40,446 bases of DNA from a virus, in the IMG/VR virus record IMGVR_UViG_3300025138_000098, positions 1 to 40,446 of that record; one strand, 5' to 3'. A program made the position numbers and the translations under genes. How positions within the stretch are numbered: the stretch's first letter is position 1; each line of letters starts with the position of its first letter. The notes under the pieces were generated by a model that saw only the letters and a list, made by a program, of their open reading frames with translations, had not been told where the DNA came from and did not search any database. Below are positions 1 through 40,446 of the stretch, in pieces.

Positions 1-2
1 CA

Positions 3-257
3 GGACAACCATATGTAGTTGGTGAAAGAGGTCAAGAGTTATTTGTTCCTAACCAGCCAGGCCAGATAGTTAACGCACAAAGAACCGCAGAAATGATGAA
101 AGGTGGTAGTGGTGGTAATGGTGGTGGTAGTACATCAATTGTTGTGGCTCCAACCAATATTAGTTCATCTAACAGTTCATCTATTACATCTTCTGGTGTA
201 TCTTATATTGGTAATCCAGACCCAATCTTCCAAAGAGCATCATCTTACGCTATATAA
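3..257 (+). CDS. Phage tail (tape-measure-like) protein, C-terminal fragment
   Basis: The only plus-strand gene; its 5' part lies outside the window and it ends with TAA at 255-257. The reading frame contains PYVVGERGQELFVPNQPG, which closely matches the GERGPELFVP motif found near the C-terminus of many tail tape-measure and large tail proteins. It is followed by a Gly/Ser/Asn-rich, low-complexity stretch and a short end, FQRASSYAI. The gene converges on gp32, with a shared hairpin between them. The motif supports a tail protein; the exact identity (tape measure or another large tail component) cannot be settled from 84 residues. Confidence 0.6.
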   Translation, partial: GQPYVVGERGQELFVPNQPGQIVNAQRTAEMMKGGSGGNGGGSTSIVVAPTNISSSNSSSITSSGVSYIGNPDPIFQRASSYAI

Positions 258-287
258 AAAAAAGAGGTAGGATTTCTCCTACCTCTT
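251..287 (-). terminator. Intrinsic terminator between convergent genes
   Basis: A perfect 11-bp inverted repeat (262-272 with 277-287; loop TTTC) sits between the convergent tail gene and gp32. Read on the minus strand, the hairpin is followed at once by a run of T residues (bases 263 down to 251), the form of a Rho-independent terminator for the gp32 transcript. On the plus strand it has the stem but little T-tract, so it probably works mainly for the leftward transcript. Confidence 0.85.
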
Positions 288-306
288 AATCTACTACACT
301 TTACCT

Positions 307-1197
307 TTATCCAGCAAGTTTTTGGAAGTAGTCCATAGTATCATCATCATCAGTTTTATCTACTTCAGATGTTGGAGTATTATCGACAGGTTTTGTATCA
401 ACTGTAGCATCAGCTACAGGTTCATCTTCCATCTTTTCAGCAACATTACCAACAGTAACAGAACCAGAAAGAACAGTATTAAGACGAGTCTTTAGTTCTT
501 CATAAGACTTGAAGTTGGTTGATGCAGAATATTCTGCAAGACCATACTGTGTTTTCCATACTTCTTCAATCTGAGCATCATTATCAAAAATTGCAGATGG
601 TTTTTCAAACTCAGATGAATCATAGTTCCAGTAACCAGCAACCTTACGAATTTTAAGTTTAAAGTTTGCACCTTCCCAAAAATCAAATGGGTTTACTGGT
701 GATTCATCTTCAAACTCTGGTTGCATCGAAGCCATAATCTTATCAAAGATTTTCTTGCCGTAACGGAACAAGAATACTTTACCTTCATTCTCTGGATGTT
801 TGCTGTCACTGACAACATATATGTTAGAGAAATATTGTAATTTTCTTTTCTGTTTACGAGCGATTTCTTTGTCAGATTCAATACCTGTATTCCAATATGC
901 ACTATTCATTTCTGAAACAGGATCTTTCTGTCCAATAGTAGTGAGAGAGTTCTCAATATACCATTGACCAGTAGGGCCTTGAAATGCATGGTTGTATACT
1001 TTAGCCCAAGGCATATCTTCACCTTCGACAGCTGGCAAGAAACGAATTACTGCATAACCATTACCAGACTTGTCTAGTTCAGGTTTCCATAATCTATCGT
1101 CTTTGTAAGACTTTTTTTCTTGAGGTGCGTTTTGCTTTTGTACTTCGCCAAGTAATTTATCTAGAGAATTGCTTCTCTTTAATTGATCTAATGACAT
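307..1197 (-). CDS. 32: Single-stranded DNA-binding protein, T4 gp32 type
   Basis: 296 residues, close to T4 gp32 (301). It coats single-stranded DNA at the phage replication fork and in recombination. The core OB-fold pattern is clear: GNGYAVIRFLP near residue 46, NHAFQG, GQWYIE, the basic and aromatic KRKLQYFSNIYVV stretch, and PENEGKVFLFRYGKKIFDKI. It ends in an acidic tail (DDDDTMDYFQKLAG), as used in T4 to contact partner proteins. The histidine of the T4 zinc site survives in NHAF, but the three zinc-binding cysteines are missing and the whole protein has no cysteine. The start is supported by AAGGAG seven bases upstream. Transcription probably ends at the hairpin at 251-287. Confidence 0.95.
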   Translation of the reverse strand: MSLDQLKRSNSLDKLLGEVQKQNAPQEKKSYKDDRLWKPELDKSGNGYAVIRFLPAVEGEDMPWAKVYNHAFQGPTGQWYIENSLTTIGQKDPVSEMNSAYWNTGIESDKEIARKQKRKLQYFSNIYVVSDSKHPENEGKVFLFRYGKKIFDKIMASMQPEFEDESPVNPFDFWEGANFKLKIRKVAGYWNYDSSEFEKPSAIFDNDAQIEEVWKTQYGLAEYSASTNFKSYEELKTRLNTVLSGSVTVGNVAEKMEDEPVADATVDTKPVDNTPTSEVDKTDDDDTMDYFQKLAG

Positions 1198-1212
1198 TTA
1201 AGTCTCCTTATG

Positions 1213-1962
1213 TTAACGTATGTTTTTGTATAAATCATCGTATGTTAAATCTGTTCCAACCTTATAAAACTTTGCATCAGGAAATTCCTTTTGTAATATT
1301 TTAAATTGGTTATCCCAGTTAATCGTGTTAAGTCCACGACTTTCCTCAGGCAGATAATTCTTACTGCCCTTGTATATGTTATTTAGGTTTTCAGAATAAC
1401 TACTACCATCAAACCCTAACATATACACTTCCTCTGCACCAGCCTTGCAAGCAAGATATAGTGCAGTATTTCCAGCAGACCACCCTCTAGGGTAATCTAT
1501 CTTCATTACTTGGTCGTCTTTATCAACCCAAGTGATGTATAGTCCAATATCCTTTTCCATCTTCTGTCTTAAATCCTTTTCAACTAAATTTGGATTCTGT
1601 GACATTGCATCTAGGATATTGCTTTCAACTAGTTCTCTTGTTTTACCTTGAACTACACAATCTGTTTTAGACAGTCTTGCAGTTTCAAATATTATACCAT
1701 CACTATCAGCCCAAGCCATTTTCATTAAATCTGCATCAAAGTTTGGTAAAACATTCCAATCAGTAAACCAACATTTATTTTTAAAAGCATACCCTGATTC
1801 GTATACTTCCTGTTGCATATTATAGTCTACTGAAACCAAATTGTCAAGAGTAAAATCACGATAAATTGCATTACAACCCCAAGTAGTAAATCCACTAGGA
1901 TTGACAGGGCCCGATAGTTGAGCTCTTGACTCTCCGTTTCCATAGACTATGTGTCTATTCAT
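1213..1962 (-). CDS. Conserved phage protein, DUF115/MptE-like Rossmann fold (tentative)
   Basis: 249 residues, function unknown. It begins with a GNGESR motif after a short beta strand (HIVYGNGESR) and later has GWSAGNTALYLACKAGAEEV followed by YMLGFDG, a pattern like the nucleotide-binding part of DUF115/MptE-like proteins, where a helix after S(A)GN and a strand ending in LGFD recur. WGCNAIYRDF and TDWNV are further conserved-looking motifs. The ATG overlaps the end of thyX (TATGAATAG), so translation is probably coupled. The fold is inferred from motifs only and no substrate is suggested. A consensus sigma70 promoter lies inside this gene. Confidence 0.5.
   Translation of the reverse strand: MNRHIVYGNGESRAQLSGPVNPSGFTTWGCNAIYRDFTLDNLVSVDYNMQQEVYESGYAFKNKCWFTDWNVLPNFDADLMKMAWADSDGIIFETARLSKTDCVVQGKTRELVESNILDAMSQNPNLVEKDLRQKMEKDIGLYITWVDKDDQVMKIDYPRGWSAGNTALYLACKAGAEEVYMLGFDGSSYSENLNNIYKGSKNYLPEESRGLNTINWDNQFKILQKEFPDAKFYKVGTDLTYDDLYKNIR
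1819..1847 (-). promoter_or_regulatory. Intragenic consensus sigma70 promoter
   Basis: On the minus strand TTGACA (1847-1842), a 17-base spacer and TATAAT (1824-1819) give a 12/12 consensus promoter. It lies inside the coding sequence of the 249-residue gene and points towards gp32, whose ATG is about 610 bases downstream. The same architecture recurs at clear intergenic promoters in this window, which makes a chance match unlikely. Confidence 0.65.
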
Positions 1963-2611
1963 ACCTTAATGCTTTCCATGATGTAGGAAACAAGTTTTTT
2001 GCAAGGTCATCAATCAACCAAGAAATTTCTCTTGTTTCTGCTTGTGTGTCATCTTTACATCTAAGATTGCATACACGAGCAAATGCCATCAATGTACCAC
2101 TCCAATACCATTCAGTCATCATATTTTGTGGTAGAATCATTCTTGCCATCTCAGGCGCCACATCTAATTTTAAAAGGTCATTGTAAGTATTTACTGCAAG
2201 TTCCATTGTAGAAGAAACATCATAGTCAATAGTTTCATCAGACGAACCTTGTTTTTTATTCTCGGCCTTTAATCGCCAAACTTTTGGAACATAAAACTCT
2301 GGTTCAGAATCAACATAACGCCTACTTACTTCATTCCACACTAAACCTACTTGATGTTTTACTAATTGTCTTGCAACAAATATTGGAGCTTTAATTCTGA
2401 ACTGCATAGATGCATGTCCAAAAGGACTCCAATGATTATGTTTTGCAAGATACTTAATAAGTTTCTTATCACCTTCATTCAGTAAACCTTCTGGTTGACC
2501 ATTCTCTGGTGTTTTTAGTGCTAACCACTTAGACTCTTTAGAAAACGATACTCTGGCAGCATTAACGACTGTTAAGTCACTGCCCATTGAATCAATTAGG
2601 TCTACGATCAT
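1955..2611 (-). CDS. thyX: Flavin-dependent thymidylate synthase ThyX
   Basis: 218 residues. ThyX methylates dUMP to dTMP with 5,10-methylene-tetrahydrofolate, FAD and NADPH, and releases tetrahydrofolate. Visible features: VVNAARVSF near residue 15, the HNHWSPFGHASMQFRIKAPIFVARQ block (57-82), the ThyX motif region KHQVGLVWNEVSRRYV (85-100), and the C-terminal ARMILPQNMMTEWYWSGT and QAETREI blocks. The classic RHRX7S motif is altered to KHQ with one extra residue before Ser96. I chose the ATG at 2611 (MIVDLIDSMGSD) because it fits family N-termini; an earlier in-frame start would add 32 atypical residues. It overlaps the upstream coiled-coil gene by 20 bases. Confidence 0.93.
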   Translation of the reverse strand: MIVDLIDSMGSDLTVVNAARVSFSKESKWLALKTPENGQPEGLLNEGDKKLIKYLAKHNHWSPFGHASMQFRIKAPIFVARQLVKHQVGLVWNEVSRRYVDSEPEFYVPKVWRLKAENKKQGSSDETIDYDVSSTMELAVNTYNDLLKLDVAPEMARMILPQNMMTEWYWSGTLMAFARVCNLRCKDDTQAETREISWLIDDLAKNLFPTSWKALRYE

Positions 2612-2861
2612 TATTAGTTCTCTCTTGGTGGCGTGGACGAGTATTATTGTTACTAGGTCTGCGGCCGGGGCGATAACCTTTAGGCCACTCTGGAACACGA
2701 CTTGCAAGTTTTTTACATCGTTCTGTCAGTTGTGCATTTTCCCTTTGCAATTCTGCACACTCATACTCCAATTGTTTAATTCTGTCTTTAGACTGTGTGT
2801 CAGGTTTTTTTATCTGCATACCTTCTAAGACCCCAAAAGCATTTTTAACTTCACCATTCAT
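2592..2861 (-). CDS. Small coiled-coil protein with basic tail
   Basis: 89 residues, no known family recognised. A heptad-like region (DRIKQLEYECAELQRENAQL and onwards) predicts a coiled coil in the middle, followed by an Arg/Pro/Asn-rich basic C-terminus (RPGRRPSNNNTRPRHQER) that could bind nucleic acid. Two ATGs are close together; AAGGAG is only 2 bases from the first (2867) but 8 from the second (2861), so I prefer 2861. It overlaps the thyX start and follows the gp33-like gene, so it probably belongs to the same transcript. Any regulatory role is a guess from the neighbours. Confidence 0.6.
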   Translation of the reverse strand: MNGEVKNAFGVLEGMQIKKPDTQSKDRIKQLEYECAELQRENAQLTERCKKLASRVPEWPKGYRPGRRPSNNNTRPRHQERTNNDRRPN

Positions 2862-2873
2862 TACCATATCTCC

Positions 2874-3122
2874 TTATATTGGTAGTTGTGCTGATTTTTC
2901 GACTAAAAAATTTAAATCTCTTGCATTTGCCTCAATCTTTTCTTTGAGTCCTTTAGTAAGTAATCGTGCAACAGATTCGGGTTCTAACTCATTTTTTTGA
3001 CAATACCAAACAACAGCATCCATGTGAGTTATCTTTTTTTCCAAAGCAACTTTTTCAATTTCTAAGGAAAATATTTTTGGTGTTTGCAATAACATCTTAG
3101 GTTTATCTTTAGATTCTTGCAT
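2874..3122 (-). CDS. 33: Late transcription co-activator, gp33-like
   Basis: 82 residues. The central pattern FSLEIEKVALEKKITHMDAVVWYCQKNE followed by LEPESVARLLTKGLKEKIEANA and a short end QLPI matches, from memory, the small gp33-type late-promoter accessory protein of marine T4-like phages, which bridges RNA polymerase and the sliding clamp (T4 gp33 itself is longer, 112 residues). It is nearly all helical by pattern. It lies between the tRNA gene and the coiled-coil gene. TATAAATA late promoters in this window fit the presence of a T4-type late transcription system. The assignment rests on motif recall only. Confidence 0.65.
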   Translation of the reverse strand: MQESKDKPKMLLQTPKIFSLEIEKVALEKKITHMDAVVWYCQKNELEPESVARLLTKGLKEKIEANARDLNFLVEKSAQLPI

Positions 3123-3149
3123 TGTGTGTCCTTTTGTGATTATTGATTA

Positions 3150-3225
3150 TGGAGCTGGTGATAGGAATCGAACCTACGACCTGATGCTTACAAGGCAGCT
3201 GCTCTACCAACTGAGCTACACCAGC
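3150..3225 (-). tRNA. tRNA-Thr (anticodon UGU)
   Basis: A 76-base cloverleaf on the minus strand. The acceptor arm GCTGGTG pairs with CACCAGC, followed by T and an encoded CCA (3152-3150). The D arm is GCTCAGTTGGTAGAGC, the anticodon loop CTTGTAA gives anticodon TGT, and the T arm holds GGTTCGATTCC. The anticodon stem has one mismatch. It reads ACA, a frequent threonine codon in AT-rich phage genes. It begins only 8 bases after the nuclease gene stop, so it is probably cut out of an operon transcript. It is the only tRNA seen in the window. Confidence 0.95.
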
Positions 3226-3233
3226 ATTAATTT

Positions 3234-3923
3234 TTAGCATTGGTCTGATAAAATAACACCAGCCATATTTTTTTCTTCCCACTCTGCAATGGTTTCAACT
3301 AGTAAAGGTAGATATTCTTTTTTATCTTTTACAAACTCTTGAACTTCACCATCTTGTGTAACAACGAGAATACAGATTTGGTTTATCTCAATTCCTGTGC
3401 GTTCTTCAAACATTTCTGCGTATGCAGCTGTTTGAATATAATATGATTCGTTATATTCATCTTTGCGTGGATTAGTAGATGTCTTAAAATCAATAATAGA
3501 TAATACACCATCAAATTCAGCAATACAATCAACTCTGCCTGCAACTCTATACTTGTCACTATAAAGTCCTGCTTCTTGAGAGTAGATATTGTCAACACGA
3601 TCTAAAACATTTTCACGCAACTGTGTAAAGAGTGCATGTGGTAAAAAGTTTTTAGTATGATTTTGCATGTCTTGATTGTTTAAATAATCTTCGCACATGT
3701 GATGAACAGCAGTACCACGAGCAGCAGCTGTTCGTGAGATGTAGTTTGCTACATCATTACCAACACGCTTACGCCATGCGTTCAGACCTTGCTTATTGCG
3801 TATAGAGAGGACTGTAGTGATTGAGGGGTACTCGTTACCCTCTGGTGTTTCATATAAACGAGTTCCGTCTTTGTTGGTTGCTTTTATCTCAACTAACGAT
3901 ATTGGTTTGTGTGTATGTTGCAT
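3234..3923 (-). CDS. PD-(D/E)XK superfamily exonuclease
   Basis: 229 residues. Motifs of the RecB/Cas4-type PD-(D/E)XK nuclease family are in order: GTAVHHMCEDYL (His and Glu, near 70-80), GRVDCIAEFDG (metal-binding Asp), IIDFKTS (Asp-x-Lys catalytic core) and YYIQTAAYAEMF (the Gln/Tyr motif of RecB-like nucleases). It probably processes DNA ends in replication, recombination or host DNA breakdown; the exact role is not known. It is the first gene after a perfect sigma70 promoter (3954-3982), with AGGAAA ahead of the ATG. The tRNA follows directly. Confidence 0.85.
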   Translation of the reverse strand: MQHTHKPISLVEIKATNKDGTRLYETPEGNEYPSITTVLSIRNKQGLNAWRKRVGNDVANYISRTAAARGTAVHHMCEDYLNNQDMQNHTKNFLPHALFTQLRENVLDRVDNIYSQEAGLYSDKYRVAGRVDCIAEFDGVLSIIDFKTSTNPRKDEYNESYYIQTAAYAEMFEERTGIEINQICILVVTQDGEVQEFVKDKKEYLPLLVETIAEWEEKNMAGVILSDQC

Positions 3924-3953
3924 TGTAGTTTCCTGCCATAATATTAAGTAATA

Positions 3954-3982
3954 ATTATAACATAGCTATATGTTATTGTCAA
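3954..3982 (-). promoter_or_regulatory. Consensus sigma70 promoter for the nuclease operon
   Basis: TTGACA (3982-3977), a 17-base spacer and TATAAT (3959-3954) on the minus strand form a perfect consensus. The predicted transcription start near 3947 leaves a leader of about 24 bases with a Shine-Dalgarno site before the nuclease ATG. The gap between the phoH stop and the nuclease start (74 bases) is almost entirely this promoter. Confidence 0.9.
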
Positions 3983-3997
3983 GGGGTAAAGGTTTAA

Positions 3998-4702
3998 TTA
4001 TTCAATGCCCATTCCTAGTTTGGTCTTTTGAATAAGATAGTTACGAACAAATCCTGAGCGAACAATATCTCCAATATTAAATTCTGTACAATCGAACTCG
4101 TTCATGTTTTGTAAAATCTGTAGGAAATCCATAAGTCCATTTTTCTCATTAAGCTTAGTCAAGTCAGATTGTCCAAAATCTCCACAGAAGAAAATCTTAG
4201 AATTTTGACCTACTCTGGTAATGATGGTGTCCAATTCGTGGAAGTTTAGATTCTGACATTCATCAACAATAATGATACTATTGTCAAAGGTCAGACCTCT
4301 AAGAAATGATGTTGATAAAAAGAAAAAACTTCCCTGTGATTTCAAGCGTTCATACAACATACTAAATGCTTGTTCGTTTGGTTGTTCAAACATAAATTGC
4401 ATCATGTTAGAATATGGTACTTGATAGAGTGCAGCTTTATCTTCTTCATCGCCCGGCAAGAAACCAATCTCTCTTGTAGGAATAAGTGAACGCACCACGA
4501 TAACTCTATCGAATGGTGTTTCGGGATTTAACACTTGTTTCAATGCAAGGTATAATGAAATGAAAGTTTTTCCTGTTCCAGCACAACCAAATAGAAATTG
4601 ATTCTTATCTTTTTTCCAAGACTCAAATACATTTTTTTGACTGTCGGTTACAGGTTTAATTGTAGTCAGTTGACTGAAGGTTATATCTTTTTTATTTGCC
4701 AT
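3998..4702 (-). CDS. phoH: PhoH-like P-loop ATPase
   Basis: 234 residues. PhoH-family ATPases are common in marine phages, and their function in infection is unresolved. Walker A is GCAGTGKT and Walker B is IIIVDECQN; FFCGDFGQSDL and IVRSGFVRNYL fit the later motifs of the PhoH/SF1-helicase-like fold (Q-motif and Arg finger regions). The start is ATG at 4702, five to six bases after AAGGA; an ATT codon two codons upstream is not needed. The 117 bases up to the next gene (4709-4825) contain no clear promoter. It is not itself evidence of phosphate regulation, since no pho box was seen. Confidence 0.9.
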   Translation of the reverse strand: MANKKDITFSQLTTIKPVTDSQKNVFESWKKDKNQFLFGCAGTGKTFISLYLALKQVLNPETPFDRVIVVRSLIPTREIGFLPGDEEDKAALYQVPYSNMMQFMFEQPNEQAFSMLYERLKSQGSFFFLSTSFLRGLTFDNSIIIVDECQNLNFHELDTIITRVGQNSKIFFCGDFGQSDLTKLNEKNGLMDFLQILQNMNEFDCTEFNIGDIVRSGFVRNYLIQKTKLGMGIE

Positions 4703-4825
4703 TACCAATCCTTTTTAAAAAGAGAGTGTGATATGCTATGGTCAATATTATTTCGCACAACATACCACACAAGGTGTATGAAAACTGAAATTAGTTTATC
4801 TTGTTATTCATACAAAACTATTTAG

Positions 4826-5194
4826 TTACTTTACAAGTTCATTATTCTTATATTCTTTGGAAATATTATTTAAATCGTGTGACTTTCCAATACTTTTTAC
4901 TTTGTGTTTTTTAAGAACAGCATTAGTTTTAGATGTTTTTATATCTTTATTTGTACCAAATTGGTCAGCTAATGGTGAATTGGGGTGTGCGGCAGATATC
5001 CTTGCCATGTTTTCTTTGAATCCATCATCAGTCTTAAAACTTCTTCCTGCGATACCACTAACAAGTGCTGGAGCTGTATTAACTATAGTTTTAAATGTAG
5101 GGTGTTCTTCTAAAAAAGATTCTAATTCAGACCAAGAACAAAATGTTTCAGACATCTCATCAGTTTCAGTATTAAGAAGTGTGTATGTCGGCAT
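4826..5194 (-). CDS. Small conserved phage protein, FmdB-like N-terminus
   Basis: 122 residues. It begins MPTYTLLNTETDEMSE, like the N-terminus of FmdB-type small regulatory proteins, followed by WSELESFLEEHPTFKTIVNTAPA and a Gly/Ser segment. The paired zinc-ribbon cysteines of true FmdB proteins are absent, so only the fold start is similar. The rest is Lys-rich. It overlaps the upstream coiled-coil gene by 23 bases and ends a run of overlapping genes transcribed from the promoter at 6609-6637. Function unknown. Confidence 0.6.
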   Translation of the reverse strand: MPTYTLLNTETDEMSETFCSWSELESFLEEHPTFKTIVNTAPALVSGIAGRSFKTDDGFKENMARISAAHPNSPLADQFGTNKDIKTSKTNAVLKKHKVKSIGKSHDLNNISKEYKNNELVK

Positions 5195-5429
5195 TTTTAA
5201 GTTTTTCCTTTAAATCATTATTTTCTTCAATCAATTCTGTTATTCGCTCAAGTGCTGTATAATAAGATTTTGTTAGTGCTTGCATATCCATTTCTATAGA
5301 TTTTGACATTGTAGTATTGTAATATTTTCCTGTTATTTCTTTATAATCGACAACTTTATCTTTACCATCTGTGCCTAAGATTTGCCTCCTAAGCAAACGA
5401 TCATATACTAAGTTGTCGTCCTGTACCAT
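5172..5429 (-). CDS. Short coiled-coil hypothetical protein
   Basis: 85 residues with no recognised family. The C-terminal half (ALERITELIEENNDLKEKLK) is a clear coiled-coil heptad pattern, so the protein is probably oligomeric. It overlaps both neighbours: its ATG lies inside the 3' end of the preceding gene, and GGGAGA stands about 8 bases ahead of it as a ribosome binding site. The tight overlaps argue for a real, co-translated gene. Confidence 0.6.
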   Translation of the reverse strand: MVQDDNLVYDRLLRRQILGTDGKDKVVDYKEITGKYYNTTMSKSIEMDMQALTKSYYTALERITELIEENNDLKEKLKNADIHTS

Positions 5430-5950
5430 TCTGGTATCTCCCTACCTTTCCAAGTTGCAAAACCTTTTTTCTCTCTTATGTAGTACTTTCTATAAGCAAG
5501 AATTGGATTCCCTGCCATCTTACAATCATCAGGCATACATTGAGGCATTGGTGTTCCTTTCTTAAAAGGAATATTCAATGGTGGATTTTTAAGTAACTCT
5601 GATGGTTTAGTTGAACCATGCACTTTACCATAACGAGTTGTATACTCTGCTAGTGTTGCTTTGTAGAGTTTATACATTTGTAAATAGTTTTCAACAGACT
5701 CACGAACCCATATTGCAGATGGGTGATTAATGTGAGAAGCTTTGTATAAAACATTTTCTCGTTCATCAGACAATCGCCATCTTTTAATATTTCTATTATT
5801 TATAGTTTTACCTAAATACAATTCTCCGTCAAGTACTCTGTGTGCAGTTGACATTAGTTGTGCATACTCAATAGGCATTTTGACTACATGTTTATCTATG
5901 TGCATCTCTGCACATATTACAGGGTCTTTGTGTAAGTGGAATATATTCAT
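5408..5950 (-). CDS. Conserved phage protein with CAEMHIDKHVVKMPIE motif
   Basis: 180 residues, function unknown. The N-terminus MNIFHLHKDP then CAEMHIDKHVVKM is a motif I recall from many marine and T4-like phage hypothetical proteins; the His/Asp/Lys cluster could be a metal or nucleic-acid site but this is not established. The C-terminal KKGFATWKGREIPEWYR is rich in basic and aromatic residues. The ATG overlaps the SprT-like gene stop by 4 bases (ATGA), which indicates coupled translation. Confidence 0.6.
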   Translation of the reverse strand: MNIFHLHKDPVICAEMHIDKHVVKMPIEYAQLMSTAHRVLDGELYLGKTINNRNIKRWRLSDERENVLYKASHINHPSAIWVRESVENYLQMYKLYKATLAEYTTRYGKVHGSTKPSELLKNPPLNIPFKKGTPMPQCMPDDCKMAGNPILAYRKYYIREKKGFATWKGREIPEWYRTTT

Positions 5951-6297
5951 ATTATATTATTTTCCCAATATTCAAGTGCCAGTTTAGGTTCTAAACAACA
6001 AGCTTCACTTTCAATCGCTTTTTCATTACGAGCATATTGTTTCACATGAACCATTTCGTGACAAATTGTTAAAACCATATCTTTTAAATTAAGTTTCTTA
6101 TCTATTTCAATATAAAATTCACGATTGTTATCACCAATCATACAATAACCTGTTGCATCATCTAGTATGTTTGTTAGTTCAACATTAATCTCTAATGTCC
6201 TAAGGCGAGGTAATAGTTTTTTAATTGTATAGTTGATAACTGAATCGCAAAGCTTTCTTTGATATTTGTAACCACCAGAAATTTCAACAGTATTCAT
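5947..6297 (-). CDS. SprT-like zinc metalloprotease domain protein
   Basis: 116 residues. It carries the zincin signature HEMVHVKQYARNE: HExxH with two zinc-binding His and the catalytic Glu, in the context typical of SprT/Wss1-like small proteases. Upstream lie alternating strands (INVELTNILDDATGYCMI, REFYIEIDKK). A downstream Glu (ESEACCLEPK) could be the third ligand. SprT-like enzymes act on DNA-bound proteins in cells; the phage target is unknown. It is the second gene in the operon from the promoter at 6609-6637, separated from the first by the structured region 6308-6379. Confidence 0.75.
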   Translation of the reverse strand: MNTVEISGGYKYQRKLCDSVINYTIKKLLPRLRTLEINVELTNILDDATGYCMIGDNNREFYIEIDKKLNLKDMVLTICHEMVHVKQYARNEKAIESEACCLEPKLALEYWENNII

Positions 6298-6307
6298 ATT
6301 AAAACTT

Positions 6308-6379
6308 TCTCATTTCTCTTTTTAATTAAATGACCCAACTGACGAGAGAGAAATGAGAGAGAGAGTGTCAGTTGGGTCA
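6308..6379 (-). other. Intergenic structured element with two interleaved perfect inverted repeats
   Basis: Two perfect repeats interleave in the 88-base gap between two small genes. Stem one: 6308-6319 pairs with 6347-6358 (12 bp). Stem two: 6331-6343 pairs with 6367-6379 (13 bp). The order S1-S2-S1'-S2' is the topology of an H-type pseudoknot; otherwise the two stems are alternatives of each other. The loop of stem two is a GA-rich purine tract (CU-rich in the RNA). A plain terminator normally needs only one stem, so an attenuator, RNA-stability element or processing site is possible. Confidence 0.7.
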
Positions 6380-6385
6380 AAACCT

Positions 6386-6574
6386 TTAATATCTTTTGTT
6401 CAAAAAATATACAGAAAATGCAATCATTATTGTGCCAATAGCTCCATAAATCATCATTTTATCAAGTGGCATTGCATCTTCCATACAACTACCACCACAA
6501 TCAGAACCAGCTACACCAAGAATTAGTAAAAAACCAAAAGCACCGATACAACCTACAATAATATTTTTAAACAT
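6386..6574 (-). CDS. Small two-helix membrane protein
   Basis: 62 residues with two predicted membrane helices: about 4-22 (NIIVGCIGAFGFLLILGVAG) and 40-57 (MMIYGAIGTIMIAFSVYFL). The linker holds DCGGSCMEDAM with two cysteines that could form a disulfide if periplasmic. It is the first gene behind the promoter at 6609-6637 (leader about 28 bases) and may be expressed early. No family recognised; a role in host membrane modification is only a possibility. Confidence 0.6.
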   Translation of the reverse strand: MFKNIIVGCIGAFGFLLILGVAGSDCGGSCMEDAMPLDKMMIYGAIGTIMIAFSVYFLNKRY

Positions 6575-6608
6575 ACTTTAGACCTATATTTTCTTATTTT
6601 GTACAACT

Positions 6609-6637
6609 ATAGTAACACAGGTAAAATGGAAAGTCAA
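6609..6637 (-). promoter_or_regulatory. Sigma70-type promoter
   Basis: TTGACT (6637-6632), 17-base spacer, TACTAT (6614-6609) on the minus strand, in the gap between the SHMT gene and the small membrane protein gene. It is followed by TTT after the -35 box as at the other promoters of this window. It should drive the operon down to 4826. Confidence 0.85.
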
Positions 6638-6655
6638 TGGATTTTGCAATTTAAT

Positions 6656-7843
6656 TTAAGACCTTAAATATTGAATCATTATTTGTGCAAGAGTTTTAAA
6701 CCATTCTTCATCGTTACCTCTGGTGGTTTCTGCTGCAACTCCGATTCTAACTCCAGAGGTTTCAATAAAACCGCGAGTGTCGTTAGGAACACCATTTTTA
6801 TTTACAGTAATACCTTTTTCTTCTAGTAAATCTGCAAATTCACGACCACTATACTTTTCTTTATTCAAGTTAATAGTAAACATATGAGATTGTGTTCCAC
6901 CAGATACTATTTCTACATCAGCAGCTATGAATGTTTTTGCCATCATGTTTGCATTAGCTATTACTCGTTCAGTATATAAATGAAAGTCTGGTTGTAATGC
7001 TTCGTAGAAACATTGTGCTTTAGCGGCAATGATGTGCATCAGAGGCCCACCTTGAGTGCCGGGAAATACTGCACTATTAAGTTTATTACTATATTCTTTA
7101 TCGTTCCACAAAATCATACCACCACGAGGGCCTCGTAAAGTTTTGTGTGTAGTTGTTGTTACAACATCTGCATAAGGAAATGGATTAGGATATGATTTAC
7201 CAGCAATGAGTCCAGAGTAGTGACTGATATCTGCAAGTAAGATTGCACCTACCGAGTCTGCCATTTTTCTGAATCGTTTCCAATCAATCACTCGACTATA
7301 TGCACTTGCTCCTGCAATAATCATTTTAGGACTATGTTTTAATACTAGTCTTTCTGCTTCATCATAATCAATAATTCCATTATCATCAACACCATAATTC
7401 TTGATAACGAACCACTTACCACTTATATTAACATTCGCACCATGTGATAAGTGTCCACCACTAGATAAGTCCATACTGACAATTAAGTCGTTTGGTTTCA
7501 AGAATGCTTTGAATACTGCAAGGTTTGCATTTGCACCACTATGTGGTTGAACATTTGCAAAGCTACAATCAAATAGTTTAGTTGCATATTCAATTGCAAG
7601 TTCTTCTACCTTGTCAACTTCATCACAACCATTGTAGTATCTTTTGCCGGGCAAACCTTCTGCATACTTGTTGGTTAAGATACTACCACACAATGACATT
7701 ATCTCTGGACTAGTGAAGTTTTCACTTGCGATTAGTTCAACAGTGTTGTCTTGACGAGCAGTTTCATCAAATACTATTTTTTTGATTCGGGGATCAAACA
7801 CGTTTACTCCCAGCATTAATGCTTCTAATTTAGTCATGGCCAT
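6656..7843 (-). CDS. glyA: Serine hydroxymethyltransferase
   Basis: 395 residues, slightly shorter than bacterial GlyA (about 417). It converts serine and tetrahydrofolate to glycine and 5,10-methylene-tetrahydrofolate, using PLP. Seen: ELIASENFTSPEIM, KYAEGLPGKRYYNGCDEVD, the substrate and PLP motifs HSGANANLAVF, LADISHYSGLIAG, and the PLP lysine in TTTTHKTLRGPRGG; then GTQGGPLMH and RIGVAAETTRG. All appear intact, so the enzyme is probably active. In this phage it can recharge the folate used by ThyX. It overlaps the upstream gene by 14 bases; ATG at 7843 or 7837 both possible, neither with a strong ribosome site. Confidence 0.95.
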   Translation of the reverse strand: MAMTKLEALMLGVNVFDPRIKKIVFDETARQDNTVELIASENFTSPEIMSLCGSILTNKYAEGLPGKRYYNGCDEVDKVEELAIEYATKLFDCSFANVQPHSGANANLAVFKAFLKPNDLIVSMDLSSGGHLSHGANVNISGKWFVIKNYGVDDNGIIDYDEAERLVLKHSPKMIIAGASAYSRVIDWKRFRKMADSVGAILLADISHYSGLIAGKSYPNPFPYADVVTTTTHKTLRGPRGGMILWNDKEYSNKLNSAVFPGTQGGPLMHIIAAKAQCFYEALQPDFHLYTERVIANANMMAKTFIAADVEIVSGGTQSHMFTINLNKEKYSGREFADLLEEKGITVNKNGVPNDTRGFIETSGVRIGVAAETTRGNDEEWFKTLAQIMIQYLRS

Positions 7844-8336
7844 TAGCAGAACGAGAACCTTGTGGATATACTTCTGGAGCAGGAACTACAAAGTTTTCAT
7901 CCCAACCAAATGCTTCTTGAACTACTTTTGAAGATAAGCCTTTGTAGACTTGATGTAGTTTTTTATCCTTTGCATGAACCAAAAGTTTTGCTTCACTTTC
8001 GTGTAACGACTCTAGTAACTGAAAGAACATGCTTTCTTTTTGTACTTGACGAGTTTTGGGGTCAGCACCTTTAATGAAATGCCATAGTTTTTTTGATTCC
8101 ATTGAAAGCACTGTATGTTCTGTACCTTCTGGTGCATCATTAGGTGTATAAGGAACTTCACCTTCTGGGAATACCCATTCTAATTTAGGATCAAATCCAG
8201 ATTTCAAAAACATTCTTAATGAATCAGTATTATGTTTTTGAAGGAGTTGAACCTTCTGTGCTTTAGTTTTTGCTTTTGCTACTTTTTCAAGTATTTCTGA
8301 AAAGAGCGGTGTGTATACTTCTACAGGGTTAGCCAT
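7830..8336 (-). CDS. Conserved T4-like phage protein (DUF6433-like)
   Basis: 168 residues. It resembles, from memory, a family found next to the rnh gene in marine T4-like phages (recalled as DUF6433): VYTPLFSEILEKVAKAKTKAQ, LLQKHNTDSLRMFLKSGFDP, LEWVFPEGEVPYTPNDAPEG and GTEHTVLS. Mostly helical, with no catalytic motif visible. It sits between RNase H and SHMT, two bases after RNase H ends, so it may act in replication, but the function is not known. Confidence 0.65.
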   Translation of the reverse strand: MANPVEVYTPLFSEILEKVAKAKTKAQKVQLLQKHNTDSLRMFLKSGFDPKLEWVFPEGEVPYTPNDAPEGTEHTVLSMESKKLWHFIKGADPKTRQVQKESMFFQLLESLHESEAKLLVHAKDKKLHQVYKGLSSKVVQEAFGWDENFVVPAPEVYPQGSRSANGHD

Positions 8337-8338
8337 GT

Positions 8339-9178
8339 TTAAAATTCTCCAATTGTTTCAGTAAGATTTTTCAATCTAGATTGTATAAAATAATTTAATA
8401 GTTTACTTCGATTGCCACAGGGAGCATTGTCAAAAACTTCATTAATTTCAGTTTCCAACTCAGATGGAATCTTATCAAGACTGATAAGAGTTTCATTCCT
8501 TTGGTAATTTCTTTTAACTTCATCAGGTAAATCATCAATATTTGCATTCAACCAGCTTTCAATCTTTTTCTTTGTTAAAGGTTTTTGTCTTAATCCATCT
8601 ACAAAAGTGTTATCAGGTGATAGAACATTAGGCACTCCATCACTAGTGTCGCCTTTAAGTATGTGTTCCTTTATATAGGTATCTGGATTATATCCATTTA
8701 CATACTTCTTGAGAATGGGTGAAAATTGATTTACATCAGAATATTTTTGTAACTGAATAAAGTCTTTATCTCCAGAAACAATCATAATTGGTTCTTTCTT
8801 GTTTTTCACAAGAGTAGCAATAATGTCATCAGCTTCTGCACCATAAACTTCAAGGTACTTATATGGTAAGTTATCTTTGAACTCTGCTTTAATTTTATTC
8901 AGAACTTCAAAGATTGCATCCCAATCCAAGTCAGATTTTTCTCTACCTTTCCTACGACTTGCTTTGTAGTTAGGAAAGAAGTCACGCCTCCAATAATGTT
9001 TGGAATCATAAGCAAGTACAACCTCACCATATTCCTCAGTAAATTGAGTGCGATACATACGAACCGAATTGAGAATCATGTGTCTTACAATGTTCTCATC
9101 TGGTTCTTTAGATTTAGTCATATTCAAATGCATCATTAGACTAGCTACTGTGATTTGATTCATATCAATAATTATCAT
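8339..9178 (-). CDS. rnh: RNase H / 5'-3' exonuclease, T4 Rnh (FEN-1) type
   Basis: 279 residues (T4 Rnh 305). It removes RNA primers and short flaps from lagging-strand fragments. The acidic metal sites of the FEN family are visible: IIIDMNQ at the N-terminus, YDSKHYWRRDFFPNYKASRR (the substrate-binding and Asp region), AEADDIIATLV, VSGDKDFIQLQK and GDTSDGVPN (the helix-hairpin-helix entry). It follows the oxygenase gene with a 4-base overlap and works with gp32 and primase encoded nearby. Confidence 0.93.
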   Translation of the reverse strand: MIIIDMNQITVASLMMHLNMTKSKEPDENIVRHMILNSVRMYRTQFTEEYGEVVLAYDSKHYWRRDFFPNYKASRRKGREKSDLDWDAIFEVLNKIKAEFKDNLPYKYLEVYGAEADDIIATLVKNKKEPIMIVSGDKDFIQLQKYSDVNQFSPILKKYVNGYNPDTYIKEHILKGDTSDGVPNVLSPDNTFVDGLRQKPLTKKKIESWLNANIDDLPDEVKRNYQRNETLISLDKIPSELETEINEVFDNAPCGNRSKLLNYFIQSRLKNLTETIGEF

Positions 9179-9846
9179 AATTTATAATGTGCGTTAAAGC
9201 TCATGCTCCTTCTTTCACCATCAGAATAAAATGGATAAACAGTATGTTTTAACCAAGATGGGAATATTAACATCATTCCAACTTTTGGAACAAATTTAAG
9301 ATTGTCACTTCTAAAGTCTGATTTTTCACCATACATAAATTCAATCAGACCTGTTGCTGGATAGTGATCTTTAAATTCTTTATCATTTTCTTTATGCATA
9401 TCTTTTGGTATCTTTAGATAGATAACACCAGAAAAGTTACCACTGTGTGTATGCCATGGATTGTATTCGTGTTTATACTGACTTACAATCCAACTCTGTG
9501 CAAGATGAATGTTATCAATGGTGGGTTGTTTACCCTTTGAAATCTTAGACCAACCATACGCACGATTGACAACTTCCATGTGTTTAAGATATCCTAGACA
9601 GCCTTCTTTGATTGTGTCTGACAAATACTTAGTTTCTTCTTTATCATAAGCAGGAATTTTTATTTCTTTTGATACCTTACCAACAAGGTTTTCAGAAAAA
9701 TCAAATTTCTTAGAAAGACTTTCATCACCTAATACTGCATCTCCTGCAAGATTAACTAATGAAGTAAATTTTTCTGATAATTTAAATTCCAAAATTGTAG
9801 GACTAAAATTTTCCCATACAATGGGATCACTCGATAGGTTGTTCAT
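9175..9846 (-). CDS. Putative 2-oxoglutarate/Fe(II) oxygenase
   Basis: 223 residues. The C-terminal half has the double-stranded beta-helix pattern of 2OG-Fe(II) oxygenases: YNPWHTHSGNFSGVIYLKIP (His cluster for iron), then GMMLIFPSWLKHTVYPF with the distal His and GERRSMSFNAHY with the Arg that would hold 2-oxoglutarate. Such genes are frequent in marine T4-like phages; substrates are not known (protein, nucleic acid or lipid all possible). I chose ATG 9846, preceded by GGAAG; an ATG six codons upstream is also possible. It overlaps the upstream gene. Confidence 0.8.
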   Translation of the reverse strand: MNNLSSDPIVWENFSPTILEFKLSEKFTSLVNLAGDAVLGDESLSKKFDFSENLVGKVSKEIKIPAYDKEETKYLSDTIKEGCLGYLKHMEVVNRAYGWSKISKGKQPTIDNIHLAQSWIVSQYKHEYNPWHTHSGNFSGVIYLKIPKDMHKENDKEFKDHYPATGLIEFMYGEKSDFRSDNLKFVPKVGMMLIFPSWLKHTVYPFYSDGERRSMSFNAHYKL

Positions 9847-10240
9847 AACTTTCTTCCATAACATCTAACATGTCATCTAGCATGTCTTTATCTATTGATA
9901 TGATACCATCTTTGGCTATCATAAGATTATCAATGAATACACTCATAGTGTGTCCATAATCAAACTTCCTATAAAGCATAGATTTTACCACCTCATTTAT
10001 ATATCCAATTTCTTTTAAAAACTCAGGTGAAGTTAAATCAAAACCTTCTTCATTAAATTTGTGTATCAATGGAATTATAAGTTGACTTGTAATGCCATCA
10101 ATCACTTCTATGTCATTTGCAATTTTCTTACTTTCATCATACAAATTAGACATTTCTTCTTTGTCTAGCCATGGGCCTTTTACTACATTGTTCTTTATTT
10201 TTTTGTTACTACTGGGCCCTTCGGTGTTATCGTTTTCCAT
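9827..10240 (-). CDS. Conserved phage hypothetical protein, acidic and helical
   Basis: 137 residues, function unknown. After a Ser/Asn/Lys-rich start, the pattern GPWLDKEEMSNLYDESKKIA, then GITSQLIIPLIHKFNEEGFDL and a Met/Asp-rich C-terminus (DKDMLDDMLDVMEESYEQ) suggest a small helical bundle. It overlaps both neighbours (46 bases with the basic protein upstream, about 20 downstream), a dense overlap typical of this phage. I recall similar proteins in cyanophages but no function. Confidence 0.6.
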   Translation of the reverse strand: MENDNTEGPSSNKKIKNNVVKGPWLDKEEMSNLYDESKKIANDIEVIDGITSQLIIPLIHKFNEEGFDLTSPEFLKEIGYINEVVKSMLYRKFDYGHTMSVFIDNLMIAKDGIISIDKDMLDDMLDVMEESYEQPIE

Positions 10241-10641
10241 TTGACTCGTCCTTCTTGATGTTCTCCATAACGATCATCACACCAATCGCCTGTTTTAAGA
10301 TAAGCATTACAATGACGAATGTAACCTTCTATGTCAGCAACTTTTGCGATTGCACCAGAAACACCTTTCCTGACACTGCTTTTTTCTTCGTTTAAAATAC
10401 TTTTTTGAGTTTTAATCCAAGACTTAACTTTACTAGGATGTAAAAAGTGATCTTCTGGTAGTCCTAATAAAGAACTATGGACAGAAGAATTTACAGCTGG
10501 TTTTCTTGCAGCACGAGCTAATGCAAGTCGTTCAATAGCCGCAGACCTTTGTTCTGGGGTCAAGGGCTTGCGTTTTTTACGAGGTTTACTTGGTTTCCAA
10601 TCTTTGTGATTAGGTAAACTTTCTTTAACTTTTTTAGTCAT
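10195..10641 (-). CDS. Basic conserved phage protein (KPRKKRKPLTPEQR type)
   Basis: 148 residues from ATG at 10641; a TTG two codons upstream is less likely. The N-terminus KPSKPRKKRKPLTPEQRSAA then IERLALARAARKP is strongly basic and helical, suggesting nucleic-acid binding; I recall the same motif from cyanophage conserved proteins of unknown role. The C-terminal half has SKVKSWIKTQKSILNEEKSS, a helix, and a Cys/Trp/Asp region (GDWCDDRYGEHQEGRVKWK). It overlaps the next gene by 46 bases in another frame. Confidence 0.6.
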   Translation of the reverse strand: MTKKVKESLPNHKDWKPSKPRKKRKPLTPEQRSAAIERLALARAARKPAVNSSVHSSLLGLPEDHFLHPSKVKSWIKTQKSILNEEKSSVRKGVSGAIAKVADIEGYIRHCNAYLKTGDWCDDRYGEHQEGRVKWKTITPKGPVVTKK

Positions 10642-10665
10642 TTTCAATTACTTCCATAATATAAA

Positions 10666-10857
10666 TTAAATACATTTAACCTTTTGTAACTCTTTTTCGC
10701 CAGTTTCGGGATTGACTTTAATTTTAATAAAACCCTGTTCTTCTAAAATATTTAATAGTTTTTCAGTTACAGGTTCAGTAGCAGAACTTCTTCCCCACAG
10801 ATAAGTGCCAAAACAAGCTACAAGTGAAATGATTGTTGCGGTATATGTGTCAATCAT
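10666..10857 (-). CDS. Small single-pass membrane protein
   Basis: 63 residues with one N-terminal membrane helix (TATIISLVACFGTYLWG, about 5-21) and a soluble tail, ILEEQGFIKIKVNPETGEKE, possibly cytoplasmic. Its ATG overlaps the stop of the 53-residue gene (ATGA). The pattern, one helix then a short GFIK.. domain, is common in marine T4-like phages. Function unknown. Confidence 0.6.
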   Translation of the reverse strand: MIDTYTATIISLVACFGTYLWGRSSATEPVTEKLLNILEEQGFIKIKVNPETGEKELQKVKCI

Positions 10858-11015
10858 GGATACACCTCCTCGATATATTCTTTTGCATATTCAACAGCAA
10901 AAGACATTTGAAATGTTTTCTTGACATCATTAAGAATTTCATCAACAGACTTTTTTCCTAAATTATCATTAACAAACTCTTGAATGTCCAAAGATATTTC
11001 ATTCATTTTGCTCAT
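10854..11015 (-). CDS. Small acidic hypothetical protein (53 aa)
   Basis: A 53-residue gene read directly from the sequence: it starts MSKMNEISLDIQEFVNDNLG and ends YIEEVYP. The start is supported by AAAGGAGAG six to seven bases upstream and by a promoter (11046-11074) placing it first in the transcript; its stop overlaps the ATG of the next gene. The sequence is all-helical in pattern (KKSVDEILNDVKKTFQMSFA). No family recognised. Confidence 0.7.
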   Translation of the reverse strand: MSKMNEISLDIQEFVNDNLGKKSVDEILNDVKKTFQMSFAVEYAKEYIEEVYP

Positions 11016-11045
11016 TATTCTCTCCTTTTATTATCTTATGTATAC

Positions 11046-11074
11046 ATAATAACACAACAAAAGTATAAAGTCAA
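11046..11074 (-). promoter_or_regulatory. Sigma70-type promoter with embedded stop codon
   Basis: TTGACT (11074-11069), 17-base spacer and TATTAT (11051-11046) on the minus strand. The TGA inside TTGACT is the in-frame stop codon of the methyltransferase gene. The predicted start near 11039 leaves about 24 bases before the 53-residue gene. Confidence 0.87.
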
Positions 11075-11661
11075 GAGGTTTTCTTATCTAACTTTAAATT
11101 ATTTAGGAAATATTCCATGTATAAATCTTCATTTAGTATAGAATATCCATTAAAATCTCCGTAAGTTTTGATGTGAGTATACACTCGTTTATAGGAATAT
11201 TTTTCATACATTTCTGTCCACCAAGAAATGGGTTTTCGTGTACAGTGTGCATTCTCACCATTGGGTAGGATTGCTATTGCTGGTGAAGTTGCAATTGCAA
11301 GGAATACAAACTTATCAGCTCTTTTGGTAATCATATTAATTGTTTCTGGGATTTGTTCTTCGGGAATGTGTTCTAATACATCAGTAGAGATGATACCATC
11401 AAAAGGGCCATCTGGTAAGGTTTCAAACTCTGGTACTGCTGGGTCATACAGAGTTGGCATGATACCCATATCTTTGTGGTGTTTCCATTTAGAATACTGT
11501 TGACCTTTACCACAACCAAAGTCTAATAGAGTTTCTGGTTTCATATCTTTTATCAAATCTAAAATATGTTGTAGTTGCGGTTTAAGATTGTTGCCGGGAT
11601 AATTGGTATTTTGGTCTGCGTGAAATTGTTTATACTGATCTATCCAATCATTGTTGTCCAT
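11071..11661 (-). CDS. Class I SAM-dependent methyltransferase
   Basis: 196 residues. SAM-binding motif I is LLDFGCGKGQQYSKW; the post-I acidic region is PTLYDPAVPEF, and motif IV-like GIISTDVLEHIPEEQ follows, with KFVFLAIATSPA as a later strand. This is the Methyltransf_11/23 class, mainly small-molecule, lipid or sugar methylation; DNA methylation is less likely because no DPPY motif is present. Substrate unknown. The ATG overlaps the GIY-YIG gene end by 14 bases. The stop codon sits inside the next promoter's -35 box. Confidence 0.85.
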   Translation of the reverse strand: MDNNDWIDQYKQFHADQNTNYPGNNLKPQLQHILDLIKDMKPETLLDFGCGKGQQYSKWKHHKDMGIMPTLYDPAVPEFETLPDGPFDGIISTDVLEHIPEEQIPETINMITKRADKFVFLAIATSPAIAILPNGENAHCTRKPISWWTEMYEKYSYKRVYTHIKTYGDFNGYSILNEDLYMEYFLNNLKLDKKTS

Positions 11662-12115
11662 TATGTATCCTCAAATGTTCTTGTAACATCTTTGAGCTTC
11701 CTATTCTAACATTGATAATACCATTATAGTATTCATCAGTTTCTAGAACCCTTCTGTCAAATTGTTCTTTTGCTTCTAAGTAACTTAATATTCCTCTACT
11801 TGAACAATAATGTAAAATTTCTCTGGTAAATTTATCTTCACCAAACGATATAACATCAGCGTTCAAGTGTTCAGAAGAACCCCAATAATCTCTCCAATCA
11901 CTTTCTTTTGTTGAGCGTCTTTTATTTGTTCTGCCTTTAAGTGGTGGTCTAGTAACTTTAAACCTTGCGAGTTTCTTACCAATATACTTTCTGTTGTTAG
12001 CAAGATTAGTTATGAGATAAACAAATCCCTCGCAATCATCTGGTAGTTGTTCTACTATCTTTCCTTGATGTGTCCACTTTGTTGGAATTGTCATCAATTC
12101 CATTGCTTTTTTCAT
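11648..12115 (-). CDS. GIY-YIG-like nuclease domain protein
   Basis: 155 residues from ATG 12115. The pattern GFVYLITNLANNRKYIGKKLAR is the GIY-YIG motif (here Y-L-I and Y-I-G spaced by 10 residues), followed by a basic stretch and DWRDYWGSSEHLNADV, where Arg and Glu residues could complete the active site. Small GIY-YIG proteins in phages act as endonucleases or homing relatives; none of the usual intron context is seen here. An earlier in-frame start (12154) would lengthen an already large overlap with the neighbouring 62-residue gene, so I prefer 12115, behind a GGGAAA site. Confidence 0.7.
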   Translation of the reverse strand: MKKAMELMTIPTKWTHQGKIVEQLPDDCEGFVYLITNLANNRKYIGKKLARFKVTRPPLKGRTNKRRSTKESDWRDYWGSSEHLNADVISFGEDKFTREILHYCSSRGILSYLEAKEQFDRRVLETDEYYNGIINVRIGSSKMLQEHLRIHNGQQ

Positions 12116-12221
12116 TATCACATTTCCCAAATATAGAATCCCAATTCTTATCAAATTGTTCTCTACTATTTATGGGTCTTTGCATACTACCTTTTCCACC
12201 ATAATCTCTACCAGATGTCAT
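12036..12221 (-). CDS. Small conserved phage protein overlapping the GIY-YIG gene
   Basis: 61 residues from the ATG at 12221, nine bases after AGAGG. The start MTSGRDYGGKGSMQRPINSR then EQFDKNWDSIFGK matches, from memory, a short protein conserved in marine T4-like phages. After that the sequence is polar, Asn/Ser/Asp/Arg-rich, and lies in the region shared (about 80 bases) with the GIY-YIG gene in another frame. I judge it a real gene because the N-terminal motif is conserved and the ribosome site is good; the dual-coding tail is less certain. Confidence 0.55.
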   Translation of the reverse strand: MTSGRDYGGKGSMQRPINSREQFDKNWDSIFGKCDNEKSNGIDDNSNKVDTSRKDSRTTTR

Positions 12222-12372
12222 TCTCATCATCCTCTACTTCTTCTATAAATTCAAATGTTTCGTCAAGTTCATATCCACAAAATGAACAAAAAGTTACTTT
12301 GTATAGTCGGGGCTCCATGTTGTGTTTTATATGGTATTCTGCTTCACAAGATTCACACACGATAAGTTTCAC
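12208..12372 (-). CDS. Small zinc-ribbon protein (54 aa)
   Basis: A 54-residue gene read directly. It has a GTG start overlapping the dCMP deaminase stop (GTGA) and begins MKLIVCESCEAEYHIKH. Two CxxC knuckles, CESC (6-9) and CSFC (29-32), make a classic zinc ribbon, followed by an acidic tail EEVEDDENDIW. Similar small zinc ribbons are common in T4-like marine phages, at times thought to bind nucleic acid or RNA polymerase; no direct evidence here. An internal ATG would lose the first knuckle, so GTG is preferred. Confidence 0.75.
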   Translation of the reverse strand: MKLIVCESCEAEYHIKHNMEPRLYKVTFCSFCGYELDETFEFIEEVEDDENDIW

Positions 12373-12797
12373 AACTGTTTTACCCCTATGTTACAGGAAT
12401 TTAAAAATTCTATTCCATCAGTTTTTCTGTAAACTTCTCTATAATATACATTCTTTATTCCAGAACCATAGATTAACTTTGAACAACTCATACATGGTGC
12501 ATGTGTTATATATATGTCAGAATCTAAACCACTTTCTATTGACCTAGCAAGTTTACTTATCGCATTAGCTTCAGCATGTATTACTTCTGGTTTTGTAATT
12601 TCTGCTGGAAATCCTATATCATGTTGTGGAAAGCTTACTTCACAAGCATTATCCCAACCCGAAGGTGTACCATTATACCCAATAGAAATGATACGATTAT
12701 CTTTTACAATAATCGCACCTACTTTTAATTTATTGGCTGTAGATAACTCGGCAAAGGTTTCTGCGGTAATCATGTAAGCGTTTTGCCATTTGTTCAT
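12369..12797 (-). CDS. dCMP deaminase
   Basis: 142 residues. It deaminates dCMP to dUMP, feeding ThyX. The zinc site is complete: HAEANA (His74 and the proton-shuttle Glu76) and APCMSCSKLI (Cys102 and Cys105). KVGAIIVKDNRIISIGYNG and SGWDNACE fit the T4 Cd-type enzyme. The start is the ATG at 12797, which overlaps the nrdB stop as TAATG; a longer frame exists but would add 11 residues over nrdB. It follows nrdB directly, so nucleotide genes are clustered. Confidence 0.92.
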   Translation of the reverse strand: MNKWQNAYMITAETFAELSTANKLKVGAIIVKDNRIISIGYNGTPSGWDNACEVSFPQHDIGFPAEITKPEVIHAEANAISKLARSIESGLDSDIYITHAPCMSCSKLIYGSGIKNVYYREVYRKTDGIEFLNSCNIGVKQL

Positions 12798-13801
12798 TAA
12801 GCGGCACACCCCTGACCATCTAAACCACAAACTTCACCTTCTGGAGTATTTTCTACCCAACCCCAATCACCTTCCATACCATTTACAGAATATTCAGTAA
12901 CCCTTTTTTCAAAGAAGTTGTCGTGTGATGCACCATTCAATACCCAATCTAACCATGGCATTGGATTGTCTTTTACTTTAAATTTAGGTTTCATACCCAA
13001 TTGTAATAGTCTACGATCAGCAATATGACGAATGTATTGTTTGACATCTTTTTCAGTAATACCTTCTTGGTCGTGACCACTAAATGCTAACTTAATAAAT
13101 TTATCTTCTAGTTTAACAGCGTTAGTTGCCATTTCATAAACTTTAGACTTCAACTCATCATTTACAATGCGTGGGTGTTCTTCTACAAACTCACGAAACA
13201 ACTTAGCATTACCTTGAACATGCATAGTTTCATCACGAATAGACCACTCAACAATAGTACCCATACCTTTCATCTTACCGAAACGCTGGAAGTTTAGTAA
13301 CATAACGAACGATGCAAATAAGGACATACCTTCATTAAATACTGATTGAGCTAAAATGAGAGCAAGACCTGTATGTGAATTAATGCTACCTTCTTTCATA
13401 AAGTCTAACTTGTCAGACATCTCAGAATACTCAAGGAATGTATGAAACTCCTCATCTGGTAATCCTAAAGTGTCATTTAACAAAGCATATGCACGTTGAT
13501 GAACACCCTCACGATTAGCGAATGATGCAAGCATATTGCGAATCTCATTGTTCTTAAATTTTGGAATCATTAGTTCGTGATAATTGTCACCAACCTGTAC
13601 ATCAGATTGTGTGAACAAACGAAGAATTTGAGTCACAAAATCTTTTTCATTTTCAGTTAATTTTGTTTTCCAATCTTGTACATCTTCAGATAGTTCTGCT
13701 TCATCTTCTACCCAATGAATTTCTTCATGTTTTTTTGTTAGTTCAACAGCCCATGGATAGTGAAATGGACGATAACTCTTTGATGTGTCTAATAATGACA
13801 T
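12797..13801 (-). CDS. nrdB: Ribonucleotide reductase small subunit NrdB (class Ia)
   Basis: 334 residues. It houses the diiron-tyrosyl radical that powers NrdA. Metal and radical residues are visible: REGVHQRAY gives the E-x-x-H ligands and the Tyr four residues later (as E115, H118, Y122 of E. coli); FNEGMSLFASF and RDETMHVQGN give the second Glu and E-x-x-H pair. The C-terminus VENTPEGEVCGLDGQGCAA bears two cysteines, unusual for NrdB and of unknown meaning. The start is ATG 13801 behind AGGAG; a longer frame (13834) has no ribosome site. Confidence 0.95.
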   Translation of the reverse strand: MSLLDTSKSYRPFHYPWAVELTKKHEEIHWVEDEAELSEDVQDWKTKLTENEKDFVTQILRLFTQSDVQVGDNYHELMIPKFKNNEIRNMLASFANREGVHQRAYALLNDTLGLPDEEFHTFLEYSEMSDKLDFMKEGSINSHTGLALILAQSVFNEGMSLFASFVMLLNFQRFGKMKGMGTIVEWSIRDETMHVQGNAKLFREFVEEHPRIVNDELKSKVYEMATNAVKLEDKFIKLAFSGHDQEGITEKDVKQYIRHIADRRLLQLGMKPKFKVKDNPMPWLDWVLNGASHDNFFEKRVTEYSVNGMEGDWGWVENTPEGEVCGLDGQGCAA

Positions 13802-13847
13802 GTGTTCTCCTATTTTAGTTTTATTTGTAACCATTACAACACAAAAA

Positions 13848-15842
13848 TTAACCAGAGCAAGCTACGCATTCATCATCGTCATCATTGCTCTGTTCTATTG
13901 GTTTATTTAAAAATTCCATCAATTCTGCATATCCACCAACATATTCACCATCAATATATACTTGTGGTACAGATTTTACATCTTTACGACCTGTTACTTC
14001 TGCCGCAGTTTTGCCTATTTCTTTTAAATCAATTTTATCAAATGGAATACCTCGTAATTTTAGTTCTTCCATAGCCATAGAACAGAATGGACAATCTATT
14101 TTTGAATAAACAATACTACGCATATCACCTTGAAGTGCAACTCTTTCTACTTTCTCAGATACATTTTCAGCACGCTGTTTTGCTTCTGTACGAAGATAAT
14201 ACAAACCTTTTAGTCCTTCTTTCCACGCACGAAGGTGTACTTGATTTACATAAGATTTAGGCGCACCAGCTGGGAAAAACAGATTGACAGACTGACCTTG
14301 ACAGATATACTTCTGTCGATCAGCTGCGTGTTGTACTACCCAATTTTGATCTAACTCATCAGCAGTTTTGAAAACAGATTTTTCTCCTTCAGTGAGAAAT
14401 GGTAGATGTTGTACAGAACCTTTCTTAGTGATAATAGAAGTCCAATTTACATCGTTGTTTTCATCTTTCTGTGTCAATAATGATTCGAGGTATTTATTCT
14501 TTACTAAAAATGACCCTGCTCTTGTGCGATGTGTATATGCATTAGCCTTTAATGGTTCAATAGACGGACTAGTCGCAAGTATTACACCACTTGATGCATT
14601 GGGTGCGACAGCAAGAAGATGTGAATTTCTTCTGCCTGAATCTGGGCCATCTGGATATGCACCACGTTCTAATGCTAAACGCTCTGTTTCTTCAACAGCT
14701 TGAGTCTTGATGTAATTAAATACAACATCATTAATCTCTTTTGCTTTATCAGATTCCCACGCAACACCATGTTTTTGTAAAAGACTATGAAACCCCATAG
14801 CACCTAGTCCGATTGACCTTTCTCTACTCGCACTAAACTTAGCACGTTCAATTGTATCTGGAGCATTCTCAATAAAATAATTCAAAACATTATCAAGCAT
14901 ACGAACCAAATCAGCAACAATCGGAGTATCTTTCCAATCATCATAGTATTCAAGATTTAGTGATGACAGACAACAAACAGCTGTGCGTTCTGCACTAGTC
15001 GGTAAGTGAATCTCATTACATAAATTAGACCCATTGATTTTTAAACCTAAGTCTTTTAGTGGTTGTGGTAAATCACGATTAGCAGTATCAATAAAGTTTA
15101 AATAGGGTTCACCTGTTCTGAACCTTATTTCAAGTATTCTTTCCCAAAGTTTTCTTGCATTTACTGTTTCTTTAACACTACCATCTTTAGGGTCGCGTAA
15201 GTTAAAGCCTATTCCCTCAGTAATTGCGTTCATAAACTCATCAGTAACATTGATAGCATTATGTAAGTTAAGTGCTTTTCGTTGCACATCACCTGTGGGA
15301 ATACGCATATTTAAGAACTCAATAATATCAGGGTGAGATATATCAATATATGCCGCATACGAACCCTTGCGTGTCTTACCTTGACGATATGCAATCATAT
15401 CAGCGTCTACTGTGTGTAAGAAAGGCATTGGGCCAGGCGCTATGTCTGATACTGTACGAACATCAGACCAATGACCACCAACACCACCACCATAAACTGA
15501 TAACCAACGCAACTCAGATGTATGACTAATAAGACCTTCTAAAGTATCAGGAACATACGATAAGAAACAAGATATCGGTTGTCCTTTACCTTTTTTAGAT
15601 CCATTGGGTGCGTTTGATAATACTGGACTAGCAAACATAAACCATTTATTAGAAACATAATTATATAATCGTTGTGCTAGATTCTCATCTAACTCACCTT
15701 CATAAGTTGACCATGCAATAGACGCTCTTTTAAATGCCTCTTGTGGTGATGTTTCGTATTCTGTTAAGTAAAAATCTTTTAACATTCCTATAGCATAGGA
15801 TTCTAGTAATTTGTCTTTTTCTTTATCTAATCTTACTGACAT
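13848..15842 (-). CDS. nrdA: Ribonucleotide reductase large subunit NrdA with internal glutaredoxin domain
   Basis: 664 residues. It reduces ribonucleoside diphosphates to the deoxy form. The catalytic cysteines are in place: QPISCFLSYVPDTLE, SNLCNEIHLP (thiyl Cys with N and E), and CCLSSLNLE; RSIGLGAMGFHSL is the usual loop. The N-terminal ATP-cone (about 90 residues in E. coli) is absent. Near residue 574 a glutaredoxin fold begins (MRSIVYSKIDCPFCSMAMEE, with CPFC at 584-587 and SVPQVYIDGEYVGGY), and the normal C-terminal redox tail (CVAC, 659-662) comes after it, so the domain is inserted before the tail. Start ATG 15842 behind AAAGGGG. Confidence 0.95.
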   Translation of the reverse strand: MSVRLDKEKDKLLESYAIGMLKDFYLTEYETSPQEAFKRASIAWSTYEGELDENLAQRLYNYVSNKWFMFASPVLSNAPNGSKKGKGQPISCFLSYVPDTLEGLISHTSELRWLSVYGGGVGGHWSDVRTVSDIAPGPMPFLHTVDADMIAYRQGKTRKGSYAAYIDISHPDIIEFLNMRIPTGDVQRKALNLHNAINVTDEFMNAITEGIGFNLRDPKDGSVKETVNARKLWERILEIRFRTGEPYLNFIDTANRDLPQPLKDLGLKINGSNLCNEIHLPTSAERTAVCCLSSLNLEYYDDWKDTPIVADLVRMLDNVLNYFIENAPDTIERAKFSASRERSIGLGAMGFHSLLQKHGVAWESDKAKEINDVVFNYIKTQAVEETERLALERGAYPDGPDSGRRNSHLLAVAPNASSGVILATSPSIEPLKANAYTHRTRAGSFLVKNKYLESLLTQKDENNDVNWTSIITKKGSVQHLPFLTEGEKSVFKTADELDQNWVVQHAADRQKYICQGQSVNLFFPAGAPKSYVNQVHLRAWKEGLKGLYYLRTEAKQRAENVSEKVERVALQGDMRSIVYSKIDCPFCSMAMEELKLRGIPFDKIDLKEIGKTAAEVTGRKDVKSVPQVYIDGEYVGGYAELMEFLNKPIEQSNDDDDECVACSG

Positions 15843-15863
15843 GTCAATCCCCTTTGAATACAA

Positions 15864-16862
15864 TTATCGGGCATTTCGTCTTCTCCATTGTGTAAACTTT
15901 ATCTTGGCCATGTTGCCTTGATAAGTATTATTGTTAATGATTGTCTGGACTTCATCTTTAGTCAGTCCAGATAATATCATATCGTTTATGTCTTTTTCTT
16001 TTAAATCATCAGGCCATAACACTACATTATATCCCGAATAAATGGTCTTTTCTATTTGTTTTAATATTTCAACATTTCGTCTTTCATTATCAAAGATAAT
16101 AGTTGTATTCTCTACGGGCAAATTACTAAAGTCAGCACCACCGACAGCAACACAGTTGTCCAAAAACATAGAGTCAATGGGCCCTTCGGTTACTTGTATT
16201 GGTTTGGTGGTATCCAGCCTGTTGAGGCCGTAGATTTTATCTTTGTCTGGGTCAAGAGTAATAGTAATATACTTAGGTATTTCATTTCCAAACGCTCTCC
16301 CTTGAAACGCAAACATTTTATTATTTTCATCAAAGAATGGAATTACCAATCTTGGGTGATCCCCATCTACAGATGAAAATTTATTAGGTATAATACTATT
16401 GACCCAAGTGTAAAACTTTGGAGCCAAAAATAACTCATAATGAACCTTAGAAGGAATTTGTCTATTCATCACAAATTTCTTAACAGGGTGGTCATGTCTT
16501 AATGACGATACCTTTTTAAGAATTTTTAGTGGTGATGAACCCTTCATAAATTTAGGTTGAGTAAATTTACCGATATCTGGAACTTCTGGTTCATTTGTTT
16601 TATATCGTTCCATTATATAGTCATTGTGTAATTTAGGGTCTATGTGCTTCAACAGATTGTTGAAAGATGCTCCAATTCCACAATTATGACATTTATATAT
16701 AAGATTCAATTCTTTACGAAACACGAACCCACGAGCTTTAGATTGACTTTTTTGAGAGTCACCACAATAAGGACAACGAAAATTATACAGATGATCGCCT
16801 GTCTTTTTAAAACGCTGTAATTGTGATGAGAGTATCATCAGATATTTTTGTTCGATATACAT
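15864..16862 (-). CDS. 61: DNA primase, T4 gp61 type
   Basis: 332 residues. It makes RNA primers for lagging-strand synthesis with the phage helicase. The zinc-ribbon domain is at the N-terminus (CPYCGDSQKSQ and CHNCGIGASF), followed by a TOPRIM-type catalytic core: QVTEGPIDSMFLD (Glu) and TIIFDNERRN (Asp pair). KTFTQWRRRNAR-like basic ending. The start MYIEQKYL is preferred on family likeness. The -10 box of the promoter at 16869-16897 ends just six bases before the ATG, so the A of the ATG is the predicted transcription start (leaderless mRNA). Confidence 0.93.
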   Translation of the reverse strand: MYIEQKYLMILSSQLQRFKKTGDHLYNFRCPYCGDSQKSQSKARGFVFRKELNLIYKCHNCGIGASFNNLLKHIDPKLHNDYIMERYKTNEPEVPDIGKFTQPKFMKGSSPLKILKKVSSLRHDHPVKKFVMNRQIPSKVHYELFLAPKFYTWVNSIIPNKFSSVDGDHPRLVIPFFDENNKMFAFQGRAFGNEIPKYITITLDPDKDKIYGLNRLDTTKPIQVTEGPIDSMFLDNCVAVGGADFSNLPVENTTIIFDNERRNVEILKQIEKTIYSGYNVVLWPDDLKEKDINDMILSGLTKDEVQTIINNNTYQGNMAKIKFTQWRRRNAR

Positions 16863-16868
16863 GGTGTA

Positions 16869-16897
16869 ATTATAACTCAAATAGTGGAGAAAGTCAA
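16869..16897 (-). promoter_or_regulatory. Sigma70 promoter, leaderless for primase
   Basis: TTGACT (16897-16892), 17-base spacer and TATAAT (16874-16869) on the minus strand. The TGA in the -35 box is the in-frame stop of the upstream coiled-coil gene. Six bases separate the -10 box from the primase ATG, which places +1 on its A. Confidence 0.92.
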
Positions 16898-17307
16898 CCC
16901 CAGATAGGCATTTTTTGCAGAATAAATCCGAATACTATAGAACCACCGATAATCAGCCAACGCCACTTTTCAAGAATACCAACTCGTGAGTTTAGGTCAT
17001 CTCTAAGCATTTGTTGATTGATTGCATCTTGTTTACTATGTTCTGACATTATATCAGTAAGTTCTTTGTAATTTGTAGTAATACGAGAATGTAGTTCTCT
17101 AATGTCTGTTGTAAATTCTAAATTGGCACGATTAGCAACTTCTTCTTGATTTGCTATTCTTTCTTCGTGTACAGCCAACATACGATTGACACAACTAGAT
17201 ACGTCAGTAATCTTTTCAATCGCAACATCAAGTCGTGAAAAGATTACCTTTATATCTGACACTTCTTTTTTGAGAATTGCTACTTCTGTCGTGATGTCAT
17301 TACTCAT
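16894..17307 (-). CDS. Coiled-coil protein with C-terminal membrane helix
   Basis: 137 residues. The N-terminus MSNDITTEVAILKKEVSDIK and the IEKITDVSSCVNRMLAVHEERIA region are heptad-like, and a hydrophobic tail (RWLIIGGSIVFGFILQ, about 116-131) predicts one C-terminal membrane anchor, so the coiled coil should project from the membrane. I recall this type as conserved in cyanophages. It has its own promoter at 17333-17361 and AAAGGTAG ahead of the ATG. Function unknown. Confidence 0.7.
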   Translation of the reverse strand: MSNDITTEVAILKKEVSDIKVIFSRLDVAIEKITDVSSCVNRMLAVHEERIANQEEVANRANLEFTTDIRELHSRITTNYKELTDIMSEHSKQDAINQQMLRDDLNSRVGILEKWRWLIIGGSIVFGFILQKMPIWG

Positions 17308-17332
17308 CTTTTCTACCTTTAAAGTCTTATTT

Positions 17333-17361
17333 AGTATACTATGTATTTACGATATTGTCAA
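17333..17361 (-). promoter_or_regulatory. Sigma70-type promoter
   Basis: TTGACA (17361-17356), 17-base spacer and TATACT (17338-17333) on the minus strand. The -35 box lies inside the 3' end of the cyclase gene. It drives the coiled-coil gene and possibly adds to primase transcription, and it sets the gene to the right, the curli/cyclase cassette, apart as a separate unit. Confidence 0.87.
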
Positions 17362-19186
17362 TAGGTTTATATATTGTTATTAATTCATCTTTACCCTTGA
17401 CTTTAATCTTGTCTACCTCAATTGATGTAATATTCTCTAGTTGTATCATTGTGTGACTCGAATATAGAGTAGGACAGTTTTTAAACTCTCCTCTCCCTGC
17501 TGTTGCTTCTAATCGTGCCGCAAGATTAACTGCATCACCAATAACTGAAAAGTCAAAACGAGTGGAACTACCCATATTACCAACAATTGCTGTACCTGTG
17601 TTTACACCTGTACCAACATTAATGTCGGGAAGGCCTCTTTCTTTATATAATACTTTCAGTTCTTTTGTCTTTGCTTCAATCTCTATTGCACTTTTGACTG
17701 CCATCTCAGCATGATTCTCCATATCAATCGGTGCATTGAATACTGCCATGATACAATCACCCATAAACTTATCAATCATAGCTCCGTTGTTTAGTAAGAT
17801 TTTAGTCATGTGATCTAAAAACTCATTGACTAATTCAACTAATCCTTCTGGGTCATCTTTGTTCTTATAGTATTCTGATATAGGTGTGAAACCTATAATG
17901 TCCATAAAGAGAAAACTCATCTCTTTGCGTTCACCACCAAGTTTCAATGCCTCTGGATTTTTCTGTAAAGCAGCAACCTGTCTTGGGTCAAGGTAATGTT
18001 CAAACTGTTTCTTAATCTGTTGTCGTAATCTAAATTCTTCCATGAACCGCAGAAATGCAGCTACAGACCAAACGACAAACATAGTTAATACAGGATACGA
18101 CCAATCAACCAGATAACTATATTCTGTAAATAAGTGTAAACTACCATAATAAGTTCCTGCAAGAAATACTGGTAATAGTATTGCACCAAAGTACCAACTT
18201 AGTGTAAGCACGACTACTGTCAGTACTAGTGATAACACTAAAGACACTGAAAGCTCTGCTAAATCAGTCCAGAAGGGTCTTGTGATGTTCCTTCCTGTCA
18301 TCATGGTTGTCACAGAGGCAGCGATCAAATCGTGACTTTGAATGACTCCTACTGGGGTTGCAACTGGATTATCTATACCAGATGCAGTTGGTGAAAGAAT
18401 AACAATCTTTCCTACGAATGAATCATTGTCTGTTAATTTGTTTAGTGCATAGGTTTTTGTTTTCCATTTGAAATCAATCCAAATAGCACCATTCGCATCA
18501 GTCAGTATCTTTTTGTATTTTGGTATGCGTAATGCTTCCACACCACCCTCACCAGTTTTCATCTGATAACTAATATCTCCAGCAGCTGTTCTTAGTATCT
18601 CCATAGACAGAGATGGATACAGTTGTCCATCTATTTGAATCACCAAAGGCATCCTACGAACCACACCATCATTCTCTGGAGCAATAAGCATCATACCAAC
18701 ACCTATTGCAGATTTTGAAAATGGTTCTATGGGGCCGACTGCACCACTATAATTGTATATCCATTGTTGCCAAGGCATACCTATCGCGGCAACACCTCTG
18801 GGTACAGGATTTCCTTTAGTTTGATTTGCTGGGATTTGTCCTATGATGGTTGGAGTTTTTCTTAACATCTCATCAAATTGTGCATCACCACCTAATCTAT
18901 CTTTGTCTGCAAACAATATGGGTAATACAACAATTGCAGCACCCCTGCGATATAGATTTTCAATATCCCCTGCAAGTTTATCTCTTGCCCAAGGCCATTG
19001 ACCATATTCTCTTACAGAATCATTATCTATTTCTACTGTCACAATCTTGTCTGTGATTGTTTCTTGTTGGGATCTTTGATGTTGGTCTAGTGCTTTTAAT
19101 CTTACCATTTCCAAAAACCAAACATCAGAAAAACGAATACCACAAAAAAATAAAATTACTGACAAAGAGATGATCCACTTTTTCAT
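17339..19186 (-). CDS. CHASE2-domain adenylate cyclase, membrane-bound
   Basis: 615 residues. Architecture: an N-terminal membrane helix (about 4-19), a periplasmic CHASE2 sensor (about 45-300, with EIDNDSVREYGQWPWARDK and VGKIVILSPTASGI), three closely spaced helices (about 311-379), then a class III nucleotidyl cyclase domain. Catalytic residues: metal Asp429 in FLFMDIIGFT and Asp477 in DKFMGDCIMAVF; Lys473 for adenine; Asn554 and Arg558 in VIGDAVNLAARLE. The second specificity position is Ser547 instead of the usual Thr/Asp. cAMP is the likely product; the phage's use of it is not known. It starts one base after the curlin gene, with AAGGAAA ahead. Confidence 0.88.
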   Translation of the reverse strand: MKKWIISLSVILFFCGIRFSDVWFLEMVRLKALDQHQRSQQETITDKIVTVEIDNDSVREYGQWPWARDKLAGDIENLYRRGAAIVVLPILFADKDRLGGDAQFDEMLRKTPTIIGQIPANQTKGNPVPRGVAAIGMPWQQWIYNYSGAVGPIEPFSKSAIGVGMMLIAPENDGVVRRMPLVIQIDGQLYPSLSMEILRTAAGDISYQMKTGEGGVEALRIPKYKKILTDANGAIWIDFKWKTKTYALNKLTDNDSFVGKIVILSPTASGIDNPVATPVGVIQSHDLIAASVTTMMTGRNITRPFWTDLAELSVSLVLSLVLTVVVLTLSWYFGAILLPVFLAGTYYGSLHLFTEYSYLVDWSYPVLTMFVVWSVAAFLRFMEEFRLRQQIKKQFEHYLDPRQVAALQKNPEALKLGGERKEMSFLFMDIIGFTPISEYYKNKDDPEGLVELVNEFLDHMTKILLNNGAMIDKFMGDCIMAVFNAPIDMENHAEMAVKSAIEIEAKTKELKVLYKERGLPDINVGTGVNTGTAIVGNMGSSTRFDFSVIGDAVNLAARLEATAGRGEFKNCPTLYSSHTMIQLENITSIEVDKIKVKGKDELITIYKPIDNIVNT

Positions 19187-19187
19187 T

Positions 19188-19985
19188 TTAATTTCCTTGT
19201 GTCAAGGATACACCACAACCACCAGATGTTTGACAGGTCTGTGTAATAGAGTAAGCCTGTGCTGTACTTCCTTGTTGTGTTAATGATAAATCAGTATGAT
19301 ACGAACCATACAGATTAACAGTAGCAGTATGCCCCCCATCACCACTTTGCATAACTTCTTGTGATCCACCATCTGTTCTTATGTTCATTCTCAAGTCCTT
19401 ATTTCCATTTCCTTTCTGTGTAAGAAATGTACTGTTATTATCACCTCCATAATAATATATTTGTGCATAGTGGTCAGCATTAGCTGTTCCTGTTTCTTGT
19501 CCTATTTTTATACTATTACTATTTGCATGTACATCAAGGTTAACTATATGACCACCATATTCAGAGTTGGGTGTAGAACCAGAACAAGTTGTGTCTGTGC
19601 TACTAGAAAATGTAGCACCTTGACAAACATGAAGCTGGTTATTATTGCCCGGCATATGAAACCCTATTCTGTTGGAGTCTGAACCTGTGGTATTATACTG
19701 TTCAAATTTAAGAGTGTTATTTGTACCATCTATATCACCACCCCAAACTTTACCAGAACCAAAATAAGATACCCAACTAATTGTATTATTATTTCCTACT
19801 TGATTAAAATCAAGTGTGTTATCATCGTGAGCCATAGACAAGTTGACATCATTGTTGTTGCCATCTTGATTGATGCTTATCGTTGTATCATCACTGGTAG
19901 TAATCTGTTCTATGAACACACTGTTTTCAGCGTATACAATACTACTCAGACTGATAGATAATAATAGTGTTGTCAGTTTCGTCAT
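19188..19985 (-). CDS. Curlin-repeat protein with signal peptide (second, Cys-containing)
   Basis: 265 residues. A signal peptide (MTKLTTLLLSISLSSIVYA) is followed by Asn/Gln/Gly-rich imperfect repeats of the curlin type, S-x-x-x-x-Q-x-G-x-x-N: ISINQDGNNNDVNLS, LDFNQVGNNNTISW, TFLTQKGNGNKDL, LSLTQQGSTAQAYSITQ and a terminal SLTQGN. Several cysteines in the middle and tail (CQGATF, TCSGS, TCQTSGGCG) are unlike classic CsgA and may brace loops. By context it is a candidate CsgB- or CsgA-like amyloid subunit secreted through CsgG. Its start overlaps the FecR gene by 44 bases. Confidence 0.8.
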   Translation of the reverse strand: MTKLTTLLLSISLSSIVYAENSVFIEQITTSDDTTISINQDGNNNDVNLSMAHDDNTLDFNQVGNNNTISWVSYFGSGKVWGGDIDGTNNTLKFEQYNTTGSDSNRIGFHMPGNNNQLHVCQGATFSSSTDTTCSGSTPNSEYGGHIVNLDVHANSNSIKIGQETGTANADHYAQIYYYGGDNNSTFLTQKGNGNKDLRMNIRTDGGSQEVMQSGDGGHTATVNLYGSYHTDLSLTQQGSTAQAYSITQTCQTSGGCGVSLTQGN

Positions 19986-21012
19986 CTGATGTTATCTCTG
20001 GTACTGGGATACCCTGTTGTGTTAAATTAATTCTGTATCCCCAATCTGCATTTAATTTTAAGTGAATATTACTACTTCCAACTGCACGAATTATTTCAAG
20101 TCGAGAACCATCACGAATCGTATTGACTTGAGTTGCTTTGTTGAAGCCGCTTGTTCTGCCATCTACCATTTCACTTTGAGCGGTTAGTGCGATTAATTGG
20201 TCTAGTACATTCATTAGTAAATCAACATCTAAAGGATTGATATCTAGTTCAGTAAAAACCAATTCATCTTCGTCTAATTTATTTTTGTCTAATTCTCTAA
20301 ATTCTAAAAAATCTATGTCTAATAAATTTATTGTAATTTTAGAACTTTTAATTATTTTTAAAAGTTTTTCTTTGGGTGGTTTAATAATTAATAAGTTGTT
20401 AATTTGGTCTAGGGTTAAATCAAGTATAACTGGCTTTGATGGAGTGGATTCACCATTTATAACTAATGTGGATTCAAATGCTTGGGTGAGAAAAACCTGT
20501 CCTGCATCACTTTCTACTGATATCTTACCAACTGTTCCATCTGCATTGGGAAGTAGAATGACAAGAGATTTTCCAACCTCATCAACAGTCATACTGAAAG
20601 CAGTTCCAAGAACACCTATTCGTGCTGTTGGAGTGCGAATATCAACATTCTGTGCATTTAGTTTTGCAATGTTACCACTTGCATATCTAACTGTTCCTAA
20701 TGCGACATTCATTACAAGTTTAGACCCTGTTTTAGAATTTGGGTCATATACAAAATCATCTATTACTAATGAACTGTGTGGACTTATTGCTACATTTGTA
20801 TTGTCAACAAATTTTATTCCAACATCACCATTACCTGTACGGACATTATCTTTGTATTCAATAGCAGAGTTTTCTTTTAAAACAAGTTTATTTTTTGCCC
20901 TTTCTATCGAAGCATTTCCTTTTTGTTTTACTACATTACCAATAGTTTCTGCCAACACCATGTTGACAGAAAACAAAAAGACAAAGCTAATCGTCCATAG
21001 TAACTGTAACAT
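19942..21012 (-). CDS. FecR-domain secreted protein with period-5 leucine repeat
   Basis: 356 residues. Signal peptide (LLWTISFVFLFSVNMVLA), then a FecR domain (about 25-185; GDVGIKFVDNTNVAISPHSS, VALGTVRYASGN, VDIRTPTARIGVLGTAFSM), a fold found in periplasmic sensor proteins. Residues 231-266 hold a leucine every five residues (231, 236, 241, 246, 251, 256, 261, 266), a pentapeptide-like beta-helix segment. Near the C-terminus YRINLTQQGIPVPEI resembles a curlin repeat strand. It sits between the two curlin genes and overlaps both. I see it as an extracellular or periplasmic partner of the amyloid system; no direct proof. Confidence 0.75.
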   Translation of the reverse strand: MLQLLWTISFVFLFSVNMVLAETIGNVVKQKGNASIERAKNKLVLKENSAIEYKDNVRTGNGDVGIKFVDNTNVAISPHSSLVIDDFVYDPNSKTGSKLVMNVALGTVRYASGNIAKLNAQNVDIRTPTARIGVLGTAFSMTVDEVGKSLVILLPNADGTVGKISVESDAGQVFLTQAFESTLVINGESTPSKPVILDLTLDQINNLLIIKPPKEKLLKIIKSSKITINLLDIDFLEFRELDKNKLDEDELVFTELDINPLDVDLLMNVLDQLIALTAQSEMVDGRTSGFNKATQVNTIRDGSRLEIIRAVGSSNIHLKLNADWGYRINLTQQGIPVPEITSDDETDNTIIIYQSE

Positions 21013-21670
21013 TATGGCCAGACCCCACAGTTGTCATATTAACAGTGCCATCATGAGCACCACCTTGTGTGATACTAAATGTACTAGATGCACCTGTATG
21101 ATGTAGGGTTGTGTCTTGATCGGCAGCACCAGTGTGTGTCGAAGTTACTGTGTTGCTACTACCAATTAGAGTGACACTTGTTACTTTTTTGTCATCACCT
21201 ATCATTGATGCAGTACTATTTTCATTAATAGTAACAGTATTACTATCTCCTGTTGCAACCAAATCAATATTTGCATCATCAACCGATGCAGAATTACCCA
21301 CATTAACAGTAGTTGTGTTTGAACTTCCAGTAATTGTTTGAATGATACTGTTATTATCAGATGCCGAACTTGATCCAACTGAAAGAGTAGATGTGTTACT
21401 ATTTCCTGTTTGGTTAAGAGTAACTTCTTGTGTATCACCCACAACAGATGCAGCAATAGTATTGTTGCTACCAACTTGGTCAATATCTAAAGTCTGGGCA
21501 TCTCCTGTCAAAGTAACTGCTGTTGTTGAGTCACCAAATTTGTTCGTTTGGCCATCTTGATTAACATTAGCAGTAAGGTTTGCACCAGACTGTGTGATGT
21601 AAACATCACTCGCATAACTCACACTCATCATAACAAAATAAGCGAGAACTGTAAGTATGCTAATTTTCAT
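20987..21670 (-). CDS. Curlin-repeat protein (major subunit candidate)
   Basis: 227 residues. A signal peptide (MKISILTVLAYFVMMSVSYA) precedes about six or more curlin-like repeats: YITQSGANLTANVNQDG, LDIDQVGSNNTIAAS, VTLNQTGNSNTSTLS, QTITGSSNTTTVNV, LVATGDSNTVTI, FSITQGGAHDGTVNM. The repeats are rich in Thr, Ser, Asn, Gly and Gln, and have no cysteine. This matches the amyloid-forming CsgA-type pattern of stacked strand-turn-strand units. It lies just behind csgG (10 bases apart), which would secrete it. AGGAGAAAG lies ahead of the ATG. Confidence 0.82.
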   Translation of the reverse strand: MKISILTVLAYFVMMSVSYASDVYITQSGANLTANVNQDGQTNKFGDSTTAVTLTGDAQTLDIDQVGSNNTIAASVVGDTQEVTLNQTGNSNTSTLSVGSSSASDNNSIIQTITGSSNTTTVNVGNSASVDDANIDLVATGDSNTVTINENSTASMIGDDKKVTSVTLIGSSNTVTSTHTGAADQDTTLHHTGASSTFSITQGGAHDGTVNMTTVGSGHNVTVTMDD

Positions 21671-21680
21671 TTTCTTTCTC

Positions 21681-22463
21681 CTATTTTAGTTTCCACAATC
21701 CATTTTCTATTCCCCTTTCAATTACTTGGTTTACTCCATGTTCTATTGCTTTACGAATCGCATAAGTTGTTGATTCATTTTCAGTTGTTCCAGCTTCAAT
21801 TTCAATCAACTCAGTACCCATATCTAAAAACTTGAACACATTCATACCAACTTTAGTACTTAATATAGTTTTTTGCGAACTTACCGCAAGTAATACTTCA
21901 CCAGTTTGTACAGATATTAATCGTAATGAAACCGATACTATATCTCTACGATATTGGTCACGAATACCTATACCCAAATATCTCGAACCAACACCACCTG
22001 TTTCTATGTTGGTGTCGTAACCGATGATACCACCACTTATGAGAACACCAGCAAACAATAAAGGTTTAACTTGTTCTGCCTTTTCTCCATCATAAGTTGT
22101 TCTTGTGTTTCTAATAATTTGTCTTTCTTTTAAAAGATAATCCAAATCCATTCTTTCAACAACAGTAAACCATTTACCATTGCCCGCACCTTTAAGTGCT
22201 TGAACTAATAATGAGGCAGCTCCCTGTGTGACTGCTGTACTTAATGATGCAAGGCTATCACTTGGTTTTCTTTGTCCTGTTTGGTCATTAAATTTGTAAA
22301 CAGCAATCTCAACCTTCCTTTCGGGGGGTCGATAATTTTGTAACTTGTTCATCATTGGTGCAGTTGTAGGTTGTTCAAATACTTCGTATGTTGTACAACC
22401 ACCTAAACTAAAAAGTGAAATCACCAATAGGAACTGTAATAACTGTTTGACTTCCATTTGCAT
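21681..22463 (-). CDS. csgG: Curli secretion channel lipoprotein CsgG
   Basis: 260 residues, close to E. coli CsgG (277). Lipoprotein signal with lipobox FSLGGC (Cys23). CsgG forms the nonameric outer-membrane pore of type VIII secretion. Diagnostic stretches are intact: VAVYKFNDQTGQ-like (KVEIAVYKFNDQTGQRKPSD), STAVTQGAASLLVQAL, WFTVVERMDLDYLLKERQII, AGVLISGGIIGYDTN (the constriction and transmembrane region), SVSLRLISVQTGEVLLAVSS and IRKAIEHGVNQVIERGIENG. It overlaps csgF by 56 bases in another frame. The pore is predicted functional. Confidence 0.95.
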   Translation of the reverse strand: MQMEVKQLLQFLLVISLFSLGGCTTYEVFEQPTTAPMMNKLQNYRPPERKVEIAVYKFNDQTGQRKPSDSLASLSTAVTQGAASLLVQALKGAGNGKWFTVVERMDLDYLLKERQIIRNTRTTYDGEKAEQVKPLLFAGVLISGGIIGYDTNIETGGVGSRYLGIGIRDQYRRDIVSVSLRLISVQTGEVLLAVSSQKTILSTKVGMNVFKFLDMGTELIEIEAGTTENESTTYAIRKAIEHGVNQVIERGIENGLWKLK

Positions 22464-22872
22464 CCAATATTGTTAATGCTACATTGTCTGTATCTTTGAC
22501 ATAACTGATTGTAGTACCCTCAAATGTGACTGTTCCATTTTGATTTGAATTTTCTCCAAACATACTATCCACAAGTTGTTTCGACAGTTGAGCATAAATT
22601 CTTGATTCTACATTCTTTATAAATTTTGACTGATTAGTATTTGCTAAATCTCTTTCTGCTTCTCTAACCGCAGCTTCTTCTTTTTCTTTAATTGCTTTCT
22701 TACGAGAATGTTCTTGGTTTTCAACTGTAAGAACATGAGAACTATAACCCACTCCACTAAAAGAAGGAGATACCCATTGGTGTGTTAAATCACCAGCCAT
22801 ACCAATCTTTGAAATTGACATAAACAACAAGATTATATTGACTACAATTAAAAACTTTATAAAAGAGTTCAT
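22408..22872 (-). CDS. csgF: Curli assembly factor CsgF
   Basis: 154 residues. Signal peptide (about 1-27, ending MAG) and a mature N-terminus, LTHQWVSPSFSGVGYSSHVL, corresponding to the CsgF segment that inserts in the CsgG pore (E. coli FQFRNPNFGGNP). The rest fits the CsgF neck and head: FIKNVESRIYAQLSKQLVDS, then GTTISYVKDTDNVALTILDA and VITVPIGDF. CsgF holds the pore and anchors the nucleator in curli systems. CsgE, the usual entry partner, is not seen here. The gene begins right after a 59-residue Lys-rich gene. Confidence 0.88.
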   Translation of the reverse strand: MNSFIKFLIVVNIILLFMSISKIGMAGDLTHQWVSPSFSGVGYSSHVLTVENQEHSRKKAIKEKEEAAVREAERDLANTNQSKFIKNVESRIYAQLSKQLVDSMFGENSNQNGTVTFEGTTISYVKDTDNVALTILDANGSQTVITVPIGDFTF

Positions 22873-23052
22873 TTATTTTTTTCTCTCTGGCTGAATAAAA
22901 TTAGGGTGGTCTTTTACTAATTCATCTTTTGTAAATGACTCAGCTAATTTAGACCAACAACATTCTTTAGTTACTTTCTTTTTTTCTTTTTTAACATATG
23001 GTGGTTCTCCATACAGTGAAAACATCTTTTTTATTTTATCAAATAATTTCAT
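22873..23052 (-). CDS. Small basic hypothetical protein (59 aa)
   Basis: Read directly: MKLFDKIKKMFSLYGEPPYV, then a Lys-rich KKEKKKVTKECCWSKLAESF and a tail ending FIQPERKK. The stop codon TAA directly precedes the csgF ATG. AAGGA lies 12 or so bases ahead of the start, a somewhat long spacing. No family is recognised; the amphipathic basic N-terminus could touch the membrane. Its position at the head of the csg cassette makes co-expression likely. Confidence 0.6.
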   Translation of the reverse strand: MKLFDKIKKMFSLYGEPPYVKKEKKKVTKECCWSKLAESFTKDELVKDHPNFIQPERKK

Positions 23053-23068
23053 TTTTTTTTATTTTCCT

Positions 23069-23206
23069 TCAATTACATTTTTCGCAATGGCACTTTTCAC
23101 AAATAATTGTGCCGGGCCTTTTTGATAAGTCGCCATCTATACATTTAGTACAGACATCTTTACAATGTGAAGGACAACCACATTTACTACAAATTACATC
23201 TATCAT
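23069..23206 (-). CDS. Cysteine-rich 45-residue protein, metal-binding
   Basis: Read directly, with an excellent ribosome site (AAAGGAGAT) six bases before the ATG. Ten of 45 residues are cysteine: CSKCGCPSHCKDVCTKC at 6-22 and CEKCHCEKC at 36-44. The spaced CxxC and CxC motifs indicate a small zinc- or other metal-binding protein, metallothionein-like in density. No enzyme motif. Its place between membrane genes and the csg cassette gives no clear clue to its job. Confidence 0.75.
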   Translation of the reverse strand: MIDVICSKCGCPSHCKDVCTKCIDGDLSKRPGTIICEKCHCEKCN

Positions 23207-23218
23207 TTTTATCTCCTT

Positions 23219-23530
23219 TCACTTATTTTTGCGTAGTTTTTCTACTTCCATTTTTTCTTTAATTTCGTCTTGCATTTTATCTTTTTCTCTATACTCTAAA
23301 ACAACATTCACTTTTTGTTGTAATCGTATCATATCATTATCTAACATACGATTTTGATCTATACATTTTATCAGAGCCATGTGCATTGCATCTAACTCTG
23401 GTTGAATATTATCACTGATAAATGCCCATATGTAATATATAAAATATCCCATACCGATAGCCATGATAACTGGAAACCCAAACTCAGCAATAAGTGTTCC
23501 TATATCAAGACCATTATCAACAAGTTCCAT
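23219..23530 (-). CDS. Small membrane-anchored coiled-coil protein (paralog A)
   Basis: 103 residues. N-terminal helix FGFPVIMAIGMGYFIYYIWAF (about 17-37) predicts a single membrane anchor, followed by a cytoplasmic or periplasmic helical tail with coiled-coil bias (QNRMLDNDMIRLQQKVNVVLE) ending in a Lys-rich region. It resembles the next gene (TLIAEFGFPVIMAIGMGYFI against TLVSEVGVPIAVAVVMGFFI), so the two are tandem paralogs. Holin-like or membrane-complex roles are possible near the spanins, but no proof. Confidence 0.7.
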   Translation of the reverse strand: MELVDNGLDIGTLIAEFGFPVIMAIGMGYFIYYIWAFISDNIQPELDAMHMALIKCIDQNRMLDNDMIRLQQKVNVVLEYREKDKMQDEIKEKMEVEKLRKNK

Positions 23531-23823
23531 TAATCTCTCCTCACATCAAGCTTACCATCTTCTTTGAAGTTTTCAGCACGAGCGATACGATTAATATCGG
23601 GTGTTACTCCTAAAGCAGAACTAACTAATAAGTCTATTTTTATTAACTCATTACATCCTACTCTTGCACGATCTTCTAACATTTTACAGAAATGTGTTAG
23701 AGTTTTTATTTGGTCAATTATACCTTCAAGTATTTGTTTTAATACTGTAAATATAAAAAATCCCATAACTACTGCAACAGCAATTGGAACTCCCACCTCA
23801 GAAACTAAAGTAAATATATCCAT
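23530..23823 (-). CDS. Small membrane-anchored protein (paralog B)
   Basis: 97 residues. It begins MDIFTLVSEVGVPIAVAVVM and has one helix (about 9-29) like its neighbour, then a helical ILEGIIDQIKTLTHFCKMLE and a polar C-terminus. It is the first gene behind a TATAAATA late promoter (23842-23849), so both paralogs are likely late genes, consistent with a lysis or virion-membrane role. The stop overlaps the ATG of paralog A. Confidence 0.7.
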   Translation of the reverse strand: MDIFTLVSEVGVPIAVAVVMGFFIFTVLKQILEGIIDQIKTLTHFCKMLEDRARVGCNELIKIDLLVSSALGVTPDINRIARAENFKEDGKLDVRRD

Positions 23824-23841
23824 AACTTAAACCTTTATTAC

Positions 23842-23849
23842 TATTTATA
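23842..23849 (-). promoter_or_regulatory. T4-type late promoter box
   Basis: TATAAATA on the minus strand (followed by GT), about 18 bases before the ATG of the 97-residue membrane protein. This is the T4 late consensus, and a gp33-like co-activator gene is in the window. Confidence 0.75.
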
Positions 23850-23893
23850 AAGATTTATGAGTGTAGTGTCTGTGAGATAGAGAGAGAGGGGGA

Positions 23894-23932
23894 AACTACA
23901 TAATAAAGACTATTTGTTTCTATTATGTAGTT
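23894..23932 (-). other. Long inverted repeat in 120-base intergenic gap
   Basis: A perfect 12-bp inverted repeat (23894-23905 with 23921-23932; 15-base loop) in the gap 23824-23943. A GA-rich purine tract (23876-23892) lies beside it, as at the structured element near 6350. The RNA hairpin may be a terminator or processing site at the end of the DUF1353/spanin transcript; the T-tract is poor on the minus strand. Confidence 0.6.
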
Positions 23933-23943
23933 ATTTGTGATAA

Positions 23944-24543
23944 TTACTTAATTTTAGCGTTTAATTTACGATGGCCGTTCCATGCAACGAATCCACCTAG
24001 TCTTAATGCCCAATATGCGAGATAGTTCATAAACTTAAATCCATTGTTTTCTATGTTTATATCTCTGAAGATTACATCAGATTCTTTTTGTGTAAGCTTA
24101 TCGCTAGCACCTTTTGATTTTTTCTTTAATGATTCATATTTATATGCATAGTCGTGAACTAATCCACCCATCAATAGAACTCCTGTTGGAGATAACCATG
24201 TATGTAAGAACTTAGGAATAGATGCACCATCAAATTGAAAGCCTTTAGGTATTACATATTGAACTCCATTAATCTTAAATACAAAGTCCTTTGCAATTAT
24301 CCAATTACGACTTCCTGTAATCCACATCCATATTGCACCCCAAAACCCTTTACCCTTTGTTGCAATAGCAATAGGTGTCATGTATGGCATTTCTTTATAT
24401 TCAAATCCTATTCTTTTACCTGTTTCTTTTCCATCAAATAAATTAATAATTCTACCAATAATGATTAAAATACCAACAAGTGTAAACTGCCACCATGTAA
24501 TTGCTTGATCTAAAATAAAGTCTGTAAATTCAATCTGTGTCAT
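23944..24543 (-). CDS. DUF1353 family membrane-associated protein
   Basis: 199 residues. An N-terminal helix (WWQFTLVGILIIIGRIINLF) anchors it. The C-terminal part fits DUF1353: YVIPKGFQFDGASIPKFLHT, then WLSPTGVLLMGGLVHDYAYK with the conserved His-Asp. DUF1353 proteins are common in phages, often near lysis or tail genes; enzymatic function is not established. The ATG overlaps the o-spanin stop by 4 bases (ATGA), placing it in the same lysis-type transcript. Confidence 0.78.
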   Translation of the reverse strand: MTQIEFTDFILDQAITWWQFTLVGILIIIGRIINLFDGKETGKRIGFEYKEMPYMTPIAIATKGKGFWGAIWMWITGSRNWIIAKDFVFKINGVQYVIPKGFQFDGASIPKFLHTWLSPTGVLLMGGLVHDYAYKYESLKKKSKGASDKLTQKESDVIFRDINIENNGFKFMNYLAYWALRLGGFVAWNGHRKLNAKIK

Positions 24544-24929
24544 TTGTCCTTTTCCTCTATTGCGGTTGGTGCTACAGCACCCTCATAGTAAACAATGATT
24601 TGTTTTTGTTGTTCTATATAACGCCTTAATTCTGAAAAATTTAAACTTAAATTCTCATAGTCTTTTACAGACAAAGCAATATATGCATCAGCACCATTCT
24701 TTTTTTCAAAATCTAATATAAATTTATCATAGTTTAACTTTGAAACTACATAAATTTTTACATCATTAAGTTGTACTTTCTTTGGGTGTGTTGCAATTGG
24801 AACAGTTGTTTTAACAGTATTAGTTACTGTTACTACTTTCGATTCCGGCAGATACCTGCTCATCATGCTGCACCCCGACAGTATTGTCAGTGAGAGCAGT
24901 AAGATCAACCCATAACTTATTTGTCGCAT
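24540..24929 (-). CDS. Outer-membrane spanin (o-spanin) lipoprotein, nested
   Basis: 129 residues from ATG 24929. A lipoprotein signal (LILLLSLTILSGCS, lipobox LSGC) and a short polar periplasmic part fit the Rz1 role of the spanin pair that fuses inner and outer membranes at the last step of lysis. Its first 110 bases lie within the i-spanin gene in another frame, the hallmark nested spanin layout. It is longer than lambda Rz1. No endolysin or clear holin was found in the window, although small membrane proteins nearby could be holins. Confidence 0.72.
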   Translation of the reverse strand: MRQISYGLILLLSLTILSGCSMMSRYLPESKVVTVTNTVKTTVPIATHPKKVQLNDVKIYVVSKLNYDKFILDFEKKNGADAYIALSVKDYENLSLNFSELRRYIEQQKQIIVYYEGAVAPTAIEEKDK

Positions 24930-25257
24930 TTTGCATCCTCTTTTCAATCAGCCCTGGCTTTTTATTTGCTAAGTGGGTCAGATTATGTTTTTGTAGTGTA
25001 GATCGGAGTTCATCTCCATATTTTTCTGCTTGTTGTAAATCTTTTTGTAATTTAGAATTTAGTTTTTCATTCATAAATGCACTTTCTTCAAGGGTCTTAA
25101 CACTTGCTTCACTAATTTGTACAGCAACTTCTAATTTTGCATTGTTTTCACGCAATGTTGCTATAGTTGATTGTGTTGTGTCATAGTAATACTTAGCACT
25201 CAAACCAGCTGCACCGATGATTCCAACTAAAATAATTATTGCATATAATTTTATCAT
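24820..25257 (-). CDS. Inner-membrane spanin (i-spanin), Rz-like
   Basis: 145 residues. An N-terminal membrane helix (LYAIIILVGIIGAAGLSAKYY) is followed by a long coiled coil (STIATLRENNAKLEVAVQIS to QKDLQQAEKYGDELRSTLQK) in the periplasm, then a basic region, KPGLIEKRMQNATNKLWVDL, like other Rz-type phage proteins. With the nested o-spanin it should bridge the two membranes. It starts inside the stop of the 41-residue gene (ATGA). Confidence 0.78.
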   Translation of the reverse strand: MIKLYAIIILVGIIGAAGLSAKYYYDTTQSTIATLRENNAKLEVAVQISEASVKTLEESAFMNEKLNSKLQKDLQQAEKYGDELRSTLQKHNLTHLANKKPGLIEKRMQNATNKLWVDLTALTDNTVGVQHDEQVSAGIESSNSN

Positions 25258-25379
25258 AAGTTTTTCTTAATCCATCTATATCCAGCATATGCACCAAGTA
25301 GAATAATAATTGTTCCAATACCATCAACCCATGATGTATTATTAATTGCTTCTACTAGGTCTGCTGTAATCCAATCCAT
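25254..25379 (-). CDS. Small single-pass membrane protein (41 aa)
   Basis: Read directly: MDWITADLVEAINNTSWVDG then a helix IGTIIILLGAYAGYRWI and KKNL. Its ATG overlaps the stop of the gene before (TAATG) and its stop overlaps the i-spanin start (ATGA), the tight coupling seen across this cluster. One membrane helix with a basic end suggests a holin- or antiholin-like or accessory membrane role; no family match. Confidence 0.65.
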   Translation of the reverse strand: MDWITADLVEAINNTSWVDGIGTIIILLGAYAGYRWIKKNL

Positions 25380-25534
25380 TATTCAGACTTCCAAATTGTA
25401 TATAGTCCATAAATGATCGCAGCGTAACCAGCAAGTGTGGTTGGTAAAATTATCATTACAACACCAGTTGCAATCAACACAACACCATCTAATGTAGTTC
25501 TTTCAAAACATCTATCTTTTATCCAACCAAACAT
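25379..25534 (-). CDS. Small two-helix membrane protein, holin-like (51 aa)
   Basis: Read directly: MFGWIKDRCFERTTLDGVVL, then two close hydrophobic segments (VVLIATGVVMIILP and LAGYAAIIYGLYTIW). It has a strong ribosome site (AAAGGAGAA) before the ATG. I recall similar ERTTLDG.. proteins in marine T4-like phages. The size and topology would suit a holin, and it heads the cluster with the spanins, but a role in lysis is an inference. Confidence 0.65.
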   Translation of the reverse strand: MFGWIKDRCFERTTLDGVVLIATGVVMIILPTTLAGYAAIIYGLYTIWKSE

Positions 25535-25551
25535 ATTATTCTCCTTTTGCT

Positions 25552-26562
25552 TTACCCATTTCCATTTCCAGAACTTTGTCCATTACCATTCTGTCCATTT
25601 CCAGAACTTTGTCCATTACCATTCTGTCCATTACCATTCTGTCCATTTTGTGATTGATCTGTCTGTTGATTTTCTCCGTTACCATTACGTTTACCAACAA
25701 AATATGGATATGCATATACTTGTTTAAATTTAGATTTTACTGGAACACAGACCATTAGTTTTCTATCAAACTTATATCCAGCCGGACACTTAAAACCATG
25801 TACATCTTCTTTCTGCATTTGTTTGGTTTTCTTTTTCATCTTTTCGATGTACGCACGATAAACACCAGCCTCTGCGGTCTTACCCATTTCTTTTGCTCTT
25901 TGTTCCATTGCAACTGCAGCTTGCACCTTATGTGCATGTGTTTTACTAGAGTTATCTATTTTACTTACACTACTCTTTGCATCTTTAACAGTTGCAAACT
26001 TCAATCCCTGTATTGTTCCTTTTGGGTTTTCGTCTGTGTATAAGTCAGAATGTTTATCACTTCCTGCTGGTTGTCCTTTTTTTCTAGGTATTCTGGGTTC
26101 TTCTTTAAACTGTTCAAAACTTAACTTTGGCCCAGATGTCTGGAAGTTCTTTTTTCTCATTACTGTCTTTGCAACGAGTTCCAATTCTCCACGCTTTAGG
26201 TTTAGTACAAAAGGCATGTTGATATTAGTTTTCATATCATTGATTACTGCTTCAGCATCAGGCCCTAATTTTGCAATCTTCTTACCATACTTTTTGTAAG
26301 ACTGTTTAAATAACCTCGTTAGTTCTGCTGAAGTGATTTGTTTAACATTTCTTGAGTCATTAACTCTATCTAAAAAATGTCTTGTGAACTCGACATCAAT
26401 GCCTAGAGATGCAAATATTTTGTCTGCATATTTTTCTATTTGATCTAGGTCTGATTTTTTGACTTCTTTTTCATCTGCTGCATTTAAATCCCCCATAGGA
26501 TACATTTTATCTAATGCAGGCCCAAAAGAATTTTCATCAAGATATGTTAAAAATGTTTTCAT
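25552..26562 (-). CDS. Conserved phage protein, capsid-targeting-like N-terminus and Asn/Gly repeat tail
   Basis: 336 residues. The N-terminus MKTFLTYLDEN resembles T4 capsid-targeting peptides (MKTYQEFIxEA). Residues 30-140 are an unassigned helical domain. The centre, PRKKGQPAGSDKHSDLYTDE then PKGTIQGLKFATVKDAKSSV and SKTHAHKVQAAVAMEQRAKE, resembles a family of phage proteins recalled as DUF5872/6321. A CPAGYKFDRKLMVCVP stretch contains two cysteines. The C-terminus is a low-complexity Asn/Gly/Gln tail encoded by a 33-base tandem repeat. Probable virion protein. Confidence 0.6.
   Translation of the reverse strand: MKTFLTYLDENSFGPALDKMYPMGDLNAADEKEVKKSDLDQIEKYADKIFASLGIDVEFTRHFLDRVNDSRNVKQITSAELTRLFKQSYKKYGKKIAKLGPDAEAVINDMKTNINMPFVLNLKRGELELVAKTVMRKKNFQTSGPKLSFEQFKEEPRIPRKKGQPAGSDKHSDLYTDENPKGTIQGLKFATVKDAKSSVSKIDNSSKTHAHKVQAAVAMEQRAKEMGKTAEAGVYRAYIEKMKKKTKQMQKEDVHGFKCPAGYKFDRKLMVCVPVKSKFKQVYAYPYFVGKRNGNGENQQTDQSQNGQNGNGQNGNGQSSGNGQNGNGQSSGNGNG
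25562..25647 (-). repeat. 33-base tandem repeat coding an Asn/Gly-rich tail
   Basis: Two exact 33-base copies (25562-25594 and 25595-25627) followed by a partial third, encoding QSSGNGQNGNG units at the C-terminus of the 336-residue protein. In-frame tandem copies suggest slippage-driven length change. Confidence 0.85.
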
Positions 26563-26569
26563 AAGAAAA

Positions 26570-27082
26570 CTATCTCATTTTTACCATTTTCATTACCGCA
26601 GAAGCTGCCGCCATGAATTGTTTTTTATTACCATTAATCATTTTGGTAAGTTTTGCTTTATTGTCAGCATTAACTTTATCCATAACTTGAACAAGTGCAT
26701 TTGCAGTAAATAAATCTACTTTCATAGAACCATCTTTAAACTTAATACTTTTATTCTGTTTTCTTTTGACAATATCTTTAAGAACATCTAGATTATCTTC
26801 TACAAGAAATGATTCACGATTAAACTCACTGATTGATTCTTGAACCTTTTCTGCAAATTTAGACTTTTTAGCTTCTCTTTTTAGTCTTGCAGCTTCTAAT
26901 TTTGCTTTATGTTGTTTATACGATTTGGTTCTGGCGTCAAAAAGTGATTTCTTTTTCTTCTTTTTAATCATTCCAGTAGGATTCATATCAACACCACTAC
27001 CTTCTCCACCAAAATTAGTTGGTGCATCTTCATCTATTGCTAGTCCAGTATAAGCACTAACTTCTTTCCATTTAGCTGTCAT
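26570..27082 (-). CDS. Lysine-rich hypothetical phage protein
   Basis: 170 residues, function unknown. It starts MTAKWKEVSAYTGLAIDEDA, then FGGEGSGVDMNPTGMIKK, a motif I recall from other T4-like marine phage proteins, followed by a basic helical zone rich in Lys and Ala (YKQHKAKLEAARLKREAKKS). The C-terminus repeats helix-forming KMINGNKKQFMAAASAVMKM. It lies in the virion-gene block and overlaps the 205-residue gene by 11 bases. Structural or DNA-binding role possible. Confidence 0.55.
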   Translation of the reverse strand: MTAKWKEVSAYTGLAIDEDAPTNFGGEGSGVDMNPTGMIKKKKKKSLFDARTKSYKQHKAKLEAARLKREAKKSKFAEKVQESISEFNRESFLVEDNLDVLKDIVKRKQNKSIKFKDGSMKVDLFTANALVQVMDKVNADNKAKLTKMINGNKKQFMAAASAVMKMVKMR

Positions 27083-27689
27083 CTTTTAAATCCTCTAAAC
27101 TTACATATATTTTTTCTTGACTTTTAAGGTGAACTACAGGAAAAATCTCAACACCCAAAATTGTATCTACAGGAGCTTCATCATCAAAGACAGTGATCTT
27201 ATCACCTTTCTTTGCAGACAATTCTTCTTCTTCACTATTTAGTATATCATTAACTAGAACATAGTTTCCTTTAGGTAAAACATCACCAAAGCCAATTACA
27301 TTTTCGTTGATACTATTATCTAACTCCACACCTTCTTCTTTAAGGAACTTCATAAATTCCTTTTCAAACATGTCGGGGTCATCTACTGATTCTTTAAATG
27401 TATCTTTCAGTAGAAATAGTGCTGCGGCGTAAGTACCAACCTTTGTTCTAAGGCCAGGCACTTTAGCAAAAATCTTTTTAATGTTAAAAACTAATTTGTG
27501 CAAAATTGTATATGCACTTTTTTGTTCTGTTGTTGCAAGTTCTATTGCTGGTTGTGTTGATTTAGGTTTCTTAACTCGATTACCATCAGCATCAATAATA
27601 CCAAGCTTAAACGCATCTGTTTTATTAAACGGAGTCGTAAGCAACTTTAAAAATCTATAGGTAACAAATAAATCTATCGCCCTACCCAT
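27072..27689 (-). CDS. Conserved phage protein (MGRAIDLFVTYRF type)
   Basis: 205 residues. MGRAIDLFVTYRFLKLLTTP then AFKLGIIDADGN, SAYTILHKLVFNIKK and GTYAAALFLLKD is a recalled conserved block of marine T4-like phages. The C-terminal half has PKGNYVLVNDILNSEEEELS and GDKITVFDDEAPVDTI, a beta-rich small domain. Unknown role; its place in the run of virion genes suggests a structural or assembly role. Start overlaps the stop of the upstream gene (TAATG). Confidence 0.6.
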   Translation of the reverse strand: MGRAIDLFVTYRFLKLLTTPFNKTDAFKLGIIDADGNRVKKPKSTQPAIELATTEQKSAYTILHKLVFNIKKIFAKVPGLRTKVGTYAAALFLLKDTFKESVDDPDMFEKEFMKFLKEEGVELDNSINENVIGFGDVLPKGNYVLVNDILNSEEEELSAKKGDKITVFDDEAPVDTILGVEIFPVVHLKSQEKIYVSLEDLKDDS

Positions 27690-28054
27690 TACAGTTCCTT
27701 CAATGTTTTACAGACAAATACATCTGTTTCTATATGTTCTAATTCATCTTCCCTAAGAATATTTAGGAACAATAAAAATGCTTTCATTGCAGGCCAATAC
27801 TGATCTTGTATTTTAAATAACAAGAGAGTTGCACAAGCATCTGCACCAAAAACATTATTTAAGACAATAATATGATTTAATAACAATCTTTCTTTCAAGA
27901 TTCCTGTATCATAATATTTTCTTAAAAGTCGTTTTATATACTTAAACCTTTTAAGGTCATCTTCAAATTCTTTTTCACCCATACAATGTGGATTGTCATA
28001 ATGTTTTATAGCGTACATGATAACATTATCGGGTGTTATCCTTTCATACATCAA
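27689..28054 (-). CDS. Conserved phage protein (IKHYDNPHC type)
   Basis: 121 residues. MYAIKHYDNPHCMGEKEFED, RFKYIKRLLRKYYDTGILK, ERLLLNHIIVLNNVFGADA and YWPAMKAFLLFLNIL form a helical pattern that I recall from many cyanophage genomes (recalled as DUF7207). No catalytic motif is visible. It lies head-to-tail with overlapping start and stop codons on both sides. Confidence 0.62.
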   Translation of the reverse strand: MMYERITPDNVIMYAIKHYDNPHCMGEKEFEDDLKRFKYIKRLLRKYYDTGILKERLLLNHIIVLNNVFGADACATLLLFKIQDQYWPAMKAFLLFLNILREDELEHIETDVFVCKTLKEL

Positions 28055-28503
28055 CCAATACTGGCGTAAACTTTACATGATTGATTTTTTGGCATCATTT
28101 CATATTCAATTTTTAAGCTTAAGCCGCCTTCAACAACATGGGAAATACCATCATCATTAACAAATTCATCGTAAGGAGTATTTTCATCTTTACCGAACCT
28201 ACCACCAAATCGTGATAGTGGCAAGTCAAATTTACCACCTTGTCCTTCCATAGTTGGAACTGCACCAAACTCTAGACCAATTTTGTTCAAAGAACCTCTA
28301 AGTCTATGTATTGCATGTTCTGGCATAAGATATTCCATATTGCCTATCTGTCCAACAATTGCATTTATTCTTTTACGAACAGCAGGGTTTGCAAGATCAC
28401 TAGGATTATTTGCAATATCACCACCTAAGTTTTTTGGATTTTCTCCAACAGGGCCTGTGGGAAAACCACTATCCTCTGTTACGAACTTTGTGAAAGATTT
28501 CAT
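28051..28503 (-). CDS. Conserved phage protein with capsid-targeting-like N-terminus
   Basis: 150 residues. It starts MKSFTKFVTED, like the T4 capsid-targeting peptides, followed by a disordered PTGPVGENPKNLGG stretch and a folded part (VRKRINAIVGQIGNMEYLMP, HAIHRLRGSLNKIGLEFGAV, GGLSLKIEYEMMP). I recall the pattern from cyanophage virion-associated proteins. A role inside the capsid is inferred from the N-terminus and neighbours only. It starts right after the terminator at 28533-28564, so its promoter must lie in 28504-28537 or upstream read-through occurs. Confidence 0.6.
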   Translation of the reverse strand: MKSFTKFVTEDSGFPTGPVGENPKNLGGDIANNPSDLANPAVRKRINAIVGQIGNMEYLMPEHAIHRLRGSLNKIGLEFGAVPTMEGQGGKFDLPLSRFGGRFGKDENTPYDEFVNDDGISHVVEGGLSLKIEYEMMPKNQSCKVYASIG

Positions 28504-28532
28504 TCTTTTTTCCTTTTCCTATCATTCTAAAG

Positions 28533-28564
28533 TAAAAAGGGAGAGAGATAAACTCCCTCTCCCT
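28533..28564 (-). terminator. Intrinsic terminator
   Basis: On the minus strand, an 8-bp perfect stem (28564-28557 with 28545-28538; 11-base loop) is followed by TTTTTAC, a classic terminator behind the paralog gene at 28610-29086. The gap 28504-28609 contains nothing else clear except a second, weaker hairpin at 28591-28616 with one mismatch. Confidence 0.85.
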
Positions 28565-28609
28565 ATTACTATTTAGTCCATTAAGACCTAAGACTTATCC
28601 AGTTAAGGA

Positions 28610-29086
28610 TTAGTCTTGTGCGACCTCAGCAACACCTGTATCTGCGGCAGCAGCATGAGATGAAAGTAAGAACCATGAAGTTCCTATCCATACACACATT
28701 ACTGTGTCACCAACAGTTGTCCAATCAATGTCAACGAAACCAGTTGCATCAGTTGGTGTCATTTCTGAAGTACCACCATCTACATCGTGAACTATGATTT
28801 TAAGTTGACCATTTACTGTACCATCAGCAAGAGTTGTTGCAACAGAACCAGTAGTCTGCAATGTAGTAATTGCAGTGGTAGCGTTTGCTGCAGTTACAGA
28901 GTTATCAGCCATATCTTGAATTGAGTTAGAGAACCCAATAAAAGTAGGTAGGTTGTTAACAAAGTTAGAAACAGAAATTTTCTTGTTAATAGGTGTGCCT
29001 GTAGGATCATCTACAACATGAAGTAAATCTGCACTTGCGATACCTGTGCTCAAATCTGTTAGAGCGGTTATTTTCTTATCAGCCAT
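28610..29086 (-). CDS. Virion-type protein, MADxK(I/V)TALT paralog 4
   Basis: 158 residues. N-terminal module MADKKITALTDLSTGIASAD then LLHVVDDPTGTPINKKISVS is shared with three neighbours, then this copy diverges: INNLPTFIGFSN-like helix (FVNNLPTFIGFSNSIQDM) and a beta-rich end with WTTVGDTVMCVWIGTSWFLL. Similar N-termini occur in tail-fibre and appendage proteins of marine phages. It has AAAGGAGAC before the ATG and terminators on both sides of the block. Likely a virion decoration or fibre component. Confidence 0.68.
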   Translation of the reverse strand: MADKKITALTDLSTGIASADLLHVVDDPTGTPINKKISVSNFVNNLPTFIGFSNSIQDMADNSVTAANATTAITTLQTTGSVATTLADGTVNGQLKIIVHDVDGGTSEMTPTDATGFVDIDWTTVGDTVMCVWIGTSWFLLSSHAAAADTGVAEVAQD

Positions 29087-29110
29087 TTTAATAGTCTCCT
29101 TTGACTAGCT

Positions 29111-29392
29111 TTATATTAACCCACTAAGAACAGGGTTGTCCTTTTGTGTGGGAATGTTACTGTCGGCATTGTTTCCGACATCACCTGAGTCATCAGAACT
29201 AAGTTCATTTGGCTCATCATCATTAAATTCTTCTAGGAAGTTCAAACATTGTTGTTTTGCACCATTTAGTGCATTCATCAATGCGATTGAATCTACCTTT
29301 TGTTTTTCTAGTTCTTGTAGTTGTTTATTTACTTTTTGTATATCGCTATCAAGAACAGTCAATCTATTTTCAATCTTAGATTTTTCTAACAT
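29111..29392 (-). CDS. Small coiled-coil phage protein
   Basis: 93 residues. IENRLTVLDSDIQKVNKQLQ and ELEKQKVDSIALMNALNGAK show a heptad pattern; the end is acidic and Ser/Asn-rich. The pattern LNGAKQQCLNFLEEF is one I recall as conserved in T4-like marine phages. Possibly a chaperone or assembly partner of the neighbouring virion proteins, but unproven. Confidence 0.62.
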   Translation of the reverse strand: MLEKSKIENRLTVLDSDIQKVNKQLQELEKQKVDSIALMNALNGAKQQCLNFLEEFNDDEPNELSSDDSGDVGNNADSNIPTQKDNPVLSGLI

Positions 29393-29411
29393 AACATATC
29401 CATTCTATAGT

Positions 29412-29442
29412 AAAAATATTAGCGACCACCGAAGTGGTCACT
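29412..29442 (-). terminator. Terminator with UUCG tetraloop
   Basis: On the minus strand GACCAC-TTCG-GTGGTC (29439-29424) forms a 6-bp stem with the very stable C(UUCG)G loop, extended by two more pairs around one mismatch, followed by GCTAATATTTTTA. It lies just after the stop of the 182-residue paralog. Confidence 0.85.
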
Positions 29443-29453
29443 AGTATCAGTTA

Positions 29454-30002
29454 TTACTGGTCACCAAAATCAGGAACAGTAGCACTTCCAACAAATCCAG
29501 ACACAGCATATACTGTTGTAGAAACACCAGTAAGTGTGACTTCAAATGTTTCTGGTAATCTAATACCCAAAACTGAATTTGAGCTGTTATTAGAAAACAC
29601 AACTGCGTTAGTGTTACCATCACTGTCAAAGTGTGTTAAACTACCTTTGTAAAACTCACTGTTATCAGTTTCAAGAGGCTGAATGACAATATCATGTCCA
29701 TCAGCAGCAGTATGTTGAAATTGAAATCTAAATACCAAACCAGCTTTTGGTGTTGGTAATTTATAGATTCTATCTCCAGAAATATTAGCAAATGTTAATG
29801 TTCTGTGAGCGTGTAATGCTTCAGTTAGGGTTGTAGCTTCATCTGGTAATACTACAACACTATTATTAGCGTTTGAGAAATCACCAAGTGTTTCTTTTTT
29901 GTTTAGTGGTGTTCCGCTTGGGTTATCAATGATATGCAGCAAGTCTTCTCTTGCAGCTGCAGTACCCAAAGATGTTAGAGCGGTTACTTTTAAGTCGGCC
30001 AT
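29454..30002 (-). CDS. Virion-type protein, paralog 3
   Basis: 182 residues. Shares [20 protein letters not shown] then [16 protein letters not shown] with its neighbours; then a beta-rich body: [60 protein letters not shown]. The middle LPTPKAGL and the ending strand are shared with paralogs 1 and 2, so these three are closest. Fibre or capsid decoration protein by inference. AAAGGAGAAG ribosome site. Confidence 0.68.
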
Positions 30003-30027
30003 TAGGCTTCTCCTTTATTTAATTGGG

Positions 30028-30561
30028 TTATGCAATAGTCGGTGCTGTTTCAGATGAAACAAAACCAGATAAGTGCCATTCAGTTGCAGATACTCCAGTA
30101 CATACTACAGTAAAGTTCTGTGGTGTTATAAGTGTAAGCAAATCATCAGCAGAGTTGTCAGAAACAACAACTGAATATGCGTTACCATTAGTATCAGCAA
30201 ACAAAAGACTACCACTAAAGAATCCATCTCCAGCAGGTTGAATTGCAGTATTTTGAGCATCGGCAGCAGCGCCACCATAAGTAAATGTTAATACCAAACC
30301 AGCTTTTGGTGTAGGTAATGTAATAACAGAACTTGATGTTTGGTCTGGTATAATACTCATTCTTCCACCATGAACTGCTTCAGTTAGAGTAAGAGCTCCA
30401 ACTGAGAGTGTTACAGGTGCAGCAAGTGCATTTAATACTTCGCCTACAGTTACTTTTTTATTAATCGGTGTTCCAGTTGGATCATCAATTATGTGTAGTA
30501 CATCTTCTAGTGCAGTTCCAGCAGCAGCTGAAGTCATAGAAGTTATTTTTAAATCGGCCAT
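30028..30561 (-). CDS. Virion-type protein, paralog 2
   Basis: 177 residues. MADLKITSMTSAAAGTALED then VLHIIDDPTGTPINKKVTVG; body [40 protein letters not shown] and FTVVCTGVSATEWHLSGFVS. The same strand order as paralogs 1 and 3 argues for recent gene duplications. The upstream ribosome site AAAGGAGAAGC is nearly identical in the three. Probable virion surface component. Confidence 0.68.
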   Translation of the reverse strand: MADLKITSMTSAAAGTALEDVLHIIDDPTGTPINKKVTVGEVLNALAAPVTLSVGALTLTEAVHGGRMSIIPDQTSSSVITLPTPKAGLVLTFTYGGAAADAQNTAIQPAGDGFFSGSLLFADTNGNAYSVVVSDNSADDLLTLITPQNFTVVCTGVSATEWHLSGFVSSETAPTIA

Positions 30562-30594
30562 TAGGCTTCTCCTTTAATTTTTATTAATCAGCTA

Positions 30595-31137
30595 TTAGTC
30601 GCCTATTGTAGGCGCTGTTGCAGAAGCTACAAACCCAGACAATTGCCATGTGGTTGCAGAAATTCCTACACAATTTACAGTATAGTTTTGTGGGTTAATT
30701 ATAGTAAGCAATTCATTTGAATCGTTATCAGAAAATACAGCAGCACTAGTATCATTATCAATATCAAGATGATATACACCACCTAGAAAGAAAAGTGAAT
30801 TTCCAGTTCCAGCTGATATTGCTGTGTTAACTGTATCTGCGGCTATTCCACCATAAGTAAATTGAAAACTCATTCCAATTTTTGGTGTAGGTAGCGTAAG
30901 TATTGTTGCACCAGATTGATCTGGAACAATTAACATTCTTCCAGCATGGGTTGCTTCAGTTAGTGCTTGTGTTCCAGCACTTAGTTTTACTGGTGCGTGT
31001 AACGCATTTATCATCTCACCAACAGTTACTTTTTTGTTTGCTGGTGTTCCGCTTGGATCATCAATCACATGAAGTAAATCTGCTCTTGATGTTGCAGCTG
31101 CTAAAGACGTTAGACCAGTTATTTTTAAATCGGCCAT
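30595..31137 (-). CDS. Virion-type protein, paralog 1
   Basis: 180 residues. MADLKITGLTSLAAATSRAD then LLHVIDDPSGTPANKKVTVG; body LTEATHAGRMLIVPDQSGAT, TPKIGMSFQFTYGGIAADTV and YTVNCVGISATTWQLSGFVA. It is the first copy of the array, closest to paralog 2. The ribosome site AAAAGGAGAAGC is strong. Role as for the other copies: inferred virion component. Confidence 0.68.
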   Translation of the reverse strand: MADLKITGLTSLAAATSRADLLHVIDDPSGTPANKKVTVGEMINALHAPVKLSAGTQALTEATHAGRMLIVPDQSGATILTLPTPKIGMSFQFTYGGIAADTVNTAISAGTGNSLFFLGGVYHLDIDNDTSAAVFSDNDSNELLTIINPQNYTVNCVGISATTWQLSGFVASATAPTIGD

Positions 31138-31159
31138 AAAGCTTCTCCTTTTATATAAA

Positions 31160-31271
31160 CCCCTTTATTGGGGAATACTACTGTGAGAAATCAGACGAAT
31201 CCTATCTCACATCACTTGTGTCTAAACTAAAGACCCATTATGATTTGTTTAATGGGGGAGAAACTCCCCCA
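31160..31271 (-). other. Intergenic hairpins, 146-base gap
   Basis: The gap 31138-31283 holds no gene. It has a perfect 8-bp hairpin with a 3-base loop (31253-31260 with 31264-31271), right after the stop of the 433-residue structural gene, probably its terminator although the following T-tract is weak; a 7-bp inverted repeat (31182-31188 with 31205-31211); and a small C4/G4 hairpin at 31160-31173. No consensus promoter was seen for the paralog array. Confidence 0.6.
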
Positions 31272-31283
31272 CCTTTGTTCTAT

Positions 31284-32585
31284 TTATGATGCAGCGACAT
31301 CAACACCTCTTAGGATGTTTGCTGAACCAGATGTAGTACCAGATTCCAAGAATGTAGCAATATCACTTAGTGAATTTTCTACAACATATGGATCGGTATT
31401 GAGATCATCACCTTCCTCGTTTCTACCATCGCTGTTGTTTGAAGCTGCATTACCAGATTCTTGAACAAGTCTGAATACATCACCTTGTCCTCCAGCTACT
31501 CCATTTAAGTTTTCAGTACCAACTTCAAGTTCAAGTGCGACACTATCGTCTGCGCCAGTTCTTGTAATAGTTTTAATGTCTGAACGACTATTAAACAATG
31601 GCCCTGCGACTGTAAAGTTAACTGAGTCAGATATGATTTCATCACCACCATTTGTAGATGCAAGTAAAACTATGTTGTTTGCAACTGTGATTGGTTCACT
31701 AACTGTAACACTTGTTTGTGAAGCGACAGCAGTAATTGTTAATGTGTTGTTTGTTGAAATTGCTGTGTTTCCATCTGCATCAGTAATTGAAGCAGCAGGA
31801 GCACTACCAGCACCATTAACTGTTATAACTTGACCTACAGCAAGTGTTGCACCAGCGACTGCATCAACAACAAGAGTTGTTGATTGTGTCAATGCACCAT
31901 TTACTGTCAATGTTGCAGCTGCACTTCCGTCTGCAATCAAACTGTCACCAGCAGTTCCAGCTGCAGCAGTTCCACTTTCTAGACGTATACCTATTGCAGA
32001 CTTTCCATCTTCTTCTTCAAGATTTGCACTTCCGTCAAAGTTTATACCTGTAATGATACCTGTTTCACCAACACCCTCACCATTGAAAGCAAGGAAACCA
32101 GCAGCAGCATTAGTCTGTGCAGTTCCTCTGAATGTTATTTGGTTAGTTCCAGAACCTTCGTAATACATACAAGCAACTGTACTATCTTCTACCATGTCTG
32201 TTTTACCAACTCTTGATAGCAAGATATATGCTTTGTTTGTTATTGTTTGGTTTGCAGACCATGCGGCAGATGTAATATCTACTGCTTCATCAAAGGTTAC
32301 TGTAATGTCAAACAATCCAGTGTCAGCTATTGTTGCATCTGTCCAATCAATACCGATGATAGAGGCAGAACCCATAAATTCTGCAATGTTTTTGACACAA
32401 ACCAGAACTTCTGGTTGTGCATTTGGATTATCGTTACCAGAAGCTGCAAGGCCTGGGGATAATCCCCAACCGCCAGCGACTGCGATACAATGTTCTCTTG
32501 CACCAGTTGAACCAGCTGCATTACTATCTACTGGTAAAAATTTTGGTTTGTCTTCGGCGGCAGTTGTTGTTCCCCATAGACTCAT
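31284..32585 (-). CDS. Virion structural protein (MSLWGxTTAAEDKPKF type)
   Basis: 433 residues. The start MSLWGTTTAAEDKPKFLPVD is a pattern I recall from structural proteins of T4-like marine phages. A long middle part is Ala/Thr/Val-rich beta repeats (LTVNGALTQSTTLVVDAVAG, AVGQVITVNGAGSAPAAS) as in tail-sheath- or decoration-type beta-sandwich proteins. Preceded by a TATAAATA late promoter (32624) and a good ribosome site (AAGGAGAAAG). Late expression supports a structural role; exact position in the virion unknown. Confidence 0.75.
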   Translation of the reverse strand: MSLWGTTTAAEDKPKFLPVDSNAAGSTGAREHCIAVAGGWGLSPGLAASGNDNPNAQPEVLVCVKNIAEFMGSASIIGIDWTDATIADTGLFDITVTFDEAVDITSAAWSANQTITNKAYILLSRVGKTDMVEDSTVACMYYEGSGTNQITFRGTAQTNAAAGFLAFNGEGVGETGIITGINFDGSANLEEEDGKSAIGIRLESGTAAAGTAGDSLIADGSAAATLTVNGALTQSTTLVVDAVAGATLAVGQVITVNGAGSAPAASITDADGNTAISTNNTLTITAVASQTSVTVSEPITVANNIVLLASTNGGDEIISDSVNFTVAGPLFNSRSDIKTITRTGADDSVALELEVGTENLNGVAGGQGDVFRLVQESGNAASNNSDGRNEEGDDLNTDPYVVENSLSDIATFLESGTTSGSANILRGVDVAAS

Positions 32586-32623
32586 CTTCTTTCTCCTTAT
32601 TCAAATAGAATATATATTGTAAC

Positions 32624-32631
32624 TATTTATA
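32624..32631 (-). promoter_or_regulatory. T4-type late promoter box
   Basis: TATAAATA followed by GT on the minus strand, about 39 bases before the ATG of the 433-residue structural gene, in the gap next to the nucleotidase stop. Confidence 0.78.
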
Positions 32632-32632
32632 A

Positions 32633-33148
32633 TTATTTGAAACCTAATCGTTTCAAATCTGTTATTGTTTTAGAAACACTAGTGTGGTGTATTCCTATAC
32701 CACCCTTTGCTTCCCATTCTTTAATATTTTTTATATAATCATCAATAAGGACATTTGGTTTACCATTAGTCATGGCATAAAGTTGTTTTTGTTTTCGTTT
32801 TACCAAATGTATTTTGCTTCTTGGGAATTTAACATTCTTCGATAGCCACTTCAATTTACCATTTTGGGAACTAGGATCATTACTACTATAAGCAGAGAGA
32901 ATATGTGCATCATATTTTGAAATAAATCCATATAATCTCTTAGCACCAGACATCCAATCTAAGTCTGCCCAAAAATTCTTAGTGTTAGCGATAGCTTTCC
33001 ATCTTTCAGGTTTATCTACTTCGGGAAATGGTTTTCCTAACACTTTTTCTGCACCTTTCATAAGTGCAACCAGTACTTCATCCATATCACAATAGATGGC
33101 TGGCAATTCGTCTTTACTTGCCTCCATCATTTGTTCTAAATTTTTCAT
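32633..33148 (-). CDS. HAD-family 5'-nucleotidase
   Basis: 171 residues. HAD motif I is YCDMDEVLVAL (Asp-x-Asp); motif III region RKQKQLYAMTNGKPN and motif IV VLIDDYIKNIKEWEAKGG (paired Asp) are visible, with ILSAYSSND as motif II-like. This is the class of small (deoxy)nucleotidases found in phages; it may dephosphorylate nucleotides. The first residues MKNLEQMMEASKDE resemble T4 capsid-targeting peptides, so it may be packaged. A promoter lies just upstream (33185-33213). Confidence 0.78.
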   Translation of the reverse strand: MKNLEQMMEASKDELPAIYCDMDEVLVALMKGAEKVLGKPFPEVDKPERWKAIANTKNFWADLDWMSGAKRLYGFISKYDAHILSAYSSNDPSSQNGKLKWLSKNVKFPRSKIHLVKRKQKQLYAMTNGKPNVLIDDYIKNIKEWEAKGGIGIHHTSVSKTITDLKRLGFK

Positions 33149-33184
33149 TAATTAAATTTCCTATTTCTACCCATTTGTACCGCT

Positions 33185-33213
33185 ATTATAACATTGTTTA
33201 GAAATAAAGTCAA
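33185..33213 (-). promoter_or_regulatory. Sigma70 promoter for the nucleotidase
   Basis: TTGACT (33213-33208), 17-base spacer, TATAAT (33190-33185) on the minus strand, six bases after the stop of the long protein gene. Predicted start near 33178, leader about 30 bases. Confidence 0.9.
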
Positions 33214-33216
33214 TTG

Positions 33217-34818
33217 TTAATCTTTCATTTCAGGTTCAATAGTAACTTTAGTTGTAGGTTTACCTGTCATAGTTTTATTTTCTTTTTTAGGTGCATCATG
33301 TGTGTAACCCATATCTTTCATTCGTAGATGGTCAGCCATAGTGGTTGCCTTAAAACCTTTGCCAGTCTTAGGGTCATACATCATGTGAGGTTTGAACTCA
33401 TCTGCTTCTTTGATAAAAGGATTATGTCCTTCATCAACACTCCACATCTTGGCAAGTGCTTCACGCATGGTGTCATTTTTCTTATGCATTACACCAACTG
33501 TTTCATCCCAATCTTCTTGAGATTGGCCTGGAGTTACTTCTAATGTGTGTTTTGTGCGTTCTGGTGTTCCAAATTCATAGTTTTCTTTTTTGTAATCTTC
33601 TACTTTATATGTTTTACCAGAAACAACAAAAGTCTTTTCACCTTTTTCTTTTGCAGCATTAAGTGCGCCAGTAAACTTGTTACCTTCGTCCTTAGACATT
33701 GCTTTAGAAATTGCTTTGCGTCTTTTGTGTAAAAACTCGTCAGAATCATCTACATCACCATCATTGTCAATGTCCTTATCTTTACGATCATCAAACTTTT
33801 TCTTAGCAGCAGTTTTATTTACTGGGTCAAGTTTTTCATCTAAGTCTTCATTCTGTCGTTTAATAACAGCTGCAACTTTAGGGTCTTTAGACAATCCTTT
33901 TTTAATTTTTTCAATTGCACTCATAGCACCTGTCATATTACCACCAGCATATCTCTTATCTGATGCAATACCGATTGCCATCTTAATTTCTTTTGGTGAG
34001 AACTTTTCATCAAGTTCAACTTCTTCTTTTTTTGATTTTATTGATTTTAATTTTGACATTGCCTTGTTGAAAATGCTTGGTTCTTTACTTTTAACTTCTT
34101 TTTCTAACTTCTTACTGGCATCTATCTCTGCACTATTTGGTTTATAGTTTTTGTCCTTTTTGAATTTGGAAAGCAGTTTACCAACTATTTCTCCCACTTT
34201 AGCATCTAGTTTATAATTGCTGTTTCTATTAGCAACATCATATATCATCAAAGCAGGAAGCACCAACATAGCACCAGTGCCCCATAAAGCATAAAACAAG
34301 GGCCCGAAGTCTTCATCAAGGTCAACTTCTTCATTAACAAATTTCTTGAGATGAGATGGAATATCATCACTAATGGGGTCTTTACCACGCTTCTTACGAT
34401 ATACTAATTCTGCAGCAATCGCATCACCTTCATCACTAATATGGTCAAACTCAAAATCTGTTAGTCCTCTACCTTTTTCATTAGTTTTAGATTTCAACAT
34501 TTTTTGAATTTGTGTTGATCTTTTCCTTAAAGCATTATCTGTTGCTCTTGCAATCTTACGAATATCTTTTTTAGTTCCATTAAATACTTCATCAAGTTCA
34601 ACTTCTTCCATAAGGTGAGCATCAACTCCAGATGTATTTTTAAGTCCTTTCATCTGTGCAAACTTTTTTGCAGCATCATATGAACTTTTTGCTTTAATGA
34701 CCTCTTTACCTTTTTTAACATGAACTACTGTGTATGATCTTTCCTCATCAAGTTCACTACTAACTGCGGCCTTAATTGCTTCCTCAAGGCTACCTGTTTT
34801 TGTATCAAAATATGCCAT
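33217..34818 (-). CDS. Multidomain virion-associated polyprotein-like protein (534-codon)
   Basis: 533 residues. It is a chain of short domains separated by a repeated acidic motif: SSELDE (20-25), EEVELDE (71-77), EEVDLDE (163-169), EEVELDE (265-271), EDLDE (324-328). Domain contents: a small VVHVKKGKEVIKAKSSYDA domain; a helical FNGTKKDIRKIARATDNALR domain; one with a membrane helix (about 174-193); a lysine-rich part; then an EF-hand-like loop DIDNDGDVDDSDE (349-361). I see no enzyme motif. It resembles proteins I recall from cyanophages. Possible prohead-processed cargo; see findings. Confidence 0.7.
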   Translation of the reverse strand: MAYFDTKTGSLEEAIKAAVSSELDEERSYTVVHVKKGKEVIKAKSSYDAAKKFAQMKGLKNTSGVDAHLMEEVELDEVFNGTKKDIRKIARATDNALRKRSTQIQKMLKSKTNEKGRGLTDFEFDHISDEGDAIAAELVYRKKRGKDPISDDIPSHLKKFVNEEVDLDEDFGPLFYALWGTGAMLVLPALMIYDVANRNSNYKLDAKVGEIVGKLLSKFKKDKNYKPNSAEIDASKKLEKEVKSKEPSIFNKAMSKLKSIKSKKEEVELDEKFSPKEIKMAIGIASDKRYAGGNMTGAMSAIEKIKKGLSKDPKVAAVIKRQNEDLDEKLDPVNKTAAKKKFDDRKDKDIDNDGDVDDSDEFLHKRRKAISKAMSKDEGNKFTGALNAAKEKGEKTFVVSGKTYKVEDYKKENYEFGTPERTKHTLEVTPGQSQEDWDETVGVMHKKNDTMREALAKMWSVDEGHNPFIKEADEFKPHMMYDPKTGKGFKATTMADHLRMKDMGYTHDAPKKENKTMTGKPTTKVTIEPEMKD

Positions 34819-34820
34819 CT

Positions 34821-36617
34821 TTATTTCCCCTTTATAGCATTGAGTAAGCCAGTATATGACTTAGCGATTGTTGTTTGAAACTTCATTTTATCTTGAGGTT
34901 TCATTTTACTGTGTACATCTAATGCTTTCTGTGCGATTGCAGCTGGAACTTTCTTTTTATATCCATGTCCAATATCTGCAAATTCTACATCTTTCTTTCC
35001 ATTCATATCAACAGACTTTTTAAGTTGCAAAATAATATTCTTTGCAGCTAGTGCTACATCTTTTGATGATGCATCGTCATCAACATCAGCAGGATCAATG
35101 AGTTCATTGATTGGTACTTCGATACCTTGAGTTCCTAAAATTCTTGAAATGCCACTTGCATAAGCTTTCATAGTATCAAGTTCAGTTTCTTCTTCTAAAT
35201 TTACTTCTTCTTTATACATGTTAAGTTCATATCTTTTGTTATCAAGATTAGCAACTTGAACTTGGATTGCTTTCTTGCCATCTGTTCCAACTAAACGATA
35301 AGAGTTTGTCTTACCAGAAGATGGTTTCTTTGGCCCAGTAGCAACTTTTCTATCAATTTCTTTAGGGTCAACAGTGATACCAAACTTTTTCTTTGCAAAG
35401 GCATATGAGTGTTGCATTGCATCAGAGAATGATTTGTGATATAGTTCGTAACCAGTAGAAGACTTAGCTTCGTCAAGTTCAGCAGACTCTTTAAAAGATT
35501 GACCCATCAACTTATCAGCTGCTTTTTGACTTAAAGGTTTCTTCAGTGCGACTACCTTCAAAGTGTTCTTATTTTTAACTGACATAGGTGGACGTTCAGC
35601 AGAATTTTTAGACTGTTTTACTTGTTCTTCACTAGACGCCATTGAAACAACTTCGTTGCGGTTAGCGGTGTCAACAAGAACATGCGAAATCTTAATTGCT
35701 TCGTCAAGTTCGACTTCTTCTTTGACTGCTTTTTCTAATTCTTTTGCTTGGCCAGCGTGTGATTGACTTGCACCCTTTAACTTTTTGATTATCTCTTTAA
35801 CTTTGGGTTCGTCTTCTGTATCTAAGTCTTCTTTCTTAGGTTTTTCTCCTCTTTCTTTCTTGGAGATTGCAATTGCAGCTTGTTGTGCAGGAGATACAGC
35901 TTCTTTAGTTTCACCCATTAGTGAATCGTGATTTTTGACTGCATATTCTTCAGCATCTTTTCTGTCTTTAAATAATTTTATTTCATTACCTTTTGTATCA
36001 AACACACAGAACATATCTGGATTGTTTTTACTTCTAGCAACATGATCTTTTGGATTCATTTGTTCATCAGCTTCTTCAACACTTTCTAATGCTTTTGCTC
36101 TTTTAGCACCACTGTAAAAATTCATTACATCTTTTATCTCTCTACCTATATCAGCACCTTTTTTTCCAGTAATAGTTATCATACTACCACTCACATCTAC
36201 TGTATGACCTAATTTCTCTAAGTCTTTTTTTGCTTTCATCATATCAGACTTATTTCTTTTATCAAACTCTACACTTACTTTTTTCATTTCATCAAGTTCA
36301 ACTTCTTCTGATACAGATGGAACTAAAAGATAATCTCTCATCTTGTTTATACTAGAGGATACAACTGCGAGTTTGTTTGTCCACCATGAAGGAAGGGAAT
36401 CTTCTGGATTCATAGTTTGTAGTTTCTGTAAAATGTCTTGTGCATCTTCAATAGTAGTTTTGCACTGACGAACAGCAGATGCAACATCAGTATGTCCATC
36501 TTCGTTGATTTGTACATTTTCTTGTAAAGGAGCCCAAGTTGTTTTGCTTGGTTCCATTTTACTTGGATCAAACGATCTCGCTTTCTCCAATAACTCTGAC
36601 ATTCTGACTGTACTCAT
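34821..36617 (-). CDS. Multidomain virion-associated polyprotein-like protein (598 aa)
   Basis: 598 residues from ATG 36617 (behind AAGGGA; a longer frame runs into the 880-residue gene). Motifs EEVELDE at 104-110 and 300-306 and SAELDEA near 379-384, and EEVNLEEETELD near 475. The first domain, HTDVASAVRQCKTTIEDAQD then SLPSWWTNKLAVVSSSINKM, is a recalled phage virion pattern; others (SVEFDKRNKSDMMKAKKDLE, MFCVFDTKGNEIKLFKDRKD, YELYHKSFSDAMQHSYAFAK) are unassigned small folds. It starts five bases after the 880-residue gene stops, so the three long proteins are one operon. Confidence 0.7.
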   Translation of the reverse strand: MSTVRMSELLEKARSFDPSKMEPSKTTWAPLQENVQINEDGHTDVASAVRQCKTTIEDAQDILQKLQTMNPEDSLPSWWTNKLAVVSSSINKMRDYLLVPSVSEEVELDEMKKVSVEFDKRNKSDMMKAKKDLEKLGHTVDVSGSMITITGKKGADIGREIKDVMNFYSGAKRAKALESVEEADEQMNPKDHVARSKNNPDMFCVFDTKGNEIKLFKDRKDAEEYAVKNHDSLMGETKEAVSPAQQAAIAISKKERGEKPKKEDLDTEDEPKVKEIIKKLKGASQSHAGQAKELEKAVKEEVELDEAIKISHVLVDTANRNEVVSMASSEEQVKQSKNSAERPPMSVKNKNTLKVVALKKPLSQKAADKLMGQSFKESAELDEAKSSTGYELYHKSFSDAMQHSYAFAKKKFGITVDPKEIDRKVATGPKKPSSGKTNSYRLVGTDGKKAIQVQVANLDNKRYELNMYKEEVNLEEETELDTMKAYASGISRILGTQGIEVPINELIDPADVDDDASSKDVALAAKNIILQLKKSVDMNGKKDVEFADIGHGYKKKVPAAIAQKALDVHSKMKPQDKMKFQTTIAKSYTGLLNAIKGK

Positions 36618-36622
36618 TTTTA

Positions 36623-39265
36623 TTATCCCTTCATTAAATCTGTTACAGATTTTGCAGACCAAAACTTGCAAGACCAGTATCCTGCTGTAGTTTTATCTTT
36701 TTTCTGATCGCAATTGTGTCTAGCTCTAAATGATTTTCTTCTTTCTGGGTCATCTCGTTTGATTTCCATGTTTGGATCACCAAATTCTACTTTGACCACA
36801 TTGCCTTTATCGTTTTTAACATAAACTTTGTATTTCTTAACATCGCCTTTTGTAGGATTATTAAGTTCTTTACCGCTATTCTTGTCTGTTTCTGTTATTT
36901 CACCCCAACTATTTAGGGATTCTGATTGGTTGACATCAAAGTCAGCCTTTAATTCTTTTGGTAGTTTACCCATAGCAACTAGTTTGTTAACATATGTCAT
37001 CAAAGCTTTTGCATCTACTTTTGTATTATACTGTTTAACTGCCCTACCAGCAAGATGAGCATGTGTTTTTTGTGGTTCGTTTCTTACCAAATTTGCATAG
37101 GCTTTAACAAGAGCGTCATAGTGTTTTGGGTGAGTCATCTTGTAAATTTTATCAAATGCCATTTTACCTAAAGTTTTTTCATCTATGCAATCATCACAAC
37201 AGGATTCTGCGGTTGTTTCTTCTGGAACACAATTAGGAACTTGTTTTCCACCTTTTGTTTTCATACCGACTTGCTTGAAACCATCCCAACAAGGATTTTC
37301 TTCGTTTGTTTTACTTTTGTCTTTTTCACCAAATGCACCACCAGTTCCTAGAACTTCATGTCCTTTTTGTTTCTTCTTTGGTATCATACCAAAATCTTCA
37401 CCACGAACTTGTTTTGCAAGGTCAGCATCTGCTTTCCCCCAAGTTCCAGCAGATTTGGTAACAAAAGAATTAACTCTTGCAAATGCCCATTGTTGTGAAG
37501 TAGTGCCGGGCCGATGTCCTGTCTTGTATGCAGCCATTCCTCTGTCATATACTTTCTTTAGAATACCATACGGCATACCAGATTTCTTTGCTTTTGTTAC
37601 AAGTCCTGCAATCTTTTCATCTAACTGATAAAATTCTAGTTCTTCATTTTTTGATAGATATGCAGCAATCGCCATTTCTTTGCGTTTTTCTTTAGACTTA
37701 CCTTTAAACTGTGGAGAATCAGACTTCTCGAAATCTTTGATATAATCACCCATATCTGCGTCTTTACCAAGAACTTCATTTATTTTAGAAGTATCGGTTG
37801 CCATAAATGGGCCACGCTTTAATGCTTTAAATGATATATTAGTTTCATTACCAAAGATTTCTTTTGGATGAATAATATTAAATGTAACCATTTCAGTTGA
37901 GTTGTTAATTTTTACCAACTCCATGTCTATTTCTTTATATACTTTACCTTTAAATTTAAGACCATGTGCAGTTACAAGTTTCTGAACCTTACCACGAGAA
38001 TTGACTGCTTGTTTTGCTCTTACTTCATCTATGGGTTTCTCACCGAACATCTGTTTGAACTTTTTGGTATGTTTAGATGGTTTAGTTGTTGCAGATGCAT
38101 CGCCTGGCGCTGGCCCTGATTTCTTTTTATCAAAGTGTCTTGCACGAGCTTGTTTAGTAGACTTAGCCATGGTATCACCTTCAGTATCTTTTGCATAATA
38201 CTTTGCTGGTTGAGTACCTTCTCTGTCTTTAATCTCTTTATCTTGTTTTACTTCATTTCTTAATCTTGGTTCTCTACGATTTTTAGATGGGTCTTCCATT
38301 TTCAAATTAGAGGGGTCGTTATTTAGAGGATTATTGTCTTTATGTCCTACATCTTTACCCTTTACTGCTTTGTCACCCATAAGTCTACGAGCTTTGTTTC
38401 TAGAAGAACGTCTTGCAATCTGTTCTGGTGTTCCTTGATAATTTTCGTATTCTTTTTTGTAATCTCGTTCTACAATATCGTGTAACCAAGTCTTATGTAC
38501 TTTTCCATCTTCAGATACAAATGTCAAGTAGTTTGTGCCTTTATTAATAACTTTACCTTCGTGACCATGAGCTTCTACAATGTCACCCACATTCCAAAGT
38601 TTACCTGTAAGATACAAATCTCTGAGTGTTTCAAAGTCTGTCATCTCACCCATATCTCTTTCTTCACGAATACCTAAATTCTTGCGAACATCATTGTAAA
38701 GTTTTAGTGAATCTTTAAAGGTAGATGGAACACCAGTTTTGAATAAATCGAAATTACCATCAGCAGCTGCAGCTCGCATCTTAGATGCAGACATACCAGA
38801 TACACCTTCTGAATCTGGGTCACGTTCTCCAGCAGATACAACTTTGATATCGTCAAAACCATAAAAACCATGTTTGGAATCTACACCATTGTAATTATTG
38901 AGTAGAGTGTTAAACTCTGTAACTCTGTCAGAACCAACAACCATTACAATAGAACGATGTCCTTTTTTATGTAACTCGACAGCTGCTTCCAGAGCAGTTC
39001 TTGATTTGCTTACAATGACATTGCTTTTATACTTTGGAAACATTTTCCTCATATATGCAATTTTTAGTGTGTGTGGTAGTGGATCTTTCTTAGCGTTTTG
39101 TGAATGTGATGGATACACATACATCATAGAACCAGCGTTCTTAGATTGTTGTTTTGCAAGTGCATCTATGAGTTTTTCGTGACCTGTTGTTGGTGGATTA
39201 AATCTACCAAAAGTGAATACAGCTGTATCACCACGAGCCTCTACGATATCTCTAAAATTTTTCAT
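36623..39265 (-). CDS. Large multidomain protein: nucleotidyltransferase, HNH and other modules
   Basis: 880 residues. N-terminus MKNFRDIVEA looks like a T4 capsid-targeting peptide ending in a protease-type site (IVE-A). Domain 1 (about 11-200) is a NadM/NadR-type nucleotidyltransferase: GRFNPPTTGHEKLI (HxGH-like site) and SGMSASKMRAAAADGNF. Domain 2 (about 275-330) is HNH-like: IARRSSRNKARRLM, VGHKDNNPLNNDPSNLKM. Later modules: YDRGMAAYKTGHRPGTTSQQ (recalled as DUF5824), NPCWDGFKQVGMKTK, and a C-terminal RARHNCDQKKDKTTAGYWSC. Internal sites PIDE, QLDE, IVEA separate modules. Substrates unknown. Confidence 0.75.
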   Translation of the reverse strand: MKNFRDIVEARGDTAVFTFGRFNPPTTGHEKLIDALAKQQSKNAGSMMYVYPSHSQNAKKDPLPHTLKIAYMRKMFPKYKSNVIVSKSRTALEAAVELHKKGHRSIVMVVGSDRVTEFNTLLNNYNGVDSKHGFYGFDDIKVVSAGERDPDSEGVSGMSASKMRAAAADGNFDLFKTGVPSTFKDSLKLYNDVRKNLGIREERDMGEMTDFETLRDLYLTGKLWNVGDIVEAHGHEGKVINKGTNYLTFVSEDGKVHKTWLHDIVERDYKKEYENYQGTPEQIARRSSRNKARRLMGDKAVKGKDVGHKDNNPLNNDPSNLKMEDPSKNRREPRLRNEVKQDKEIKDREGTQPAKYYAKDTEGDTMAKSTKQARARHFDKKKSGPAPGDASATTKPSKHTKKFKQMFGEKPIDEVRAKQAVNSRGKVQKLVTAHGLKFKGKVYKEIDMELVKINNSTEMVTFNIIHPKEIFGNETNISFKALKRGPFMATDTSKINEVLGKDADMGDYIKDFEKSDSPQFKGKSKEKRKEMAIAAYLSKNEELEFYQLDEKIAGLVTKAKKSGMPYGILKKVYDRGMAAYKTGHRPGTTSQQWAFARVNSFVTKSAGTWGKADADLAKQVRGEDFGMIPKKKQKGHEVLGTGGAFGEKDKSKTNEENPCWDGFKQVGMKTKGGKQVPNCVPEETTAESCCDDCIDEKTLGKMAFDKIYKMTHPKHYDALVKAYANLVRNEPQKTHAHLAGRAVKQYNTKVDAKALMTYVNKLVAMGKLPKELKADFDVNQSESLNSWGEITETDKNSGKELNNPTKGDVKKYKVYVKNDKGNVVKVEFGDPNMEIKRDDPERRKSFRARHNCDQKKDKTTAGYWSCKFWSAKSVTDLMKG

Positions 39266-40446
39266 TTATCCCATGCCTTTATTGCGGTAAAGTTATTAAA
39301 CGAGAACTCCATTCTGTCCACTAGTTTAACAGCACCACCACTAACCCTATCAATCGCAACATAACCCTCTGGGTTAGTTACTTTAAATCCATTTGCGGTC
39401 TTGATAAAAGTATTTGTCAATCCCTTTACACTATTTAGTTTTTTTACAATTTGCATTTTTGCATCAACCAAATAATTTTGAAATGTGATTATTTGTATTA
39501 AGTTGGTAGTGTGTTTCTTAACTTCTCTTACATATTCTTTCTGTGTATTCTTGTATTTATCTTTTCCTTTTACACTCTTTGCTTTATCAATTTGTTTCTG
39601 AATTGACATCTCAACCCATTTTTCATATCCTTTTGCATGAGCTTTGGGATTAGTAATCTTTTCTCCAGCACGAACCTTACTGTTATTGTATGTTTTGAGA
39701 GATGCACCAGCGATTGCACCTGTCATACTTTCCTGTAGATTAAGAAACTTCTTTAGTTGCATTGAGTTAATCTTTTTAAAAGTAGAACCAGTTGCAGAAA
39801 GTGCAGCTGTTACTGATTCTGTTTCTTTTGAGTTCATTGTAGCACTACCCGATACATCTTTGTAAGTTGCATCGTCCATCCATACTGATGTTGGTTTAGA
39901 TAATCCTTTAATATTTGCACCAAATGATGCTTTCATATCCTGTAATGCTTTACCTGTGTATGTTGTATGCCATACAATACCAATCTTTGCTTTGTTAATC
40001 TGTTTGCCAATATCTGATGTGGGGTCTACAGCATATACGATTGTGTTAGGTTGAAATGTAATGAAAGACTTTCCATCAATTTTTTCATTACCTTTATCTT
40101 CTGATGTAAACATCAAGTCGCCTTGAAGTACATCTTTGATACCTAACTTGGAAAACTCTGCAAGTGCTATCTTGAACTTACTATTCAATGAACCAGATAG
40201 TCCATCTTCATCAATCTCTGCGTTTGTCTTATAGAGTTTTGGAGTTGCATTAAATACTGATTTCTTTGCAACAAAAAACTTACCATCTTCTGGGTCAATA
40301 CCAGCGAATATCGCAGGCGCACCATCCCACTTGACAGTCATGTTGATTGAAGACCGAGCATTACCAGCAAGCATATCTCTTAATGAACGTAGGAAGTTGA
40401 TTGCAGCTCTACCACCATCAACTCCATAGTTAATGATTTCATCTTC
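39262..40446 (-). CDS. KxDG-containing ligase-like phage protein, 5' partial
   Basis: At least 394 residues; the frame continues past the right edge, so the first visible ATG (40374) is not the start. VKWDGAPAIFAGIDPEDGKF contains the K-x-D-G motif of the covalent nucleotidyltransferase (DNA/RNA ligase) superfamily, followed by AKKSVFNATPKLYKTNAEID, LGIKDVLQGDLMFTSEDKG and NTIVYAVDPTSDIGKQINKA. It matches what I recall as DUF6267 of T4-like marine phages. True ligase activity is not shown, since the later motifs are weak. The stop overlaps the next gene's ATG (ATGA). Confidence 0.7.
   Translation of the reverse strand, partial: EDEIINYGVDGGRAAINFLRSLRDMLAGNARSSINMTVKWDGAPAIFAGIDPEDGKFFVAKKSVFNATPKLYKTNAEIDEDGLSGSLNSKFKIALAEFSKLGIKDVLQGDLMFTSEDKGNEKIDGKSFITFQPNTIVYAVDPTSDIGKQINKAKIGIVWHTTYTGKALQDMKASFGANIKGLSKPTSVWMDDATYKDVSGSATMNSKETESVTAALSATGSTFKKINSMQLKKFLNLQESMTGAIAGASLKTYNNSKVRAGEKITNPKAHAKGYEKWVEMSIQKQIDKAKSVKGKDKYKNTQKEYVREVKKHTTNLIQIITFQNYLVDAKMQIVKKLNSVKGLTNTFIKTANGFKVTNPEGYVAIDRVSGGAVKLVDRMEFSFNNFTAIKAWDK

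Follow-up and report, generated by a model that had tools for sequence, protein, structure and literature searches.

The adjoining genes P1, P2 and P3 probably form a cassette of late-expressed, head-packaged modular cargo polyproteins, with cutting by the prohead protease gp21 predicted at repeated LxE linkers and injection, we infer, to follow; we give this reading a probability of about 0.7. The window, that is, the whole stretch of 40,446 nt analysed, represents part of a marine phage genome of the Kyanoviridae-like (T4-superfamily) kind, to which phages Melnitz and HTVC008M are close. The three genes lie on the minus strand (Table 1), and the order of the DUF6267 gene and the cassette was identical in Melnitz and HTVC008M. 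P3 consists of a leader (MKNFRDIVE/A), a cytidylyltransferase/NMNAT-like domain, an HNH-like segment, DUF5824 and a DUF5754-like C-terminus.

Table 1. Coordinates of the genes, linkers and leader in the window (a slash marks the predicted cutting point)
Feature	Positions	Strand	Description	Evidence
P1	33217-34818	-	533 aa, modular; carries the DKDIDNDGDVDDSDEFLHKRR module, present across Kyanoviridae cassettes	phrog_22379/4359, alignment with relatives
P2	34821-36671	-	616 aa from TTG, 598 aa if ATG at 36617; modular	Module network, alignment
P3	36623-39265	-	880 aa; homologues in 562 phage records; homologue is virion protein T4-GC190 (MS)	Pfam/PHROG matches
DUF6267 protein	39262-40446	-	5' end beyond window; conserved upstream cassette partner	PF19782, E=9.8e-100
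5'-3' deoxyribonucleotidase (NT5C)	32633-33148	-	Downstream cassette end; leader MKNLEQMME/AS	
Linker EEVELDE/VF (GAAGAAGTTGAACTTGATGAA), P1	34588-34608	-	Left edge of module pair missing from L016	
Linker EEVDLDE/DF, P1	34312-34332	-		
Linker EEVELDE/KF, P1	34006-34026	-	Right edge of module pair missing from L016	
Short linker SSELDE/ER, P1	34744-34764	-	Near N-terminus	
Short linker NEDLDE/KLDPVNK, P1	33835-33855	-	EEVELEE/KLDPV in L025, SELEE/KLDPV in L026	
Linker EEVELDE/MK, P2	36288-36308	-		
Linker EEVELDE/AI, P2	35700-35720	-		
Short linker SAELDE/AKSSTGYELYHK, P2	35469-35489	-	End point of module loss in L030/L031	
Variant linker EEVNLEE/ET, P2	35190-35210	-		
Short linker YQLDE/KIAGL, P3	37616-37636	-	Precedes DUF5824 module	
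Short linker KINE/VLGKDADMGDYIKDF, P3	37775-37795	-	Similar module directly after leader in L134, L287	
Short linker CIDE/KTLGKM, P3	37178-37198	-		
Short linker PIDE/VRA, P3	38024-38044	-		
Capsid-targeting-like leader MKNFRDIVE, P3	39239-39265	-	Predicted cut before A10	T4 rule (PMC9026906)

The repeated linker and module exchange

The preliminary description had reported at least nine copies of the motif or close forms in the three genes, and nine LDE sequences were indeed present: five in P1 (SSELDE, EEVELDE, EEVDLDE, EEVELDE and NEDLDE), three in P2 (EEVELDE twice and SAELDE, with EEVNLEE also present) and one in P3. The full EEV[ED]LDE form was confined to P1 (three copies) and P2 (two copies), P3 carrying only the short forms PIDE, KINE, QLDE (as YQLDE) and CIDE. 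The near-identical DNA copies described earlier were also recovered: the 21-nt pattern GARGARGTNGARYTNGAYGAR, with at most two mismatches, matched five places in the cassette (34006, 34312, 34588, 35700 and 36288) and one unrelated place, versus 0.03 copies expected by chance, and none of 100 shuffles equalled the observed count.

Between proteins sharing modules, 27% and 33% of HSP ends fell at the masked motif, against 4–6% for random masks, so that its location at junctions of unlike domains, as first proposed, holds true statistically. Over about 90 related contigs, boundaries were 5–6 times commoner on the motif than on random masks. In near-identical relatives, whole modules were excised or moved with breakpoints at the motif; one module pair of P1 is missing from L016, and this excision leaves exactly one linker copy. 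The indel events were called by global alignment, a finder working on separate BLAST segments having given only four. One search pattern was KEEVELDE, a source of recruitment bias of which Melnitz, HTVC008M and the scrambled-motif control are independent. Furthermore, the DUF5824 module occurs in phage C48C1 as a separate 90-aa gene with the leader MITFKKYLEE (L101, 13404-13676). Domains therefore shuffle among related phages while the motif stays, a check suggested in the preliminary description and borne out by the module network, alignments and indels. Boundaries, indels and junction context together outline a polyprotein-type layout, with a single ORF, separable modules and candidate protease sites repeated at the joints.

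Candidate protease-site signature

The T4 prohead protease gp21 cuts after the Glu of an L/I-x-E sequence, with Ala following (PMC9026906). Ala at P1' of the motif was four times as frequent as expected and Gly 1.7 times, and Ala came next in 3 of 54 copies of a scrambled heptapeptide control. Junctions lacking the strict motif still carried [LIVM]xE in 73% of cases, versus 18% (module homologues). The gp21 and gp23 proteins encoded by the cassette relatives have LxE/IxE at their own expected sites, and the LxE junctions of P1 and P2 were found, as a weak indication, inside low-pLDDT segments of AlphaFold2 models or at their margins. The linker thus matches the gp21 cutting site, in support of the site logic read earlier, to which Ala at P1' can be added, and cutting at the LDE/IDE linkers is predicted from sequence. 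A depletion of LxE within modules was looked for and not seen; [LI]xE was commoner there than in shuffled modules (427 versus 313), so this test lends no support. The excess within modules may stem partly from degenerate linkers and partly, perhaps, from true internal sites.

Conservation of the linker reaches the EEV prefix, past L-x-E, which would suit chains that are packaged but left uncut, as multi-domain polyvalent proteins in which acidic EEVELDE linkers act as flexible spacers or prohead-core docking motifs. Injected multi-domain polyvalent proteins, some of them transferred uncut, were described by Iyer et al. 2017 (PMC5512222), and the occurrence of orthologues in virions carries no information on processing. 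However, a mere spacer leaves the P1' Ala enrichment unexplained, [LIVM]xE is the part retained at junctions without the strict motif, and the same modules are also found behind N-terminal leaders ending in L/I-x-E. We consider uncut packaging unlikely.

Alternatively, the motif could be kept as DNA, serving, without any function in proteolysis, as a 21-nt recombination linker for module exchange. Within the clade of the window, the Leu codon was CTT in 128 of 143 nonredundant copies, as against 28% of the other Leu codons in the same ORFs, the nucleotide flanks of the linker had near zero bits, and the single copy left by excisions fits as well. Such purely DNA-level conservation, strong in this clade, is nevertheless not general: among the matches listed, other lineages use TTA or TTG for the same peptide, multi-copy proteins included. 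Degenerate junctions retain [LIVM]xE, not the DNA word, and both the leaders and the P1' bias belong to the protein level. A role in DNA alone thus appears very improbable.

Leaders, prohead protease and orthologues in virions

T4-like leaders of the MKNFRDIVE/A type were found on stand-alone homologues and at many cassette N-termini. Capsid-targeting (CTS)-like leaders were more frequent in the cassette (21/58) than elsewhere (31/564; Fisher p=1.4e-10) and, in motif-seeded contigs, occurred on 37/140 motif-bearing ORFs versus 287/1977 (p=4e-4), these enrichments coming from a looser pattern with a background of 6–15%; the strict pattern gave few cassette matches. The N-termini of P1 and P2 themselves fail the CTS-leader pattern. 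The leader of the HTVC008M cytidylyltransferase, MKTLKELLRKK, lacks the Glu of the leader pattern.

A gp21 homologue, which the preliminary description had proposed to look for, was not found in the 40-kb window with profile PF03420, which was silent on its control too, but a gp21-type S77 protease was present in motif-bearing relatives: in all eight motif-bearing contigs longer than 105 kb, and in 11 of 17 motif contigs longer than 50 kb versus 3 of 15 scrambled-motif contigs, few contigs standing behind this last comparison. The S77 protease is also encoded in Melnitz and HTVC008M. The T4 late-promoter sequence TATAAATA precedes the Melnitz cassette by 40 bp and is overrepresented in the Melnitz head region (12 versus 3 expected), and the motif proteins have a basic median pI (9.2 versus 5.8).

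According to published virion mass spectrometry, cassette orthologues occur in the cyanophages S-SM1, S-CREM2, S-SZBM1 and S-SCSM1, the KEEVELDE-bearing gp280 of S-SCSM1 being among the virion proteins; these proteomes came from CsCl-purified virions, with possible contaminants by the admission of two of the source papers. These homologues suggest that cassette products are packaged in the phage head. The initial claim of a prohead-packaged cargo thus gains support from the leaders and from the virion-associated cyanophage orthologues.

Leaders and late-promoter features are common to the cassette and head genes, and gp21 cuts T4 gp22 and gp67 into multiple fragments (PMC9026906). The cassette might accordingly encode extra prohead core (scaffold) proteins of this kind, chopped at LxE into fragments that exit the head, the modules not being cargo. 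However, relatives already have a separate gp22, cassette products persist in mature virions, as judged from the homologues in those same published data, and the modules are individually conserved, shuffled and basic, one of them being a nucleotidyltransferase. A scaffold role is, in our view, decidedly unlikely.

Domain content

The cytidylyltransferase and DUF5824 of P3 scored above the Pfam cut-offs, and HNH and DUF5754 below them; the cytidylyltransferase was the only enzyme domain in P1–P3 to pass a curated cut-off. Pfam/PHROG searches assigned the remaining modules, and P1 and P2 in their entirety, to no known enzyme family, gave no match of any kind for P2 and found no peptidase domain in P1–P3, and of 48 motif proteins one gave a weak Peptidase_S9 match. 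Fold searches of the PDB with the AlphaFold2 models of P2 and P1 (pLDDT 54.6 and 55.5) gave no match below E=0.05, and with models of such low confidence no module function was obtained. The term "multi-enzyme" originally applied to the cargo was therefore overstated, most modules having no recognisable function.

The cytidylyltransferase/NMNAT, deoxyribonucleotidase and HNH-like domains, which lie near replication genes, would also be in keeping with ordinary auxiliary metabolic or DNA-processing proteins active in the infected cell, whose repeats would come from duplication. The virion orthologues of the four cyanophages, the Melnitz late promoter and the cassette leaders argue against this possibility, which we regard as the least probable considered here.

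Proposed model

For a cargo polyprotein, we suggest the following sequence of events. Transcription would occur late, alongside the head genes, as supported by the Melnitz promoter, and a short N-terminal capsid-targeting leader would dock each chain in the prohead core, as supported by leaders and by the virion mass spectrometry of orthologues. The S77 prohead protease (gp21 homologue) is then predicted to strip the leader and cut the chain after Glu at the LDE/IDE linkers, with small, mostly basic modules of about 50–160 aa as predicted products, comparable to the T4 internal proteins, which are released singly. The modules would remain with the DNA and, we infer, be ejected into the host. 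Near-identical relatives support the gain, loss and movement of modules between genes at the linkers; since modules exchange at these sites, a new module would come with its own cut site.

More tentatively, and with somewhat less than an even chance, this may be a marine DNA phage lineage with a polyprotein head cargo, in which dozens of interchangeable basic modules are mounted on a standard linker. This linker would serve as the site of gp21 cutting and, within this clade, also as a recombination joint of 21 nt that is nearly fixed; any module captured between two linkers would then need no further adaptation for packaging, release and ejection. If so, a large unannotated protein pool of T4-like ocean phages would be head cargo with readable module borders, the small proteins delivered at the first moment of infection would become predictable, with candidates for host takeover or counter-defence numerous among them, and a natural format for multi-protein packaging in T4-type heads would be available. 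The T4 internal proteins are already known, and we found no earlier description of a cargo polyprotein with shuffled modules and several sites; our literature search returned no paper naming EEVELDE in such a sense, nor a phage prohead-protease cargo polyprotein.

Comparison with known systems

The closest known systems are IPI, IPII, IPIII and Alt of T4, which share a leader with hydrophobic or aromatic residues at positions 4 and 7–8 and Glu at 9–10 followed by Ala, the L/I-x-E site logic, small basic products and hypervariable cargo behind a conserved leader (PMC9026906, PMC3012670). T4 has one gene per cargo and a terminal propeptide, whereas a chain here strings together several modules with sites between them, and the fixed consensus of these internal linkers, EEVELDE, is longer. 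Its EEV prefix exceeds the known requirement of gp21.

Polyvalent proteins, which Iyer et al. 2017 liken to polyproteins (PMC5512222), also combine unlike domains in one polypeptide, are virion-associated and are thought to be injected; P3 has at least two unlike domains in one chain, with a virion link through orthologues only. However, their release is proposed to occur via embedded peptidase domains, and that of the cassette modules by a trans-acting prohead protease at repeated linkers. In SPN3US/phiKZ-type giant phages, many head-packaged proteins are likewise cut after Glu by a gp21-like prohead protease, but the passages of PMC9026906 and the abstracts consulted mention no repeated linkers that separate shuffled modules. 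Short conserved motifs flank interchangeable modules in T4-type tail-fibre adhesin swapping too (Tetart 1998, a title cited in PMC3012670), whereas the motif here is predicted to double as a site for protease cutting and the modules would be cargo inside the head. Finally, RNA-virus polyproteins similarly have repeated protease sites between unlike domains of one chain, the difference being that here a DNA phage with unrelated domains would rely on a morphogenetic protease that works in trans within the prohead.

Phage identity and gene order

The window is a virus fragment of 40,446 bases from IMG/VR, and its proteins resemble those of T4 superfamily phages of the family Kyanoviridae. P3 and P2 had their best relatives in Methylophilales phage Melnitz and Pelagibacter phage HTVC008M, and P1 matched the Melnitz phages only. 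In both Melnitz and HTVC008M, the cassette follows the replicative helicase in an identical order (DUF6267, small genes, the cytidylyltransferase protein, modular proteins, deoxyribonucleotidase and an M[AG]LWG/S-layer-like gene), and the window carries the equivalent gene run on the minus strand. The ribonucleotide reductase large subunit of the window has a C-terminal thioredoxin-like segment (phrog_22, residues 565–654).

Linker copies and module borders

The repeated LDE motif of three consecutive genes, with its near-identical DNA copies, was a sound observation of the preliminary description: P1, P2 and P3 together contain nine LDE sites, five of the full form EEV[ED]LDE, and the 21-nt linker has five cassette copies and one unrelated match (0.03 expected). 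The full form is absent from P3, which carries only PIDE, KINE, QLDE and CIDE. The proposed location of the motif at junctions of unlike modules was borne out in 77 nonredundant motif proteins from related viral contigs and reference phages: with the motif masked, inter-protein homology began directly behind it in 27% of cases and stopped directly before it in 33%, versus 4–6% for random masks of equal size.

Module shuffling with retention of the motif, suggested earlier as a check, was also found in related contigs. One 82-aa module, present in 20 contigs, had 17 distinct neighbours on its left side and 15 on its right. In a near-identical relative (L016), P1 lacks two modules and exactly one 21-nt linker is left; the module VFNGTKKDIRK...KKF, located in P1 in the window, is found in P2 in L016 and L027, flanked on both sides by EEVELDE, and the stretch between ELDE and SAELDE is missing from contigs L030 and L031. 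There were 14 clean indels with a length of 30 aa or more, and in 7 of them both edges fell at [LIVM][DENQ]E, versus 0.9 expected (maximum of 4 in 200 randomisations).

Within the clade of the window, the linker is conserved as DNA (L001 and L007–L099), its synonymous sites being conserved more strongly than codon usage explains, with CTT for leucine in 128 of 143 cases (90%) and a sharp drop to almost zero information in the flanks. TTA or TTG encodes the identical peptide in other lineages, multi-copy proteins included. Each EEVELDE codon class had at least 120 matches in IMG/VR, and the scrambled heptapeptide DEVELEE had 73 across all IMG/VR, none doubled. We read this conservation as within-clade descent and exchange of the linker, on top of selection at the protein level, and we infer a role in recombination from the clean excisions.

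Leaders and predicted processing sites

The T4 IPIII leader is MKTYQEFIAEA, and the cytidylyltransferase proteins begin (slash, predicted cut) with MKNFRDIVE/A in the window, MKKFSEIIE/A in Melnitz, MKKFSAFLNE/A in S-SM1, MKSFLQFLKE/A in S-SCSM1, MKNFFQFLSE/A in SynMITS9220M01 and MKLFNQFFKE/A in S-CRM01; the HTVC008M leader, without Glu, is a counter-example. Modular proteins frequently start with MTxYxxTMxE/A. Leaders resembling the capsid-targeting sequence (CTS) were found in 21 of 58 cassette genes versus 31 of 564 others (p=1.4e-10). Modules internal in one phage are separate leader-bearing genes in another: the DUF5824 module that follows QLDE in P3 is a 90-aa gene in phage C48C1 (MITFKKYLEE...SIDLEE/) and a separate gene in contig L264 (MINFKKYLAE), and modules resembling the one after KINE in P3 stand behind leaders in contigs L134 and L287. 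Two non-cassette genes of the window also have T4-CTS-like N-termini and, judging from these, are possible additional head cargo. The CTS-like leader of an S-CRM01 kinase-like cassette protein agrees with the kinases reported in cyanophage virions.

Features located in the window and in other phages
Feature	Genome	Position (strand)	Detail
Ribonucleotide reductase large subunit	Window	13848-15863 (-)	
Non-cassette gene	Window	25552-26562 (-)	MKTFLTYLDE/NS
Non-cassette gene	Window	28051-28503 (-)	MKSFTKFVTE/DS
MSLWG gene	Window	31284-32585	
Late promoter word	Window	32624-32631 (-)	Directly upstream of MSLWG gene
Conserved linker DNA	Window	34006-36308	
EF-hand-like acidic loop module	Window	Upstream of 33835 (-)	P1, after NEDLDE
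EF-hand-like acidic loop module	L104	12943-14505	
EF-hand-like acidic loop module	L103	12940-14295	
EF-hand-like acidic loop module	L100	12920-14341	
EF-hand-like acidic loop module	L102	12954-14060	
EF-hand-like acidic loop module	L101 (C48C1)	17384-18148	
Kinase-like cassette protein	L105 (S-CRM01)	8672-11137	MISFDQFLSE/K

In T4, gp21 cleaves L/I-x-E sites on the C-terminal side of the Glu, and the internal proteins have a leader of 10–19 residues in which positions 4 and 7 serve targeting and 8 and 10 processing (PMC9026906). Such sites occur at the expected place in gp23 (FLSE/A in Melnitz, FLGE/I in HTVC008M) and near the N-terminus of gp21 itself (YITE/A and LIAE/A, respectively). After the motif, Ala is enriched 4-fold and Gly 1.7-fold, with Ala following 71 of 227 copies in motif-seeded contigs versus 3 of 54 for DEVELEE. 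In homologues without the strict motif, [LIVM]xE was present in the 12 residues before the module start in 73%, versus 18% of random 12-mers from the same ORFs. The S77 protease was found in all eight motif contigs above 105 kb and, above 50 kb, in 11 of 17 motif versus 3 of 15 control contigs.

Virion proteins, promoters and module content

Among published virion proteins, the cytidylyltransferase T4-GC190 is listed for S-SM1 (PMC3037559), ORF154 (cytidylyltransferase) with its neighbours 155 and 156 for S-CREM2 (PMC10665884), the phage's own cytidylyltransferase for S-SZBM1 (PMC9146016) and 45 virion proteins identified by MS for S-SCSM1 (PMC9602691). Two of the four papers caution that such proteins may be carried over, and processing of cassette proteins is not reported in the sections available. 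The S-SCSM1 record annotates gp089, gp282, NMNAT gp281, gp280 and gp279 as virion proteins, and gp280 includes KKEEVELDERT.

In Melnitz, the T4 late promoter word, TATAAATA, stands 40 bp upstream of the gene that opens the cassette, and it occurs in excess in the head region (12 versus 3); there was no enrichment in the window or HTVC008M, where counts were at or below chance. One copy in the window, where the total is at chance level, precedes the MSLWG gene.

With a median pI of 9.2 versus 5.8, the motif proteins are basic. When 48 of them were searched with Pfam, a small number matched cytidylyltransferase, DUF5824 or HNH, and there was mostly nothing otherwise; the term "multi-enzyme" is therefore not justified. 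Structure models were too weak to assign module function. The cassettes of several Kyanoviridae phages share a module with an EF-hand-like acidic loop (DKDIDNDGDVDDSDEFLHKRR), and one protein that carries it is annotated as a virion protein.

Relationship to T4 internal proteins

The core of the earlier head-cargo polyprotein proposal has good support from comparison; its multi-enzyme part is not justified. Sequence comparison gives good support to the cassette as probable T4-type, late, head-associated modular cargo with predicted gp21-type sites at the module joints. Its placement among the gp21-processed internal proteins, with predicted cuts, rests on the leader, the protease and the virion data from relatives. 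The cassette would work as the T4 internal proteins do, with its modules strung into polyproteins.
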